From positions 35,701 through 99,700 of the forward strand of contig CAJXSR010000012.1 of assembly GCA_913061275.1 (NCBI GenBank): a stretch of DNA of 64,000 nt, written 5' to 3'. Within the stretch, counting starts at the first letter, position 1, and every line of letters begins with the position of its first letter. Positions 1-64,000 of this stretch are shown one piece after another. Source of the DNA: an uncultured Paracoccaceae bacterium (GTDB lineage Bacteria; Pseudomonadota; Alphaproteobacteria; Rhodobacterales; Rhodobacteraceae). The notes under the pieces are model-generated. The model ran no database searches and was not told the origin of the DNA. It saw only the letters and a list, made by a program, of their open reading frames with translations. The position numbers and the translations under genes are program-made.

Positions 1-12
1 CTGGAACGAAAT

Positions 13-504
13 ATGACCCAACCTTACACCATACCCACTGGAACCTCGATCGGGCATGTACACCTGAAAGTCGCAAATATTGAACGCGCATTAGAATTTT
101 ACCAAGGTGTACTGGGCTTTGAAATCATTCACCAAAGGGGTGATGAAGCCGTCTTTATCTCTGCTGGTGGCTATCACCACCATATCGCGTTAAATACGTG
201 GCACAGCAAAGATAAACCACCTGCCCCAAAAAACACTGCAGGGCTTTTCCACATCGCAATTCTATATCCAACGCGGTTTGATCTGTCTGTTGCTTTGAAC
301 CGTGTGAGAAATGCAGGCATACCGATAGACGGTTCTTCAGATCACGGCGTATCCGAAGCGCTTTATATCAACCACCCAGATGGCAATGGTGTAGAGCTTT
401 ACGTTGACCGTCCTAAATCAGATTGGCCGCGTGATAGTTCAGGAAGTATTTCGATGATAACCAGCCCTTTGGATGTTGATGCGCTGTTGAAGCTATCGCA
501 ATAA
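13..504 (+). CDS. VOC-family (glyoxalase/extradiol dioxygenase-like) protein
   Basis: A 163-residue protein of the vicinal oxygen chelate fold. The N-terminal half starts with the typical GHVHLKVANIERALEFYQ strand-helix unit with its metal-ligand His, followed by HHHIALNTW. The C-terminal half has the second module (LFHIAILYP) and ends with a glutamate ligand in DGNGVELYVDRP. The H...H...E pattern fits a metal-dependent member related to catechol-2,3-dioxygenase CatE of Bacillus, but it is shorter than a four-module extradiol dioxygenase. The substrate cannot be told from sequence. The gene stands alone at the window edge, so an upstream partner cannot be excluded; a terminator hairpin follows it. 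Family assignment is firm, function is open. Confidence 0.85.
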   Translation: MTQPYTIPTGTSIGHVHLKVANIERALEFYQGVLGFEIIHQRGDEAVFISAGGYHHHIALNTWHSKDKPPAPKNTAGLFHIAILYPTRFDLSVALNRVRNAGIPIDGSSDHGVSEALYINHPDGNGVELYVDRPKSDWPRDSSGSISMITSPLDVDALLKLSQ

Positions 505-530
505 AAAAGGGGTGCCGCTATGCACCCCTT
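503..530 (-). terminator. Rho-independent terminator of the cytochrome P460 gene
   Basis: AAGGGGTGC and GCACCCCTT form a perfect 9-bp stem around a 6-nt loop. Read on the minus strand the stem is followed by a run of six T, so it ends the leftward gene at 569-1105. It may also slow transcription coming out of the rightward VOC gene. Confidence 0.8.
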
Positions 531-568
531 AGTATAATAAGATCAGGATTGGGATATCTAAATCTTAA

Positions 569-1105
569 TTATCTCGTAAACAGGTAATCGTCGCCATCAG
601 CGCTTGAATGACACGCGATACAACCTTTTTCCTTACCCTTCGCAACACGGCCAGCTAGCTGCATTCCTTTTGGGTTTTTATCTAATGAACCGTCTGGCAA
701 ATACTTTGCCCAGAACCAGTTTGCATTGTCTGCATCATAGCCATCTTCACGTTGGAACATCACTGTGATTGCACCCAGATGCTTAGCAGGATCATTTAAA
801 ACTTGTTCAGCTTCAACACCTTCTGGCCCGTAGTTACGTTTTACTACCAAAGAACCAGTATGGCCGTTTAGGGTAGCGGTTGTGTAAAACGTCTCAAGCA
901 TTTTTCCGTGCGGGTCTACACCTTCATAGGGAAACGTGCGAATGGCATTGTCGCCTGCAAGCTTCTCAGAGATCATTAAATCCCATAAAAGTGCCGCGTA
1001 ATCCGTTTCCATTTTTGTGCCGAATGGTTTGTCTTGGGCTGTCGCCTGAACACCTGCTACTGCGATAGCGGCCACTGTCAGTAATCCTAAATATTTTGCG
1101 CGCAT
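569..1105 (-). CDS. Periplasmic cytochrome P460-family protein
   Basis: A 178-residue protein with a Sec signal peptide (about residues 1-23, cleaved near TAQ-D) and one c-type heme site, CIACH at 162-166, close to the C-terminus. A C-terminal heme motif after a beta-rich domain (FYTTATLNGHTGSLVVKRN, ITVMFQRE) is the layout of the cytochrome P460 family, members of which oxidise hydroxylamine or detoxify NO. The Lys that cross-links to the P460 heme could not be located by eye, so it could equally be a cytochrome c'-beta-like protein. It lies back to back with a cytochrome c gene, a likely electron partner. A GGGAGA ribosome site precedes the start. Confidence 0.75.
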   Translation of the reverse strand: MRAKYLGLLTVAAIAVAGVQATAQDKPFGTKMETDYAALLWDLMISEKLAGDNAIRTFPYEGVDPHGKMLETFYTTATLNGHTGSLVVKRNYGPEGVEAEQVLNDPAKHLGAITVMFQREDGYDADNANWFWAKYLPDGSLDKNPKGMQLAGRVAKGKEKGCIACHSSADGDDYLFTR

Positions 1106-1119
1106 TATATTCTCCCTTT

Positions 1120-1130
1120 GGTATTATACC
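1120..1130. promoter_or_regulatory. Short inverted repeat in the divergent cytochrome promoter region
   Basis: GGTAT-T-ATACC is a 5-1-5 inverted repeat just upstream of the ribosome site of the P460 gene, within the 185-bp AT-rich spacer between two divergent cytochrome genes. It could be an operator shared by both genes. The sequence matches no regulator motif I can name, and an 11-bp repeat can arise by chance. Confidence 0.25.
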
Positions 1131-1290
1131 GTAATTTTTCATTAACTTATGAATGCACAGTAACGCTCACACAGGAAGAAGGGTAATCACGTTTCGGTAA
1201 AAATCTTGTGATCTATTGGTTAACTTTGATGATTAGACAAATAAATCATTTAAGTAAAAGATAGGCGAAACCAACGCAGGGAATATACCA

Positions 1291-2019
1291 ATGAAAATTA
1301 TCGCAACCGCAATGACAGTCTCAACGCTCATATTTGGGCAAGCAGCCCTATCGCAAGATGTGGATGCAGGTAAAAAAGTCTTTAAGAAATGCAAAGCTTG
1401 TCACAAAATCGGTGAAGGTGCCAAAAACAGCACAGGCCCTGTATTAACCAATGTTGTCGGACGTACTGCGGGCACATATGAAGGTTACAAATATTCCAAA
1501 ACCCTTAAGGCTGCAAAAGAGGCTGGTTTGGTGTGGGACACTGATAACCTAGCATCATACATAGAAAACCCAAAAAATTACATGAAAGCCCTGCTAAATA
1601 ATAAAAAAGCCAAGCCAAAAATGTCATTCAAACTTAAAGATGCCCAAAAACGTGCAGATGTAGTTGCCTATGTCGCTTCATTTTCACAACCGATGGAAGC
1701 AGAAATGCCTGCAACGCAAACTGTAGTAAAAAGCGATGTCATGGCACCAACGGGTGGGATTTGTGTGCAAAACGCCTCTAGGTCAGCTTATTTCTTTGTC
1801 GCAGAAGGTGAAAATGGCGTGCGTGTTACCAAGCAACTTGAACCAAATGAAGTGCTTTGCACACCAGAAATTCCCAATGGCACAAAGGGATCTGTCAGCG
1901 TTTTTGAAACAGAAGATCATTTTGAAGGTTGTACGCGCCTTGTGAAAGCAAACACAGTTGAACAGATGATGCGGTATTCAGAATTTGACCGCTGCTTGTG
2001 GACTTCTAACGCTGGATAA
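1291..2019 (+). CDS. Class I cytochrome c with an extra Cys-rich C-terminal domain
   Basis: A signal peptide (residues 1-22) is followed by a mitochondrial-type cytochrome c domain: heme motif CKACH at 34-38, the TGP-LTNVVGRTAG segment, and the axial Met at 111 in KPKMSF. This is the cytochrome c2/c-550 type that carries electrons between bc1 and oxidases or dehydrogenases in alphaproteobacteria. The usual domain ends near residue 130. Here about 95 further residues contain four Cys (GGIC, VLC, EGC and DRC), spaced as if two disulfides form in the periplasm. I do not recognise this tail. A GGGAA ribosome site precedes the ATG. The gene is divergent from the P460 gene. Confidence 0.85.
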   Translation: MKIIATAMTVSTLIFGQAALSQDVDAGKKVFKKCKACHKIGEGAKNSTGPVLTNVVGRTAGTYEGYKYSKTLKAAKEAGLVWDTDNLASYIENPKNYMKALLNNKKAKPKMSFKLKDAQKRADVVAYVASFSQPMEAEMPATQTVVKSDVMAPTGGICVQNASRSAYFFVAEGENGVRVTKQLEPNEVLCTPEIPNGTKGSVSVFETEDHFEGCTRLVKANTVEQMMRYSEFDRCLWTSNAG

Positions 2020-2144
2020 CACAAAGGTTGGTTTTACTTCGTAATTGGCGGTTAATGGTGCAATAACGGCGTAGTTTTGCCTTTTCTATCCCATAGAATA
2101 CTGCATATTGCTGATAAATACAGTTCAAGCAATGAAGTAGAAAC

Positions 2145-4190
2145 ATGACCAATTCTGACGATCCGCTGGTAATTTTCACCCCCTCTGGCAAACGCGGTAA
2201 TTTTCCCGTTGGCACACCTGTCCTGACCGCCGCCCGTAAACTGGGTGTTGATCTGGATAGTGTTTGCGGTGGGCGTGGCATATGCTCAAAGTGTCAGGTG
2301 CAGCCGTCTTACGGTGAGTTCGCCAAGCACGGTGTCACTGTGGCCGATGATGCACTTTCAGTCTGGAATGCGGTTGAAGAGCGCTACAAATCTAAGCGCC
2401 ACATGCTAGACGGGCGTCGATTAGGTTGTCAGGCCAAAGTACAAGGCAATGTTGTGATTGATGTGCCACCCGAAAGTCAGGTACACAAGCAAGTTGTCCG
2501 CAAAAGGGCCGAGGCCCGCGACATCACCATGAACCCATCCACAAAACTGTTTTATGTCGAAGTGCAAGAACCCGATATGCACAACCCGTCAGGTGATCTG
2601 GAACGGCTGGTTACTGCCCTACGCCACGACTGGGATTTGCCAAAACTAGAGGTCGATTTTTCGGTTCTGCCTATCTTGCAACCCGCCTTGCGCAAAGGGG
2701 GGTGGAAAGTTACCTGTGCCGTTCATCTGGGCGATCACACAGTCAGCCCGCGCATCGTACATATTTGGCCGGGCTATTATGACGGGGCTATATACGGCAT
2801 GGCTGTTGATCTGGGATCAACCACCATTGCGGCCCACCTATGTGATCTGCGTTCGGGTGAAGTGGTCGCAAGCAACGGCATTATGAACCCGCAAATCCGC
2901 TTTGGCGAAGATTTGATGAGCCGTGTCAGTTATTCGATGATGAATGAGGGCGGTGCGCAAGAAATGACCAATGCCGTGCGTGACGGCATGAATGCACTGT
3001 TTATTCAAATCGCATCCGAGGCTGAAATTGACCCCACCATGATTATGGATGCGGTGTTTGTCTGTAACCCTGTAATGCACCATCTGTTTTTAGGCATTGA
3101 TCCGTTTGAGTTGGGACAGGCCCCGTTTGCGCTGGCCACATCAGATGCAATTTCCACCCGTTCGCAAAGCTTGAACCTAAACATTCACCCTGCCGCACGT
3201 GTCTACCTGCTTCCCTGTATCGCGGGCCATGTAGGGGCAGATGCCGCCGCAGTAGCCCTGTCTGAAGCCCCTGATAAATCCGAAGACTTGGTTTTACTGG
3301 TTGATGTTGGCACCAACGCGGAAATTATTTTGGGCTACAAAGAAAAAGTATTGGCCTGTTCATCCCCCACTGGCCCCGCTTTTGAAGGCGCGCAAATATC
3401 CTCTGGCCAACGTGCAGCCCCCGGTGCCATTGAACACGTTGAAATTGACCCCATCACCAAAGAACCCCGTTTCCTTGTGATCGGGTCTGACATTTGGTCA
3501 GATCAAGAAGGCTTTGCCCAAAGCATTCTGTCATCTGGGATCACGGGCATATGCGGCTCTGGCATCATTGAAATGGTCGCAGAAATGCGCATGGCTGGTA
3601 TTGTTGACGGGCCAGGCCTGATCGGTGGGCCAGATCAAACAGGTACGACGCGTTGCTTCCTGGATGGGCGCACCCATTCCTATATGGTTTATGATGGCAG
3701 TGCTGAAGGTGCCCCCAAAATCACCGTGACCAACCGCGACATTCGCGAAATCCAGATGGCAAAGGCAGCGCTTTATTCAGGTGCGCGTCTGTTAATGGAT
3801 AAGTTTGAGGTCGATACAGTTGACCGCATCGTACTTGCAGGCGCGTTTGGCGCCCATATCAGCCCCAAACACGCAATGGTTCTGGGCATGATCCCTGACT
3901 GCATACTGGAGAAAGTGACCTCTGCGGGCAACGCTGCAGGAACAGGTGCGCGTATTGCATTGCTTAACACCGATGCACGGGCCGAAATTGAAGAAACCGT
4001 GCGCAACATCCACAAAATCGAAACCGCGATAGAGCCGCGCTTCCAAGAACATTTCGTTAACGCATCCGCCATACCCAACAGCGCCGAAAAATTCCCAATA
4101 CTGGAAACCATCGTGACCCTACCAGATGTGAACTTCAACACTGGCGGCGATAAAGAAGGTGGCGGCAGAAGGCGCAGACGGCGGGGTTGA
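2145..4190 (+). CDS. RACo-type corrinoid-activating protein (2Fe-2S ferredoxin plus ASKHA domain)
   Basis: 681 residues. The N-terminus is a plant-type [2Fe-2S] ferredoxin domain with Cys 41, 47 and 50 and the distal Cys 95. A linker leads to the DUF4445 ASKHA ATPase, beginning with AVDLGSTTIAAHL near residue 220, with a second phosphate loop in LLVDVGTNAEIILG and a late glycine-rich LAGAFGAHIS. Proteins of this layout (RACo, RamQ-like) use ATP to re-reduce Co(II) corrinoid proteins back to Co(I). In roseobacters they accompany MttB-like methyltransferases, and one such gene lies at 22757. The protein ends in an unusual Arg-rich tail, GGGRRRRRRG. It stands as a single gene after a 125-bp spacer. 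Confidence 0.85.
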   Translation: MTNSDDPLVIFTPSGKRGNFPVGTPVLTAARKLGVDLDSVCGGRGICSKCQVQPSYGEFAKHGVTVADDALSVWNAVEERYKSKRHMLDGRRLGCQAKVQGNVVIDVPPESQVHKQVVRKRAEARDITMNPSTKLFYVEVQEPDMHNPSGDLERLVTALRHDWDLPKLEVDFSVLPILQPALRKGGWKVTCAVHLGDHTVSPRIVHIWPGYYDGAIYGMAVDLGSTTIAAHLCDLRSGEVVASNGIMNPQIRFGEDLMSRVSYSMMNEGGAQEMTNAVRDGMNALFIQIASEAEIDPTMIMDAVFVCNPVMHHLFLGIDPFELGQAPFALATSDAISTRSQSLNLNIHPAARVYLLPCIAGHVGADAAAVALSEAPDKSEDLVLLVDVGTNAEIILGYKEKVLACSSPTGPAFEGAQISSGQRAAPGAIEHVEIDPITKEPRFLVIGSDIWSDQEGFAQSILSSGITGICGSGIIEMVAEMRMAGIVDGPGLIGGPDQTGTTRCFLDGRTHSYMVYDGSAEGAPKITVTNRDIREIQMAKAALYSGARLLMDKFEVDTVDRIVLAGAFGAHISPKHAMVLGMIPDCILEKVTSAGNAAGTGARIALLNTDARAEIEETVRNIHKIETAIEPRFQEHFVNASAIPNSAEKFPILETIVTLPDVNFNTGGDKEGGGRRRRRRG

Positions 4191-4445
4191 GGACATTGAT
4201 TTGAATAGCGAAAAACGCGCTGCAAGGTTCGTATCTTTAATGTTAATGTCTGTTTTGGGCCCTAACCACCAAATGCCTATATAGAAATCCATGAAATACT
4301 TCTTGACCTAAAGTTACCTTAAGCATTTAGAATATATTCGGACGTGATATCTGGATGTTCTTATTCATGCCCAAAACTTGGGCTAACACTGCGTATCTGT
4401 TTGGCCTCTTCGTTGTAACAACAGTTGTTTTTGTGGAATTTTCTT

Positions 4446-5042
4446 ATGCATGTATTGACTATACTCGATCATCCCAACCCCGCCTCGTTTAGCGCAGCTG
4501 TTGCCCAACAATTCATGGATGGTGCAAAAGCGGCTGGTCATTCGGTTGAGCTTGCAGATTTGAATGCTGAAGGTTTTAACCCACTTTGGTCGATGGCTGA
4601 CATTGAACGGGAGGGCGATGAAGCTGCACCGGCAGATGTGGTGAATGAACAAGAACGGATCGCGCGGGCAGACGCAATCTGTCTTGTATTTCCTCTGTTT
4701 TGGTGGGGTATGCCGTCCATGACCAAAGGGTGGGTTGATCGTGTGTGGACATGGGGATGGGCCTACGACCAGTTGGACGACCCTGAACAATCGCTTCAAC
4801 GATCTCGTACTGGCGTCCTTTTAATTCCAGCAGGAGCGCGTTCAGACGAAATGGAAAACGATGGCTATCTAGCCGCATTAGAAACGGCTTGGATCAAGGG
4901 AACATTTGGATATTTTGGGCTTTCCCCACGAAAGCTTGAGGTGCTTTATGGATCGACTGGTTCATTAAAGCGAAGACAAGCTCTATTAGAAAAAAGCTAT
5001 CAAGTTGGCCTAACATTAGCACCTCCCCAACGAACTAAATAG
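4446..5042 (+). CDS. NAD(P)H quinone-reductase-like flavodoxin-fold oxidoreductase
   Basis: 198 residues from the ATG at 4446; a TTG 21 bases earlier is possible but would add residues before the first strand MHVLTILDHPNP. The fold is flavodoxin-like, as in KefF/MdaB/NQO1: the N-terminal HPNPASFSAAVA phosphate loop binds flavin, and VFPLFWWGMPSMTKGWVDRVWTWGWAY is the classical active-site segment. Such enzymes reduce quinones or electrophiles by two electrons and some regulate potassium efflux. No efflux gene is adjacent. The 3' end overlaps the opposing GNAT gene by 8 bp. The physiological substrate is unknown. Confidence 0.85.
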   Translation: MHVLTILDHPNPASFSAAVAQQFMDGAKAAGHSVELADLNAEGFNPLWSMADIEREGDEAAPADVVNEQERIARADAICLVFPLFWWGMPSMTKGWVDRVWTWGWAYDQLDDPEQSLQRSRTGVLLIPAGARSDEMENDGYLAALETAWIKGTFGYFGLSPRKLEVLYGSTGSLKRRQALLEKSYQVGLTLAPPQRTK

Positions 5043-5520
5043 GCAAGTCGATCCGCATATGTGGAAGCATCCGACCAGGAATCGAACTTGATTGCACGCG
5101 CCCGACCGTCGAAAAGCCGAGGTTGCGGTAAAATGTTTCCGCTTCGGGGTCAGCGTTGAGGTGCAGAGCCGTCAAACCTTTCTCACGCGCCGACATCTCC
5201 AGAGCAGTCCACAGCATTAGCCCAACACCACGCCTTTGCCAGTCGGGATGTATGAAAAGCGCGGCTAGCTTACCAAAATTACCTTCCGGATCAACTTGTA
5301 AGCACACGAATCCGCACGGGGTATTACATTCCGCGACCCAATAGTTGTGCATTTCCAATTGGGCTGGCGTGACACGTAATCTTTCAGCAGAAGCAGCCAT
5401 GAAAGCATCATCATAACCATTTGACCGCTTGGATATCATTGCCAACATTGTCAGAGCTTCGGCATCCTCTTTGTGTGCTTGTCGAATTTTGACGTCCACC
5501 GATAGACCTCCCATATTCAA
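5035..5520 (-). CDS. GNAT-family N-acetyltransferase
   Basis: 161 residues. The GNAT core is clear: VKIRQAHKEDAEALTML at the start (beta1-alpha1), LAALFIHPDWQRRGVG at about 85-100 with the acetyl-CoA pyrophosphate loop Q/R-x-x-G-x-G/A written as QRRGVG, and LHLNADPEAETFYRNLGF as the closing beta5-alpha4 unit. The acceptor is not predictable. It is convergent with and overlaps the quinone-reductase-like gene by 8 bp, leaving no room for a terminator between them. Confidence 0.85.
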   Translation of the reverse strand: MNMGGLSVDVKIRQAHKEDAEALTMLAMISKRSNGYDDAFMAASAERLRVTPAQLEMHNYWVAECNTPCGFVCLQVDPEGNFGKLAALFIHPDWQRRGVGLMLWTALEMSAREKGLTALHLNADPEAETFYRNLGFSTVGRVQSSSIPGRMLPHMRIDLPI

Positions 5521-5737
5521 TTCCTGTTCATTTGTATCATATCACAACAGATCTTGTACCGAAGCAAATGAGCGGCAGCAAAGTCCGCACAGCGGAAGGT
5601 AGGTTGAAAAATTGGCTGCACATAAGAGGGTCGAATTTTGCGAACCCTGTATGTAAAAGAATTTTTTACAACTTTCTAAATTGGTGAAAATACTAAAATA
5701 GTATGAAATAAATCCTACAGAAAATATTATTATGATA

Positions 5738-5771
5738 CAAAAAAACGCCCTGCCAAAGCAGAGCGTTTTTT
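5738..5771 (-). terminator. Rho-independent terminator of tRNA-Leu
   Basis: On the minus strand ACGCTCTGC-TTTG-GCAGGGCGT forms a strong stem followed by a T run, immediately downstream of the tRNA 3' end. A matching A run on the other side lets it act in both directions. Confidence 0.85.
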
Positions 5772-5775
5772 TTGT

Positions 5776-5859
5776 TGGTACCCGAGGCCGGACTCGAACC
5801 GGCACGTCTCTCGACAGTAGATTTTGAATCTACCGCGTCTACCATTCCGCCACTCGGGC
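5776..5859 (-). tRNA. tRNA-Leu (anticodon CAA)
   Basis: 84 nt including an encoded CCA. The acceptor is GCCCGAG paired with CTCGGGT (first pair G-U), then discriminator A and CCA. The anticodon stem GTAGA/TCTAC encloses the loop TTCAAAA, giving anticodon CAA for UUG. A long variable arm (TGTCGAGAGACG) marks a class II tRNA, and the T arm is GCCGG-TTCGAGT-CCGGC. Confidence 0.95.
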
Positions 5860-5974
5860 AGGTACATGTTGGGGCGTTTAAACGGCCCTGCGCTTAGCGT
5901 CAATCAAGAACTAACATCTGTGATAGGAAAAAGCTGGCCTTTAGCCAATTTACCCGTCTTTAAAAGCCCTCAGA

Positions 5975-7081
5975 CTAATTAGGGTTTTGGGATTTGCCTT
6001 TCCCAGACAGCAACCATTTTAATTCAATATGTTTGTAAGTCAGATGCGACACATAAAATACAACCGCTAGAATGATAAACACAAGTAGGTTATTCACCAT
6101 TTCGTTTCCAGATGTAAGATAGTGTACACCGTCCACCACAGATATAAGCGGCATTCCTGTAACTTTCTGAATAACGACTAATATATAATTCAAACAAAAC
6201 AAAATTGCAGCATGTGTCATATATATTGAATAGGATAGTTTACCAGTAAACCGAAAGGCAGGAAGCTTTAAGATATTGGAAAAGATACCCGCCTCAAAAG
6301 AAAAGGTTAATATAGTTATGGCAAATAAAATATTAACTGCGTAAATACGATATGCCATATCCGATTGCACAACATAGAATACGGATAACAGTAAGCCAAA
6401 TTCAACAAAACTACTAAGGGCCGCAGGCGGTTTATAGAAAGATATTTTTCTATATACACTATACGTAACGGCACCACCGAAGAAACAAATTAACCCAATA
6501 GATACTTGTGTAGTCAGTATTCTAAAGTCACTAAATAAACTTATAATCATGCCAAGAGTAATAATTAACCAAACAATATGTTTAAATTTACCACTGTAAA
6601 AAATAGTAAAAAACAAAACAATATATAGAAAAAATTCTACACTGATACTCCACGATGGGGCATTATATGACAGATTATGCATATATTGCGACCATGATTG
6701 TATCAGCAATATATTCGGAATTATTTCTTTTAATGCAAATGTTTCTGTGAATGGTTCATTGATGAAGGTTAGCCCCCAGAATTTAACAGAAAAAAGTCTA
6801 ACGCACTCAAAAAAGAAGAATACGCTAAACATAAATATATGAAGTGGATAGATCCGAAAAAACCGTGCTTTAAAATATGATTTAAAACTCAAGTTTTCTT
6901 TATATCCATAGCCATGCGCTAAAACAAAGCCACTTAATACAAAGAAGAATTGAACAAAAATTGAACTTCCCCTGAAAAAATCTAATTCAGTAAAACTTCC
7001 AATTAAATGTATATGAAATAAAACTACTGCGACAGCACATAACCCCCTAAAAGAATCCAGTACTACAAATCGTTTTTGCAT
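5975..7081 (-). CDS. Acyltransferase 3 family membrane protein (OafA-like)
   Basis: 368 residues, almost entirely hydrophobic with about ten membrane spans. The N-terminus LDSFRGLCAVAVVLFH carries the family's R-x10-H motif, and FFVLSGFVLAHGY follows, as in membrane O-acyltransferases that acetylate sugars of LPS, capsule or exopolysaccharide. No SGNH domain is fused. The coding region is strikingly AT-rich, with many AT-ending codons, unlike the peptidase and tRNA beside it, which suggests acquisition from elsewhere. No sugar-biosynthesis genes are adjacent, so the acceptor is unknown. The spacer to the tRNA holds no other gene. Confidence 0.85.
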   Translation of the reverse strand: MQKRFVVLDSFRGLCAVAVVLFHIHLIGSFTELDFFRGSSIFVQFFFVLSGFVLAHGYGYKENLSFKSYFKARFFRIYPLHIFMFSVFFFFECVRLFSVKFWGLTFINEPFTETFALKEIIPNILLIQSWSQYMHNLSYNAPSWSISVEFFLYIVLFFTIFYSGKFKHIVWLIITLGMIISLFSDFRILTTQVSIGLICFFGGAVTYSVYRKISFYKPPAALSSFVEFGLLLSVFYVVQSDMAYRIYAVNILFAITILTFSFEAGIFSNILKLPAFRFTGKLSYSIYMTHAAILFCLNYILVVIQKVTGMPLISVVDGVHYLTSGNEMVNNLLVFIILAVVFYVSHLTYKHIELKWLLSGKGKSQNPN

Positions 7082-7148
7082 CTAATGCTTTCAAGCTTAT
7101 GGTAATCAGCCTTATTTGGCCCAATCACTACAGTTTTAACCGTATATT

Positions 7149-7994
7149 TTAATTCAAAGCCGCAAAGCTATCGCACTGATCCATCCGCCCGGATTTATAT
7201 CCACGTTTAAACCATTTTTGACGTTGCTTTGAAGTACCATGGGTAAATGTATGCGGCATGGGGCGGTTGCCTGCATTGCTTTGCAACGTGTCATCCCCGA
7301 TTTGCTTGGCCGCATTCATAGCCTCACGAATATCGCCACCTTCAATCACCCCCAGCTTATCCTCTGCATATCGCGCCCAAATCCCTGCATAACAATCTGC
7401 CTGCAACTCAATCATCACGGATACACGGTTACTATCTGCCTGGTTCATAGATTGACGCGCCTTATTGGCCTGCCCCAATGTGCCCAATTCGTTTTGCACA
7501 TGGTGTGCCACTTCGTGTGCTACAACATAAGCGGCAGCAAAATCACCCTTTGCCCCTAAACGGCGCGATAAAGTGGTGAAGAAATCCGTGTCCAAATAAA
7601 CCTTACGATCACCAGGGCAGAAAAACGGCCCCGTTGCACCCGACGCATTACCACAAGGTGACTGGGTCACACCTTTGTACAGCACCAGTGTTACAGGGCG
7701 ATATGTACCGCCCACCTGATCTTTAAACACTGCATCCCAAATTTGTTCGGTATAGCCCAAAGTCGCACTTACAAACGCTGCCTGCGTTTTATCTTCTTTG
7801 GTCAATTCAACCGAACCAGAAGATACAGAACTACCGCCACTGTTTGTCAGCAAAGAAGAAACATCCACATCAAAAAAGGCGCCAATAGCCAATACAAATA
7901 TTATACCGACAATTCCCAAACCACCGGTTTTGCCTTTCGACACCTTGCGTCTGTCTTCTATGTTACGGCTACCGCGCGCTTTACGCCATTTCAT
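7149..7994 (-). CDS. YpfJ-family neutral zinc metallopeptidase
   Basis: 281 residues. A basic N-terminus (RGSRNIEDRRK) and one membrane span (about 27-47) precede a periplasmic domain. The zincin motif HEVAHHVQ lies near residue 160, with a downstream ELQADCYAGIWA segment supplying the third ligand. The C-terminal PHTFTHGTSKQRQKWFKRGY signature is typical of the KPN_02809/YpfJ family (Zn_peptidase_2), whose substrates are unknown. The start is supported by an AGGGGG ribosome site. The stretch to the neighbouring acyltransferase is short and empty. Confidence 0.9.
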   Translation of the reverse strand: MKWRKARGSRNIEDRRKVSKGKTGGLGIVGIIFVLAIGAFFDVDVSSLLTNSGGSSVSSGSVELTKEDKTQAAFVSATLGYTEQIWDAVFKDQVGGTYRPVTLVLYKGVTQSPCGNASGATGPFFCPGDRKVYLDTDFFTTLSRRLGAKGDFAAAYVVAHEVAHHVQNELGTLGQANKARQSMNQADSNRVSVMIELQADCYAGIWARYAEDKLGVIEGGDIREAMNAAKQIGDDTLQSNAGNRPMPHTFTHGTSKQRQKWFKRGYKSGRMDQCDSFAALN

Positions 7995-8116
7995 GTGAAC
8001 CCCCTATTCGTTCTGAACCTATAAATAGGGATGCGGCACATTAGGTACAAGCCTTACTGTTGACTTGACGAAAAGCCCTGCGCGTGGTGCATAAGCGCAA
8101 ATCATAAGGCAACCTA

Positions 8117-8695
8117 ATGCTGCGTAAACTTTACGACTGGACATTTTCACTGGCTCAAACGCCCTATGCGCTTTACGCGCTTGCTTTTGTTGCTTTTGTG
8201 GAAAGCTCTTTTTTTGCTATCCCACCTGATGTTTTACTGATCCCGTTGGTAATTGCGGCCCCACACCGCGCATGGCTGATTGCAGGCGTTTGCACCATTG
8301 CAAGTGTATTAGGCGGTGGTTTAGGCTATTATATCGGGGCCGAACTTTTTGATGTAGCAGGTAAACCGTTGTTAGAGTTTTATGGCAAGTTAGATCAGTT
8401 TGACGCCTTTAAGGAACGCTTTAATGCTTATGGCCATTGGGCGGTATTAACCGCAGGCGTTACCCCGTTTCCCTATAAGGTCATTACCATTACATCAGGG
8501 GCCACAGGATTACCCTTTGCACAATTCATGATCTGGTCATTGATAGCACGCGCGTTACGCTTTTTTATCGTTGCCGCATTGTTGTGGAAATTTGGCGCAC
8601 CCATCAAAGACTTTATTGAAAAACGTCTTGGCCTTGTATTTACAGTATTCACTGTTGTCTTAATCGGAACCTTTTATTTGGTGAAATACCTATGA
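8117..8695 (+). CDS. DedA/SNARE-associated family membrane protein (YqaA-like)
   Basis: 192 residues. The N-terminal LYDWTFSLAQTPYALYALAFVAFVESSFFAIPPDVLL region and the GLGYYIGAELFD and TPFPYKVITITSGA segments are those of the YqaA branch of DedA-like proteins, relatives of which scramble or flip undecaprenyl phosphate and phospholipids. Several membrane spans are predicted. An AAGG ribosome site lies upstream. The stop overlaps the start of dsbB in ATGA, so the two are translationally coupled. Confidence 0.9.
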   Translation: MLRKLYDWTFSLAQTPYALYALAFVAFVESSFFAIPPDVLLIPLVIAAPHRAWLIAGVCTIASVLGGGLGYYIGAELFDVAGKPLLEFYGKLDQFDAFKERFNAYGHWAVLTAGVTPFPYKVITITSGATGLPFAQFMIWSLIARALRFFIVAALLWKFGAPIKDFIEKRLGLVFTVFTVVLIGTFYLVKYL

Positions 8696-9150
8696 CCCGT
8701 AAAAACTTAATATTACTTGCCGCTTTAGGCTCTGTCGCCCTTTTAGGCGGTGCATATGCCTTTCAACATCTTGGCGGCATGGCCCCCTGCAAAATGTGCC
8801 TGTGGCAACGCTGGCCACATGCGGCAGCAATAGCAATCGGCATCATCGGCTTTATCACAGGCCGACGTGAACTGGCACTGGCAGGCTTTTTAGCAGCATT
8901 AACAACATCTGGCATTGGGGTTTATCATGCAGGCGTTGAACAAATGTGGTGGGAAGGCCCTACAACATGCACATCTGGCTCAATCAGCGGCTTAAGTACG
9001 GATGATTTACTTGCTCAGATACTAAACGCACCAGTCGTGCGGTGTGATGAAATAGCATGGTCACTATTTGGCATCAGCATGGCTGCCTGGAATGCAATTC
9101 TGTCATTCATATTCGCCCTGATATGGTTGAAAGCTTTCCGTACAAAATAA
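8692..9150 (+). CDS. dsbB: Disulfide bond formation protein B
   Basis: 152 residues, four membrane spans. The first periplasmic loop carries the redox pair CKMC (Cys33/Cys36) followed by LWQRWPH. The second loop carries Cys93 and Cys118, the pair that exchanges electrons with DsbA. This is the complete four-Cys DsbB set, so the protein should pass electrons from DsbA to ubiquinone. It is coupled to the DedA-like gene by a 4-bp overlap. No dsbA lies in the window. The periplasmic cytochromes and Cys-rich proteins nearby are plausible clients. Confidence 0.9.
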   Translation: MTRKNLILLAALGSVALLGGAYAFQHLGGMAPCKMCLWQRWPHAAAIAIGIIGFITGRRELALAGFLAALTTSGIGVYHAGVEQMWWEGPTTCTSGSISGLSTDDLLAQILNAPVVRCDEIAWSLFGISMAAWNAILSFIFALIWLKAFRTK

Positions 9151-9163
9151 AGTCGCATCCACA

Positions 9164-9262
9164 GACCCCCAGTATAGGGGCCCAAATGTAGGGGAAGGAC
9201 GATGCTGCAATCATAGGGGGGGAGATTTGCAGCATCTGCGTCACCAAGGCCAGTCCTGGGGT
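9164..9262. ncRNA. Possible structured RNA in the dsbB-HNH intergenic region
   Basis: The convergent spacer holds nested complementary segments: CCCCAG (9167-9172) with CTGGGG (9256-9261), AGGAC (9196-9200) with GTCCT (9253-9257), and a perfect 10-bp stem GATGCTGCAA (9201-9210) with TTGCAGCATC (9227-9236). Outer and middle pairings share a few bases and may be alternatives. Read on the minus strand, the hairpin loop exposes a run of seven C, an anti-Shine-Dalgarno-like motif common in small regulatory RNAs. The strand is undecided and no named RNA family was recognised. Confidence 0.3.
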
Positions 9263-9267
9263 GAGCA

Positions 9268-9284
9268 AGATTAATAATTAATCT
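9268..9284. repeat. 17-bp AT-rich palindrome
   Basis: AGATTAAT-A-ATTAATCT is a perfect 8-1-8 inverted repeat just beyond the possible structured RNA. It could be an operator or a weak hairpin between the convergent dsbB and HNH genes; no T run follows directly. Confidence 0.4.
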
Positions 9285-9347
9285 GTCCTGCTTTCAATAT
9301 ATGTCAGCGTTTTTTTATTTCCAGTAGCAAAATTTATATCGGCGGAA

Positions 9348-9932
9348 TTATGCCTCTAACTCTGCATCCCAGTACAAATAATCCATCCAGCTTTCGTGCA
9401 TATAGTTTGGTGGAAACTTGCGCCCTGCATTTAACAACTCTGACGGGCTGGGGGTGCGTGGCGGCTTATGTAGCTGCATACGCGCCTCTTTCACCAATTT
9501 AGATCCTTTGCGCAGATTGCACGGGCTGCAAGACGCTACAACATTTTGCCATGTGGTTTTACCACCGCGTGCACGTGGTATCACATGATCGAAAGTCATA
9601 TCCCCCGTCGACCCACAATACTGACAGGTAAATTCATCGCGCAAAAATAAATTGAACCGCGTAAAGGCCGTAGATTTTACAGGTTTGACATAGTCTTTTA
9701 ACACAATCACTGACGGAATATTTATTTCAACAGAAGGCGAATGCACAACTTGATCGTATTCCGCAATAATAGTGACCCGCTCACTGTAAACGGCTTTGAT
9801 CGCATCTTGCCAACTCCACAATGACAGTGGAAAATAGGATAAGGGTCTAAAATCAGCGTTTAATACAAGGGATGGATAATGACGTAGGCTGTTTGGGTTG
9901 CGCACAAAATTTTCAGAAAAATCAGTATTCAT
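9348..9932 (-). CDS. HNH endonuclease domain protein
   Basis: 194 residues. The C-terminal half has the zinc-binding HNH fold: CQYCG, then MTFDHVIPRARGGKTTWQNVVASC and SPCNLRKG, giving both CxxC pairs and the catalytic His of DHVIPR. The N-terminal half starts LVLNADFRPLSYFPLSLWSW, the layout of stand-alone bacterial HNH proteins widely conserved in Rhodobacteraceae (HNH_5-like). It is not next to a restriction methylase or a phage gene, so a DNA repair or unknown housekeeping role is more likely than restriction. Confidence 0.9.
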   Translation of the reverse strand: MNTDFSENFVRNPNSLRHYPSLVLNADFRPLSYFPLSLWSWQDAIKAVYSERVTIIAEYDQVVHSPSVEINIPSVIVLKDYVKPVKSTAFTRFNLFLRDEFTCQYCGSTGDMTFDHVIPRARGGKTTWQNVVASCSPCNLRKGSKLVKEARMQLHKPPRTPSPSELLNAGRKFPPNYMHESWMDYLYWDAELEA

Positions 9933-10075
9933 AGTACAATATGGCCCCTGTTCTGTTTGCCGTTACTACACCAGAACAGGACACCCCGCCCCAGCACTAA
10001 ATCCACTATATCGTGGGGTTTTATTCAAACAACCCCCTATATATCGAATATTTTGGTGGAAAAGCCGCGAAAATC

Positions 10076-10327
10076 TTAGCGAAGGTTTTCGATACTATGT
10101 TGACCAGTCACAATTCGCGGGATTGAATTTGAAGGTCTTTTTTCCAACGACGCAGGCATATTAAGTGGTGCTGGATGGCTATAATCGTAATAAACCCGTT
10201 GCCCTGACATAGGGTCAACAGGGTAGATCAACATCCCAATGCGCACCACGCTCACCACCAGCATCACAGAAGTGATGCTGGTTTTTGTGACCGACTTTAA
10301 AACTTCACGCAATAATGATTTGGCCAC
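10076..10327 (-). CDS. Small membrane-anchored hypothetical protein
   Basis: 83 residues from a GTG start preceded by a good ribosome site (GAGGA, 8 nt upstream). A hydrophobic stretch, SVMLVVSVVRIGMLIY at about residues 20-35, would anchor it, with a Pro- and polar-rich tail outside (VDPMSGQRVYYDYSHPAP). No domain was recognised. The ribosome site, the lack of a competing frame and the 145-bp clean spacer to the HNH gene favour a real gene, but codon support is thin. Confidence 0.5.
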   Translation of the reverse strand: MAKSLLREVLKSVTKTSITSVMLVVSVVRIGMLIYPVDPMSGQRVYYDYSHPAPLNMPASLEKRPSNSIPRIVTGQHSIENLR

Positions 10328-10401
10328 AAAATTTCCTCACCCTGGCTGAGTAGATTACCCATATGGCTGGTTTTTATGGCGAAAATAGGACGGAAAATAA
10401 T

Positions 10402-11058
10402 TTATAGATTAAGACGATTTTTAATAAACTGCACCGCCAGCCCCAAACCATCAGGTCCAATACCATGTGCCATACCCGATGACATGTGGGTTGAAACATC
10501 AAACCCGGCCTGCGTTAGCGCATCCGCCGCTTTGCCCATATCGGTTGGCGGCACCACCATATCCATATCACCATGTATCAACAAAACAGGTGGCTTAGTC
10601 TGCATTTCGTCTGCCAAATCATCAGGTGCCAATAAGCGTCCCGAAAACCCGACAATACAGGCCAGCATATCAGTGCGGCGCGGCCCTGCGTGCAACGCCA
10701 TCATCGTGCCTTGGGAAAAACCCACTAGAACCACGCGATCAGGGGTTACGCCGTGTGCCACCATTTGCCCATCAAGCCACGCTTGAAATTGGGTGACAGA
10801 TTGCACCATAATTTCATGCGCAAATTTTTCCGAAGTCATATCGATCATCGGGATTGGAAACCACTCTTTGCCCATCGGGTTCATCGTGCAGCTATTCGGT
10901 GCATGCGGTGAAATAAACGTTGTATTGGGCAAATGTTCCGCCATAGGTTCAGCCAGTCCAATCAGATCATTCCCATCCGCCCCATAGCCGTGAATAAACA
11001 CCACTAAACTGTCTGCTCTGCCAGATTTTGCAGCATGCATTTCGGCCTTTAAACTCAT
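10402..11058 (-). CDS. Alpha/beta hydrolase, phospholipase/carboxylesterase family
   Basis: 218 residues, the size of YpfH/acyl-protein-thioesterase-like esterases. The oxyanion region is VVFIHGYGADGNDLIGL, the nucleophile Ser sits in GFSQGTMMA, the acid in HGDMDMVVPP and the His in SGMAHGIGPDG. The triad is therefore complete. Members hydrolyse short acyl esters or lysophospholipids. The start overlaps the stop of the upstream glycosylase gene by 4 bp, placing it last in a cbiD-cobK-alkA-esterase operon; no link to cobalamin is known. Confidence 0.88.
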   Translation of the reverse strand: MSLKAEMHAAKSGRADSLVVFIHGYGADGNDLIGLAEPMAEHLPNTTFISPHAPNSCTMNPMGKEWFPIPMIDMTSEKFAHEIMVQSVTQFQAWLDGQMVAHGVTPDRVVLVGFSQGTMMALHAGPRRTDMLACIVGFSGRLLAPDDLADEMQTKPPVLLIHGDMDMVVPPTDMGKAADALTQAGFDVSTHMSSGMAHGIGPDGLGLAVQFIKNRLNL

Positions 11059-11705
11059 GTTCTGATCCCTTCACGATCCTTAATCACGCGGTAATAGGCC
11101 CAAAGCAATCGCGCTGCAACCGCCCGCCAAGGTGACCAAGCTTGCGCCATTAAATTAAAGTCTTTTTCCGATGGTCGTGCGTCTAGATCAAACAAAACCT
11201 TTGCCGCTTCTTGCAAGGCCAAATCACCTGCCGCAAACACATCCGCACGCCCCAGTGAAAACATCGCATAAATTTCTGAAGTCCACGTGCCAATACCTTT
11301 TATTTCAATAAGTTGTGCAATTACTTGCTTTGTTTGGGTTTCTTGCAATGCGGTATAATCCAACCCACTTTCAGCCAGTGATTTCACATATTTAATCTTG
11401 GGCCTAGACAACCCGCAAGATCGTAAATCATCCGCACTTGCCCTTCGCACATCCGCGGGCATAATCAGCTGTGCCATTTCCAAACGTTTCCAGATACTTG
11501 CAGCTGCCGCCACCGAAATTTGCTGGCTGACTATTGCATTTAACAAAGCCTCAAACCCATCAGCTTTCAACCGCAAAGGCAACGTACCCGTTTGTTGTAA
11601 CGCTTGTGCAAAACGCGGCTCAATTCGCGCTAAATACGCGGCACCCTCTGCGACACATGCGTCGCAAGTTATAATCCGCCCTACCATCCTTGTGCCCGCA
11701 CCCAA
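11055..11705 (-). CDS. DNA-3-methyladenine glycosylase II (AlkA-like)
   Basis: 216 residues of the HhH-GPD superfamily. LNAIVSQQISVAAAASIWKRL is the first signature, EIKGIGTWTSEIYAMF is the helix-hairpin-helix with the Gly-x-Gly turn, and the catalytic Asp lies in VFAAGDLALQEA. C-terminal SPWRAVAARLLWAYYR is typical of AlkA. The N-terminal TATA-fold domain of E. coli AlkA is absent, as in the shorter alphaproteobacterial and yeast-like forms. It should excise alkylated purines. It sits inside the cobalamin operon, overlapping cobK by 25 bp and the esterase by 4 bp. Confidence 0.9.
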   Translation of the reverse strand: MGAGTRMVGRIITCDACVAEGAAYLARIEPRFAQALQQTGTLPLRLKADGFEALLNAIVSQQISVAAAASIWKRLEMAQLIMPADVRRASADDLRSCGLSRPKIKYVKSLAESGLDYTALQETQTKQVIAQLIEIKGIGTWTSEIYAMFSLGRADVFAAGDLALQEAAKVLFDLDARPSEKDFNLMAQAWSPWRAVAARLLWAYYRVIKDREGIRT

Positions 11706-12412
11706 TCAAGGGCTGCATCAACCGTGCCAACCACCTTAGCATCTGGTAATTTCGGGCGGTTAATCATCACCACAGGCAGACTAAGTATGCGCGCTGCATC
11801 CAGCTTAGACCTGCTTTTTGCACCCCCTGCATTTTTGACAACCAACCACTCTATATTTTTTTCTTTAAATAAAGCTACTTCTTGTTCAATAGAAAATGGT
11901 GGCGTTCCAATTAAAAACCCGCCTGCAAAACCTGCCAATACAGGGGCTTTTGGCGGGTCAATCACACGTGCCAGTAATTTTCGCCCTTCTAGGCATGAAA
12001 ACTCGTGCAATGTTTGCCGACCTGTTCCTAAAAACACCGTCGCACCTTTGGGAATATAATTTGCGGTTTGCGCAACAGTGTCTACATAATACCACTGGTC
12101 ACCTACATCTGCGACCCATTCGAGACGTTGCACAATAATATGTGGTATATTCAATTCAGCACAAATACTGGCCGCCGTTTGCGTCATCTTAGCTGCAAAC
12201 GGGTGGGTTGCATCAACCACGCCCTTAATTCCATGGCTCAATAAGTAATCGCGAAAGCCCTTAACACCGCCAAACCCGCCCTTACGTGTGATCGCAGGCA
12301 AATCTACAGGACTGCGCGTCACCCCAGCCAAAGATGCCACCACATCGACCCCTTGCAAGCCTTCTAAAAGTTGCCTTGCGTCCGAAGTTCCCGCTAAAAC
12401 TAACAGTGTCAC
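11681..12412 (-). CDS. cobK: Precorrin-6A (cobalt-precorrin-6A) reductase
   Basis: 243 residues. The N-terminus LLVLAGTSDARQLLEGL is the NAD(P)-binding start typical of CobK/CbiJ. VDATHPFAAKMTQTAASIC and the GRQTLHEF and VKNAGGAKSRSKLDAA segments are the conserved substrate and nucleotide signatures. The enzyme reduces precorrin-6A to precorrin-6B in corrin ring synthesis. The start overlaps cbiD's stop by 4 bp. CbiD next door suggests the cobalt-early form of the substrate, or a mixed pathway. Confidence 0.93.
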   Translation of the reverse strand: MTLLVLAGTSDARQLLEGLQGVDVVASLAGVTRSPVDLPAITRKGGFGGVKGFRDYLLSHGIKGVVDATHPFAAKMTQTAASICAELNIPHIIVQRLEWVADVGDQWYYVDTVAQTANYIPKGATVFLGTGRQTLHEFSCLEGRKLLARVIDPPKAPVLAGFAGGFLIGTPPFSIEQEVALFKEKNIEWLVVKNAGGAKSRSKLDAARILSLPVVMINRPKLPDAKVVGTVDAALDWVRAQGW

Positions 12413-13500
12413 TTAGTTTTCCCCAATATATTACCTGAACGATCTATTACAACAATATCAACATGTTGTATTGTTTTCTTCACTTTTTCCTTCACGCGTA
12501 TACGCGCCTGATCTGCGATTGCTTGCGCCAATCCGTTGCCAGCACGCGTCACCGCTTCCAGGGCCGTATTTGCATCCCTTACATCAGCCAATCCCAACGA
12601 CAAAGACAGGGTATTCAACGCGTCAAAGTCCACCTGTGTTCGCGAAGAATGCAGATCTACTGCCCCTTGGGCCAGCTTGGTGATCTTACCAATTCCACCG
12701 CCAATCGTTACACGCGGCACAGGGTGTTTAGCCAGATATTTCAACATCCCACCCGCAAAATCGCCCATATCCAGCATCGCGTGATCGGGCAAGTTAAACA
12801 GCTCTTGCACCACCTTTTCAGATGTCGACCCCGTGCAACCCGCCACATGGGCCTGCCCGCCTGCCACCGCCACATCAATGCCGCGATGAATAGATGCAAT
12901 CCATGCCGCGCACGAAAATGGCCGCACAATGCCTGTTGTGCCTAAAATAGATAGGCCACCTTTGATCCCCAATCTTGGGTTCCACGTCTTTAGGGCAATT
13001 TCCGCCCCATGCGGCACAGCAACCGTCACGCAAATATCCGGGCTTTTTCCATATCGGTTTGCTTGTTCTTCAATTACACCCGAAATCATCGCGCGTGGCA
13101 CAGGGTTAATTGCAGGTTCGCCCACTTCAATCGGTAAACCCGCCATGGTCACAGTCCCCACACCGTCGCCCGCTTTAAACACAATCCCACCATCGCTGGC
13201 AGTGACCCGTGCAATAATCAGCGCACCGTGGGTTACATCGGGGTCATCGCCTGCGTCTTTGGTAATTCCAACCTCGGCCCAGCCATCACCAACCTCTTGA
13301 TGTGCTAACGGAAACACGGGTGTTTCGCCTTTTGGCAAAGTAATGCCTATCTCGCGCGGGAAAGCGCCCCCCCACAAAGCATCCAGCGCCGCTTTAGTTG
13401 CGGCGGTCGCACAGGCACCTGTGGTCCAACCACGGCGCAAATCACCTGTTGGTTTCCTGCTCATAAGCGCGACTATAAGCGCCATTTTGCCTGACGCCAA
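12409..13500 (-). CDS. cbiD: Cobalt-precorrin-5B (C1)-methyltransferase
   Basis: 363 residues. The N-terminal GDLRRGWTTGACATAATKAAL is diagnostic for CbiD, followed by ITLPKGETPVFPL, VTKDAGDDPDVTHGALI, GTTGIVRPFSCAAW and the GGGIGKITKLAQG segment. CbiD methylates C1 of the contracted corrin ring. It is first in the leftward operon and divergent from cobA, with only about 60 bp between start codons. Rhodobacteraceae often combine CbiD with aerobic-route enzymes in place of CobF. No cobalamin riboswitch fits in the short spacer. Confidence 0.95.
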   Translation of the reverse strand: MASGKMALIVALMSRKPTGDLRRGWTTGACATAATKAALDALWGGAFPREIGITLPKGETPVFPLAHQEVGDGWAEVGITKDAGDDPDVTHGALIIARVTASDGGIVFKAGDGVGTVTMAGLPIEVGEPAINPVPRAMISGVIEEQANRYGKSPDICVTVAVPHGAEIALKTWNPRLGIKGGLSILGTTGIVRPFSCAAWIASIHRGIDVAVAGGQAHVAGCTGSTSEKVVQELFNLPDHAMLDMGDFAGGMLKYLAKHPVPRVTIGGGIGKITKLAQGAVDLHSSRTQVDFDALNTLSLSLGLADVRDANTALEAVTRAGNGLAQAIADQARIRVKEKVKKTIQHVDIVVIDRSGNILGKTK

Positions 13501-13561
13501 TCACCCAATTTGCGTCGTGCACCTGCTTGGCAATATGCATTCTCTGGGCCATAACACGGTT

Positions 13562-14416
13562 ATGAACGATACGAATCCCCTTCCCGCCAATGATTGGCCC
13601 GAATTACAACCTGGCTGGGTTTGGCTTTGTGGTGCTGGCCCTGGTGATCCTGGCCTGCTGACACTTCACGCGCTCAATGCCCTGCGCCAAGCGGATGTTA
13701 TTATTTATGACGCCCTTGTTGACAGCCGCATCATGGATTGGGCAAGTGACAAAGCCGAACTGATCTATGCAGGCAAACGTGGTGGCAAACCATCTGCAAA
13801 ACAGCGTGATATTTCACTGCAACTGGTGGATTTGGCCAAAGCGGGCAAGCGCGTTTTGCGGCTGAAAGGTGGCGATCCGTTTGTGTTCGGGCGTGGCGGC
13901 GAAGAAGCGCAAACATTGGTGCAACACGGCGTCCCTATCCGCATTATACCCGGTATTTCCGCAGGCATTGGCGGTTTGGCCTATGCAGGTATTCCTGTCA
14001 CCCACCGCGATGTTAACCAATCGGTTACCTTTATAACAGGCCACGACCAAAGTGGTGACACCCCTAGTGCCTTGAATTGGCAGGCAATTTCCGATGGTTC
14101 ACAAGTGCTGGTGATTTATATGGGCATGAAACACATCGCACCTATTGCACAGGCTTTGTTAGACGCGGGCCGTGCTTCAGGCGAACCTGTTGCAGTGGTC
14201 ACACAAGCCACAACGCCCGATCAACGCGTGCTGGAAACCACGTTGGGTACCATTGTAGCCGATCTGGAAAAATCCGATATGTCCCCACCTGCCATTATCT
14301 GCGTTGGCCGTTCTGTGAAAATGCGCCAAGTGTTGGATTGGCAATCAATGATTTCAGGCGAAAACCCCCGCAATCTTGACCCGTTGGGCCGTGGTAAACC
14401 CGCCGAGGCCTCATGA
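13562..14416 (+). CDS. cobA: Uroporphyrinogen-III C-methyltransferase
   Basis: 284 residues from the ATG at 13562. The first family signature is VWLCGAGPGDPGLLTLHAL, the SAM-binding tetrapyrrole methylase loop; GKRGGKPSAKQRDISLQLV and LRLKGGDPFVFGRGGEE are the second and third. It methylates uro'gen III at C2 and C7 to precorrin-2, the entry step to corrinoids and siroheme. No CysG oxidase/chelatase domain is fused. An ATG 27 bases earlier is in frame but crowds the cbiD promoter. The stop overlaps cobB in ATGA. Confidence 0.93.
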   Translation: MNDTNPLPANDWPELQPGWVWLCGAGPGDPGLLTLHALNALRQADVIIYDALVDSRIMDWASDKAELIYAGKRGGKPSAKQRDISLQLVDLAKAGKRVLRLKGGDPFVFGRGGEEAQTLVQHGVPIRIIPGISAGIGGLAYAGIPVTHRDVNQSVTFITGHDQSGDTPSALNWQAISDGSQVLVIYMGMKHIAPIAQALLDAGRASGEPVAVVTQATTPDQRVLETTLGTIVADLEKSDMSPPAIICVGRSVKMRQVLDWQSMISGENPRNLDPLGRGKPAEAS

Positions 14417-15675
14417 AGGGCCTGATTTTAACCGCACCAAACTCTGGTGGCGGTAAAACCACCCTGACATTGGGTATATTACGCGCCCTGAAAAATCGCG
14501 GCATTGCCATGGGTTCTGGCAAAAGTGGGCCAGATTACATCGATCCGCGCTTTCATGAAGCTGCAAGTGGCGCGCCTTGTGTAAACCTTGACGCATGGGC
14601 GATGTCGTCTGATCGCATCCGCAATTTAGCGGCATGTGGCACACCGATATTGATCGAAGGTGCAATGGGCTTGTTTGACGGCGCCCCCCCTATGGGCAAA
14701 GGGGCCACCGCAGATCTAGCCCGCATACTGGGCCTGCCATGTGTGTTAATTTGCGATGTATCCAAACAATCCCAGTCAGTCGCCGCAGTTGTTGAAGGGT
14801 TTTCACGTCACGCAGATGATGTCAGCATTGTTAGTGTCATCCTGAATAAGGTCGGCAGCCCACGGCACGAAGCCATGTTACGCCGCGCACTTGATCCCGT
14901 TGGCCTACCAATATTGGGTGCGGTTTACCGCGATACAAAGTTAGAAACACCTTCACGGCACTTAGGGCTGGTACAGGCAAATGAGCGCGATGATTTAGAG
15001 GCCTTCTTGGATTATTCAGCGAGTATCGCAAGTAACTCTATCGATATTGATTTATTACTCTCGTTATTCCAGCCAATATCAAAATCTGCTGGCAATCCTA
15101 AAATTTTACCACCCCCCGCCCAATCTATCGCAATAGCATCTGACCAAGCCTTTGCTTTTGCCTATCCCCACCTGCTGTCAGCCTGGCAAAAAGCGGGGTC
15201 CGAGCTCTCCTTTTTCTCACCTTTGGCAGATCAGGCGCCTGCCCCAAGTGACCTTGTGATCCTTCCAGGCGGGTACCCCGAACTGCATGCAGGAAAACTT
15301 GCCAGTAACCAGACATTCATCACAGGGATGCAGCAGGCAAAAGCAGTTTACGGCGAGTGCGGTGGCTATATGGCGATGGGCGAAGGTCTGATTGATGCGG
15401 ATGGCAAGCACCATAAAATGCTGGGCCTTTTGCCGCTTGAAACCAGCTTTGCAAGCCGCAAACTGCACCTTGGGTATCGCAATCTGACACCACAAGGTGG
15501 GCTATGGGATTTATCCCTTAACGGGCATGAGTTTCATTATGCCACTACACTAAAAGCCAACGGGAAACCGCTTTTCCATGCCACAGACGCAGAAAACACT
15601 AAACTACCCCACATGGGGCTGATAAATGGCCCTTACTCAGGCAGTTTTGCACATATCATCGACCGCGCGGATTAG
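14413..15675 (+). CDS. cobB: Cobyrinate / hydrogenobyrinate a,c-diamide synthase
   Basis: 420 residues. The N-terminal P-loop domain starts LILTAPNSGGGKTTLTLGIL, with SGPDYIDPRFHEAASG and the EGAMGLFDG loop that are characteristic of CobB/CbiA. The C-terminal glutaminase domain has its catalytic Cys316 in YGECGGYMAMGEG and a late His in NGHEFHY. The enzyme amidates the a and c side chains using glutamine and ATP. It is translationally coupled to cobA. Whether the substrate is hydrogenobyrinate (CobB) or cobyrinate (CbiA) cannot be read from sequence; the symbol follows alphaproteobacterial use. Confidence 0.92.
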   Translation: MKGLILTAPNSGGGKTTLTLGILRALKNRGIAMGSGKSGPDYIDPRFHEAASGAPCVNLDAWAMSSDRIRNLAACGTPILIEGAMGLFDGAPPMGKGATADLARILGLPCVLICDVSKQSQSVAAVVEGFSRHADDVSIVSVILNKVGSPRHEAMLRRALDPVGLPILGAVYRDTKLETPSRHLGLVQANERDDLEAFLDYSASIASNSIDIDLLLSLFQPISKSAGNPKILPPPAQSIAIASDQAFAFAYPHLLSAWQKAGSELSFFSPLADQAPAPSDLVILPGGYPELHAGKLASNQTFITGMQQAKAVYGECGGYMAMGEGLIDADGKHHKMLGLLPLETSFASRKLHLGYRNLTPQGGLWDLSLNGHEFHYATTLKANGKPLFHATDAENTKLPHMGLINGPYSGSFAHIIDRAD

Positions 15676-15736
15676 TCCATTAACGGGTACAATGTTCTGA
15701 TTGCAGGACGGTCATAAGTCAGATACGTCATAAATT

Positions 15737-16969
15737 ATGACCCATTCAGACGTACTTGCCAAACGCAATGTTATAATCCTAATTTTAGCGCAAGCATTCC
15801 TTGGCGCGCAAATGCCGATCCTGTTTGTTATTGGCGGGCTGGCAGGGCAATCACTGGCTTCTAATATCTGCTGGGCTACAATGCCAATATCAATGATCGT
15901 CTTTGGATCAATGACAACTGCCCCGTGGCTAAGTCAGGTGATGCAGAAATATGGCCGAAAAGTTGGATTTATAATTGGCATTATTGGCGGGGCAACCGGT
16001 GCTGCAGTTTGTGCCTATGGCCTATTCACAGCATCATTTGGCACCTTCCTTCTTGGCAGTTATTTTTCTGGCATATACATGTCTGCCCAAGCATTCTATC
16101 GGTTTGCCGCAGCCGATACTGCATCCGATAGCTTTCGCCCCAAAGCCATTTCTTATGTGATGGCAGGCGGGCTTGCATCTGCAATTATCGGGCCGCAACT
16201 GGTTAAATTAACCTCTGACGCCTATGTCATACCATTTTTTGGTGCTTATATTGCGATCATTGCAATTAACTTAATCGGTTCACTGCTGTTTTTCTTCTTA
16301 AAAATACCTACCCCCGAGCCACAAGATAAAGCGGCACCTGCTGGGCGTTCAAGGCTGGAATTGTTAAAATCGCCGCGCATTGCCGTTGCCATCATCTGTG
16401 CAATGGTTTCATACGCGTTGATGAACCTTGTCATGACTTCAACACCACTTGCGGTCGTTGGCTGTGGTTTCACACAAAACAATGCCGCCGATGTTGTTAT
16501 GGGGCATGTATTGGGTATGTTTATCCCCAGCTTTTTCACAGGTCATCTGATTGTACGTTTCGGGGCCAAAAAAATCGTAGCACTGGGTTTGGTAATTCTG
16601 GCAATAGCCGGCATTGTTGACCTTTCAGGTATAACATTAACCAACTTCTTCTTAGGTCTTATATTGCTAGGCATCGGATGGAACTTTGGCTTTATCGGCG
16701 CCACCACAATGCTATCATATGCCCACGCACCCAGCGAGCGCGGGCGGGTTCAAGGTATGAATGATTTTCTAGTATTTGGCATGGTAACATTAGGGTCATT
16801 GTCATCTGGCGGCTTGATGAACTGCTCAGGTGGCACCCCTGTAGAGGGTTGGACAGCCGTCAATATCGCAATGGTACCTTTCCTATTATTGGCAGGTGCT
16901 GCATTGGTTTGGTTAATGATAATAGATCGGCGAGAAGGCCGCGACAAACTTAAATCTTATTCAGCATAG
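15737..16969 (+). CDS. MFS transporter
   Basis: 410 residues, 12 predicted membrane spans. A short loop after span 2-3 carries QKYGRKVGFIIG, a version of the MFS loop motif (G-x3-D-R/K-x-G-R-R/K), and its counterpart after the second half is VRFGAKKIVALG. The central loop (residues about 190-210) is short. No antibiotic- or sugar-family signature was recognised, so the substrate is unknown. It follows cobB by 61 bp and could be cotranscribed with it. The 3' end overlaps the opposing squalene/phytoene synthase-like gene by 20 bp. Confidence 0.88.
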   Translation: MTHSDVLAKRNVIILILAQAFLGAQMPILFVIGGLAGQSLASNICWATMPISMIVFGSMTTAPWLSQVMQKYGRKVGFIIGIIGGATGAAVCAYGLFTASFGTFLLGSYFSGIYMSAQAFYRFAAADTASDSFRPKAISYVMAGGLASAIIGPQLVKLTSDAYVIPFFGAYIAIIAINLIGSLLFFFLKIPTPEPQDKAAPAGRSRLELLKSPRIAVAIICAMVSYALMNLVMTSTPLAVVGCGFTQNNAADVVMGHVLGMFIPSFFTGHLIVRFGAKKIVALGLVILAIAGIVDLSGITLTNFFLGLILLGIGWNFGFIGATTMLSYAHAPSERGRVQGMNDFLVFGMVTLGSLSSGGLMNCSGGTPVEGWTAVNIAMVPFLLLAGAALVWLMIIDRREGRDKLKSYSA

Positions 16970-17714
16970 ATTTCGCAAGCAGACTGATTTTCTTATGAAA
17001 TTCAGAGACTTCCAAACCACCTAACGCTACAAGTTCTGGGGATTGGGCCGCAGTTTTTAAGGTTCTCTTTGCCATCCACGCCGCCCGTAATGCAGCTTTA
17101 ACAGGGTTTGGCAGTCCTTTAACCGCTTCCATACGGGTCAATGCACAATTCGCCAAGTTTGATACACCCTTGGGGGTTCCATCCACTAACGGATATTTCT
17201 GCGCGTTTTCCAACGCGGGTATGGCCCGAAATAAGGCCGCAATACCTGCACCATAGCCAAAATCCATCACGGCGGTTTTATACGTATCACTTGCACCTAG
17301 TGCCTGTGCGGCAAGCCACATCAACCCGGCGGAGGTATCACTGATATACCGATCAAACGCTGCCTGATCTTTATGATGCTCTTTGTAAATATCCCAGCGT
17401 CGCGCCTCTATCAGCGCATCAAACGCTGCGCGATCTAGCCCCTTATCGGCAATCAAGGCCCCTAAAGGCGTTACAACTTCATGGCGACGCACAGCACCGC
17501 CCGAATAAATTTCCTCAATCGCATCCACCCACCATTGCAGGCGCATTTCGGCAATCATAGCTTCCGCAGTCACCCAAGGGGCGCGCACCACTTCTAGATT
17601 AAAGGCATAAAGCACCATCAAACCACCGCGATCATCGGGGTGTGCCGTCATTGCCGACAAAAACCGATCAGGGTCACCGCGTTCAACCAGTTCTGCACAG
17701 GCTTCAACGCTCAT
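16950..17714 (-). CDS. Squalene/phytoene synthase family protein
   Basis: 254 residues. MTAHPDDRGGLMVLYAFNLEVVRAP and MIAEMRLQWWVDAIEEIY match the N-terminal signature of the family. The usual Asp-rich pair (DxxxD) of true synthases is degenerate here (VVRAP where prenyl-diphosphate enzymes have D-x-x-D), so it resembles the NDUFAF6-like, non-carotenoid subgroup that assists complex I assembly rather than a terpene synthase. The start overlaps the citramalate synthase stop by 4 bp. No other carotenoid genes are present. Confidence 0.8.
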   Translation of the reverse strand: MSVEACAELVERGDPDRFLSAMTAHPDDRGGLMVLYAFNLEVVRAPWVTAEAMIAEMRLQWWVDAIEEIYSGGAVRRHEVVTPLGALIADKGLDRAAFDALIEARRWDIYKEHHKDQAAFDRYISDTSAGLMWLAAQALGASDTYKTAVMDFGYGAGIAALFRAIPALENAQKYPLVDGTPKGVSNLANCALTRMEAVKGLPNPVKAALRAAWMAKRTLKTAAQSPELVALGGLEVSEFHKKISLLAKSMLNKI

Positions 17715-19333
17715 GCAGGTTTTACCCCGTCACGAACAAGCTTCCAATTTATTGCATCCAGCAAAGCTTCAAAAGATGCGTCCACTATGTTCGCAGACAC
17801 GCCCACGGTAGACCAATGCCGCCCCTGCCCGTCTTGGCTGTCTATGATAACACGGGTCACAGCCTCGGTGCCGCCATTGGTGATGCGCACTTTGAAATCG
17901 ACCAATTTCATATCGTCAATCACTGCCTGATATGGCCCTAAATCTTTGCCCAAGGCACGCGATAATGCATTTATCGGCCCGCTGTCAGTGCCATGTTCAT
18001 CCATGCTTTGGGACACTGACATGACTTTACGATCACCGATTTTAGCGACGACAACCGCCTCTGAAATACTAACCATCTTGTTATACTTGTTCTTACGGCG
18101 TTCAACCGTCACACGGTAACGTTTCACTTTGAAAAACCTTGGTAAGGTTCCCAAAATCTTATGCGCCAATAACTCAAAAGAGGCTTGCGCACTATCGTAG
18201 GCATAGCCTTGATCTTCGCGTTGTTTCACCTTGTCCAAAATCTGGTTAAGACGTGGATCACCTTTGGGCACTTCAATACCCGCCTCAAGCAAGCGTTGGC
18301 GCAAATTCGATTGCCCCGCTTGGTTTGACATCGGAATTATACGTTTATTTCCAACCGCTTCTGGGTTGATATGTTCATAAGTAGTCGGGTCTTTCAAAAT
18401 AGCCGACGCATGCAACCCTGCCTTATGCGCAAAGGCTGACGCACCCACAAAGGCCGCCTGTTTTAGGGGTACACGGTTTAATATATCGTCCAACATACGG
18501 CTAAGAGCGGTCAGCCCTTGCAGCCCGTCAAGCGTTACACCTGTTTCATAAAGACTGGCATAGGGTTCTTTCAACAAAAGCGTTGGAATAAGCGTGGTCA
18601 GGTTGGCATTACCGCACCGTTCGCCCAATCCATTTAGTGTACCCTGAATTTGCCGCGCACCTGCATCCACTGCCGCCAAAGAATTCGCTACCGCATGTTC
18701 GGTATCATTATGGGTGTGAATACCCAGATGGCTGCTTGGAATACCTGCCACAATCGCGGCCTTAGTGGCGGCATGCACCTGTGACGGCATAGCGCCACCG
18801 TTGGTGTCACACAAAACCACCCAACGTGCACCCGCATCATAGGCCGCCTTCGCCGCTTTCAAGGCATAATCGGGGTTGGATTTGTAGCCATCAAAGAAAT
18901 GTTCGCAATCAAACAGGGCTTCAGGGCCTTGATCGGTGATGTGTTTGATTGAGGCCGAGATATTTTCGATATTCTCATCCAACGTGATGCCCAAAGCCGT
19001 TGTCACATGAAAATCATGGGTCTTGCCGACGAGGCATACCGCAGGCGTGTTAGCGTTCAAAACGGCAGCCAGCACATCATCATTAGCCGCAGAACGGCCC
19101 GACCGTTTGGTCATACCGAAGGCGGTGAAGGTTGCTTTCAATTTCGGTGCCGCATCAAAGAAATCGCTGTCAGTTGGGTTGGCACCGGGCCAACCGCCCT
19201 CAACATAATCAATGCCAAGCGCGTCTAAAGCGGCCGAAATCCGCAGCTTGTCTTTAACAGAAAAATCCACACCTTGGGTTTGCTGACCATCACGAAGGGT
19301 TGTGTCGTATAGATAGAGGCGCTCAACGGTCAT
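17711..19333 (-). CDS. cimA: Citramalate synthase
   Basis: 540 residues from the ATG at 19333 (MTVERLYLYDTTLRDGQ); a GTG 12 bases upstream is less likely. The TIM-barrel catalytic domain holds the substrate-binding TLRDGQQTQGVDF, the LCDTNGGAMP loop and the metal-binding HTHND. The C-terminal LeuA regulatory domain (about 400-540) confers isoleucine feedback. It belongs to the CimA/AksA-like subgroup of isopropylmalate synthase relatives, which condense acetyl-CoA and pyruvate to citramalate, giving isoleucine without threonine deaminase. A large GC-rich palindrome lies in its leader. Confidence 0.92.
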   Translation of the reverse strand: MTVERLYLYDTTLRDGQQTQGVDFSVKDKLRISAALDALGIDYVEGGWPGANPTDSDFFDAAPKLKATFTAFGMTKRSGRSAANDDVLAAVLNANTPAVCLVGKTHDFHVTTALGITLDENIENISASIKHITDQGPEALFDCEHFFDGYKSNPDYALKAAKAAYDAGARWVVLCDTNGGAMPSQVHAATKAAIVAGIPSSHLGIHTHNDTEHAVANSLAAVDAGARQIQGTLNGLGERCGNANLTTLIPTLLLKEPYASLYETGVTLDGLQGLTALSRMLDDILNRVPLKQAAFVGASAFAHKAGLHASAILKDPTTYEHINPEAVGNKRIIPMSNQAGQSNLRQRLLEAGIEVPKGDPRLNQILDKVKQREDQGYAYDSAQASFELLAHKILGTLPRFFKVKRYRVTVERRKNKYNKMVSISEAVVVAKIGDRKVMSVSQSMDEHGTDSGPINALSRALGKDLGPYQAVIDDMKLVDFKVRITNGGTEAVTRVIIDSQDGQGRHWSTVGVSANIVDASFEALLDAINWKLVRDGVKPA

Positions 19334-19367
19334 GATAAACACCACTTAGCCGTGGCGCTTGCGTCAC

Positions 19368-19432
19368 GGCCAGCGCCCGAACCGCCCCCACGGGCGGGCG
19401 CTTCTCGCCCCCCCTCGGTTCGGGCGTTGGCC
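19368..19432. repeat. GC-rich 17-bp inverted repeat with nested hairpin (cysS-cimA spacer)
   Basis: GGCCAGCGCCCGAACCG (19368-19384) pairs with CGGTTCGGGCGTTGGCC (19416-19432), 17 pairs including one G-T wobble. The 31-nt loop is itself GC-rich and contains GGCG-CTTCT-CGCC. It sits between the cysS stop and the cimA start, much richer in GC than its surroundings and without a T run. It may be a dispersed palindromic element, an RNA processing site or a factor-dependent terminator. No second copy was noticed in the window. Confidence 0.6.
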
Positions 19433-19463
19433 TTTGTTGTGTGTTGCGATGAACAGAGGAAGG

Positions 19464-20909
19464 TCATTTTAGGGCCTCCAGTTTTGATGGATCAAAGCTT
19501 GAAGAAAGTTCCCAAACAACACCATCTTTTGTATCAGTCACAACAACGCCAGCATTAGTGAATGCGGTTCTAATTTCATCAGCTCTTGCATAATTTTTCT
19601 GTAATTTTGCTTCAGCCCGTTCTAAAATAAGTTGTTCAATAAACTCAAAACTATCTTTTTCATTATAAATGTCAGATAGGAAAAGGTCACCTTTTTGCTC
19701 TTCAGATTCCAACTCTTTATTTAAACGTATTTGATCCATATGCCCTATGTATAATCCTAACAACTCACAACCAAGGCGCAGTTTTTGTAGATCCTCTGGT
19801 GTTCCTTTTTTGTAATAAGAATGAAGTTTGGTTATTGCCAATGAAGTATTCAGGTCATCAGCAACAGCATTTAAAATATCGCTTGGAATAGGTTCATCCG
19901 AGTAAAATGCTACACTCTTGCTCTCAATAGCAATGGACCATTTCCTAAGCGTCGCCTCCGCCTCCCGCGCCTTCTTCTCCGTCCAATCCATAGGCTTAGA
20001 ATAATGCGTACTCAAGAAGACAAACCGAATAACTTCCCCCGCATATCCCTTATCCAGCAGCTCCCTCACAGAAAAGAAATTGCCCAAAGATTTGGACATT
20101 TTCTTACCTTCAACCTGCAACATCTCATTGTGCATCCAGACCTTCGCGAAGGTATCTTCACCACAGCAAGCGCAGCTTTGGGCGATCTCATTCTCATGAT
20201 GCGGAAACTGTAAATCGAGGCCCCCGCCGTGAATGTCAAAGGTTTCACCAAACAAGGCCCTCGACATTGCCGAACATTCGATATGCCAACCGGGGCGGCC
20301 ATAGCCCCAAGGGCTGTCCCATCCGGGCTGAATGCCCGTTGACGGCTTCCACAGCACAAAATCCATCGGATTGCGTTTGTAAGGGGCCACTTCTACGCGC
20401 GCACCTGCAATCATATCGTCCACAGAACGGCCCGACAAAGCGCCATAATGCTTATAGGAGTTCACATTAAACAGCGCGTGACCCTCGGCCCCATATGCAT
20501 GGCCCTTCGCGATTAGTTCTTCAATCATCGCAATCATTTCAGGAATGTATTCCGTAGCCCTTGGGGCCTCATTTGGTGCCAAAGCCCCCAACGCGCCCAT
20601 ATCATCCAGAAACCAACCAATCGTTTCATCGGTAATATCCCGAATAGACCGCCCCGTTTGTTCTGCCTTAGTGTTTATCTTGTCATCCACATCGGTGAAG
20701 TTGCGCGCGTAAGTGACGTGATCTGTCCCGTATACATGACGCAGTAAACGAAACAGCACATCAAACACCACCACGGGACGCGCGTTGCCGATGTGGGCGC
20801 GGTCATAGACCGTGGGCCCACAAACATACATTCGCACGTTATCTTTATCCAAAGGCGTAAAAACCTCTTTGGTTTTGGTCTTGGTGTTGTAAAGCTTAAT
20901 CTTGGTCAT
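19464..20909 (-). CDS. cysS: Cysteinyl-tRNA synthetase
   Basis: 481 residues, a normal length. Class I signature HIGN is at 39-42 within [15 protein letters not shown], and KMSKS is at 270-274. The zinc site that selects cysteine is formed by Cys30, C in GWHIECSAM, and the His/Glu of [10 protein letters not shown]. The DALR anticodon domain and C-terminal region follow. It is intact and housekeeping. It lies between pssA and cimA on the same strand, with a 160-bp AT-rich spacer upstream that probably holds its promoter. Confidence 0.97.
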
Positions 20910-21071
20910 AGTATCTCACAGGGTTATCCCTGCGGGCCTATCACTTACTTACTGTTATGGAAATAAAGAACGGCCCGCGTGATGTTTCAGCAGGGTGTAA
21001 TAATGCAGCATATGATGCAAATTGTTCTCATATCTGCACTTTAAAGCGAAGCAGGTTGCAAATACAAGCCC

Positions 21072-21839
21072 TTAAACAGCAGCTTTTTGTTTGTGTCTAT
21101 GCATGAAGTAAGACCAGATAATCATACAAAAATAGGCCAGATCAAGAACCACAAGAGTTACCCATGGATAGGTCAACAACATAGCCACCAGCACTGTAAA
21201 CCCTGCCAGTATATAGGTGATTTTTCTGCGTCGTACAGTCGTGGTTTTAAATGAATATGTCGGAATACGGCTGACCAAAAGCACCCCTATGATCGCCATA
21301 TAAAGGGCGATTAGACCAGCATAAGATTGCACTTCATTGGGCCAAAGGAACGATAAAAACATAGGAAACAGTACCAACATGGCCCCTGCTGGGGCAGGCA
21401 CGCCTGTAAAATACTCACCATTGTCATCAGTTTCAGATTTACTGTCCGCATTGAAACGCGCAAGGCGCATCACCATGCACACAGCAAAAAACAATACGGC
21501 AATCCAACCTGCCCGCTTTAAATCTTGCAATGCCCAAGCATAAATTACCAATGCAGGTGCCACACCGAAGTTTGCGAAATCAGCCAAACTATCCAGTTCG
21601 GCTCCTAACTGACTTTCTGAATTCATATAACGCGCAATACGCCCATCCAAACCGTCCAGGATACAGGCCAACAAGATCAGATAAACGGCGGCGGTAAAAC
21701 TACCTTGAAACGCAAAGCGAATGGCGGTTAATCCAGCACAGATCGCCCCCACCGTAATCAGGTTGGGCAGCAAAGACATCAACGGCAGTTCGCGGTCGGT
21801 CTTTTGCGGGCTATCGTTTTTCTGAACCAGTTTAACCAT
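21072..21839 (-). CDS. pssA: CDP-diacylglycerol-serine O-phosphatidyltransferase
   Basis: 255 residues with about eight membrane spans. The CDP-alcohol phosphotransferase motif D-G-x2-A-R-x8-G-x3-D-x3-D is present as DGLDGRIAR...GAELDSLAD near residues 64-88. The start LPNLITVGAICAGLTAIRFAF is typical of type II PssA. The enzyme makes phosphatidylserine in the inner membrane. The decarboxylase gene ends 3 bp before its start, so both steps to phosphatidylethanolamine are cotranscribed. Confidence 0.93.
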   Translation of the reverse strand: MVKLVQKNDSPQKTDRELPLMSLLPNLITVGAICAGLTAIRFAFQGSFTAAVYLILLACILDGLDGRIARYMNSESQLGAELDSLADFANFGVAPALVIYAWALQDLKRAGWIAVLFFAVCMVMRLARFNADSKSETDDNGEYFTGVPAPAGAMLVLFPMFLSFLWPNEVQSYAGLIALYMAIIGVLLVSRIPTYSFKTTTVRRRKITYILAGFTVLVAMLLTYPWVTLVVLDLAYFCMIIWSYFMHRHKQKAAV

Positions 21840-21842
21840 AAG

Positions 21843-22529
21843 TTATTCCTCTTGTGCCAGTCGCGGCGCATCTTTTGATGTTAAATCTGCCAACACAGTT
21901 TCGCCGCCCACCATGGTCTGCCCCAATGCAACCAACGGGTTCACACCCTCTGGCAGATATACATCCAAACGTGAGCCAAAACGGATCAATCCAAACCGCT
22001 CACCCGTGCGCAGGCTTTGGTCTTTTTCAACAAACCCCAATATCCGCCGCGCAACAAGCCCTGCAATTTGCACCACAACCAACTGCCGCCCATCCGCCAT
22101 TTCTATGGCAAGTGAGCTGCGTTCATTGTCTGAACTGGCTTTATCCAAGGAAGCGTTGAAAAACTTACCGGGCCGATAGGCCAATGCGGTGATTTTCCCC
22201 GCAATAGGCGCGCGGTTAATGTGGCAGTTAAAGACGCTCATAAAAACGCTAACACGCAACAAGGGTTCTGACCCTACGCCCAATTCCTCTGGCGGGGTGG
22301 CCATTTCGATTAGGGATATAACCCCGTCCGCAGGGCTGACAATCAACCCTTCACGAGTTGGAACAGACCTTATAGGATCACGAAAAAAGTAATAACACCA
22401 GATGGTTAATATAACACCAACCCAGCCCAGAACATCCGATATTAAAAATAAAACAAGGGTAATCGCGGCAAATGCACCAACGAATTTCAAACCTTCTTTG
22501 TGCATTGGCTTCACGAAGGTGTTTAACAT
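21843..22529 (-). CDS. psd: Phosphatidylserine decarboxylase (proenzyme)
   Basis: About 228 residues from the ATG at 22529 ([16 protein letters not shown]); an ORF extension to 22592 looks untranslated. Two hydrophobic segments anchor the N-terminus, then [26 protein letters not shown] is the family signature. The self-cleavage site that forms the pyruvoyl group is Gly-Ser in [12 protein letters not shown]. The size fits the short, archaeal-type Psd of alphaproteobacteria. It precedes pssA by 3 bp in one operon and is divergent from the MttB-like gene. Confidence 0.92.
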
Positions 22530-22756
22530 ACTTACTGACACTGGAATTTCTACCCTTATTATAAAAGCGACATATATGACGCAAATGGACAAGATGATCT
22601 TCCATATCTAAGTCCAAATCAAAGCATGATAGAACTTAATTGGATGACAACCCTTATTTCGCGCACCATTGGTGCTGATCGCGGCCGTGCGGCGCGCGGT
22701 TCCCCCTGTTTTTGCTGAAAAACCAACAATCTTCAAGCAAAATCAAGGAAATCTAA

Positions 22757-24298
22757 ATGTCTGGAACCAAAACCCGCAGATCAGGTGGGCGTGCCGCGCG
22801 CCAAGCATTGCGTGCAGCACCTCTAACCGACGATATTCGCCCAATTCGTGCGGGCATGGAGGGCGGTACTTATAAACCCCTTTCAGAACGCGATGTGCAA
22901 CGCATTCATGAAACCGCACTCAAGGCGTTAGAAACGATCGGCTTGGCCGATGCACCCCAAACTGGCATAGATGTGCTGGTTAAAGCAGGTGCTATCCTTG
23001 GCGACGATGGTCGCCTAAGGTTTCCCCGTTCTGTTGTCGAAGATACTTTGGCTATTGCGGCAAAGAAGGTCACACTTTTTAGCCGTGATGGTAAGAACGA
23101 TCTAGAACTTTATGGTAACCGCGTACACTTTGGCACGGCCGGTGCGGCTGTGCACATCGTTGACGTAGAAAACAATGAATACCGCGAATGTGTCGTACAA
23201 GATTTGCATAATGCGGCCAAGATCGTGGATAAATTAGACAATGTACATTTCTTGCAACGCCCAATGGTTTGTCGTGATATTCCAGATAATTACGAGATGG
23301 ACTTAAACACGATTTATGCATCTTGTTCAGGGACAACCAAACACATTGGCACCAGCTTTACTGACCCGTCTTATATGAAAGGCGCGTTTGAGATGATTTA
23401 CGAAATCGCGGGTGGTGAAGACAAATATCGCGAACGCCCTTTCATCTCTAACTCTAATTGTTTTGTCGTCCCACCGATGAAATTCGCAACTGAGTCTTGC
23501 GAAACGATGGAACTGTGCATTCGCGGCGGCATGCCCGTACTTCTGTTATCCGCAGGCATGGCTGGGGCCACAACCCCTTCCACAATAGCAGGAGCTATTG
23601 CGCAAGCTTGCGCCGAATGCCTAGCAGGCCTTGTTTATGTAAATGCGATTAAACCCAGGCACCCTGCCATATTCGGCACTTGGCCGTTCGGTTTGGACTT
23701 ACGCACAGGTGCCATGACCGTTGGATCAGGCGAACAGGCATTATTATCCGCAGGGTGCGCCCAAATGCACAAATTCTACGGTTTACCAGGGGGGGCCGCT
23801 GGTGGTGCATCCGACTCTAAAATGCCCGACATGCAAGCAGGTTGGGAACAGATGTGCTCGAATGTCATGACAGGCCTATCAGGTTTGAACATGGTTTATG
23901 AAGCCGCTGGCATGCATGCGTCACTTTTAGGGTTTTGCCTTGAATCCCTGATCCTGTCAGATGATCTGATAGGTCAAGCGCAAAGGTGTGTACGCGGTAT
24001 TGAAGTTACAGATGAAACGCTGGCACTAGATCAGATCGCAGACGTCTGTTTGAACGGCCCAGGTCACTATTTGGGCACAGATCAAACACTTAGCCGTATG
24101 CAGGCAGATAACGTATACCCAACACTTGGTAACAGAATGTCCCCTAAAGAATGGGCAGAGTACGACAAACCAGATTTGATTGAAAACGCTATCAAATTGA
24201 AAAATGAGATATTGGCAGAACGTTCAAACGCAAGGCTTGATCCCGAATTGGATCAAGCTATTCGTAAAAATTTCAACATTCACTTGAAACGGCAATAA
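22757..24298 (+). CDS. Trimethylamine methyltransferase (MttB) superfamily protein, non-pyrrolysine type
   Basis: 513 residues, full length without any in-frame stop, so no pyrrolysine codon. The MttB core is evident: LSERDVQRIHETALKALETIGL near 45-65, FGTAGAAVHIVD, and late MPDMQAGWEQM and GHYLGTDQTLSRMQADNVYP. Non-Pyl members such as MtgB demethylate glycine betaine or other quaternary amines and pass the methyl group to a corrinoid protein. No corrinoid (MttC/MtgC-like) gene lies in the window, but a RACo-like activator (2145-4190) and cobalamin synthesis genes do. The basic N-terminus (TKTRRSGGRAARQ) is typical for roseobacter copies. An AAGGAAA ribosome site precedes the ATG. Confidence 0.9.
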   Translation: MSGTKTRRSGGRAARQALRAAPLTDDIRPIRAGMEGGTYKPLSERDVQRIHETALKALETIGLADAPQTGIDVLVKAGAILGDDGRLRFPRSVVEDTLAIAAKKVTLFSRDGKNDLELYGNRVHFGTAGAAVHIVDVENNEYRECVVQDLHNAAKIVDKLDNVHFLQRPMVCRDIPDNYEMDLNTIYASCSGTTKHIGTSFTDPSYMKGAFEMIYEIAGGEDKYRERPFISNSNCFVVPPMKFATESCETMELCIRGGMPVLLLSAGMAGATTPSTIAGAIAQACAECLAGLVYVNAIKPRHPAIFGTWPFGLDLRTGAMTVGSGEQALLSAGCAQMHKFYGLPGGAAGGASDSKMPDMQAGWEQMCSNVMTGLSGLNMVYEAAGMHASLLGFCLESLILSDDLIGQAQRCVRGIEVTDETLALDQIADVCLNGPGHYLGTDQTLSRMQADNVYPTLGNRMSPKEWAEYDKPDLIENAIKLKNEILAERSNARLDPELDQAIRKNFNIHLKRQ

Positions 24299-24642
24299 TC
24301 TTATCTCGCCCTGTTTTCTAAACTGTAATCACCCGATTTATTCAGGTGATTAATGCGCAGCGTACGCCCCCCTAACAAACCCTAAACCCTTACAGGTGTA
24401 TATCTGCCCCTGCTAGCAAAAGTAGTTCACGGGTTTTCAAAGGACGGGTAACGCCGTCAAATGCGAAAACTACCGCAACTTAACAGTTAAGAATAGGTAC
24501 AAGGGCACCACCCCTTGTTCGGCCATATAGCTACAATCGGCAGGCCTGCCTTCCTTATAACCTACATACCCAGTTCATACTAAAACCCCGCCGCAAAATG
24601 AATGGCGACGGGGCAAAAATGATGTAAAAAACGCGTTAACGC
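24299..24642. other. Gene-free spacer between the MttB-like gene and the TRAP operon
   Basis: 344 bp between convergent genes. It contains a hairpin ACAAGGG-CACCAC-CCCTTGT at 24499-24518 without a T run and the TRAP terminator at 24582-24613. No open frame with a ribosome site or RNA gene was seen in the rest. Confidence 0.6.
24582..24613 (-). terminator. Rho-independent terminator of the TRAP operon
   Basis: On the minus strand CCCCGTCGC pairs with GCGGCGGGG (nine pairs, one G-T) around a 10-nt loop, followed by TTTT. It stands 30 bp downstream of the dctP stop. Confidence 0.85.
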
Positions 24643-25677
24643 TTACCCGTAACGGTATGGACGTCCGGCTTTAACCATATCAGCGTTGTATTGCTTGAAG
24701 ATTTTTACAACCTTGGCTTTGGTTTCTGACTCGGCTGCAATTTCATCCCAGAAAGTAACAGCAGCGTCTTCAACAGTTTTCCATTCTGCATCTGGAATTG
24801 ATGTCAATTTCATCTTCGGCCCGTTTACGCGCAATGAAGCTTCACCACCCCAGTACCACCACTGACGGTAGTAATGTGATTGGTCACAACAAACCCGGAA
24901 CAGCGTTTGTAAATCTTCTGGCAGTTCATTCCAGCGATCCATATTGGCAAAGAATGACCCTGCCCATGCGCCCGAAATATTGTTGGTCAGGAAGTAGTTT
25001 GTTACATCTGCCCAGCCAACTGTGTAGTCCTCGGTGATACCTGACCACGCAATGCCGTCCAGCTCACCTGTTTGCATAGCAACTTCGATGTCTTCCCAAG
25101 GAAGTGTGACGGGCACAACACCGAACTGTTCAAGGAAACGACCCGCAGTTGGGAAGGTAAACACGCGTTTGCCTTTTAGGTCTGCAAGGTTGTGGATAGG
25201 GTCTTTGGTGGCGAAGTGACATGGATCCCAAGCACCTGCACTGATGTGTTTTACACCGACTTTGGAATACTCTTCGTCCCAAATTTCATTCAAACCGTAT
25301 TGGTTAAACAATACAGGCACATCAAGGCTATAGCGTGAACCGAATGGGAAATACCCACCAAAAACAGTAACTTCTGTTGGGGACGCCATGCTGTCATCAT
25401 CGGATTGTACCGCGTCGATTGTGCCTTTTTGCATCGCACGGAACAATTCACCCGTAGGAACCAGCTGATCGCCGTAGAACAGTTCAATTTGCATACGGTC
25501 GCCAGCTATTTGGTTGAACATGTTGATCGCCGGTGTGACGACATGTTCGGCCAGTGACGCACCTGCATATGTCTGCATACGCCATTTGATCGTAGATTGT
25601 GCAAGTGCGGGGGCAGCTAAGCTTGCGCCTACGGCACCTGCACCGGCGGTGGTTAAAAACTTACGTCTAGTTGTCAT
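24643..25677 (-). CDS. dctP: TRAP transporter substrate-binding protein (DctP family)
   Basis: 344 residues. The N-terminus TTRRKFLTTAGAGAVGASLAAPALA is a Tat signal, so the protein is exported folded. The mature part starts IKWRMQTYAGASLAEHVVT; the VAMQTGELDGIAWSG region contains the family's conserved ligand-binding helix, with the Arg of KGKRVFTFPT as the probable carboxylate anchor. This subgroup (mannitol/chloroaromatic-type) binds organic acids, keto acids or ectoine-like compounds, and the ligand cannot be fixed here. It is transcribed first on its strand after dctQ and dctM, the reverse of the commonest order. Confidence 0.92.
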   Translation of the reverse strand: MTTRRKFLTTAGAGAVGASLAAPALAQSTIKWRMQTYAGASLAEHVVTPAINMFNQIAGDRMQIELFYGDQLVPTGELFRAMQKGTIDAVQSDDDSMASPTEVTVFGGYFPFGSRYSLDVPVLFNQYGLNEIWDEEYSKVGVKHISAGAWDPCHFATKDPIHNLADLKGKRVFTFPTAGRFLEQFGVVPVTLPWEDIEVAMQTGELDGIAWSGITEDYTVGWADVTNYFLTNNISGAWAGSFFANMDRWNELPEDLQTLFRVCCDQSHYYRQWWYWGGEASLRVNGPKMKLTSIPDAEWKTVEDAAVTFWDEIAAESETKAKVVKIFKQYNADMVKAGRPYRYG

Positions 25678-25748
25678 TTTCAGTCTCCTGGTTGGTTATT
25701 AAATGCCCTGAACGGGCGGCGAATTTATTGCTCCTGACGGAGTTCTTA

Positions 25749-27071
25749 TTATTTCCCATAAACATATTCCGGCAGCCAAAGGGCGATTTGCGGGAAGGTC
25801 ATAATCGTTGCCAACGCCAGCACCATGATCAGCACAAACGGTATGATCGAGCTGTAGATGTCGCGCAATGTTATTTCAGGCGGTGCCATAGCGCGCATCA
25901 AGAACAGGTTATAACCAAAGGGCGGCGTCATATAAGCGATCTGTGTAGTGATGGTATATAGCACACCGTACCAGATCAGATCAAATCCAAGCGCACCCAC
26001 CAGTGGCACATAAAGTGGCGCCACGATCACCAGCATGGCCGTGTCGTCTAAAAACGTGCCCATCACAAGGAATGAAAGCTGCATCAGGATCAAGATCACC
26101 CAAGGCGACAGGCCCAGTTGTTGAGTGAACAGGTTATCAATGGCATCTACCGCACCCAAGCCATCAAACACAGCACCAAACCCTAGGGCCGCTAGAATGA
26201 TCCACATGAACATACACGAAATTGCCAAGGTCTGACGCACTGACACTTCCAACACTCGTCGGTTCATACGGCCCTTCAATATTGCGGCGCCAAAAGCTGT
26301 CATTGCCCCAATGGCGGAACTTTCTACCAGTGATGTCCAGCCATTAACGAACGGCACCATCATGGCTGCGAATATTGCCAAAGGCAGCAAGCCCGCGCGC
26401 AAAAGACGCAATTTTTCAGGCATAGATACTGTGCGTTCTTCGGGTGGTAAAACTGGCCCAAGGGCGGGGTTAATCTTACAACGGATCGCAATATAGATGA
26501 TAAACATCGCGGCCATCATCAGGCCCGGAAACAAGCCTGCAAGCCACAGTTGACCCACTGGTTGACGTGCAATCATCGCATAAAGCACCAGAACAACAGA
26601 AGGCGGCACTAGGATGCCCAAACTGGAACCCGCTTGGATCACGCCCGTGACCATTTTCTTGTCATATCCACGTTTTAGCAGTTCAGGCAGCGCAATGGTG
26701 GCACCGATTGCCATACCAGCAACCGACAGGCCGTTCATCGCGGAAACCAACACCATCAACCCGATGGTACCAATGGCTAGCCCGCCGTGAATGGGGCCCA
26801 TCCAGACATGGAACATCTTATAAAGGTCATCGGCAATTTTACTTTCCGATAGCACGTATCCCATGAAAATAAACATCGGCAGCGTTAAAAGCGGGTACCA
26901 TTTCATCAGCTTCAGGGCCGATGAAAACGGAATATCCGAGCCACCTACCCCCCACAAGGTAATCGCGGCAATAGCCCCCACAACCCCGATGGCGGCAAAT
27001 ACGCGTTGGCCTGTAAACATCATCAACATCATTGATGAGAACATCACTATGGCGATTAACTCTTGGGACAT
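25749..27071 (-). CDS. dctM: TRAP transporter large permease (DctM)
   Basis: 440 residues, about 12 membrane spans. LMKWYPLLTLPMFIFMGYVLSESKIADDLY near 50-80 and the paired SLGILVPPSVVLVLYAMI and MGTFLDDTAMLVIVAPL segments are the inverted-repeat hairpins of the DctM elevator domain. It drives sodium-coupled uptake of the ligand delivered by DctP. The start shares one base with the dctQ stop. Confidence 0.93.
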   Translation of the reverse strand: MSQELIAIVMFSSMMLMMFTGQRVFAAIGVVGAIAAITLWGVGGSDIPFSSALKLMKWYPLLTLPMFIFMGYVLSESKIADDLYKMFHVWMGPIHGGLAIGTIGLMVLVSAMNGLSVAGMAIGATIALPELLKRGYDKKMVTGVIQAGSSLGILVPPSVVLVLYAMIARQPVGQLWLAGLFPGLMMAAMFIIYIAIRCKINPALGPVLPPEERTVSMPEKLRLLRAGLLPLAIFAAMMVPFVNGWTSLVESSAIGAMTAFGAAILKGRMNRRVLEVSVRQTLAISCMFMWIILAALGFGAVFDGLGAVDAIDNLFTQQLGLSPWVILILMQLSFLVMGTFLDDTAMLVIVAPLYVPLVGALGFDLIWYGVLYTITTQIAYMTPPFGYNLFLMRAMAPPEITLRDIYSSIIPFVLIMVLALATIMTFPQIALWLPEYVYGK

Positions 27072-27670
27072 TACAGTGTCACCCCTTTAATTTTAGCGAT
27101 GTCTTTAATTAATTCGGATACGGCTTGCAGCAGCATCAAAATAATCCCGATAATCATTGTAACCTTGATCGGCCACAAAACGGGCCGCCATGCGGTTGCA
27201 CTGCGTTCTAGCCGCCCGACAACTTCTTGTAAGCCGTCAAAGCCGCCTGTGAAAAAGCCTATGAATAGGTTTTTGAAAAACTCAAAGCTTTCCATTTTAT
27301 AGGGTTTTCCCAAGGAATATGCCGTCGAGTCGAATGCGCCGTAAAGCAGCACACCCAGATATGTTATTAAAAACAACACGGTAATAGCATCCACCTGCGC
27401 TTTGCGCCGATCCGTCCATTCACCGTAAAACAAATCCATCCGCACATTTGCACCAAGTTGAATAGAATACGGGCCGCCAAGAATATAATAGGCAACCATA
27501 GCAAATTGCGCGACTTCCAAAGTCCAGCGCGATGGTAAAAAGAAGGTTTTCGAAATGGATGACCACAGTAAAATTGCGACCATAACAAAGATGCCATACA
27601 TCATCATGCGCCCAATGCGGCGGTTTACGGCATCTATGATACGTACATAATGACCTGCAATCTGTATCAT
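27071..27670 (-). CDS. dctQ: TRAP transporter small permease (DctQ)
   Basis: 199 residues with four membrane spans, longer than the minimal DctQ. The family segment SKTFFLPSRWTLEVAQFAMVAYYILGGPYSIQLGANVRMDLFY is clear, with the polar loop ERRKA-like (WTDRRKAQVDA). It forms the membrane scaffold for DctM. The start overlaps the preceding amidohydrolase-like gene by 4 bp, so transport and hydrolysis are coupled. Confidence 0.9.
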   Translation of the reverse strand: MIQIAGHYVRIIDAVNRRIGRMMMYGIFVMVAILLWSSISKTFFLPSRWTLEVAQFAMVAYYILGGPYSIQLGANVRMDLFYGEWTDRRKAQVDAITVLFLITYLGVLLYGAFDSTAYSLGKPYKMESFEFFKNLFIGFFTGGFDGLQEVVGRLERSATAWRPVLWPIKVTMIIGIILMLLQAVSELIKDIAKIKGVTL

Positions 27671-28464
27671 ATTGCGGCCCTCACATCGATGGGTTGATTG
27701 ATCTTAATTAAACTGGATTTAAGTAAATCAGCCAACATTTTTGCCATTTCATCTATCTGTGTTTCGGTTTCAAGCAAATCATTACGCACTTCGATCATTA
27801 CGTTAATCAGGCCATTATCCGTGCCATGAACCTGCAAAGTATGGGCGACACCATCTTGTTGTGAATAGGGTTCATTCAGATCAACGCGCCAATTAGATTG
27901 GTTTTGCGCCAAACTCACCATTGTCATTGCAAGTTCGCTATCTTTGTCGTGAATAATACCAATCTCTGTATCTCGGACATGCCCGTTGTAAATCTTCGTA
28001 AAGCTATGAATTGTAACAATTATAGGCGCGTTTCCATGTTTTTTAATGGTTTGCGTTAATAAACTCACAAATGGCAAATAAACCGTATCCACCCTTTCAC
28101 GCATTTGCGCTTGGGTTAGGTTTCTATTGCCCGGAATTTCGATTTGTTCACTAATATCCCGCATAGCATCTGGGGATGTGGGCGGCCTGTTGCAGTCATA
28201 TACAAGCCGCGAAACTGTACTAACGACTAGGGCTGCGTCCAACAATTTGCTTAGCTTTTCTGACAGGCAGAAGGCACCAGGATCCCAAGCCGCATGAGAT
28301 GTTTTATCTGCTTCACTCAGGCCCAAATCATTGTAACGTTGAGGGAAATGTTTACTGGCATGTTCACACACCAATATCACTCTGGATTGCGCCTGCTCGT
28401 TCAACAGCTCAGCAGCACTACTTGTCGTATCAGACAAGTTATTATCAACCCTAGCTTGATGCAA
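27667..28464 (-). CDS. N-formylglutamate amidohydrolase family protein
   Basis: 265 residues. VILVCEHASKHFPQRYNDLGLSEADKTSHAAWDPGA carries the zinc-ligand pattern of the FGase family (EH...H...WD), with VYDCNRPP and VTIHSFTKIYNG as further conserved blocks. Members cleave N-formylglutamate or related N-acyl amino acids. It is first in the TRAP operon and overlaps dctQ by 4 bp, suggesting that the imported compound, or an intermediate from it, is an N-acylated amino acid. Histidine-degradation genes are absent, so a Hut role is unlikely. Confidence 0.85.
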   Translation of the reverse strand: MHQARVDNNLSDTTSSAAELLNEQAQSRVILVCEHASKHFPQRYNDLGLSEADKTSHAAWDPGAFCLSEKLSKLLDAALVVSTVSRLVYDCNRPPTSPDAMRDISEQIEIPGNRNLTQAQMRERVDTVYLPFVSLLTQTIKKHGNAPIIVTIHSFTKIYNGHVRDTEIGIIHDKDSELAMTMVSLAQNQSNWRVDLNEPYSQQDGVAHTLQVHGTDNGLINVMIEVRNDLLETETQIDEMAKMLADLLKSSLIKINQPIDVRAAI

Positions 28465-28697
28465 AACGATTCCCCAAATTCAGTATTGGTAAATTCTCTT
28501 CAGTATGAACACTTCTGTCAACATCCTTTCCGAAAAATTCTCTTCAAGTTCAATCCTCTTGTAAGAATATGTTCATAAATTAAATTTTAGCTAATAACAG
28601 TTACGTCACCATTGCTAAAATACTGTATTCTTATAATTCTGGCCAAACTATAATCGGATAATTATCCACTATAGGTAGATAGCAAGGCAAAAATTGT

Positions 28698-29159
28698 ATG
28701 ATTAACTTAATTGTAAACGGAAAAAACCATCAATTAGACATAGAAGATGAGATGCCGCTTTTATGGGTATTACGCGATGAATTGGGCATTACAGGCCCAA
28801 AATATGGCTGTGGTATTGCCCAATGCGGTGCCTGTACTGTTCATGTGGGTGGTCAGGCTGTGCGTTCTTGTTCAATGCCTATCGGGGACGTTGACGGGCC
28901 GGTTACAACCATCGAAGGCTTGGGTGTACCCACTGCATTGCACGCGGTGCAACAAGCCTGGATTGAACACCAAGTTGCCCAATGCGGCTACTGTCAATCA
29001 GGGCAGATCATGACAACAGCTGCTTTTCTGGCTGAAACCCCCGACCCAACAGATGAAGATATAGATGAGGCTTTATCTGGAAACCTATGCAGGTGCGGTA
29101 CTTATCCGCGCATTCGTGCGGCAGTAAAAACCGCCGCCAAAAACCTGAAAGAGGCATAA
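28698..29159 (+). CDS. [2Fe-2S] subunit of a xanthine-oxidase-family dehydrogenase
   Basis: 153 residues. The plant-type cluster is bound by Cys in [15 protein letters not shown] and the later Cys of RSCSMPIG. The second, helical cluster is bound by CGYCQSGQ and [12 protein letters not shown]. This is the two-domain small subunit (IorA-like) of molybdenum hydroxylases such as isoquinoline 1-oxidoreductase and periplasmic aldehyde dehydrogenases. It lies one base before the large subunit. It has no signal peptide, so it would be exported with its Tat-bearing partner. Confidence 0.93.
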
Positions 29160-29160
29160 G

Positions 29161-31401
29161 ATGGGGCGCATAAAAACCATTGCACGACGTACATTCCTAA
29201 TCGGGTCAGTTGCCATCGCAGGCGGTGTAGCATTTGGCTATTACGCCTATAAAAAACCCGTTGCTAACCCACTGCTAGACGATTTATCAACGGGTGAAGC
29301 CGCAATAACACCCTATGTTCGCATCGACGCAAACGGTGTCACAATCATTACACCACGTGCGGATAAAGGTCAGGGCACCTATTCAATTCAGGCAGCCCTT
29401 GTTGCCGAAGAATTAGATATTGCGTGGCAGGATATTCAGGTTGATCCCGGCCCCCCTAGCCCTGCCTATTATAATGAGGCTGTTTTGGCAGATGGCCTGC
29501 CTTTTGCCGCTGTCGATGAAAGCTTTATTGCCAAAACAGGCCGCGCAAGTGGTGGCGTATTTGGAAAGTTATTAGGCATACAAATAACCGGCGGTTCTAG
29601 CACCGTGCCTGATGCTTATGAAAAACTACGTGTTGCGGGTGCTATAGCACGCGAGGTTTTGTTACTTGCCGCCGCGGAAAAAACAGGGATTAGCGCGTCA
29701 AAGCTAACAACGAATGACGGCGCGGTTTTACTGCCCGATGGTTCACGAATTGCTTATACTGAATTGGCTGTTATTGCAGCAGGCATCACACCACCAAGCG
29801 AGGTTAAACTTAAACCAGAAAGTGAATGGCGGTATTTGGGCAAAGATATGCAGCGCATTGATATGGTCGCTAAATCCACTGGCACACAGGTTTACGGCAT
29901 TGATCTGGCTTTTGATGGAATGGTCTATGCAACTGTGCGCACTAACCCACATGTTGGCGGGCCTGCTGGAAAATATGATGCTCGCAAAGCCGAAAAAATG
30001 CGCGGCGTGCATAAAGTTATCCCTGTTACAGGCGGTGCAGGCGTTATTGCAGACAATACATGGCGCGCTATTCAGGCAGCAAACGCAATTAAGTTTACAT
30101 GGGACAAAACAACATTACCCGCAACACACGAAGAGTTATGGGATAAAATCAGCGCGTCGTTCCACCCAGATATGTACGACAGTCAGTTAAAAGATATAGG
30201 TGATGTTGATGCGGCGCTGAATGCGAGTGATATAGTAAACGCCGAATACCGTATCCCCAATCTGGCCCATGCACCACTAGAGCCAATGAATGCCGTGGTA
30301 TTGCTGAAAAATGGCCGTCTGGACATTTGGACAGGCACCCAGATACCACGTTTCTTGGTTGCCACGGCTTCGAAAATATCGGGCTTAGATGCGGAAAACA
30401 TTTATTTGCATGTCCAAATGATGGGCGGCAGTTTTGGGCGCCGTTTGGAAGATGATTATGTCCGTTCTGCGATTGAATTAGCAATCGCGATGGAAGGTAC
30501 AGCTGTTAAAATGACATGGTCACGCGAAGAAGACATGACCCATGATTTTCCGCGCACCATGCAAATGTCACGCGCGTCAGGTACCATAAAAGACGGTCAT
30601 GTTCACGCTTACAAACTTGATATTGCAGCGTTTTCCACAACAGAATCGCAGATGGGCCGCCAAGGTTTACCCTCAGTCGGGCCAGATGTGGCTATTGTTG
30701 CAGGGGCGTGGGATCAACCGTTTTCCATTCCACATTATCAGATCACAGGCTACCGTGTACCCGCATTGGTGCCCGTTAGTTCTTGGCGTTCTGTTGGGGC
30801 CTCTGGCAACGGTTTTTTGCATGACGCATTTCTAGACGAGTTGATACATAAAGCGAGGGCAGACCCATTGACAGAACGCATTCGACTTTGTTCGCATGAA
30901 AACTCACGCAAAGTTTTAGAAGCGGTTGGTGAGATGTCAAATTGGGGCATTGATTTAGGCCCAAACAGGGGGCGCGGTGTTGCTTTCACCTTGTCATTCG
31001 GGGTGCCAGTGGCAGAGGTGGTTGAAGTTACAAATACGCCTGACGGCATTAAAATTGACAAGGTTTATGTCGCAGTTGAAGTCGGTAAAATTTTGGACCC
31101 GATCAACTTTGAAAATCAAGTTCAGGGCGGGGTGATTTGGGGTTTAGGCCATGCAATATCGGCAGAGCTAACCTATACAAACGGCAAACCCGATCAGGAA
31201 AATTTTGACAGTTACGAAGCCATTAGATTGTATCAAGCCCCCGAAGTTATTGTACGCGGGTTGGAAAACGGCAGTGAAATTCGCGGCATTGGCGAACCTC
31301 CAGTCCCCCCTGCCGCCCCTGCCCTTGCAAATGCAATTTTCGCGGCAACTGGGCAGCGTATTCGTGAATTACCCTTAAACAAACACATTGATTTTGTGTG
31401 A
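29161..31401 (+). CDS. Molybdopterin-binding subunit of a xanthine-oxidase-family dehydrogenase (IorB-like)
   Basis: 746 residues. The N-terminus ARRTFLIGSVAIAGGVAFGYY is a twin-arginine signal or anchor, so the enzyme works in the periplasm. Conserved molybdenum-cofactor segments are seen: MMGGSFGRRLEDDYV, SWRSVGASGNGFLHDAF and, near the end, the catalytic Glu in GIGEPPVPPAAPALANAIF. The order matches isoquinoline 1-oxidoreductase beta chains. The usual third partner, a membrane cytochrome c, is not adjacent. The substrate, an aldehyde or N-heterocycle, is unknown. A DMGDH-like gene converges downstream. Confidence 0.92.
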   Translation: MGRIKTIARRTFLIGSVAIAGGVAFGYYAYKKPVANPLLDDLSTGEAAITPYVRIDANGVTIITPRADKGQGTYSIQAALVAEELDIAWQDIQVDPGPPSPAYYNEAVLADGLPFAAVDESFIAKTGRASGGVFGKLLGIQITGGSSTVPDAYEKLRVAGAIAREVLLLAAAEKTGISASKLTTNDGAVLLPDGSRIAYTELAVIAAGITPPSEVKLKPESEWRYLGKDMQRIDMVAKSTGTQVYGIDLAFDGMVYATVRTNPHVGGPAGKYDARKAEKMRGVHKVIPVTGGAGVIADNTWRAIQAANAIKFTWDKTTLPATHEELWDKISASFHPDMYDSQLKDIGDVDAALNASDIVNAEYRIPNLAHAPLEPMNAVVLLKNGRLDIWTGTQIPRFLVATASKISGLDAENIYLHVQMMGGSFGRRLEDDYVRSAIELAIAMEGTAVKMTWSREEDMTHDFPRTMQMSRASGTIKDGHVHAYKLDIAAFSTTESQMGRQGLPSVGPDVAIVAGAWDQPFSIPHYQITGYRVPALVPVSSWRSVGASGNGFLHDAFLDELIHKARADPLTERIRLCSHENSRKVLEAVGEMSNWGIDLGPNRGRGVAFTLSFGVPVAEVVEVTNTPDGIKIDKVYVAVEVGKILDPINFENQVQGGVIWGLGHAISAELTYTNGKPDQENFDSYEAIRLYQAPEVIVRGLENGSEIRGIGEPPVPPAAPALANAIFAATGQRIRELPLNKHIDFV

Positions 31402-31518
31402 TATTGATCGCAAGCGCGGTTTTGGCCAGAAAGTTGCGTGCTTTGAATGCACAGTATATAATACAAACACAAATATGTTACACACCCTGATTTTGACACA
31501 ACAATCAAAGCGTTTAAA

Positions 31519-33966
31519 TCAGGATTTCACTTTGACCATAGCAGGATCATAAAGCGGCTTTGTATGAACCGTGCAAGCAAAGCGTTTTGCTGCGACTTCC
31601 AGTTCGTAAACCCCTGATGCAATATAGGCATCGTCCACGCCTTTTGGATTGCGGATATATCCATAACCTATTGATTTTCCTATGGTATAACCATACCCTC
31701 CAGAACTAAGCCACCCGACCCGTTTACCATTCCGAAAGATTGTTTCACGCCCCAACAAAATGGCATCTGGATCATCCAATGTGAAACCTGCCATGACTTT
31801 TTTCACACCGTTTTGTTTTTGTGCTTCCATTACCGCACGCCCTTTGAAAGCTGTTTTCGTTTGCAGCTTTACTGCCCACCCAAGGCCTGCTTCAATCGGG
31901 GTGTGGTCGGGGCCAATATCTGCCCCCCATGCGCGATATGCTTTTTCAAGACGGCAACTTTCGATGGCACGGTAACCCGCATTGACCAACCCATATGTCT
32001 TGCCCGCACCCATTAACGCATCATAAACAGCGATGGCATATTCAACAGGCAGGTGTAATTCCCACCCCAGTTCGCCCACATAAGTGACCCGTAAGGCCAG
32101 AACCGGGCAGCCGGCAATACCGATTTTTTTCACGGTACCAAATTTAAAGCCGTCATTAGAAACATCATCAGGGGTGATTTGCGCCAATATATCACGCGCT
32201 TTGGGCCCCATCAGAGATAAAACTGCGCTGGCTGATGTCACATCAAACAACTGACAGTTCATATCTGCAGGTATATTGCGGCTGATCCAGTTAAAATCGT
32301 GGGTGGCAAAGCCTGTGCCCGTAATAATATAAAACTCATCTTCGCGCACCCGTGCAACAGTCAGATCACATTCAATACCACCGTTATCATTCAACATTTG
32401 GGTGTAGGTTAATGCCCCCACGGGCTTATCAACATTATTAGCCGCAATCCAGTTCAGTGCTGACAAAGCATCGGGGCCTTTCAGGATGAATTTGGCAAAT
32501 GAGCTTTGATCGAATATTACTGCCGCTTCACGAACGGCTTGATGCTCGCGCCCGACCGCACCAAACCAGTTTTGACGCCCGAAACCGTAAACATCCTTTG
32601 CTGTTTCCCCAAGGGCTGCATCCGCAAACCAATTAGGGCGTTCCCAGCCCAGTTTTTCACCAAAACAAGCCCCTTGATCTTTCAAGGATTGATATAGTGG
32701 TGATTTACGGCAAGGGCGGCCAGATGCGTTTTCCTCATGCGGCCATCCCATTGTATAATGTTTGGTATATGCTTCAATGGTGCGGGTGCGTACCCAGTCT
32801 GTGTCATAATGTGGGCTTCCAAAACGGCGAATGTCAGCAGACCACAGATCATAAGGGGGCGCACCTGTTTTTACCCATTCTGCAAGGGCCATACCTGCCC
32901 CACCTCCTGCTGCTATGCCAAAAGCGTTAAACCCTGCCCCGACAAAGAAGTTTTTCATCTCTGGGGCTTCGCCGATGATAAAGTTACCATCAGGTGTAAA
33001 GCTTTCCGGCCCGTTGGTTAAGGTTTTAATACCTGCGGTTTCCAATGCCGGTACCCGATCCAATGACAATTCCATTAATTGTTCGAAATGGTCAAAATTA
33101 CTGTCCAGCAATGTATAGTGGAACCCCTTAGGAAAGCCATCCTTCGCCCAAGGTATAGGATTTGGCTCATACCCGCCCATCACCAACCCACCAACCTCTT
33201 CTTTGTAATAGGTAAGCCTGTCGGGATCACGCAATGTGGGTAAAATTTTTGGCATACCTTCTATCGCTTCGGTTACCATATACTGATGTTCCATACTAAC
33301 CAGCGGTACGTTGACACCGAAACGGCGGGCAAATTCGCGACTCCATTGCCCAGCACATAGAACTACTTTTTCACATTCAATACGGCCCTGTTGGGTTATA
33401 ACCGCTTTGATTTTGCCTTTGTCGACCTCTAGATTAATTACTTTGGTGTCTTCGAAGATTTTTGCCCCCGCCATACGCGCACCCTTGGCAAGTGCTTGTG
33501 TAATATCCGACGGGTTTGCTTGACCATCAGTGGGCATGAAAGCTGCCCCGATTACATCATCAATATTCATCAGGGGCCACAGGCTAAGGGCCTCTTGCGG
33601 TGTAAGAAGATCCATTTGCAGGCCAAAAGAACGCGCAGTCGTAGCTTGACGCTTTACCTCAATCCAACGATCTTGATTGCATGCAAGGCGCAACCCACCA
33701 TTCATTTTCCAGCCTGTCCCAAGACCAGTTTCAGCCTCTATACTGTTATACAGCTCAACTGAATACCCCAGTAACTGGGTAATATTCGCGTTAGAGCGCA
33801 ACTGCCCAACAAGGCCTGCGGCATGAAAAGTGGTGCCAGATGTCAATTTTTTACGTTCTAAAACAACGGTTTCTACACCCATTTTTGCCAAGTGATACGC
33901 GGTTGAACATCCAATAATGCCGCCCCCTATGATGACAGTTTTAGAAGAACTGGGTAATTTATGCAT
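31519..33966 (-). CDS. FAD-dependent dimethylglycine/sarcosine dehydrogenase-like protein with aminomethyltransferase domain
   Basis: 815 residues from the ATG at 33966 (MHKLPSSSKT); longer upstream readings would overlap the neighbouring gene. The N-terminal Rossmann motif is VIIGGGIIGCSTAYHLAKMG, followed by GTTFHAAGLVGQLRS, the region of covalent FAD attachment in DMGDH. The DAO domain runs to about 380, followed by the FAO_M segment and a GCV_T folate-binding domain (about 420-800) with GYRAIESCRLEKAYRAWGADI. Such enzymes oxidatively demethylate dimethylglycine or sarcosine and trap formaldehyde on tetrahydrofolate. It follows the kinase-like gene by 7 bp. Confidence 0.9.
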   Translation of the reverse strand: MHKLPSSSKTVIIGGGIIGCSTAYHLAKMGVETVVLERKKLTSGTTFHAAGLVGQLRSNANITQLLGYSVELYNSIEAETGLGTGWKMNGGLRLACNQDRWIEVKRQATTARSFGLQMDLLTPQEALSLWPLMNIDDVIGAAFMPTDGQANPSDITQALAKGARMAGAKIFEDTKVINLEVDKGKIKAVITQQGRIECEKVVLCAGQWSREFARRFGVNVPLVSMEHQYMVTEAIEGMPKILPTLRDPDRLTYYKEEVGGLVMGGYEPNPIPWAKDGFPKGFHYTLLDSNFDHFEQLMELSLDRVPALETAGIKTLTNGPESFTPDGNFIIGEAPEMKNFFVGAGFNAFGIAAGGGAGMALAEWVKTGAPPYDLWSADIRRFGSPHYDTDWVRTRTIEAYTKHYTMGWPHEENASGRPCRKSPLYQSLKDQGACFGEKLGWERPNWFADAALGETAKDVYGFGRQNWFGAVGREHQAVREAAVIFDQSSFAKFILKGPDALSALNWIAANNVDKPVGALTYTQMLNDNGGIECDLTVARVREDEFYIITGTGFATHDFNWISRNIPADMNCQLFDVTSASAVLSLMGPKARDILAQITPDDVSNDGFKFGTVKKIGIAGCPVLALRVTYVGELGWELHLPVEYAIAVYDALMGAGKTYGLVNAGYRAIESCRLEKAYRAWGADIGPDHTPIEAGLGWAVKLQTKTAFKGRAVMEAQKQNGVKKVMAGFTLDDPDAILLGRETIFRNGKRVGWLSSGGYGYTIGKSIGYGYIRNPKGVDDAYIASGVYELEVAAKRFACTVHTKPLYDPAMVKVKS

Positions 33967-33973
33967 AGCGACC

Positions 33974-34864
33974 TCAGAGTTGTAAATATTCGGAATGGGT
34001 TTTGCGAAACCGCGCAAGGTTTTCAACCGTATAGGCGGCATAATCAAAGGCAATGTCAGAGCTGAGTTCAGAAACCATGCTCCACAAGGTTTCACGCAAA
34101 AGAGACGCGCATTTAAAAGCGTTATATCGGCGCATCAATCCTGCATTAATTGGTGCTTCAAAGTAATTTTCCAATAACCAGACTTCCTGATCCGCATCCA
34201 AACCATTGTTTGACGCCAAACCGCCCAAATCAAACAAGGGTGAATTAAAGCCTGCGTAATCCCAATCAATCAGCCACAAACGATTGCCGTCATCCAGAAA
34301 GTTTGCGGCCAGTAAATCATTATGGCCAAACACCATATCAAACGGCCCTGCTGCCTGTTCAAGGTTTGCACTGGTTTTTGCCAGTTCTGGCAATAGGGTT
34401 TGATATGTGCTGTGTGCCGCATTCAACGTGGCAATGTAATCTTGAATGACATGGAATACCCAGAAAAGAAGTGCTGGGCCACGCAGGTATTTTGGCACAT
34501 CGCTATGGCATTTTCGGATCAAGGGCAAAACACGGGCCAAGGTTTTGGGATCACGTAAGTTTTCAGGCGTATAGGTTTGGCATTCAATGAACTCCAGCAC
34601 TGTAATGCCTTTTTCCGTGTAAATAACCGCAGGAGATAGGCCTGCGGCATGTGCTGCACGCGATGCCGCCAACTCGTTAAACCGCATGACATGATGCTGG
34701 GGAATATCCTCACCCAGGCGCAACACGTATTTAGCTACCTCGTCAGTAATCACATAATTTACGTTAGTAATGCCACCACCCAGACGGGATATTTCTATAT
34801 CCCCCTGCCACAAAGGTAATGCCCTGATACGGTGTGAAAGTTTTTGATCCAAGAAAGGCCTCAT
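33974..34864 (-). CDS. Choline-kinase/aminoglycoside-phosphotransferase-like kinase
   Basis: 296 residues. The kinase-like fold has ISRLGGGITNVNYVI as the nucleotide loop, the catalytic H-x-D-x4-N as GHNDLLAANFL and the metal-binding Asp in LWLIDWDYAGFNSP, which is the choline/ethanolamine kinase version. It begins the operon with the DMGDH-like gene (7-bp gap) and is divergent from a DeoR regulator. Context suggests phosphorylation of choline, ethanolamine or a related methylated amino alcohol rather than antibiotic resistance. Confidence 0.87.
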   Translation of the reverse strand: MRPFLDQKLSHRIRALPLWQGDIEISRLGGGITNVNYVITDEVAKYVLRLGEDIPQHHVMRFNELAASRAAHAAGLSPAVIYTEKGITVLEFIECQTYTPENLRDPKTLARVLPLIRKCHSDVPKYLRGPALLFWVFHVIQDYIATLNAAHSTYQTLLPELAKTSANLEQAAGPFDMVFGHNDLLAANFLDDGNRLWLIDWDYAGFNSPLFDLGGLASNNGLDADQEVWLLENYFEAPINAGLMRRYNAFKCASLLRETLWSMVSELSSDIAFDYAAYTVENLARFRKTHSEYLQL

Positions 34865-34954
34865 TTTTTTTCAGGTATGGCATTAATTCTATACCGAAAT
34901 AGATTCGCTATAGTGCTAATAATCTGTTGAATAAGTCACATTTGTCAACAAATA

Positions 34955-34989
34955 CCACAAAATTTAAACTATAATGTTGTTATTTGTGG
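34955..34989. promoter_or_regulatory. Inverted repeat, candidate operator between the kinase and DeoR genes
   Basis: CCACAAA (34955-34961) and TTTGTGG (34983-34989) are inverted 7-mers, 21 bp apart, in the AT-rich divergent spacer. The position is right for a DeoR-type regulator controlling itself and the kinase-DMGDH operon. Binding is inferred from position and symmetry only. Confidence 0.35.
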
Positions 34990-35030
34990 GTTATAAATTA
35001 GTTATCACTCTAAATCGGGTAGGATCACAC

Positions 35031-35819
35031 ATGCAGGAACAATCTGAACACACAAACCACCGCGAACAGGAAATTTTGCGCGAGTTGCGCCTTGCCGGTG
35101 GCACCAGCAGGGTGGGTTTTCTTGCCAGCAGACTGGGCGTTTCCGACGAAACAATACGACGCAATATCAAAACACTTGCGGCACGCGCACTGGTGCGAAA
35201 AGTGCATGGCGGTGTTGTTTTGGTGGGCAATCCAAGCCTTACCGAACAACCGTTTCAGTCACGTATGGATCAAAACACAGGAACCAAGCAGCGGCTGGCC
35301 CAAAGGGTTGCAGAAATGATTTCAGATGGCGATTCTGTGTTTTTAGACATAGGCTCTACCACTGCGTATGTCGCAGAGGCCCTGCGCAATCATCACGCGC
35401 TTTATGTGGTTACAAATTCACTTGCAGTTTCACAATCACTGGCAACCCGTAACAACAATCGGGTATTTATGGCAGGAGGCGAGTTGCGCCCGCATGATGG
35501 GGGAGCGTTTGGACTGGATGCAATTCGATTTATCCAACGTTTCAATGTGAAGTACGCCGTGTTCTCGGTTGCAGCAATACATGCGGATGCAGGATTTATG
35601 CTGCATGACATCCAAGAAGCCGACCTGTCACGGACAGCTGCAAAACAAGCACAAACACGCATTGTCGTGGCGGATCATGAAAAATTCGGGCAACGCGCCC
35701 CAGTTGTTATAGAAGACCCCTCGCAATTTGACGTCATTGTGACCGATAAAACCCCACCAGATGAGATTGTTAGTATGCTGTCACAACACGCAATCTCTAC
35801 GCTGTTACCAGAAAACTAA
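35031..35819 (+). CDS. DeoR-family transcriptional regulator
   Basis: 262 residues from the ATG at 35031 (MQEQSEHTNHREQEILREL). The N-terminal winged helix has GFLASRLGVSDETIRRNIKTLAARALVRKVHGGVVLV, the DeoR signature. The C-terminal DeoRC sensor domain has DGDSVFLDIGSTTAYVAEAL and VVADHEKFGQRAPVV, typical for binding a phosphorylated ligand. The product of the divergent kinase is a natural candidate effector. The regulator likely represses the kinase and DMGDH-like genes until substrate is present. Confidence 0.9.
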   Translation: MQEQSEHTNHREQEILRELRLAGGTSRVGFLASRLGVSDETIRRNIKTLAARALVRKVHGGVVLVGNPSLTEQPFQSRMDQNTGTKQRLAQRVAEMISDGDSVFLDIGSTTAYVAEALRNHHALYVVTNSLAVSQSLATRNNNRVFMAGGELRPHDGGAFGLDAIRFIQRFNVKYAVFSVAAIHADAGFMLHDIQEADLSRTAAKQAQTRIVVADHEKFGQRAPVVIEDPSQFDVIVTDKTPPDEIVSMLSQHAISTLLPEN

Positions 35820-35995
35820 GTGCAGGTTTCGTACAATAGAGACCATACTAATGCCCCTTACTAGGCCCAGTATTATGAAAATTCTTTGCGCGTAATTGAC
35901 AGGTTGAAAATAGTAAGGTGACATGCAAGATATGCTTAGAAAATATAAGAATTAAGCGCCCTAAAAATTACACCAGAATAAAATATGGAATTTAT

Positions 35996-37261
35996 ATGCA
36001 ATACAGACGTGAAATAGACGGATTACGTGCCGTTGCAGTTATACCCGTCATACTTTTTCACGCAGGGTTTACTATTTTTAGCGGCGGTTATGTTGGGGTG
36101 GATATTTTCTTTGTCATCTCTGGATATCTCATTACCAGTATTATTATTAGCGAACTTGATCAAGGAAAGTTTTCTATTTTAAAGTTTTACGAACGGCGGG
36201 CACGGCGTATTTTGCCAGCCTTGTTCTTCGTCATGTTATTTTGCATACCCTTCGCATGGATATGGATGTTGCCCTCGCAATTTCTCGATTTCTCTCAAAG
36301 CCTTATTGCTGTCAGTTTATTTGTGTCAAATATTTTATTTTGGCAGGAAACTGGGTATTTTGCAGCTGCCTCAGAAGAAAAGCCGCTTTTGCACACTTGG
36401 AGTTTAGCGGTTGAAGAGCAATATTACATGCTCTTCCCAATATTTTTAATATTGCTCTGGCGTTTTGGTCGCAATCCAATATTTTACAGCATCCTCGTCA
36501 TTTCCATTTTCAGCCTTCTATTAAGCGAATGGGGTTGGCGCAACGCACCTTCTGCTAATTTTTATCTCGCACCATCACGTGTTTGGGAATTACTTGCAGG
36601 GTCAATTTGTGCATTTTTACAGTTTAATAAAACGCAAAAAGCAAGCAATATATTGTCTGCATCTGGACTTATACTTATTGTTTTTGCGATCTTTTACTAT
36701 GGAGAAGATACACCATTTCCGTCAGTATATGGTCTAGTACCAGTTGTAGGGACGGCACTTATTATCCTCTATGGTTCTCATGATACTTGGGTTGCCAAAC
36801 TGCTTTCTATGAAAGCATTTGTTGGCATTGGGCTTATAAGCTACAGTGCTTATTTGTGGCATCAACCTTTATTCGCATTTGCACGCATTAGAAGTCTGAC
36901 ACCACCAGAACAGTGGTTAATGATGTTGTTAGCTGTTGCGTCATTAATATTAGCATATCTTAGCTGGCGGTATGTGGAATATCCATTTCGAAAACGAACA
37001 TTTCCATCCTTACCTTCGCAACGCGCAATATTCAGCACTGCCAGCGTTATTAGTGCCGCCTTTATTATTTTAGGACTGTATGGGCATTTTGAAGATGGAC
37101 TTAAGAATAGATTAAACCCGTTGCCAGGATATACTGATATTAAAAGTGATTTCGCAAAAATCGATAATGGATGGTGCTTCTACAGTATTGACACGCTCAG
37201 GTATCTGAAAGGCGGAGATGACGCGCTTAATTGCTACGTCGGTGTAGATTTATCTGATTAA
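35996..37261 (+). pseudogene. Acyltransferase 3 (OafA-like), membrane part of a gene split by an in-frame TAA
   Basis: 421 residues from the ATG at 35996 (MQYRREIDGLRAVAVIPVILFH), the standard start of OafA/YrhL-type O-acyltransferases; FISG-like FFVISGYLITSIII and LPSQFLDFSQSLI follow, with about ten spans. The family usually continues into a periplasmic SGNH domain. Here reading stops at TAA (37259-37261), and the same frame resumes at once as KGVLFGDSFAGQ, the start of the SGNH domain. A single nonsense change, or a sequencing error, therefore splits a protein of about 640 residues. The membrane domain alone might keep function. The gene is AT-rich like the island to its right. Confidence 0.8.
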
Positions 37262-37915
37262 AAAGGGGTGCTGTTTGGAGATTCTTTTGCTGGGCAATAT
37301 GAACCATTTTGGGATATTGTTGGCACCCAACTTAAGATAAATATACAATCAATAACTACAAATTGGTGTTATCCAAGTATATCAGATGGATTTACAGGAC
37401 GTGTCACTAGCAAGGCATATGAACAATGCAAATTCAACAGGAGATATTTTGAAAATTCACTAAAAGATTTCGACTTTGTAATATTTGGTGGACAATGGGC
37501 CGATGTAATTAAGAAACAAAAATTTAATGAAGTGCTTGAGATTATAAATATTGCTGCCGCCGACGAAGAAAAGCTTGTGATAATAATGCCAAGTCCAGAA
37601 CTTTTCATTAAAAGATCACTTAAAAACTATATTTATCGCCCCTCTATCGAAAACACACTCGTCAACTCAGTTAAGGAACAACACGCAGCGATTGCTAACA
37701 AACGGTTAAGCGATGAAGCCAATAATTTTGAGAATGTATTTTTTCTGGAAAGGCATTCAATATTCAGGAATAGTGGATTACCTTCAGCTTTAACCAATGA
37801 TAACTTACCGTATCCGTCAGATGGAAGCCATATTAGTATTTATGGTGCAAAAAAAGCGGCTGAAACATTTTTGCAAACGGATACATTTGAACGTATTAAT
37901 ATGTTCATGAATTAA
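37262..37915 (+). pseudogene. SGNH hydrolase-like domain, downstream part of the split acyltransferase
   Basis: About 217 residues in the same frame as the upstream part. The block-I catalytic Ser lies in LFGDSFAGQYEPFWD, VIFGGQWADVI resembles the following block, and the late YPSDGSHISIYGAKKAAETF gives the D-x-x-H of block V, so the SGNH triad looks complete. In intact proteins this domain completes sugar O-acetylation in the periplasm. Re-initiation at the GTG at 37268 would make a cytoplasmic fragment without the membrane part, probably useless. Good conservation implies that the stop is recent, read through or an error. Confidence 0.75.
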
Positions 37916-37964
37916 AATATTAGTGCAGCTAGATAAATCGGGTCTGCCCCGCTTTAGTTTTACT

Positions 37965-38759
37965 TTAGCTGCTAGAAAACCCAAATACTTCAGCAAATAG
38001 GGTTTTAATCTGATGTGCAGGTGAAAATTTATTAAACTTTGTTTGCATTATGTTGTTGGGAACTTTATTTTGTTCACTGCGCATATCAAATAAAACCTGA
38101 TCTCTTCGTATGTTTAGGCTTGCCTGTCGTGAGCCCATAAACTGCCAATAATTTTCATCATTCATAAGAAACAAGTTTTCATATTTTGTGTTTATTATCT
38201 GTAGTTCAGGGAATTTTTTAAGACCAGTTAATCGAAGGCGACGTTTAAGGTTATCTTGCATCAGGATTATGAACGCTTTGCGGCCCATAACATTGCGCAT
38301 TGGCATTGCTGGCTTAAAACCTTGAGCTTTCAACACTGCTACAGCTGGCTTTAGTTGATCGATTTCAACCGCCCATTCAATAACGTCGAAACAATCGATC
38401 GTTGTGGAATTATTAAGCATCATTTCACGCGTTTCACCCAATGCGATAATTTTCACTTTTTGCAGAGCATCAGTGGTTAACAGATTGCCCATTAAAATCA
38501 AATTGCTACGTGCTCTCAATTTACTTTGCCGATGGATATTTTGGAAAAAACCTTCCAAGGCATGACCTTCTAGGTGAATACGAAACCTGTCAAATGCGAT
38601 GCTTGCTAATTTGTGCTGGTGATAAACTATGTCGTCAGGTTGGGTGTCTGATACCCATTGCGTTAATGCTTTTTGGGCATATTTTTGGTCATGATGTAAT
38701 GCAGCGATATAAGCGTCTTTGCGCGTTTCAAGTTTGTGGGGAAAAAGAAATGCGTGCAT
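37965..38759 (-). CDS. Hypothetical protein, possibly a degenerate nucleotidyltransferase-fold protein
   Basis: 264 residues, no firm domain. The middle (IALGETREMML, DCFDVIEWAVEIDQLKPAVAVLKAQGFKP) follows the rhythm of the nucleotidyltransferase family seen in this island at 43450, where LLKG...DIDFL precedes the long helix, but the metal-binding Asp pair is not clear. It is last in the eight-gene leftward run and starts on the last base of the preceding GT2 stop, so it is translated with it. No signal peptide or membrane span. AT-rich. Function unknown. Confidence 0.6.
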   Translation of the reverse strand: MHAFLFPHKLETRKDAYIAALHHDQKYAQKALTQWVSDTQPDDIVYHQHKLASIAFDRFRIHLEGHALEGFFQNIHRQSKLRARSNLILMGNLLTTDALQKVKIIALGETREMMLNNSTTIDCFDVIEWAVEIDQLKPAVAVLKAQGFKPAMPMRNVMGRKAFIILMQDNLKRRLRLTGLKKFPELQIINTKYENLFLMNDENYWQFMGSRQASLNIRRDQVLFDMRSEQNKVPNNIMQTKFNKFSPAHQIKTLFAEVFGFSSS

Positions 38760-39436
38760 TATTTCATACGTTTTTTACGCTCAATAGCGTGAATAGCGGC
38801 CTTAAGGAAGTCTGCCCTTTGGCCTATATTCTCAGACGCTTTGAACGAAAAGCTTTCGCTATGAATGCGGCGATCAACCAGAACTTCATCCAGTAATTGA
38901 AAATTCAAGCCCATACTTTTTGCACGCGCAAACCAATCAATCATTTCACCGTACCCATTACCCATATCTTTAATGTCACCGACTTTGTGAAATGATTTCA
39001 TCCATATCGTCAGCGTGGAACGGCTCCAACCTGATGTTTCAACTGGGGCTGTTTTCTTATCAATTTCACCGAATGGCTGTAATTTTGCCAATACAGCATC
39101 TAGTTTCAGGTTTGGGTCATGTAGATGCGCAAGCTGTGTTTCCATTTTATGGGGGCGCCATAGATCGTCGCTGTCTAGGGTTGCCAAAATGGGTGTTGTA
39201 ACTGTTGCTATCCCTGTAGATGTAGCGGCACCAGAACCGCGATTTTCTGTTGAGATAACTTCAATCGCAGAGCCATAATTGGCCGCAACCTTAGCTGTTT
39301 GATCGGTAGACCCGTCATCGATAACGATGATTCTTACAGGCGGAATTGTTTGCGCTAAGACCGACTGTAGGGTTTCATCTAAATGCTTTTCTGCATTATA
39401 TGCAGGTATCACAACTGAATATGCGTTATTATCCAT
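38759..39436 (-). CDS. Glycosyltransferase family 2
   Basis: 225 residues. The GT-A start VVIPAYNAEKHLDETLQSVLAQTIPPVRIIVIDDGSTDQT has the first Asp of the nucleotide-binding site, and TLDSDDLWRPHKMETQ is the D-x-D region. Acceptor-binding EMIDWFARA and the RRIHSESFS ending are seen. It transfers an activated sugar; donor and acceptor are unknown. It overlaps the next GT2 gene by 8 bp, so both act in one pathway. Confidence 0.9.
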   Translation of the reverse strand: MDNNAYSVVIPAYNAEKHLDETLQSVLAQTIPPVRIIVIDDGSTDQTAKVAANYGSAIEVISTENRGSGAATSTGIATVTTPILATLDSDDLWRPHKMETQLAHLHDPNLKLDAVLAKLQPFGEIDKKTAPVETSGWSRSTLTIWMKSFHKVGDIKDMGNGYGEMIDWFARAKSMGLNFQLLDEVLVDRRIHSESFSFKASENIGQRADFLKAAIHAIERKKRMK

Positions 39437-40193
39437 TAACGTTCATAACCTTTTCCATAATCTTACGACCTTCATACCTGAAAAGGCCCTTCGCATCGAA
39501 TAATGTGGCGTCTTTTTTACGCCTTAAAGCATGAAGTAGAAGTACTCGAAGCAGCCCTGACTGCATGGCCCTAGCGTCTTTGGTCGCGTTACTATCATGG
39601 CGTCGGTAGTAAAAAACAGTATTATCATGGGTAAGTTGCGCACGTGTTATTTCCGCAATGCGTATTAGAAAATCAAGATCTTCGCCCTGTGCCAAAGAGG
39701 TGTTGAACCCGTCAATTTTTTTGATCAGCTCGGTGCGATACAAGCCGGCTGATAATGTAACACCGCTGATGATAGGCCATTCATCGGATATGGGTTCATG
39801 AATGTTAAGAAATTCAGATTTTACGACTTGGAACTTGCCGAATGCATAGTCTGCCTTGGGATTTTGGTGAAGTAACTCCATGCTATTTTGTAGAGCATTA
39901 TAAAAAAATAGATCATCTGCATCCAAGAAGGCAACATATTTTGATTTTGGGCTTAACTCTTCCAACAGCCGATTGCGTGCGGTAGATACCCCCATATTTT
40001 CCGGCTGCTCGAAATAGCGTAAAGACTTGATCTGATGTGATAAGCTACGAACGATTTCTGCCGTATTATCAGTAGATGCATCATTACAAACAAGGATTTC
40101 TAAATCAGTTTCATCGGCTTGACGGGATGCCGATAATATTGCGTCTTTGATGTATTTATCGGCATTATATGCAGGAATAAGTATGCTTAACAT
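39429..40193 (-). CDS. Glycosyltransferase family 2
   Basis: 254 residues. ILIPAYNADKYIKDAILSASRQ and LEILVCNDASTDNTAEIVRSL form the nucleotide site, with AFLDADDLFFYNALQNSME as D-x-D. LAQGEDLDFLIRIAE carries the ED motif of the catalytic base, and YYRRHDSNATKD follows. It overlaps its neighbours by 7-8 bp on both sides, within the run that also has a kinase and a PqqD-like gene. It differs clearly from the adjacent GT2, so the pair probably adds two sugars in turn. Confidence 0.9.
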   Translation of the reverse strand: MLSILIPAYNADKYIKDAILSASRQADETDLEILVCNDASTDNTAEIVRSLSHQIKSLRYFEQPENMGVSTARNRLLEELSPKSKYVAFLDADDLFFYNALQNSMELLHQNPKADYAFGKFQVVKSEFLNIHEPISDEWPIISGVTLSAGLYRTELIKKIDGFNTSLAQGEDLDFLIRIAEITRAQLTHDNTVFYYRRHDSNATKDARAMQSGLLRVLLLHALRRKKDATLFDAKGLFRYEGRKIMEKVMNVNG

Positions 40194-41215
40194 TTAATTT
40201 CCCTTAGAAACTTTTTTAATTCTACCGTTACTTCATCATTATCCGACGACATGTTCATCTTAAAGCAAGGTATAGTTCTTACAAGATCACCGCAGGCTTT
40301 AAATATCTGTGCGTGATCCGACCCAAGTTGTTTGGCTGTAGAAAGTGCAAGTATTTTGAACACTTCATTGGGGCTCACTGATTGAAACGTTGTTTTATCT
40401 GCGCCGATAGAGGGCACGATCAGAACATTGATTGGCATTGATGGGCTTATGTCTGCATTGATTATATCACGTGGTCTAAAAACAGCTTTACCTTGCCAGT
40501 TTAGGTTTTGATCGCACTTCAGGCCTAATCGTTTCAACCCCAATGGATCCTGTTTTACACTCATGTAAAGAGCATGAGCGGCATAGTTTGATCCGTTCGA
40601 AATTATGGTATAGTCATCGCCAGAAGATTTAAAACCGCGCATTAGGCAGCCAAGGATTGTTCCTGACTTACCTGCACCGCCATTACCTATTAACAAGGCG
40701 CCCATGCCCTCAATTCCGATTGATGCGGCATGAACCATTGTTTTACTATCTTGGCGCGCGACCCAATTACAGAAGTTAGCAAGTGGTGCGGTTTTTTCCC
40801 ATATTGGCGAGCGATCTAGGCCACATTGCAATCGTACACCGAAACTTTGTTTGTTATCAAAAACATCCCATCGTTGATCGGGCTGGTAGTAGTTTGCACT
40901 AACACCAAAACTGGCAAGAGTTTTGCACATTTCCAGCAAATCGGTGTGCTTGGCATGAGGTGCATGAAAACCGTTGTTTATATGCCATGCGGAATAATCA
41001 GCATAAATAGCGGCAGGCAGAGTGTTATTTAATTCGGGCTTATCTGCATTCAAGCAAAGCTTTATACTGGACATAAGGAACGGTTCAGATTCAGCAAACA
41101 TAAAACCCGTATCAGCAAATGATATGGCGGTTTTATTTAAGGAATCCGCCTTTGAAAATTGTTCTTGCCCAAATTGCAAAGCTTGCCGAACAAAATATTC
41201 TAGTTCGTTGCCCAT
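40187..41215 (-). CDS. HPr kinase-like (HprK-related) protein
   Basis: 342 residues. The first half (about 1-160) is not recognised. A Walker A loop, IGNGGAGKSGT near residues 177-186, leads into a kinase core with GFKSSGDDYTIIS (the Asp-Asp base) and VPSIGADKTTF. The layout matches HprK-related kinases that lack PTS partners and occur with PqqD-like proteins in peptide or glycan clusters; in the paeninodin lasso cluster such a kinase phosphorylates a precursor Ser. The substrate here is unknown. It overlaps a GT2 gene by 7 bp and follows the PqqD-like gene by 24 bp. Confidence 0.75.
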   Translation of the reverse strand: MGNELEYFVRQALQFGQEQFSKADSLNKTAISFADTGFMFAESEPFLMSSIKLCLNADKPELNNTLPAAIYADYSAWHINNGFHAPHAKHTDLLEMCKTLASFGVSANYYQPDQRWDVFDNKQSFGVRLQCGLDRSPIWEKTAPLANFCNWVARQDSKTMVHAASIGIEGMGALLIGNGGAGKSGTILGCLMRGFKSSGDDYTIISNGSNYAAHALYMSVKQDPLGLKRLGLKCDQNLNWQGKAVFRPRDIINADISPSMPINVLIVPSIGADKTTFQSVSPNEVFKILALSTAKQLGSDHAQIFKACGDLVRTIPCFKMNMSSDNDEVTVELKKFLREIKC

Positions 41216-41239
41216 TTAGTAATCTAAATAAAACATTAT

Positions 41240-41659
41240 TTATCTCACAATACGGCCCGTTACCGGATCAATATCGTGGATAGGATCCGCGGCTATAAGT
41301 TCGGCAAGGTCGTCGTGACCTTCTATGAAAAATGAATTACCTGCGCTTATTATTGCTTCACACTGCTCTTTGCTTATTTCCAAAGATGTTGCCGGTTTTT
41401 CTTGTAATAGGTCGAAGCTTATCATTTTCTGAATGGCTTCATCAACTTCAACGCTTATACCCGCATCAATCGCTTCAAGGCCATCTTTGATAGCATCAAC
41501 ACTTGTACCAGAGATTAAAGCATCAATAAGTGGCACAAGCCGCTCACCCACATCAAAATACTTGCCGGATTCCAAATTAAGCACAACCAATCCCTCTTGG
41601 AATTTTTCAGCAACAACATTTGGTGTTGCAAATTCAAATGTTGTCGCAGTCATTTTCAT
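41240..41659 (-). CDS. PqqD-family (RiPP recognition element-like) protein
   Basis: 139 residues from the ATG at 41659 (MKMTATTFEF). The first 85 residues have the PqqD fold rhythm: ATPNVVAEKFQEGLVVLNLESGKYFDVGERLVPLIDAL, then a helical segment ending ISFDLLQ. PqqD-like domains bind leader peptides and present them to modifying enzymes. A further 50 acidic residues of unknown role follow (EGHDDLAELIAADPIHDID). It sits between an ABC exporter and the HPr-kinase-like gene. No precursor peptide was identified nearby. Confidence 0.75.
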   Translation of the reverse strand: MKMTATTFEFATPNVVAEKFQEGLVVLNLESGKYFDVGERLVPLIDALISGTSVDAIKDGLEAIDAGISVEVDEAIQKMISFDLLQEKPATSLEISKEQCEAIISAGNSFFIEGHDDLAELIAADPIHDIDPVTGRIVR

Positions 41660-41719
41660 AATCCGTAATTTCATGGATATATACGATATTAGCAATGGAA
41701 TTGACACAAAGAAAGGTGA

Positions 41720-43384
41720 TTATTTATTACTATTATTTTCCAAATTTATTTGAATATCACATTTTTCTGCCAATTTTAAATCATGTGTCACAATGATGAT
41801 TATCGCAGAACTTTTTGCCGCGAATATGTTGCCGATAATCCTATCTGCTGTCTTGGCATCAAGATTGCCTGTCGGCTCATCCAGAATATAAAGAGAAACG
41901 TCATTATACATAGCGCGCGCAATGCTAATTCGTTGAACTTGCCCACCAGACAATTTTTTGCCTGTTTCCCCAACAGAAAGTTGATCCAAATATGTCCCAA
42001 GCAAATCATCAACACAGGCCAAAGATGCGGCGGCTTTAACTTCGCTAATGTTACCGTCATCCGATAACGCAATATTTTGGGTAACCGTTTGGTCGAACAG
42101 CACAGGGTTTTGTGGGCAATATTGAAGCTGCTTTTGCCAGCTGATACTGTTGGTAGCAGATAACGGGTGATCGTCTACTGAAACACATCCAGAGCAAGGT
42201 TGTATTAGTCCCGCAATTATATCAATTAGTGTACTTTTTCCCGACCCAGTAGGCCCCACAATCGCCACACGATCCCCAAGCTTTGCTGAAAAAGACACAT
42301 GATTCAAAACTTGAACAGTGTTCCCAGGATAGGTGTAAGATACATCTTCAACTCTTAATTCATTTGCAAGAATAGGCGCTACTTCTATAGCTTCCGATAC
42401 GGTGAATTGGCTCATCAGCGCTTCAAATTTATCAATCAAAGGAAGCCCACTTCTAAGATTAGCGAAATTTGCAAACATCAAGTGCCCCATTGGGAATAGC
42501 TTTAACCCTGCGGCCGCAAAAAGTGTTAAAGTTGGGGTGATGGTTGCTAGCTGGCCTTCATTTCTTGATGAAATATAGAAAAGCGTGACAATCAATAAGA
42601 TAAAAATAAACGCTTCAAGCACTAATTTTGGCATTTCGGTGTATAAAGATCTTTGACTGCTTGCTTTGGCTAGCTTTAACGAGGCATTCATGAATTTTTG
42701 GCTAAAGATGTTTTCTAAGCCAGATAATTTTATTTCGCGGTTGGCGGCCAATGCTTCTGAGCTGTATCTGTGCCGTTCTGCATGTGCTTGGATTTGCTTT
42801 TCAGAATCTGATTTTAAAAACACTTTAAGGATTCTAAAAATTAATAAATAAGAAAGGCCAAGTATTGCACAAAAGAAAAATGTCGCGAGCGGCTGAATAA
42901 AAACCAAAACCAGCCCGACAAAGAAAACGAGCGTTGTTTGTGAAATGAAACGTCCTAATGGAACCATCACAAACGAAATAAAGTCTTGCGCATCATTTAA
43001 AATAGCAGCTTTTATATCCGCAGTGTGGTTTGAAAAATGCCAGTCATAAGGTTGCTTTAAATACAGCTCAAAAATGCGCGCGCTAAAACCGTATCCTTCC
43101 TGCATATTGACGCGTGACGTACAATAAACGCTTACGGCCCGAAGGCATAAACCAAAGATATAAATTGATAATATCCCAGCAATTAAAGTTTCTGGCGTTA
43201 GGGGAATTACACTAAGTTTGAACGGTACTTCACCCTTTCCTATAAAGTTAACTAATGGAAAAATTGCTGCAATGCTGAGCGTTTCTAACAAAGATGCGAT
43301 CATACTGAGGGCATATACACGCTTATATCGGTGCCAAGATTTTTCACCGATTAAGCTCTTAAGTCTTTGAATAAATTCATTCAA
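41720..43384 (-). CDS. ABC transporter, fused permease and ATPase
   Basis: 554 residues. Six membrane spans (about 20-310) form an exporter-type domain. The ATPase has Walker A GPTGSGKST near 377-385, signature LSGGQ near 476, Walker B LYILDEPTGNLD, and the switch His in IIVTHD. The half-transporter would dimerise to export a peptide, lipid or lipid-linked sugar. No N-terminal C39 peptidase is fused, unlike bacteriocin exporters that cleave leaders. Placement next to PqqD-like and kinase genes makes a modified peptide or glycolipid the likeliest cargo. Confidence 0.9.
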   Translation of the reverse strand: MNEFIQRLKSLIGEKSWHRYKRVYALSMIASLLETLSIAAIFPLVNFIGKGEVPFKLSVIPLTPETLIAGILSIYIFGLCLRAVSVYCTSRVNMQEGYGFSARIFELYLKQPYDWHFSNHTADIKAAILNDAQDFISFVMVPLGRFISQTTLVFFVGLVLVFIQPLATFFFCAILGLSYLLIFRILKVFLKSDSEKQIQAHAERHRYSSEALAANREIKLSGLENIFSQKFMNASLKLAKASSQRSLYTEMPKLVLEAFIFILLIVTLFYISSRNEGQLATITPTLTLFAAAGLKLFPMGHLMFANFANLRSGLPLIDKFEALMSQFTVSEAIEVAPILANELRVEDVSYTYPGNTVQVLNHVSFSAKLGDRVAIVGPTGSGKSTLIDIIAGLIQPCSGCVSVDDHPLSATNSISWQKQLQYCPQNPVLFDQTVTQNIALSDDGNISEVKAAASLACVDDLLGTYLDQLSVGETGKKLSGGQVQRISIARAMYNDVSLYILDEPTGNLDAKTADRIIGNIFAAKSSAIIIIVTHDLKLAEKCDIQINLENNSNK

Positions 43385-43449
43385 AACAAGTACCCTTGGG
43401 CTTAAAGCTGGGTGCGATTATATATAGGTTTGTGCCCTGTAAGATCATG

Positions 43450-44601
43450 CTAACCACTTACTACAGCTTTGAATTTGCTTAATATACGATCCCAGAAATC
43501 ACGTTTCACTAACCGTTTGGCGTGCTTTCGATATACTTTGGTTGTCCAGTATTTATAGTTGAAAAGCCGCATCAACCGGTTGAAGAAAGCTATCATGAAA
43601 ACCCAATGGTATCCCAATGAGCGCAGTTTAAACTCTGCTATTAGAAAGAACGAGCCAAATGAATTATAAATCGCACTTTTAGCATCGCGAAACACCCAAT
43701 CAGATAGACTACGCCAAGAAATCCAAAGGTTTTTTGCGTTATTATTGGTGAAATACTGCTCTGTAAAAAGTTTTTGTTCTGGTGTCATTTTTTCATAAAT
43801 CAATTCGCAATCGATCAACCCGCGAACTGAAATCCCACCGTCTAACGTGTCTCGATCATGTTTGAGTGTATGAACGAGTACATGAATTAAGTGGTTAACA
43901 AGGGTTGGTTGAACAAGATTGTCACAACCAGGAAGTGGCAGAGTTTCAGTTTCAAATGCCTTTGGAATTACATCCATATACATTGGGGAAACAGGTAAAA
44001 AATGTGGTTCTAAATGAACCAAATCGTTTACACGTACGCGAGGAGTTAGGTGGCTTCCACCCGAATTAAGAATTGTATTCGCGTCCTCATCAACCTTATT
44101 CTCCTGACCCTTGCCATTTATAGAATATCCTAAATCACCTAAAACTTGCAGTAACTTGGTATCTGTCGACAAGAAATCAATATCCGCCATGTTTCGCATT
44201 CCAAACGCGCAGTACAGGCCATCAAATAATTGAATAGCTCCTTTTAGTAATACTGGCTTGATATTAGTACCTTCTAAAGCGGTGTCGATTTGTTGTAATT
44301 GCGCCTTCAGGTGAATGTTACGTGCTACAAAATGCTTTGGCGGTTTAATACCAGAAACATCTATACCATTTTTAATGCAAAATTTTTGGCAATTCGCATC
44401 AGCAATCACGTTAGAAACAAGTGGTAAGACCTTTTGTGAGGTCGCCGTCTTAATAAAATTATCAAAGAATTTTTGAGTATAAACATAGCCAGATAGCAGA
44501 TCACGCGTACCTGCGCCCTTTGCAACCGACAAACAAATTATCGAAAAATCTTGAATTCGCATCTGTATCCTGTCTGGTTTGTTATAATTTTTTACCATCA
44601 A
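43450..44601 (-). CDS. Nucleotidyltransferase family protein (PF14907 type)
   Basis: 383 residues. The core has PVLLKGAIQLFDGLYCAFGMRNMADIDFLSTD near 112-145, with the metal-binding D-I-D of a nucleotidyltransferase fold, followed by DLVHLEPHFLPV and LIHVLVHTLKHDRD. This family occurs in many peptide and exopolysaccharide clusters; a homologue lies in the paeninodin lasso cluster. The substrate is unknown. The start overlaps the GSDH-like gene stop by 4 bp. AT-rich. Confidence 0.8.
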   Translation of the reverse strand: MMVKNYNKPDRIQMRIQDFSIICLSVAKGAGTRDLLSGYVYTQKFFDNFIKTATSQKVLPLVSNVIADANCQKFCIKNGIDVSGIKPPKHFVARNIHLKAQLQQIDTALEGTNIKPVLLKGAIQLFDGLYCAFGMRNMADIDFLSTDTKLLQVLGDLGYSINGKGQENKVDEDANTILNSGGSHLTPRVRVNDLVHLEPHFLPVSPMYMDVIPKAFETETLPLPGCDNLVQPTLVNHLIHVLVHTLKHDRDTLDGGISVRGLIDCELIYEKMTPEQKLFTEQYFTNNNAKNLWISWRSLSDWVFRDAKSAIYNSFGSFFLIAEFKLRSLGYHWVFMIAFFNRLMRLFNYKYWTTKVYRKHAKRLVKRDFWDRILSKFKAVVSG

Positions 44602-45779
44602 AATGCTTCAATATCCACCACCAGAAGTGTTGCTAAATCGGGCGCTAAATAAAGCCTATCATCATCAATGAAAACTTCACGGATACGTGCCTCTACTTCT
44701 ATTTTCTCCAAAGAGACGATGCGGTTCTTATCTAAGTCGCCCAAAACAATATAAAATGACTTAGCGCGCAATCCGCTGATTAACATACAATCCATGCCAT
44801 CATATCGTCGTTTTATAATGCTAGGACATGGACTTATATCACTGGGCGCAATCGCTGGTATAAATGTAAATAATGGGTTTGTTATACCTACCATTTCCGG
44901 CGCAAAAGCAACCAGATCATCATTATTGTACTTGCTGCCCGCTGAATACAGCGGCCAGCCATAATTTTTGTTTTCTTCAAGGATGTTAATCTCATCGCCG
45001 CCTTTGGCGCCATGTTCAACAGCTACAATGTGACCATTAATAATCGCCATGCCCTGAAGGTTTCTATGACCTTTAGTGAAAATTGTTCTTTCACTTAAAT
45101 CTATGCCACTCGCATTCTTGTTTATAGCGTATTTTAAAACCTTCCCATAAGGGCTGCTTTCATCTTGTGCTAAAAAACTAACCTTACCTCTTGTGACACT
45201 ACTTGTAAGACCCAATGACATATACAAAATATTACCCTGAACAACATATCCACCGCCTAGATTATTGAAGTTCACATCCTCACCGCTATTGTCAACACAA
45301 GGATACCGATCAGCTGTCAGCATCTTATTCAGATTTACAAGCATCGCAAAAACGCACCCTTTACTAACCAACCCGAGCAGTGCAAAATTTGTGCCCTGAA
45401 CCGTTAGAAGTTGCTTTAAAATAGGCTGGGTTTGCGCCTGAATATCAATTTTATTCTTCACAAGAAAATCGCCTAAATCGTATCCAGCAAACTTCAGGTC
45501 ACCTTGCTGAACGGCAATGTAGCGCCTTTCATCTTCAACTTTAATTAAACCAGCAATGCGCTTAGTTTTGGCAGTTTTTATTGGGGTGAATGTGAATAAG
45601 AATTCATTTGCTAGAAACGAATTTTCAGGAAAGGTAATTTCATGGGTTGGTTTTGTCTCAACAAGCGCTAAATCCGTGCCCAAACGAGCAACAAATCTAC
45701 TTACATAATTCGGCAATAAAAACTCTGCAGAAGCTGCACTTGTCAAAATTAAGCAAGCTATCAAAATATTTCTTTTCAT
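44598..45779 (-). CDS. Exported GSDH/sorbosone-dehydrogenase-like beta-propeller protein
   Basis: 393 residues with a signal peptide (MKRNILIACLILTSAASA). The propeller signature HGAKGGDEINILEENKNYGWPLYS is that of PQQ-dependent soluble glucose dehydrogenases and their relatives (PF07995), and NLQGMAIINGHIVAVEH is the preceding blade. Catalytic His of true glucose dehydrogenase is not assured by eye. It should be periplasmic and may oxidise a sugar or merely bind one. It is the first gene of the leftward run; its promoter would lie in the AT-rich stretch above 45780. Confidence 0.78.
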   Translation of the reverse strand: MKRNILIACLILTSAASAEFLLPNYVSRFVARLGTDLALVETKPTHEITFPENSFLANEFLFTFTPIKTAKTKRIAGLIKVEDERRYIAVQQGDLKFAGYDLGDFLVKNKIDIQAQTQPILKQLLTVQGTNFALLGLVSKGCVFAMLVNLNKMLTADRYPCVDNSGEDVNFNNLGGGYVVQGNILYMSLGLTSSVTRGKVSFLAQDESSPYGKVLKYAINKNASGIDLSERTIFTKGHRNLQGMAIINGHIVAVEHGAKGGDEINILEENKNYGWPLYSAGSKYNNDDLVAFAPEMVGITNPLFTFIPAIAPSDISPCPSIIKRRYDGMDCMLISGLRAKSFYIVLGDLDKNRIVSLEKIEVEARIREVFIDDDRLYLAPDLATLLVVDIEAF

Positions 45780-46492
45780 AGGCTCAATTTATATGACTTC
45801 GATTGAAATACTAATCAATTATCTGTTCTAAAGCAACTTTAATGGATCGGATATGCGCCCAAATATACTTCTGATTGGTGCTGCTATATACTCTACAACC
45901 TGATACGCAAACGTGTTAAGAATGGTATGCTTATTATACCGATCAGCGAATGAATTTACACGGCAGCAAAATGAACAAACAAGGCGTAATTCAATTCTAG
46001 TAAATGGCGGACAGACAGTCCCCCACACTAATAACATAAGATACTGTTTTTGAATGTATTAAATTAATTACCACACATAAATACCCATCATGTACCACAC
46101 AACGAAAGTAATATAAACAAGTCCAAGAAACGTCAGTTGAATTATAAATATAAAATGGGGCTGACCCAGATAACTCAAAAAAGGGGTTATCATGGGCAGT
46201 ATGCGATCGTAATTGCTCACGGTCCATATGTGCTGCGTGTGAGCGGGGTTGGCAAATCGGACGTTCTTCCATCGCGACTGTCTCAAATTGGTAACCGCGT
46301 CAGACCGTGACTTCGTCCACGAGGTCGATTGCTTTTGATAAAGACGATGGAAACTCACCCAAGGAGCCGCGTATTGCTTGATAGAACGGCATTATAAAGC
46401 GCTCAAGAGCATTTGAAAGACCACTTTTGACTTGCAGGCTGTAACTTTCGCCAACGCAGCCAATGACCGCCCAAGTTACCAAGTCGGCTTCC
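45780..46492. other. AT-rich spacer with a truncated unidentified coding fragment
   Basis: About 710 bp without a convincing whole gene. Short frames on the minus strand (45828-46037 and 45997-46272) lack ribosome sites and recognisable domains. From the IS edge leftward, 46490 to 46300 on the minus strand reads in one frame as ADLVTWAVIGCVGESYSL...RAIRG-like...LSKAIDLVDEVTV and then stops. It looks like the C-terminal 60 residues of a gene cut off by the IS, but I do not recognise it. Confidence 0.45.
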
Positions 46493-48154
46493 GGCCGAGG
46501 GTGTGTGAAAAGAGTTCTGCGTGGGTCTCTTTTGCCTGATGCCCGGTTGATTTTCAGTTTTAAATAAACTGGGCGTGATTTTGGATCGGTGGACGTCCTG
46601 TGGGGGTATATTGGCCGTGCTGCGTTGAGCAAAAGGAATTTGGGGTAGCATTAGCCCCTCAAACAGCCTTGATTGCTGCCATTAGCGAACCAAATCCAAT
46701 GATATTAAGAACCCGCTTGAAGTTGTAGGCTAGCACATGAAGGCTCATTTCGGTGGATACCTTTTCTCGCGTTCGGGTCAGAAAGTGGGTTGCTCCCATC
46801 CAGGCTTTTATAGTTCCGAAAGGGTGCTCAACTGTCGATCTGCGGATTGCCATGGCGTCAGGTTTTGCTTCCAGCCTGCGCTCAATGTCATCCAACACAT
46901 CCTCGTGTTCCCAACGCCGGATACGGCGCAGTTTTTCTGTCGTGCAGCGCGGCTTGAGGCGGCAGCTTGAACACGCAGTTAGATGCCGGTAGAAGTTCAC
47001 CTCGGTGCTTTGACGATCAGAACGATGAGCGCCCTTGGTTAGTTGCTGGCCTGCGGGGCAGATATAGACATCGTTCTCGACATCAAAGATAAAATCCTGC
47101 TTGATGAAAAACCCGCGTTTGGTACCGCTCGATGTTAACGGCTTGGGCACATAAGTTGTGATGCCATTGTTGGCGCATTCAAGCAGTTGTTCGCCGCTGT
47201 AATATCCCCGATCTGCAACAACGGTTACTTCCTCAGTTCCTGTTGCAGAGCGTGCCAGTTTTGACATCGGCGCCAATTGGCCCCGGTCGCTTCCTGAGGT
47301 TGCCACTTCATACGTCACGATTATATGGTGTTCAGCATCAACCGCAGCTTGAACATTATAGCCAACAATGCCTGATCCGCGGTGCCTCATTGAACGTGCA
47401 TCAGGATCGGTTAATGAGACCTGATTGTCAGGCGACTTTTGCATCTCTACTTCGATGGCTTTCAGTTCCACCATCTGCTCCTTGAGTTTGGCAATGCGTT
47501 CCTGCAACCGCTCAACCTTTGCCACGGGCATCGCAGGTTCGTTGCGGTCAGCGTCATCAAGTTTCGAGAGGTAGCGTGTTATACTTGCCTCGACATCCTC
47601 CATCCGCCGCTTCATCTTGGCAGGCGTAAAGTTTTTGTCACGATTGTTAACCGCTTTAAACTTTGAACCATCAATCGCTACGACACCGCCGTCCAATAAC
47701 CCCACTTGGCGGCATAGCATGACAAACTAGCTGCAGACCTTTTTAATAGCCTTGCCGTTATCTCGACGGAAGTCCGCAATCGTTTTGAAGTCCGGTGCAA
47801 GGCGACCAGTTAGCCACATCAACTCGACATTACGGCCAGCCTCCAATTCCAGTCGGCGACTCGAATGGATGCGGTGGAGGTAACCGTAGACATAAAGCTT
47901 CAGCAAAACCGATGGATGATAACCAGGACGCCCCGTATTCGCGGCACCCACAAAACCGATACCCAACAAATCAAGCGCATCAACAAAAGCATCAACCGCG
48001 CGAACCAGATTATCCTCACCAACAAAATCTTCAAGATGATCAGGAAAAAGCAACCCCTGTTCCCGATCAATACCTTCAATGAACCGCTTCATTAAAACTC
48101 TCCTGCTTACACAAAAACAATAACAGATTTACACGTTTTCACACACCCTCGGCC
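46493..48154 (-). mobile_element. IS1182-family insertion sequence (about 1.66 kb)
   Basis: The ends are perfect 19-bp inverted repeats: GGCCGAGGGTGTGTGAAAA at 46493-46511 and its complement at 48136-48154. Between them lies one leftward transposase reading frame that an amber codon interrupts. No flanking target duplication is evident (TTCC on the left, CTAA on the right), so flanking DNA may have been lost after insertion. Left and right neighbours are both gene remnants: an unknown C-terminus and an amidase C-terminus. Confidence 0.9.
46659..48092 (-). pseudogene. IS1182-family transposase interrupted by an in-frame TAG
   Basis: The N-terminal part (48092 to 47727) has the family's DUF772 start: FPDHLEDFVGEDNLVRAVDAFVDAL and NTGRPGYHPSVLLKLYVYGYL. 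It ends KKVCS then TAG at 47727-47729. The same frame continues FVMLCRQVGLLDGGVVAIDGSKFKAV and carries the DDE core: Asp in AIDGSKFKA, Asp in VVADRGYYSG and Glu in STVEHPFGTIKAWMG. The expected residue at the stop is probably Gln, so CAG to TAG explains it. Without suppression the transposase should be inactive. Confidence 0.88.
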
Positions 48155-48158
48155 CTAA

Positions 48159-48491
48159 CCTGCCTTTCGAGTGCAGATACATTGCAAGGTTGTGATTTCC
48201 CGAAAGCAGACATTGCTTTGTCCAATTTCGGGCCAGTTACCATTTCCACAACAATACGATGTCAGTTCTGAACAGAATTTCAAAACCGCGATAGAGGCAC
48301 AGTTACCCCAGCTTACAATCCCGATGTTGGGGCTACCCAGCCTAGCGGTTTTCACTGGATTTAGTGGAAAAACCCCACTTGAAGTACAATTAACCGCTGG
48401 CCGTTACCGTGAAGATATACTATTCGCCGCTGAGGCATCAATCGAACGCGGTGGACCATCACCAAGCGCTATTGATCCACAGTTCCATTGA
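48159..48491 (+). pseudogene. Amidase-signature family protein, C-terminal remnant
   Basis: About 110 codons open directly at the right IS edge. The sequence TLLCPISGQLPFPQQYDV, then EAQLPQLTIPMLGLPSLAVFTGF and VQLTAGRYREDILFAAEASIERG, is the C-terminal end of amidase-signature enzymes (normally about 450-500 residues). The catalytic Ser-Ser-Lys region is missing, so it is dead. The missing part is not on the other side of the IS, which points to a deletion at the insertion. An N-terminal GTG at 48171 is probably not used. Confidence 0.75.
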
Positions 48492-48626
48492 GGTGGATGC
48501 AAAGCCACAAAATCCACACTGCCTGATATCAGACAAACATGGGATGCAAAAAGGTTTAGACAGGGTTTTCAACCGAATATGCATTTAGTGTGTTGCATGC
48601 TATCGTTAGATTTTTGAGAGGCAAAA

Positions 48627-50237
48627 ATGGCAGATACGGGTTGTAGAAAAGTACCTAAACGGGCCGAAATAGTGATCGTAGGTGCTGGTTTCGCTGGCAT
48701 GTACTTGCTTAAGTTGATGCGTGACAACGGGTTCGACGCCGTGGCGCTAGAGCAAGGCGGCGGCGTGGGGGGAACTTGGTATTGGAATAGGTACCCAGGT
48801 GCGCGGTGCGATATAGAATCGATGCAGTACAGCCATAAGTACCTGCCCGAACTCGAACAGCAATGGAATTGGTCGGAACGATATGCCGCCCAGCCCGAAA
48901 TCCTCGCATATGCCAACGAGATTGCGGATCGGTTGGAAATTCGCAGCAACATCTGTTTTGAACGGCAGGTGACTGCGGCACACTATGATGAAGCCGCCCA
49001 AGAATGGGAAATTAACTGCAGCACGGGCGAAACTGTGTGCGCGCGTTTCTACATTATGGCAACGGGGTGCCTTTCGGTGCCTAATCAAGTGGACTTCCCT
49101 GGCATGGCCAGTTTTACTGGGCCCACCTACCAAACTGGTCAATGGCCACACGTTCCCGTGGACTTCACTGGCCAACGTGTGGCGGTGATCGGAACAGGGT
49201 CATCTGCAATCCAGTCTATCCCACAAATCGCGAAACAAGCAGCCGAGTTGACTATTTTTCAACGCACGCCCAACTACGCAGTACCCGCAAAAAACAGAGC
49301 ACTTGACGAGGCAGAACGGGCCGAGATCAAAGCTCAATACGCAAACCTACGCAGGGAACAGGCCGAAAGCTTTGCCAACATTGCGGGTGGCCTGCCATTG
49401 GGTAAAGCCGCCGACACAACTTATGAAGAACAATGGGATGAATATCAGCGCCGTTGGGACGAAGGTGGCATTCTCTTCAACGGGGCCTTCAGGGACGCCA
49501 TGTTCGACAAGACGGCCAACGAAATTGCCGCAAAGTTCGTACGTGCAAAAATTCGCGAAACAGTCAACGATCCCGCAACTGCTAATCTGCTATGCCCGAC
49601 CAATACCCTAGGGGCCAAACGGCTTTGCGTTGATATCGACTACTTTGAAACCTACAACCTGCCGCATGTGCACTTAGTGGATATCTCAAAAAATCCTCTA
49701 TCTATCACGCCCGAGGGTTTGAAAATGGATGGCAAAACCTATGAGGCCGATGCCATCGTTTATGCTACTGGTTTCGATGCAATGACAGGGGCACTCTTAC
49801 GTGCCAACATCTGCGGGCGTAAAGGCAAACCGCTACATGACCATTGGGCCGAAGGACCGCGCACCTATTTGGGCCTTGCTATCAACGGCTTCCCAAACCT
49901 CTTCACTGTAACAGGCCCCGCCAGCCCCTCGGTATTTACCAACATGCTTCCGACGATTGAACAGCACTGCGAGTGGATCACCGATTGCATTTGCACCTTG
50001 CGAGAGAAAGGTCAGGTTGAGATCGAAGCCGAGTTAGATGCCGAAAACTCCTGGATGGAGCATAACCGAAAAGTAGGCGAAGCACATCTACGATCCTCAT
50101 CCGCGAGTTGGTACACAGGCGAAAACATCAAAGGTAAACCCGTTGGTTTCATGCCCTATATCGGCGGGTTTCCAAAGTACCGAGATAAATGTGAAGAGGT
50201 CGTTTCTAACGGTTATCATGGTTTTCGCACCATCTAA
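48627..50237 (+). CDS. Baeyer-Villiger-type flavin-containing monooxygenase
   Basis: 536 residues. The FAD Rossmann motif is IVGAGFAGMYLLK near residue 16, followed by VGGTWYWNRYPGARCDIES, characteristic of cyclohexanone-monooxygenase-like enzymes. The NADPH motif VIGTGSSAIQSIPQIA is near 187. The Baeyer-Villiger fingerprint F-x-G-x3-H-x3-W-P is present as FTGPTYQTGQWP at 163-174, but the central His is Gln169. The substitution may alter activity; N-oxygenation or an altered ester insertion is possible. It heads the rightward peptide locus, 274 bp before the next gene, and could tailor its product. Confidence 0.88.
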   Translation: MADTGCRKVPKRAEIVIVGAGFAGMYLLKLMRDNGFDAVALEQGGGVGGTWYWNRYPGARCDIESMQYSHKYLPELEQQWNWSERYAAQPEILAYANEIADRLEIRSNICFERQVTAAHYDEAAQEWEINCSTGETVCARFYIMATGCLSVPNQVDFPGMASFTGPTYQTGQWPHVPVDFTGQRVAVIGTGSSAIQSIPQIAKQAAELTIFQRTPNYAVPAKNRALDEAERAEIKAQYANLRREQAESFANIAGGLPLGKAADTTYEEQWDEYQRRWDEGGILFNGAFRDAMFDKTANEIAAKFVRAKIRETVNDPATANLLCPTNTLGAKRLCVDIDYFETYNLPHVHLVDISKNPLSITPEGLKMDGKTYEADAIVYATGFDAMTGALLRANICGRKGKPLHDHWAEGPRTYLGLAINGFPNLFTVTGPASPSVFTNMLPTIEQHCEWITDCICTLREKGQVEIEAELDAENSWMEHNRKVGEAHLRSSSASWYTGENIKGKPVGFMPYIGGFPKYRDKCEEVVSNGYHGFRTI

Positions 50238-50510
50238 TCTGGCACGCGATGATAACTTTTGCTTGGTGAATGTAAAGCGGGTAACGACGCTAATACATTA
50301 CAGTCAAGCGGATGGTTTCTGGGTTTATTTAACAATGCCGAAAGGCCTTTTGTGTAGTCATCCAACAAAATTGGATATTCGCACAAGAACAGCCAACATT
50401 GCCAGACAAGACCAGTAGGTTGATTGTTGACACTCTCGTTCATTTCTTTGTACACATTCAAAACATTTTGGCGCGATGTGGTAGTATTTAGCACAGTAGA
50501 GAGATTACTT

Positions 50511-51797
50511 TTGGCCAAGTTCACCACTGATATTCAAGCAAATGTAGCTTCAGGAAAAAAGCGTTTTATCCAATCTTTGTTGTTTACGCTTGTACAGGGT
50601 CTACAGCCTTTCTTGTTGACCATTATCGTGGCATCCATCACCGTGCCAGCGGAGTTTTCAATCTATCGTTACGTATTAATCTCTCTGAGTGTTTTGGTGA
50701 TGTTTGCTAATCCAGGATTTCAAATTACAGCCACCCGAATGTTCGCAAGCTATGATGTAAACGCATCAGATCAGGTCGCGCCGTTGGCATTTACCTGGTT
50801 GTTATCTTTAACTTTTTCAGCAGTAACCGCGGTGGTCATTCTTGTGTTACCGCAAACAATTTTTGCTGTCGAAGGCCATGTTCCAGTAGGTACTTTGGCG
50901 TTGTTGTTATCGACGGTGGCGGCACAAGCTGTACCGCGCGGAGCACTTATTGGAAAAAGACGGTTGGATCTTGTTTTGATCGCCGATGTTATTGGTTTGA
51001 TAACCGTAATTTTGGGCACATGGTTCGCCGCACGAACCTATTCCTATCATGGGGCCCTGTTGGCGTTGGCTTCTTCCAATATAGTAGTGCTGATATTTTT
51101 ATCGACAGCGTTGCTTCGTTTGGAAACATTGAAACGAATGCATATAAACTTGAAGCTCGCCAACGGTAAATCGCATCTAAAAAAAATTGTCGTTCAAACT
51201 CTGCCGCTAGGGGTATCTAGCCTAGCATATGCAATCATGCTTTGGATGATTTCTGGGCTGCTTTTAGAGCAATACAAAGACCCGCTGGTCTTCGCCGTTT
51301 ATAGTATTGGTGTTCAATGGTTTATGCTTGCCAATATTCTTAGCAAGGTTTTGTGCCCAGTACTGTTACCTGACGCTTCGCGCGAAATGTCCGGTGGAAA
51401 GTTAGGTGCCCAAGACAAAAATCATAAGCGCCTACTTTTTGCTTGCGTTGCAGTGGGGCTGTTCGTCATTTGTCTTGCACTAATAACAAGCTTTGCTGGG
51501 CCGCTCTTAATTGGTTTATACAGTGATAAATATGCAGGGTACGAAAATATTTTGACAGTATTTGTCCTTGCGGCACTGCCAATGGCACTTCTGAGTGTTG
51601 TTGGCATACAAGCCGTCGCGGTAAATGCTCAGCGCATCTGGATGATGGCAGCGTTAGTACAATTAGTTGTCGCGGTAATCGTGACATGGGCAAGAATAGA
51701 TCTAGGGGCCATAGCGGGTGCCTTGGGGCTGGCCATCGGTGCTTGCGCTGCGATGGCCATCATCGTATTTCATCTGAAAAGGAAACGTTTGTTGTGA
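50511..51797 (+). CDS. MOP-superfamily flippase (polysaccharide/peptide exporter-like)
   Basis: 428 residues from a TTG at 50511 with GAGAG 7 nt upstream; a TTG 87 bases earlier would add a tail unlike the family. Twelve membrane spans begin with LLFTLVQGLQPFLLTIIVASI. Proteins of this shape move lipid-linked oligosaccharides or, in peptide clusters, export the product or its intermediate. No MATE-specific residues were recognised. Its stop overlaps the next gene's GTG by 4 bp, so it is in the same operon as the HupE/UreJ-like gene and the synthetase genes. Confidence 0.8.
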   Translation: MAKFTTDIQANVASGKKRFIQSLLFTLVQGLQPFLLTIIVASITVPAEFSIYRYVLISLSVLVMFANPGFQITATRMFASYDVNASDQVAPLAFTWLLSLTFSAVTAVVILVLPQTIFAVEGHVPVGTLALLLSTVAAQAVPRGALIGKRRLDLVLIADVIGLITVILGTWFAARTYSYHGALLALASSNIVVLIFLSTALLRLETLKRMHINLKLANGKSHLKKIVVQTLPLGVSSLAYAIMLWMISGLLLEQYKDPLVFAVYSIGVQWFMLANILSKVLCPVLLPDASREMSGGKLGAQDKNHKRLLFACVAVGLFVICLALITSFAGPLLIGLYSDKYAGYENILTVFVLAALPMALLSVVGIQAVAVNAQRIWMMAALVQLVVAVIVTWARIDLGAIAGALGLAIGACAAMAIIVFHLKRKRLL

Positions 51798-52987
51798 TTG
51801 AGGTCAATAGATTACTTTGGATTTGTACTTTTTTTGCATTGGTCTTTGGCATTGGTATCTTTAATCCAAATGCTGCAAAAGCTCACAATTTAAACGAAAC
51901 ATACATCTATGTCGACGTTAAGGAGGCAGAAGTGTCTGGCCGTATCGAAATGCGGCGAGCGGATTTAAATATTGCCTTCACGTTAGATATAAACGGCGAT
52001 GGTGAGGTTCCAGATGCAGAAATAGAAGCGGCCAAAGAGCGGATATTCAGTGCATTTAATAAAAGTCTAACCTTTGACATATCTGGTATTGTTCCAAAAA
52101 TCACGTTTACCCACACCACTAACCTTGGCGAGGGTATTAATGGTTTTGTATTGTTTCATTTTGACCTCGATTATAAGGGGCCAATACCTGATGAGATTGG
52201 CGTCAAGTATCAAAGCACTTTCAGTCAAGCTCTGATCGGGCATAGTGCTATGGTCATTCTGCATAGCAATTATCGTACCGGGCTAGACAAAAATGAAGCC
52301 TCGGTTAGTCACATTTTTTCAAGCGGCTCTGAAACCGCCCATATCAATCTTTTGGGTGAAAAACCATGGTCAGTATTTGGACGCTTCGTAAAGTTAGGTT
52401 TTTGGCACATTCTGATTGGCTTTGACCACGTTGCTTTTCTGCTGGCGTTGCTTCTGCCATCAATCTTGATTGCGCGTGCCAACATCTGGCATCCTGCTGA
52501 TACTGTGCGTGAAGCGGGGTGGTCCATTGTTAAAATAGCGACGACGTTTACGGTTGCACATTCAATAACGCTATCTTTAGCCGCGCTTGGGGTTTTCGTG
52601 CCATCGGTAACAATAATCGAAAGCTTGATCGCCCTATCTATCGTTGCCGCCGCCGCTTTAAATATCTTTGCCGTCCGTCCTGCACTGACCCTTCCCATTG
52701 TTTTTGCATTGGGATTGTTGCACGGTTTTGGGTTTTCATACGTAATGGAGCCACTTGGGGTAGCACGTCAGACACTTGTCCAATCACTTATTGGCTTCAA
52801 CATCGGGGTCGAATTGGGGCAGCTTTCAATCATCACCCTCGTCTTTCCTGTTTTGTTTATATTGCGACGTCAACGATGGTACCTACCCGTCATCCTTCGC
52901 GGGGGGTCTCTATTGTTGATCGCAGTCGCATGCTATTGGTTTGGTGCCAGAGCAATTGTTCTTCTTCAATCATTACTACAGATTTAG
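51794..52987 (+). CDS. HupE/UreJ-like membrane protein
   Basis: 397 residues from the GTG at 51794, overlapping the flippase stop (GTGA). A signal peptide or first span ending in AAKAHN is followed by a periplasmic domain (about 30-190) with DINGDGEVPDAEIEAA, an EF-hand-like loop. Then come about six membrane spans with GFWHILIGFDHVAFLLALLLP, FTVAHSITLSLAALG and GLLHGFGFSYVMEP, whose His/Asp residues are the HupE/UreJ_2 signature. Relatives carry nickel or cobalt or have unknown roles. In an NRPS operon it may handle a metal bound by the product. Confidence 0.85.
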   Translation: MIEVNRLLWICTFFALVFGIGIFNPNAAKAHNLNETYIYVDVKEAEVSGRIEMRRADLNIAFTLDINGDGEVPDAEIEAAKERIFSAFNKSLTFDISGIVPKITFTHTTNLGEGINGFVLFHFDLDYKGPIPDEIGVKYQSTFSQALIGHSAMVILHSNYRTGLDKNEASVSHIFSSGSETAHINLLGEKPWSVFGRFVKLGFWHILIGFDHVAFLLALLLPSILIARANIWHPADTVREAGWSIVKIATTFTVAHSITLSLAALGVFVPSVTIIESLIALSIVAAAALNIFAVRPALTLPIVFALGLLHGFGFSYVMEPLGVARQTLVQSLIGFNIGVELGQLSIITLVFPVLFILRRQRWYLPVILRGGSLLLIAVACYWFGARAIVLLQSLLQI

Positions 52988-52999
52988 GTGGGATGCGTA

Positions 53000-54625
53000 A
53001 TGACTGAAAAAATGACTTCCTCCAGCGACCTTTTTGAAGGAACAATTCCCGAAGTTCTAATGCGTTCTGCTAAGAGACACCCGCATAAGGATGCCTTCAT
53101 CTGCGGAACTGACCATCTAACCTATGCCACCACCGTACAACGGATGAGACAGCTTGCTGGCGTTTTGATGCGGATGGGTTTAGGGCGCGGGGATCGCGTA
53201 GCAATTTATTTGAACCAATCACTTGAAAGCGCCATCGCGATCTACGGAGTGATGCACGCAGGCGCAGCCTTTGTACCAATTGATCCGAACACACCGTTAG
53301 ATAGAATGCGCACCATTCTTGAAGAATGCGACATCCGACACATTATTAGCCATGAACCAAAACGTGCGGAACTTGTAGAATTGTTAAGGGCCCCAAATAA
53401 AATTGAGGCGGTTGTTGGTGTAACCGATCTGGCTAACATAACCACTTTTGGCTGGGATGCATTGCCCGCAGAAGATGCGTTCGACGGGCCTATCATCACA
53501 TCAGAAGATTTATCCTACATTATGTGGACCTCTGGGTCGACTGGTAAACCTAAAGGGATGACACATGTACATCGCAACGGGTTGATTTACGCAGGTATGC
53601 TGGCAGAAACACATGATCTGCGTGCATCTGACCGATTTCTAGGATTGTCGCCACTACATTTCGATATGTGTGTGATGGATTATATTGCCGCTTCGTTAGT
53701 TGGGGGAACTACAATCATCGTACCTGAAAGCGTGGCCAAGCTTCCCGCTGCAGTTGTCAGGCTTGCCGCCGAACAAAAAACAACAATCTGCTATACCGTG
53801 CCCTTCGCAATGATACAAATGTTGCGCTTAGGTGCAATGGAACAACATGACCTGACGGCTATAAGGTGGATGATTTTTGGCGGAGAGAATTTTCCTGCAG
53901 CACAGCTGCGCGCTATTATGGAACAGTTGCCCAATGCACGTTTCGCAAATGCCTTTGGCCCCGCGGAAACACATCAAATTTCGTCGTTCACAATTGAAAA
54001 ACCCCCTGAGGACGGAGAGCTGATTTCAGTGGGCCGCCCTTGGCGAACACTTGAAGCACTAATTTTGGACGATGATGATCAACCCGTTGCAAACGGCGAA
54101 GTTGGTGAACTTTTAGTGCGCAGCCCCAGCCAGATGCTTGGTTATTGGGGCGATGCGGAACGCACAAATGAGGTTTTACATCGTAGGCATCTTGCGGGAA
54201 CACTTGAGCAGACATTTTACCGCACGGGCGATCTGGTTCAGATGGATGAATGTCAATTGATGTATTTTATTGGTCGTAAGGGCCGGCAGATCAAGTTGCG
54301 TGGTTTCAGGATCGAACTTGATGAGATTGAGGCGGTACTCTGCGCGGTTTCTGGTGTCAGCGAAAGTGCCGTAATGAGCGATGCCTCGAATACATATCTT
54401 ATAGGTTTTGTTCTGGGCGCGTCTGATGTTACACTCGAAACTTCAATACTTATGAAAGCTTGTCGTAACACTCTTCCCCCACAGGCCGTACCAAAAGTAT
54501 TACATATCTCGACGGCGTTCCCTCGGACAGGGACAGGAAAAATAGATCGCAAAGCGCTTCTATCATCTTTGGCCCCCCTACCCGCGCACATAATTGATAC
54601 AAAAAATAACAAGGCAGACCTCTGA
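53000..54625 (+). CDS. Stand-alone amino acid adenylation enzyme (AMP-dependent ligase)
   Basis: 541 residues from the ATG at 53000, with GGTGGGA just upstream; the preceding stop is 13 bp away. All adenylation motifs are present: A3 WTSGSTGKPKG, A5 NAFGPAETHQ, A7 YRTGDLVQ, A8 GRKGRQIKLRGFRIELDEIE and the A10 Lys in GTGKIDRKAL. No carrier or condensation domain is fused, as in PltF/RedM-type enzymes that charge a separate carrier protein. The carrier gene follows with a 4-bp overlap. The eye-aligned binding-pocket residues (D, M, M, Y, I, G, A, Q, I) match no code I know. It probably loads the first residue of the peptide. Confidence 0.88.
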   Translation: MTEKMTSSSDLFEGTIPEVLMRSAKRHPHKDAFICGTDHLTYATTVQRMRQLAGVLMRMGLGRGDRVAIYLNQSLESAIAIYGVMHAGAAFVPIDPNTPLDRMRTILEECDIRHIISHEPKRAELVELLRAPNKIEAVVGVTDLANITTFGWDALPAEDAFDGPIITSEDLSYIMWTSGSTGKPKGMTHVHRNGLIYAGMLAETHDLRASDRFLGLSPLHFDMCVMDYIAASLVGGTTIIVPESVAKLPAAVVRLAAEQKTTICYTVPFAMIQMLRLGAMEQHDLTAIRWMIFGGENFPAAQLRAIMEQLPNARFANAFGPAETHQISSFTIEKPPEDGELISVGRPWRTLEALILDDDDQPVANGEVGELLVRSPSQMLGYWGDAERTNEVLHRRHLAGTLEQTFYRTGDLVQMDECQLMYFIGRKGRQIKLRGFRIELDEIEAVLCAVSGVSESAVMSDASNTYLIGFVLGASDVTLETSILMKACRNTLPPQAVPKVLHISTAFPRTGTGKIDRKALLSSLAPLPAHIIDTKNNKADL

Positions 54626-54873
54626 TAGACAACACAATAATATCGCGGAAATTTGAAAGCTTTCTTGCAAGTTCCGAAATGGCCGGACGTTCTGTCGCCC
54701 ATGACGAAGATTTGTTGATGACAGGTGCTTTGGACAGCTTAAGCGTTGCGCGCCTTATCACTTTTATCGAAACACGCTTTGAAATAACGGTTCCCATTGC
54801 TGATGTTTTACCCGAAAACATGGGCACTATTGATGCGCTGACCTCCTATATAATTTCGAAAAATACAATCTGA
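54622..54873 (+). CDS. Stand-alone acyl/peptidyl carrier protein
   Basis: About 83 residues. The phosphopantetheine Ser lies in GALDSLSVARLITFIE (Ser39 from the proposed start), followed by the helix II-III pattern ending DALTSYII. There is no ATG early enough; the internal ATG at 54679 would remove helix I (ISRKFESFLASSEMA). The likeliest start is a CTG at 54622 overlapping the upstream stop, with AAGG 7 nt before it; ATA at 54625 is an alternative. The stop overlaps the NRPS start as TGATG. It receives the amino acid from the adenylation enzyme and presents it to the first condensation domain. Confidence 0.8.
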   Translation: MIDNTIISRKFESFLASSEMAGRSVAHDEDLLMTGALDSLSVARLITFIETRFEITVPIADVLPENMGTIDALTSYIISKNTI

Positions 54874-57800
54874 TGTTAAAGCGTATCATTCATCTTAATC
54901 GAACTCAGCGTTCACTTCTCGCATCGCATCTTGCTAACCCGAATAAAGGGCATCAAAATGCAGCACTTGTTGTTCGTATAGGCGGCAAGGTAGATCCCAG
55001 AAAACTAAAGCAGGCTTTTGGCAAAGTTGTTATGGCTTCTGATGCTCTGCGTACGTTGATTAAGGGTAGCAATGACACCCAAGTCGCGATTTCTGATGTG
55101 GTCCCGGTTCCCACTGAAGTTGTTGAACAAGATCAAGAGGAATTTGAAATCTGGGCTAAGAGCCGAGCAGCACATGCTATGGATCTTGCACAGGGTTGTT
55201 ACGACAGCCGCATCGCACGGCACAAAGACGACTCTGTGAGTTGGTTTATTAATATCCATCACATTATTAATGACGCATATTCAGCTAAGACCGTATTACA
55301 AAAAGTTGAAGAAGCCTATGAAGGGGGTGCAATTTATGTTCCCTCATATTATCAAGAAAATCCTTTCGAGAACGCAGCCGTTGCAAACAAGACTATTGCT
55401 TATTGGCAAGACCTGCCGCCAACTGAAAAGCTTGAACGGCTCTATGATCATACATTTCAGGGGGATGGCTCGGCTTTAAACATCACTCTTAAAGGTGTTT
55501 CTCCGCAGGTACAAAATGCTTTAAAACAAGACTACAAACTTCTAACCCCAATGCTAAGTGAAACTGTATTTTGGGCGTTTTGCTGTGCGGCTTATTTATA
55601 CCGTATTTCAGAGGCAGAAGAATTTACTATCGGGATGACTGTCAGTCATCAAGCGCACAAAGAATTTCGCGACTCAATAGGCCCAATGTTCGAAATATTT
55701 CCAGTCCCTATTTCAGTCCCTTCAGATGCCACATTCCAAAGCCTACATGCAGAAGTTGCCAAATCAGTTATGACTACTTTGGGGCATGCTCATGTGGGGT
55801 CTGCCCCGACAACGGAGATGAGCGCAGTAGTAAACATCATTCCTTCTTCTGCAATGCTTGAAAGTTTTTTGGGCCATCCTGTTTCAATCAGCTATCTGCA
55901 ATCTGGTGCTATCGATCCAGCTCATGCTTTACGCTTTCACGTTAGCCCTTATGCTGCTGACGTCGACACGCCAGGACCTACTTTGTCACTGGATATCGCG
56001 CGTGACGCAGCCGGTAGCTGCAATCCCGACAAAATCAAAGGGCACTATGAGCGGTTGATTGAACTGGCTGCTACCAACCCCAATGCGGTCATCAAAGATG
56101 TTGATATCTTGTCTTCCGATGAACATGACAAGCTTGCGAATTGGTCCAAGCCCACTACCAAGCCAAAATCACTTATATTGGTCGATCGGCTTAGATCAAC
56201 ACTTGCAGATAATTCCAAGATTGTTTTGACCGAAGACGACAAACAGTTAAGCGGAGCCGATCTTTGGCTGTGGGCACAGGCAGTTGCCACATACCTTGAA
56301 CAATCGAATGCGCCCGTGCGGGTTGGTGTGGAACTTCGCCCATCAATTTCTGCCGTCGTTGCTATTTTTGGCGTCGCTATTTCCGGACGGTCATTTGTTC
56401 CGATTGCTACCGATTTACCGGATGAAAGACGCGCAGTAATTGTCCGCCAAGCTAAACTAGAACTGATCTTTGATGATCCAGCAATGATAGAAAGGTTAAA
56501 AGACGGGCCTGTTTTAACCTTACCAACACCACAGCAAGACGCAGAAGCCTATGTTCTATTCACTTCAGGATCAACAGGCACACCGCGTGGTGTTCCGATT
56601 ACCTTTCAAGGGCTAGAAGCATATCTAACGCATGCACTATCAAACTATTTCAAGCATGTAGAGCACCCTGTTGTGCCGCTCTTTGGTTCGCTCGGCTTTG
56701 ATCTTACACTGACCTCACTTTTTGCGCCAATATTGGCCGGGGGTGAAATAATTGCCTTCCCAGACCATCCTGCCGTCGCCATGTGGCAAATAGCGGCTGA
56801 GGGCCGCATCAACTGGATGAAAGCCACACCATCGCATTTAGACTTATTTCTACGTTCACTCGCTGGAACACACGGTTTACGTACTGTTATCGTAGGTGGC
56901 GAAGCGTTCGCGACATCTTTAGCACATGCAATGATTGATCGCTCTGGAAACAAAACTATTCAACTATTGAACGAATATGGCCCGACCGAAACAGTTGTAG
57001 GCTGTATGCTACACGAAGTAACAAATGATGACCTGAAAAACACTAGTACCATCCCTATTGGTTGCGCCATTTCTGGGGTCGGACTTAAGATAATGGATGG
57101 TTTTGGGCACCCTGTGTCTCTAGGCGCATTGGGTGAGCTATGGATCACGCATGACACCATTTTTGCACACTATCTCGACCACTCGCCAGCGGCATCAGGC
57201 ATAAATATCCACGATCAGCACAAGTACTATCAATCAGGTGATCTGGTTCAAATTAACGATGATGGGGTAATGTTTTATCAGGGCCGCATTGACGAACAAC
57301 TCAAAATCGGCGGTGTTCGCATCGACCCAGTCGAAATTGAAACGGCACTTATGTCCCATCCTGAAATAGAACAGGCGGTTGTTCGAAGTTGGCACCCAAC
57401 AAACGCGCAAATTAAAGCCAGCTGTGTAAGATGTGGTCTTCCTGATACAGTCCCTGACCACGGGATAAACGATGCCAGCGTGTGTAAGACATGTATCGAC
57501 TATGATAAGATACGCGATCAAGCGCAAATATGGTTTAGATCACCTGACGAACTGCAAGACATTTTAACATCCGCAGGAAGACATACAAAGACCACACAAC
57601 CAGTGATGCACCTTCTGAGCGGCGGTAAAGACAGTACTTATGCGCTCTACCGATTGGTTGATATGGGGTGCCGCCCTTATGTCGTGACATTAGACAACGG
57701 TTTTGTTTCCGAAGGCGCAAAAGACAACATTGACCGCGTTATCGCGCATCTTGGCCTTGAACACGAATACCTAACGACACCATCCATGAACGAGATATTT

Positions 57801-60800
57801 AGGGATAGTCTTACCCGTTATTCTAATGTCTGTAACGGTTGTTACAAAACAATATATACGCTCGCTACCAACCGCGCAAACGAGCTGGGTATCCCTGTAA
57901 TCATCACGGGGCTTTCGCGAGGCCAGCTATTTGAAACGCGCCTTGCGCCGCAACAGTTTTCCAACGCATCCTTTGATTCATCAGAGATTGATCGCGCTGT
58001 GCTAGCCGCACGCAAACGCTATCATCGGGCGGATGATGTAATATCCCAACTACTCGACACTTCAGCATTTGAAGATGACAAGCTTTTCGAAAACATAGCC
58101 TATGTTGATTTCTACCGATATGTAGACGTTCCTATTTCCGAGGTCATAGATTACCTTACACACAAAACCGACTGGAAGCGGCCAACAGATACTGGCCGTT
58201 CAACTAATTGCTTGGTAAATGAAACGGGCATTCACACCCACATTGCTGAACGCGGCTTTCACAATTATGCCATCCCCTATGCCTGGGATGTTCGCCTAGG
58301 TCACAAAACCAGAGCCGAGGCAATGGAAGAACTGAACGATGTGTTTGATTTACCGCGAATTTCGGATCAACTTGAACAAATCGGGTATAAACCAAATGAC
58401 CGATCTATTCTGACAGCGTGGTTTATACCGCGAAAAGACAGGTCTGATACAACCCCCTCATCATCTGATCTACGCTCATTTCTTGCCGATATCTTGCCAG
58501 CACATGCCATCCCGCAAAGTTTCACCCCTGTTGCATCCATCACCCTTACAGCAAATGGCAAGGTTGATTTTACTACTCTGCCAGTGCCCGCACGCACGGT
58601 GCAACCGCGTGTGGATGTTCTTGCACAAGCAGTCACGCCGTTACAGGAAACCATCGTGACCGAATGGGAACGCATTTTGGGCCAGTCCCCCATTGGTCTA
58701 GATGACGATTTTTTTGTCTTGGGGGGCGACAGCCTGCTTGCGATCAATATGGTTTTTCAACTTCAAAACAAACTTGATCGCCACATATCAGACAGTTTTG
58801 CCTTCCAGTTTACCACCCCACGCTCACTAGCAGAAGTGCTTGATAACCTTACTGCGGTAGCTTCGTCAAAACCAGACTTGGGCGAAATATCGGCCTTAGA
58901 TAACACAGAAATTGCGCCAGAAATGACCGCATTAGAAGAAGCCATCTTTCTTGACCAAAAAACCCGCCCTGATGCCCTACATTATAATGTAGGTCGCATT
59001 TTCTACCTGCCTGCGTCAGTGTCATCGGAACATCTAGTAAACGCCATACAGAAGTTTGCGGCACGCACTAAGCCACTTTTCTGGAGCTATGGTAGCACCC
59101 GCCACCGATTGGATGAAAATCACCTAGTCGAAATCACCACAGAAACCTTAACTTGTAGGCGTGAAGATTTAGAAGAAAGCCACGCCAATTTATTGGTAAA
59201 GGCGTTTGACCTAAAAAACGGGCCATTATTGCGTGCGGCAATTCAACCGTTGAACGACGGAGAAATAGCTCTTTTGGTGATGGCGCATCATGTTACTTGT
59301 GATCACGCCAGTTTCAACGTGTTAATGCAAGAAGTTGCGACCTATATCGAAACCGGTGCTTTTTCCGGTGATGCGCCTGATCATGCATCGGTTTTTTGTG
59401 AAGCGTTTCCAGATAACGACCCCGAAAGTAACTTATTCTGGAGTGATAGAATTTTCACCACTCCGTCGCCATTGCGCACTCAAAGCCTATGCAACACGTC
59501 CCCGCAGGGCAAATATTTAGAATGGCCAGTGTCGCTTCCTGTGGCAACCAGCAATAGCGGCACAACAATGGCCGCCCGTGCTTTGGCGGCTGCAGCGACT
59601 GCAATTTCACCTTTTCTTGAAGGCCAAACCGTTGATCTTGGTCTTGTCACTGGGCGTGAAACGGAAATTGGGTCGCGCGTATTTGGCGGGCTTATTAACA
59701 CAGTGCCGATTGAGCTAAGCATTAAACCTAGAGATACCATCCAAAAGTTTACAAAGACGATACAGCAGACAATGGGTGAAGTCCTTGCAAATCGCAAAGC
59801 GCCTCTAACGAAAATCGTAGAGTTACAAAGGGCCGCAGGTAAGAATTTTTCGGTGCCGCGCTTTCTTGTTTCTGTAGTCGAGCCTGGAAAGGCTAAACTA
59901 GGATCACACATGATAAGTGATGGTCATCTGCACGCGGGCGGTGCCGTACGCCCAATAACGCTTTTCGTTGTTACATCTCCCAACGACCTACGTCTCGGCA
60001 TAGAGTATGATCGTGGAATGATTTCAGATGTTGTGGCCGCACAAGTTTCCGATATGTTTACTGCAGCCTTCCTTGCGGCATCTAATCGGGCACCTCGAAC
60101 ACTCGAAACCCTTACTCAAGATGTATCTAAGCCAAGCAAAGTGATAGCGAAGCCGCTAAATGACAAAACACCGATTTTGGCGCAAATTTTAAGCGCAGCG
60201 ACGCGCGACCCGTCGGCGCTGGCAATAGTTTCCACATCTGTCGACTGGAATTGGAACGCGCTTATTGCACACGCTGAAGCAATTTCAGCGCAGTTACACG
60301 AGCGTGGAATTCAACCCGCTGATCGCATTGCAATCGCATTGGAACGTGGGCCGCTATATTTGGCGGCGATCTTAGCCAGTATGGGCCACGGGGTTGGATA
60401 TGTTCCGTTAGACATAGGCTATCCTGACAGCCAAATTTCCCGCACCCTTAGCGAAGCTAAGCCGCGACTTGTACTACGGCATACTGGTGACGGTATGATT
60501 ATCACAGATGCAGGCATCGACGGTATACCCTGGGATGAATTAAGTCGCACACCCCTTCAACAACAAGACCCTGAAACGGTCGCCTACACTATGTTCACAT
60601 CGGGTAGCACAGGCACACCTCTGGGTGTACCCATCACTCATGGGCAGCTGGCACATAGTACTAATGCAAGGGTTCAAACCTATACGCATTCACCTAGGCG
60701 GTTTGCGCTTCTTTCAAGCTTGGCCTTTGATAGCTCTGTTGTAGGGGTTTTTTGGACTTTGGCCACTGGGGGTACGATTGTAATCCCAGACAAAAACGAA

Positions 60801-63650
60801 ATGCGCGACCCTAAGTTTCTGTCCACTTTGCTAGCAACAGGGGCTGATACTGTTTTGCTAGTGCCAACTCTTTACGATGTTCTGCTTGATCTTGCTATGT
60901 CAGAAAAATGGCCTGACACGGTCATTCTAGCAGGTGAGGCATGCCCAACATCGGTGGCTGAAAAGCATTTCTCATTATTCAAAGCTTCCACGCTTACCAA
61001 TGAATATGGCCCAACCGAGGGCACTGTGTGGGCACTTTATCACCATATTAGCCCAACAAATAAGGCTATACCCATTGGCTTACCTGTGCCAGAATGTTGG
61101 GCCGCAGTGGTTGACGAAACAGGTATGATCTTACCTGCTGGAGTTAAAGGCGAACTTGTGATTGGCGGGCCGCAAATAACCAAAGGTTATATCGGTGGCA
61201 AAGCGCAAGATGCTAAACGGTTTACTAGGCCCAACGGGACCACACTACCAGAGGGGCCATTGTTCTTCACAGGTGATAAAGCTGTTTTTAATGGTGAACA
61301 TTTCGAATTCCTCGGGCGAGCTGATGATCAGATAAACATCGGGGGTATTCGGCTTTCACCTATCCCATTAGAAACCGAATTGATGAAGCAATCAGGCGTG
61401 CAAACCGCTGTTGTTGTCGCTTTTGATAAACACAATGAAGAAGGTACCACTGTTGCCGACGATATTTCTTCGGATGCTGTGATGGTGGCACACTTAGAGA
61501 CCTCAAAGCAAGGTCTTGATGCACAGCTGCGCGAAGCAATGGCGCATAATTTTCCGATTGGTCAAAGGCCTGCACATTACGTTTATCACAATCAATTTCC
61601 ACGATTACCAAACGGGAAAATTGATCGTCGAAAATTGACTTCGATGGCCCCTCGCCCGTTGAGTAAGCCCCTTAAATCCTACAACGATACAGACGCTCAG
61701 GAATTTTCAATAAAACCGCATGCTGACTTGGAAACGCTCGTTTTATTGTGTTGTGAAACTCTTAACTCGACAACTTTTAATGCAAACGACAATTTTTTTG
61801 AGCACGGTGGATATTCGCTTGTGGCACTTAGATTGCTGCTAAAAATTGAGGATGTCTTTCAAGTTACTCTTTCTACCGCAACAATTTATGAGGAACCTAC
61901 GCCTAGGGGTTTTTATGCAAAATACCTCGCCAATTCAGATAGCAATACCAGCTTGGTAAATAAATCGGTGCTCGGCCCAAAACCTTTTGTCGTCCCGTAC
62001 AATAGCAAAGGCACTGGTGCCGCTTTCTTTGCGATACACAGTTTGGAAAAAAATGGAGCGCTATTTAGAGGCTTTGCAAAAAATCTATCCACTGAACACC
62101 CATTCTACGGTGTAGGAGAAAGTGGCGCGGTCAGCTTAAACTCTAATTGGGTGTCAAACTCAGACGGGCCCACAGAGGTTGCTGATCAAGCTGCTATCTA
62201 TGTTGAAGAAATACTTAATCTCAAACCGTCTGGGCCGTTGGTCATTACAGGCTCTTGCTTGGGGGCCCTTTACGCTTACGAAGTAGCACAACAACTGTCA
62301 GCGCGAGGACGGCAACCTGATCTATTGCTTTTGCTTCACGACTTACATGCGCCATACATCGGCACACGGGAGTTGCATCGTAGGGAAATGTGGTTTCGTA
62401 AAAGGCTTTCACAATTACACAAAAACGGACTGCGTTCAATTCCCCGGTTTATCCAAAAACTACCTGCACTGGCTTCACGTTCTAAAGCGAATTTGACGCG
62501 TCAAATTGAGATACTTTATCTCAAGCGGGCGAAAGCAAATGGAAAGGAGTTGTCTAAACGCATGAGGGATCGTGATTTTGTTGAACGCTCTTATCTGTCC
62601 TCCAAACAATATACATATGAACCTTACGCTGGCCGAACACTCATCGTCCGAGATCCAGACAATACGTTTTACGACCCTGAGTCCCCGACAAGTGGGTGGG
62701 ATAGCTTATTACCAGATAGTAACTATTATTTTGTACAAACTAAGGGCTTTAACTCGATGTTCCAAGAACCTGTGATCGGCAAAGTAGTGGCACAGGTAGA
62801 AGGTGAGCTTTCTAACGTTAAAGCTAATAATAGCCATGCTGTCACTGCACCTCGAATTCAGGCCGGATTCAAGCACAAGATTACGTTAGATATCACGGAT
62901 GATAATTTTGTTGCGGCCCCCCGTAGCGCACAGCGTGATTGGCTCTTACGGCAACGTCTTCGCGAGCTATCACAAGACCTAGATCACCTTGATGGGGAAG
63001 CCCATAATATGGTCGCCGCGACTGGCGCAATAGAGATGAATGATCGCGCCCATATAGAACTCTCACCCGACGAGATCATGGAGGATTGGCAGATCCCACT
63101 TATGAAACGTATGGCCGAGGTTATAGCAGGCCCTGGGGGGCATATTCTTGAAATTGGATTTGGGCGCGGCATCCTGTCGGATTTCGTCCAAAGCCACAAT
63201 GTTCAATCTCATACGATTGTGGAATGTAATCCGCATGTCATTGCGGACTTCCACAAATGGAAAGCTTGTCAAGGCGACCGTGATATCCGTTTAATCGAAG
63301 GGCGGTGGGAAGATGTTGCAGAACAGTTTGGTTTATATGATGGCATTCTGTTTCACACCTATCCACTAGACGAAGAAGAGCTAATTGAAGCATTGGCGAC
63401 AACCACAACTTTTGCTGAAACATTCTTTGCCACAGCTTCTAAAAGCCTCAAACTTGGCGGACGCTTCACTTATTTCACCAATGAGGCAGACAGCCTAAGT
63501 CGCGGACATCAACGTGCGCTCCTTGATCATTTTGGGCGGTTTTCAATATCAAGCTTAAATGACTTAAACATTCCAGATCACACTGCCGATGCCCACTGGT
63601 ACAATACCATTACTGTCGTTGAGGCTATCAAAACGGTGCTGACTGAATAG
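54873..63650 (+). CDS. Nonribosomal peptide synthetase, C-A(PP-loop insert)-T-C-A-T-TE-methyltransferase
   Basis: 2925 residues. C1 (1-420) has its HHxxxD at 129-134. A1 runs from about 430 to 1240: FTSGSTG at 563, binding-pocket Asp610, A8 GRID at 804, and the A10 Lys in ANGKVD near 1229. A PP-loop domain (about 850-1165) interrupts it between A8 and A9. T1 has Ser1287. C2 has HHxxxD at 1472-1477. A2 has FTSGSTG at 1908, Asp1953 and Lys2249. T2 has Ser2315. The TE (about 2375-2655) has Cys2462 as nucleophile, Asp2490, and Phe2626 where His is expected. The end is a GAMT-like methyltransferase with LEIGFGRG at 2759-2766. C1 has no fused donor module, so the preceding carrier protein supplies the first residue. 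The predicted product is a tripeptide, tailored on the line. Confidence 0.95.
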   Translation: MLKRIIHLNRTQRSLLASHLANPNKGHQNAALVVRIGGKVDPRKLKQAFGKVVMASDALRTLIKGSNDTQVAISDVVPVPTEVVEQDQEEFEIWAKSRAAHAMDLAQGCYDSRIARHKDDSVSWFINIHHIINDAYSAKTVLQKVEEAYEGGAIYVPSYYQENPFENAAVANKTIAYWQDLPPTEKLERLYDHTFQGDGSALNITLKGVSPQVQNALKQDYKLLTPMLSETVFWAFCCAAYLYRISEAEEFTIGMTVSHQAHKEFRDSIGPMFEIFPVPISVPSDATFQSLHAEVAKSVMTTLGHAHVGSAPTTEMSAVVNIIPSSAMLESFLGHPVSISYLQSGAIDPAHALRFHVSPYAADVDTPGPTLSLDIARDAAGSCNPDKIKGHYERLIELAATNPNAVIKDVDILSSDEHDKLANWSKPTTKPKSLILVDRLRSTLADNSKIVLTEDDKQLSGADLWLWAQAVATYLEQSNAPVRVGVELRPSISAVVAIFGVAISGRSFVPIATDLPDERRAVIVRQAKLELIFDDPAMIERLKDGPVLTLPTPQQDAEAYVLFTSGSTGTPRGVPITFQGLEAYLTHALSNYFKHVEHPVVPLFGSLGFDLTLTSLFAPILAGGEIIAFPDHPAVAMWQIAAEGRINWMKATPSHLDLFLRSLAGTHGLRTVIVGGEAFATSLAHAMIDRSGNKTIQLLNEYGPTETVVGCMLHEVTNDDLKNTSTIPIGCAISGVGLKIMDGFGHPVSLGALGELWITHDTIFAHYLDHSPAASGINIHDQHKYYQSGDLVQINDDGVMFYQGRIDEQLKIGGVRIDPVEIETALMSHPEIEQAVVRSWHPTNAQIKASCVRCGLPDTVPDHGINDASVCKTCIDYDKIRDQAQIWFRSPDELQDILTSAGRHTKTTQPVMHLLSGGKDSTYALYRLVDMGCRPYVVTLDNGFVSEGAKDNIDRVIAHLGLEHEYLTTPSMNEIFRDSLTRYSNVCNGCYKTIYTLATNRANELGIPVIITGLSRGQLFETRLAPQQFSNASFDSSEIDRAVLAARKRYHRADDVISQLLDTSAFEDDKLFENIAYVDFYRYVDVPISEVIDYLTHKTDWKRPTDTGRSTNCLVNETGIHTHIAERGFHNYAIPYAWDVRLGHKTRAEAMEELNDVFDLPRISDQLEQIGYKPNDRSILTAWFIPRKDRSDTTPSSSDLRSFLADILPAHAIPQSFTPVASITLTANGKVDFTTLPVPARTVQPRVDVLAQAVTPLQETIVTEWERILGQSPIGLDDDFFVLGGDSLLAINMVFQLQNKLDRHISDSFAFQFTTPRSLAEVLDNLTAVASSKPDLGEISALDNTEIAPEMTALEEAIFLDQKTRPDALHYNVGRIFYLPASVSSEHLVNAIQKFAARTKPLFWSYGSTRHRLDENHLVEITTETLTCRREDLEESHANLLVKAFDLKNGPLLRAAIQPLNDGEIALLVMAHHVTCDHASFNVLMQEVATYIETGAFSGDAPDHASVFCEAFPDNDPESNLFWSDRIFTTPSPLRTQSLCNTSPQGKYLEWPVSLPVATSNSGTTMAARALAAAATAISPFLEGQTVDLGLVTGRETEIGSRVFGGLINTVPIELSIKPRDTIQKFTKTIQQTMGEVLANRKAPLTKIVELQRAAGKNFSVPRFLVSVVEPGKAKLGSHMISDGHLHAGGAVRPITLFVVTSPNDLRLGIEYDRGMISDVVAAQVSDMFTAAFLAASNRAPRTLETLTQDVSKPSKVIAKPLNDKTPILAQILSAATRDPSALAIVSTSVDWNWNALIAHAEAISAQLHERGIQPADRIAIALERGPLYLAAILASMGHGVGYVPLDIGYPDSQISRTLSEAKPRLVLRHTGDGMIITDAGIDGIPWDELSRTPLQQQDPETVAYTMFTSGSTGTPLGVPITHGQLAHSTNARVQTYTHSPRRFALLSSLAFDSSVVGVFWTLATGGTIVIPDKNEMRDPKFLSTLLATGADTVLLVPTLYDVLLDLAMSEKWPDTVILAGEACPTSVAEKHFSLFKASTLTNEYGPTEGTVWALYHHISPTNKAIPIGLPVPECWAAVVDETGMILPAGVKGELVIGGPQITKGYIGGKAQDAKRFTRPNGTTLPEGPLFFTGDKAVFNGEHFEFLGRADDQINIGGIRLSPIPLETELMKQSGVQTAVVVAFDKHNEEGTTVADDISSDAVMVAHLETSKQGLDAQLREAMAHNFPIGQRPAHYVYHNQFPRLPNGKIDRRKLTSMAPRPLSKPLKSYNDTDAQEFSIKPHADLETLVLLCCETLNSTTFNANDNFFEHGGYSLVALRLLLKIEDVFQVTLSTATIYEEPTPRGFYAKYLANSDSNTSLVNKSVLGPKPFVVPYNSKGTGAAFFAIHSLEKNGALFRGFAKNLSTEHPFYGVGESGAVSLNSNWVSNSDGPTEVADQAAIYVEEILNLKPSGPLVITGSCLGALYAYEVAQQLSARGRQPDLLLLLHDLHAPYIGTRELHRREMWFRKRLSQLHKNGLRSIPRFIQKLPALASRSKANLTRQIEILYLKRAKANGKELSKRMRDRDFVERSYLSSKQYTYEPYAGRTLIVRDPDNTFYDPESPTSGWDSLLPDSNYYFVQTKGFNSMFQEPVIGKVVAQVEGELSNVKANNSHAVTAPRIQAGFKHKITLDITDDNFVAAPRSAQRDWLLRQRLRELSQDLDHLDGEAHNMVAATGAIEMNDRAHIELSPDEIMEDWQIPLMKRMAEVIAGPGGHILEIGFGRGILSDFVQSHNVQSHTIVECNPHVIADFHKWKACQGDRDIRLIEGRWEDVAEQFGLYDGILFHTYPLDEEELIEALATTTTFAETFFATASKSLKLGGRFTYFTNEADSLSRGHQRALLDHFGRFSISSLNDLNIPDHTADAHWYNTITVVEAIKTVLTE
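57423..58370 (+). other. PP-loop ATPase (adenine nucleotide alpha hydrolase) domain embedded in the first adenylation domain
   Basis: Residues 851-1165 of the synthetase. Two CxxC pairs (851/854, 871/874) resemble a zinc finger. The PP-loop SGGKDS is at 916-921, followed by YVVTLDNGFVSEGAKDNIDRV, a stretch close to N-acetyl-sugar amidotransferases (PseA/WbpG/LegG). A further CNGC (987-990) and Cys1113 give a CxxC...C set like the cluster or sulfur-carrying cysteines of TtuA/NcsA tRNA thiolases. The late HIAERGFHNY...HKTRAEAMEEL also fits the sugar amidotransferase family. A1 sequence resumes at SILTAWFIP near 1178. Confidence 0.85.
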
Positions 63651-63680
63651 CCCCTTGTCTATTCAAATTTTGTTGCCATA

Positions 63681-63706
63681 TGGCCCTGCCTTTTAAGGCA
63701 AGGCCA
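63681..63706 (+). terminator. Hairpin downstream of the synthetase gene
   Basis: TGGCC-C-TGCC and GGCA-A-GGCCA pair with one mismatch around TTTTAA, 30 bp after the stop. No T run follows on the plus strand, so it is a probable but not classical terminator of the peptide operon. Confidence 0.5.
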
Positions 63707-63738
63707 ATCACATCCTATCAAGCAAAGATAAAGTCATT

Positions 63739-63951
63739 GACCTGAGCCCCAAGTTTCCTCCAGCGTTATTAGAGTCCTTGGTTTGATTTTGATGGCCTTA
63801 TGCAGCCAGTTTGTCCACCCTATATTTCTCTACAGATTCGGATGGGGTTAAGTTTCCTATCGATGAATGTGGCCTGTGGTGATTGTAATCTTCCCTCCAT
63901 TTTTCCAGTTCCTCACGGGCATCATTCAACGAGCTTAACAAGGTTTGGACC
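63739..63951 (-). mobile_element. IS3-family element remnant (left end and OrfB C-terminus)
   Basis: The end begins TGACCTGAGCCCCAAG, TG-initial like IS3-family termini. Leftward coding from 63950 to 63798 reads LNDAREELEKWREDYNHHRPHSSIG and NLTPSESVEKY, ending KLAA and TAA. This is the C-terminal DDE region of an IS3 OrfB, with the catalytic Glu in its helix. The frame is closed by a stop just upstream of residue V at 63950, so the rest is missing or displaced by a second insertion. Confidence 0.75.
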
Positions 63952-64000
63952 TGTCACGGAATTGTGCCGCTCCTTTAACCGCGTATTATGCGCAAAAGGA
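63952..64000 (+). mobile_element. Possible start of a second IS3-like element, cut by the window edge
   Basis: Sequence abruptly changes to TGTCACGGAATTGTGCCGC, TG-initial as in IS ends, and an ATG at 63988 begins MRKR, a common start of IS3 OrfA proteins. Only 49 bases are visible, so this is a suggestion. Confidence 0.3.

Follow-up and report, generated by a model that had tools for sequence, protein, structure and literature searches.

A PP-loop domain nested in the first adenylation domain of a nonribosomal peptide synthetase: a candidate cis-acting sulfur insertase

Thioamides are rare among nonribosomal peptides. A 2019 paper on CtaC calls closthioamide the only bacterial nonribosomal thioamide known at that time; CtaC, whose activity as a carrier-dependent thioamide synthetase is proven, relies on three cysteines, C154, C157 and C284 (PMC6772006). 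A catalytic [4Fe-4S] cluster held by a CXXC-C motif is described for T. maritima LarE, and in L. plantarum LarE, the Cys that donates sulfur is residue 176 (PMC9283937). The N-acetyl sugar amidotransferases (NASATs) are defined by the combination of a tetracysteine motif, CXXC...CXXC, with SGGXDS (PMC10607449). The enzymes that the accessible parts of the reviews list as inserts between motifs A8 and A9 of adenylation (A) domains of nonribosomal peptide synthetases (NRPSs) are methyltransferases, oxidases, monooxygenases and (keto)reductases. These parts, which come from two reviews, name no PP-loop insert, and neither titles nor abstract openings in the literature searched mention a PP-loop or sulfur-inserting A-domain interruption. 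The available text of PMC2922099, which concerns a PP-loop together with a nonribosomal peptide synthetase, describes no such interruption, and that of PMC8097286 and PMC9259500 contains nothing relevant to a PP-loop insert.

The interrupted synthetase and its family

The window analyzed here, a stretch of 64,000 nucleotides from a contig of an uncultured Paracoccaceae bacterium, encodes an NRPS of 2925 amino acids (54873..63650; this and all other features described below are on the + strand) with the domain organization C-A1[PP-loop insert]-T-C-A2-T-TE-MT; the contig ends 350 bases beyond this gene. Condensation domain 1 (residues 5-421; 54885..56135) is followed by the A1 core, which includes A8 and carries the Asn-type code DLTKIGEVGK (56190..57386). 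Downstream of the insert are the part of A1 that completes its C-terminal subdomain and contains A9 and A10 (NGK; 58407..58622), carrier (T) domain 1 (58650..58838), condensation domain 2 (58920..60182, limits approximate), A2 with the His-type code DSVLIAEVWK (60195..61652), a thioesterase match (62055..62420) and a C-terminal methyltransferase related to guanidinoacetate N-methyltransferase (GAMT; 62940..63647).

A complete PP-loop domain (residues 839-1178; 57387..58406), with sulfur-insertase-like CXXC-C cysteines on a NASAT-like scaffold, sits within the C-terminal subdomain of A1, in agreement with the original prediction of a PP-loop enzyme between A8 and A9. The A1 fold around the insert is intact in the structure model, and A1 has the layout of an interrupted A domain, that is, an enzyme domain between A8 and A9 of an otherwise whole A domain. 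The insert encompasses a zinc-type tetracysteine, C851-X2-C854...C871-X2-C874 (57423..57494), that is also found in NASATs, the PP-loop SGGKDS (residues 916-921; 57618..57635), and a CXXC-C triad that consists of C987-X2-C990 (57831..57842) and, 123 residues beyond C990, Cys1113 (58209..58211). The sequence thus contains both the tetracysteine-plus-SGGXDS signature of the NASATs and the motif of the CXXC-C sulfur insertases, namely SGGXDS, CXXC and a distant third Cys. The triad is invariant, with C987 and C990 retained in 241 of 241 aligned sequences and C1113 in 240 of 240. The exact SGGKDS is present in 235 of the 241 proteins, and among these 235 (the six others being left out of the spacing count), the CxxC starts 71 residues past the start of the PP-loop in 232 and 72 residues past it in three; the zinc-type tetracysteine was found in 174 of 176 inserts.

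The insert is common to hundreds of related bacterial proteins and is not unique to the source genome, which speaks against any reading of it as a one-off: the matches listed include 240 strong homologues, and the 80 loci kept for analysis come from a family that spans approximately 13 phyla. In these 80 loci, the insert-containing ORF shows A8 upstream of the insert in 77 cases and A10 downstream in 68; a survey of the A motifs in 196 proteins leaves out 21 in which one or both motifs were not found. All readable insert-bearing A domains (194/194) have an Asn-type code, which backs the earlier guess that Asn is the A1 substrate. No free-standing relative of the insert was detected in 398 genomes of the phylum at E<=1e-15; the present NRPS scored 541 bits in this search, followed by NASATs at 90 bits or less that aligned over the first half only.

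Sulfur insertases and sugar amidotransferases as relatives

The top PDB sequence match of the insert profile is the [4Fe-4S] LarE 8cnz (41 bits, E 9e-10), with the NASAT 8wex behind it at 32.9 bits. Alignment of 27 inserts with 25 LarE proteins using hhalign yielded a probability of 98.2 and placed CxxC on CxxC; Cys1113 falls on the third Cys of LarE only when the alignment is forced to be global. In the structure comparison, the LarE series that includes 5uds comprises 16 rows; provided that the end of the structural alignment is ungapped, Cys1113 coincides with residue 176 of LarE in nine of these, with two further rows off by 1-2 residues and the remaining five running on and therefore uninformative. 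The profile and structure alignments agree on a placement in which the three cysteines may meet beside the PP-loop. The insert itself does not qualify as a LarE protein, scoring 18.3 bits with TIGR00268 against a cut-off of 150. The spacing between C157 and C284 of CtaC, 127 residues, is close to the 123 residues in the insert, a comparison that involves the Cys positions alone.

The nearest full-length family is TIGR03573, which is matched by 27 of 27 inserts and, by the present one, over positions 12-328, and the closest fold in the structure comparison is that of the NASAT 8wex. Together with the shared zinc-type tetracysteine and a GAMT-like methyltransferase, a member of a guanidine-methylating family, in the present NRPS, this relationship is consistent with an amidine synthetase that would activate the side-chain amide of Asn with ATP and replace O with NH, yielding 3-amidinoalanine on the carrier. 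Several observations make this route unlikely. The score of 91.8 bits is far below the curated TIGR03573 cut-off of 203.2. Whereas all aligned inserts possess the triad, CxxC-plus-Cys is missing from 34 of 36 NASATs, and CxxC is missing from all of the six NASAT regions (out of 40) that lack an SGGxDS ORF and were counted apart. The HisH/HisF proteins supply ammonia beside NASATs. Of the 36 free-standing NASAT ORFs, 29 have genes for HisH/HisF at a distance of no more than about 5 kb, and five of the six separately counted regions have them as well, giving 34 of 42 once these SGGKDG or unread forms are added, compared with none of the 80 insert loci in which they were sought; the NASAT pattern of a free-standing enzyme with HisH/HisF neighbors is thus not seen for the insert. 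The GAMT-like methyltransferase is found in only two of 121 long homologues, the present NRPS counted, and at five related loci. Because the great majority of NASATs lack CxxC-plus-Cys and most are adjacent to HisH/HisF, the NASAT label was not taken as a statement of chemistry, and an amidotransferase assignment by family label alone was rejected.

Predicted chemistry

The original prediction proposed replacement of O by N or S on a carrier-bound amino acid and left the choice between the two atoms open; replacement still appears to be the right kind of chemistry, and sulfur is now favored over nitrogen as the inserted atom because the CXXC-C triad is invariant and HisH/HisF are missing from the insert loci. 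The reading that we prefer, with moderate confidence, is that the insert is a cis-acting Fe-S sulfur insertase that converts the amide of carrier-bound Asn to a thioamide; the chemistry, the modified atom and the metal of this pathway are what we infer from the comparisons presented here. Under this scheme, A1 would adenylate Asn and load T1, and ATP bound by the insert at SGGKDS would serve to activate the amide oxygen through formation of an AMP-imidate. A putative [4Fe-4S] cluster on C987, C990 and C1113 would hold sulfide at an open iron, and the cluster-bound sulfide would displace AMP to give C=S. The target would be the side-chain carboxamide, giving thio-asparagine, since the Asn-type code is present in every homologue read and a backbone thioamide would not need it. 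With a starter acyl that is proline-derived in relatives and assumed to be so here, and with His from module 2, the predicted product would be a proline-derived-acyl/thio-Asn/His peptide.

Backbone thioamide synthesis, in which C=S would form at the peptide bond beside an incidental Asn, has a precedent in CtaC, which modifies backbone amides of carrier-bound substrates and has a similar CXXC-C spacing. We regard it as improbable given that such a reaction would not require the uniform Asn-type code and that, according to the accessible parts of the reviews, methyltransferase inserts modify the carrier-bound amino acid before a peptide bond exists. A nitrile synthetase that would dehydrate the Asn amide to beta-cyanoalanine at the expense of ATP, in the manner of QueC/ToyM and ArtA, seems very improbable: the QueC zinc motif, C(x)8CxxCxxC (PMC13329287), is missing from the insert, as judged from the list of cysteines in the protein, and a dehydratase would not need an Fe-S-type triad. 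Finally, A domains can tolerate insertions, but a structural or regulatory domain without chemistry of its own is hardly credible and has no positive support, and the conservation of the PP-loop and the triad in more than 230 sequences argues for catalysis.

Genomic context and comparison with known systems

Upstream of the NRPS gene, the window encodes a putative free-standing acyl carrier protein (54679..54873 as the ORF is listed, the true start probably being further upstream), a free-standing starter adenylation enzyme (52988..54625), a HupE/UreJ_2 membrane protein (51686..52987; PF13795, 135.5 bits; the annotated start is probably too early), a candidate flippase/MATE-like exporter (50424..51797; PF01943, 29.0 bits with a cut-off of 28.2) and an FMO-type flavoprotein whose membership in the cluster is uncertain (48627..50237). 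Among the 80 related loci, a carrier-protein family is represented at 24, an A-domain-type ORF of 480-650 aa at 43, and the HupE family at 49; neither the flippase/MATE-like candidate nor the flavoprotein matched any of the neighbor families of these loci. The neighbors in relatives include a proline-type starter A domain, a prolyl-ACP-dehydrogenase-like enzyme, a HupE permease and a TonB receptor, and the second module is histidine-coded. None of the HupE, ACAD, OCD and TBDT families was found in 14 control NRPS regions without the insert (17-20 kb, from the source genome and its relatives, and thus less diverse in origin than the insert loci; regions of about 3.4 kb were too short and were left out).

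A proline-derived starter is supported for the relatives and only assumed for the present cluster. No prolyl-ACP-dehydrogenase-like gene is present in the cluster up to the contig end, and the best match in the source genome to such an enzyme from a relative is 35% identical and is located on another contig. The starter code in the window, DMMYIGAQIK, departs from the family pattern, D-x-[FLH]-[YF], that is found in 44 of 53 starter-labelled domains.

The neighbor genes of the relatives suggest a proline-derived-acyl/thio-Asn/His metallophore. The HupE family consensus retains the H-x5-DH motif, which we take to be a nickel-permease signature. An attempt to derive the identity of the metal from regulation was abandoned: the regions upstream of the operons share no palindrome, none of ten regulator boxes was clearly enriched over shuffled sequences in 110 regions (under a stricter threshold, the Nur-type box occurred 4 times where the shuffles gave 0.8, and the Zur-actinobacterial box 10 times where they gave 6, too little for use), and no riboswitch was found in the seven of the 80 loci that were scanned. 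Tentatively, and as a possibility that we rate well below the sulfur insertase assignment itself, this synthetase architecture of approximately 13 phyla might make, in cis, a side-chain thio-Asn between a proline-derived pyrrole/pyrroline acyl and His, the product being a thioamide-armed, ATCUN-like N4/S ligand that would be exported and recaptured via TonB receptors and HupE permeases, in which case the family would represent a large, unrecognized class of Ni, Cu or Co metallophores.

If the sulfur insertase assignment is correct, the self-contained A-insert-T unit, with its conserved Asn-type code, would bring sulfur insertion into the assembly line itself. It would then be a portable part for the production of thio-asparagine as well as a marker by which hundreds of gene clusters could be recognized. 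These clusters are predicted to make a candidate family of sulfur-containing, probably metal-binding peptides, and the TonB/HupE context would link thioamide chemistry with metal uptake in a nonribosomal system.

As in the interrupted A domains of KtzH, TioS, McyA and others, to the extent that these are covered in the accessible sources, an auxiliary enzyme is nested between A8 and A9. The insert resembles the NASATs (WbuX/WbpG, TIGR03573, LpNASAT 8WEX; PMC10607449) in full-length homology, fold, tetracysteine and SGGKDS, and differs from them in its location within an NRPS A domain, the CXXC-C triad, the sub-cut-off score, the lack of HisH/HisF and the separate, single clade that the inserts form in a tree of 24 inserts and NASATs, from which two asparagine-synthetase-like ORFs were left out. 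Unlike the insert, [4Fe-4S] LarE and TtuA/NcsA/TtcA are free-standing enzymes that act on nucleotides or tRNA, and the distance from CxxC to the third Cys is shorter in these enzymes. CtaC is similar to the insert as an Fe-S PP-loop enzyme that acts on a carrier-bound substrate and has three similarly spaced cysteines; however, CtaC is a separate protein of an NRPS-independent pathway and modifies backbone amides.

Architecture and distribution of the insert-bearing adenylation domain

The NRPS (2925 aa; window positions 54873-63650, forward strand) is the last long gene of the window, which takes in the end of the 99.7 kb contig, and has the domain order C-A1-T-C-A2-T-TE-methyltransferase, with residues 839-1178 interrupting A1. 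The original prediction identified a PP-loop enzyme here, and a sequence check located each of its motifs exactly where it had been reported, namely the CxxC pairs C851/C854 and C871/C874 (the tetracysteine), SGGKDS (916-921), CNGC (987-990) and Cys1113; C987, C990 and C1113 make up a CXXC-C triad. Structure prediction for the insert is confident (pLDDT 87.2, pTM 0.87), and when A1 is modelled together with the insert, neither A subdomain is lost and the insert sits between two C-terminal-subdomain strands. A DDE transposase that seems to be split over two ORFs (46659-48092; one piece scanned) lies just 5' of the NRPS gene cluster. Elsewhere, the window encodes a RACo-type activator (2145-4190) and an MttB-family methyltransferase (PF06253; 22757-24298). 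The latter has a hit to Rfam PYLIS_3 (23807-23906), but its frame is open without TAG read-through, so the product is probably a non-pyrrolysine MttB.

An insert-only protein search, with candidates filtered on full-length NRPS size, matched 647 of 1637 candidates at E<=1e-3 (120 listed). A search with the cut-out insert yielded 405 proteins; most of the 120 matches listed are pieces of NRPSs of this type. With each species represented by one genome, a scan detected at least 376 stretches encoding an insert relative (E<=1e-3), some of which could be N-acetyl sugar amidotransferases (NASATs; TIGR03573). In the best 80 of these stretches (hereafter insert loci), the insert ORF is always present; A8 precedes it at 77 loci and A10 follows it at 68, with contig ends truncating some loci. 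Judged by record titles, these loci span approximately 13 phyla, including Actinomycetota (mostly Acidimicrobiia), Pseudomonadota, Bacteroidota, Cyanobacteriota, Verrucomicrobiota, Acidobacteriota, Planctomycetota, Chloroflexota, Gemmatimonadota, Myxococcota and Krumholzibacteriota. The full insert is rare in Pseudomonadota: among 398 genomes sampled from the phylum, it was seen in just the one that contains the window, and it is found in 2 of 61 relatives' genomes, the window's own and G037. In the phylogenetic tree, a branch (100/100, with a long-branch warning from the tool) separates 24 inserts from 15 NASATs. The window's insert clusters with a Paracoccaceae plasmid copy and Acidimicrobiales, which suggests that the insert moved between phyla.

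Substrates, neighboring genes and predicted product

Specificity positions were located by motif in 194 A domains with the insert, from 116 database proteins plus 78 locus ORFs that partly overlap and include the window's own. Of these, 187 carry the code DLTK[VI]GEVG and 7 a one- or two-letter variant; we take DLTKLGEVGK to be the Asn code and DLTKVGHIGK the Asp code. The second A domain has the code DS[AVP]L[IVMT]AE[VI]W in 165 of 172 A2-labelled domains, and DSALIAEVWK is discussed among His codes in a 2025 survey (PMC12283262). Some relatives also have a split A domain in the following module, broken around A8/A9. The GAMT-like methyltransferase found there is either fused after the first A half (L042 and L064:7361-16401) or encoded as a separate gene between the two halves (L033:12894-18630 and L043:12920-18717).

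Neighbors were counted at the 45 insert loci with genes extending beyond 19 kb: HupE/UreJ_2 family proteins and A-domain-type ORFs of <1300 aa (38 each), TonB receptors (19), acyl-CoA-dehydrogenase-type enzymes (18), carrier proteins (17), a His-rich small protein (16; 18 of the 80 loci overall) and the ornithine-cyclodeaminase family (10). HupE, the dehydrogenase, the cyclodeaminase and the TonB receptor were found in none of 14 control insert-less NRPS regions from the window's own genome and its relatives. In Flavobacteriia loci (e.g. L076:11450-11920), the gene for the His-rich protein (145-165 aa; no match in a Pfam scan of one member) has the insert-bearing NRPS on one side and the TonB receptor gene on the other.

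The prolyl-ACP dehydrogenase 4irn is the top match for all three of the relatives' dehydrogenases tested, above the L-prolyl-PCP dehydrogenase 5zw0, and the L-proline--carrier ligase 6o6e is among the good, not the top, PDB matches of the two starter A domains tested; taken together, these matches make a proline-derived acyl starter likely in the relatives. The window's cluster shows only a starter A domain, a carrier protein, HupE and an exporter-like gene; as the contig stops 350 bases after the NRPS, the other parts may lie past its end.

The peptide would run from a proline-derived acyl group through Asn with an altered amide to His. With the adjoining TonB and HupE genes, this product looks like a metallophore, in which two backbone amide nitrogens, the imidazole and the pyrrole or pyrroline nitrogen would form an ATCUN-like square site, with a thioamide sulfur as an additional soft donor. 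Regulator boxes (110 regions) and riboswitches (7 of the 80 loci) gave nothing usable on the identity of the metal.

Nitrogen or sulfur, and comparison with known enzymes

C987, C990 and C1113 are invariant across the aligned inserts. CxxC plus a later Cys is absent at this place from 34 of the 36 NASAT ORFs with SGGxDS and the tetracysteine (40 fetched regions), and CxxC is also absent from the six remaining NASAT regions, which contain no such ORF. HisH/HisF relatives lie within ~5 kb of 29 of 36 free-standing NASATs (34 of 42 with six added regions); the same queries, even at E 1e-3, detected none at the 80 insert loci, in the second cluster, G037 (L123-L124), or in window positions 40001-64000. 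The two free-standing NASAT-family proteins with CxxC after the PP-loop and a later Cys, L205, which has HisH/HisF, and L211 (L100), which has none within ~5 kb, may be sulfur users inside a family annotated as amidotransferases. Because L205 combines CxxC-plus-Cys with HisH/HisF, the triad alone cannot decide the chemistry. We consider it probable that the insert introduces sulfur, into either side chain or backbone, and the side chain of Asn somewhat better than an even bet as its site.

Against PDB sequences, the insert profile scores higher with the [4Fe-4S] LarE 8cnz (41 bits) than with the NASAT 8wex (32.9 bits). Comparison with 25 LarE proteins using hhalign gave a probability of 98.2, with CxxC on CxxC; Cys1113 meets the third LarE Cys only when the alignment is forced to be global. 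In Thermotoga maritima LarE, a CXXC-C motif binds the cluster, the proposed donor of a non-core sulfide (PMC9283937); three-Cys clusters are reported for TtuA and CxxC-C MnmA, and the cluster is required in TtcA (reviewed in PMC8584467). CtaC, the Fe-S PP-loop enzyme of closthioamide biosynthesis, forms thioamides only on carrier-bound substrate, and mutation of C154, C157 or C284 reduces its activity (PMC6772006). The A8-A9 inserts named in the two reviews consulted are methyltransferases, oxidases, monooxygenases and reductases (PMC11355689, PMC8949500), and literature searches, the most complete catalogue being outside their reach, retrieved no report of a PP-loop insert in an A domain. An insert that unites the NASAT fold with the triad of sulfur insertases would be new among interrupted A domains.
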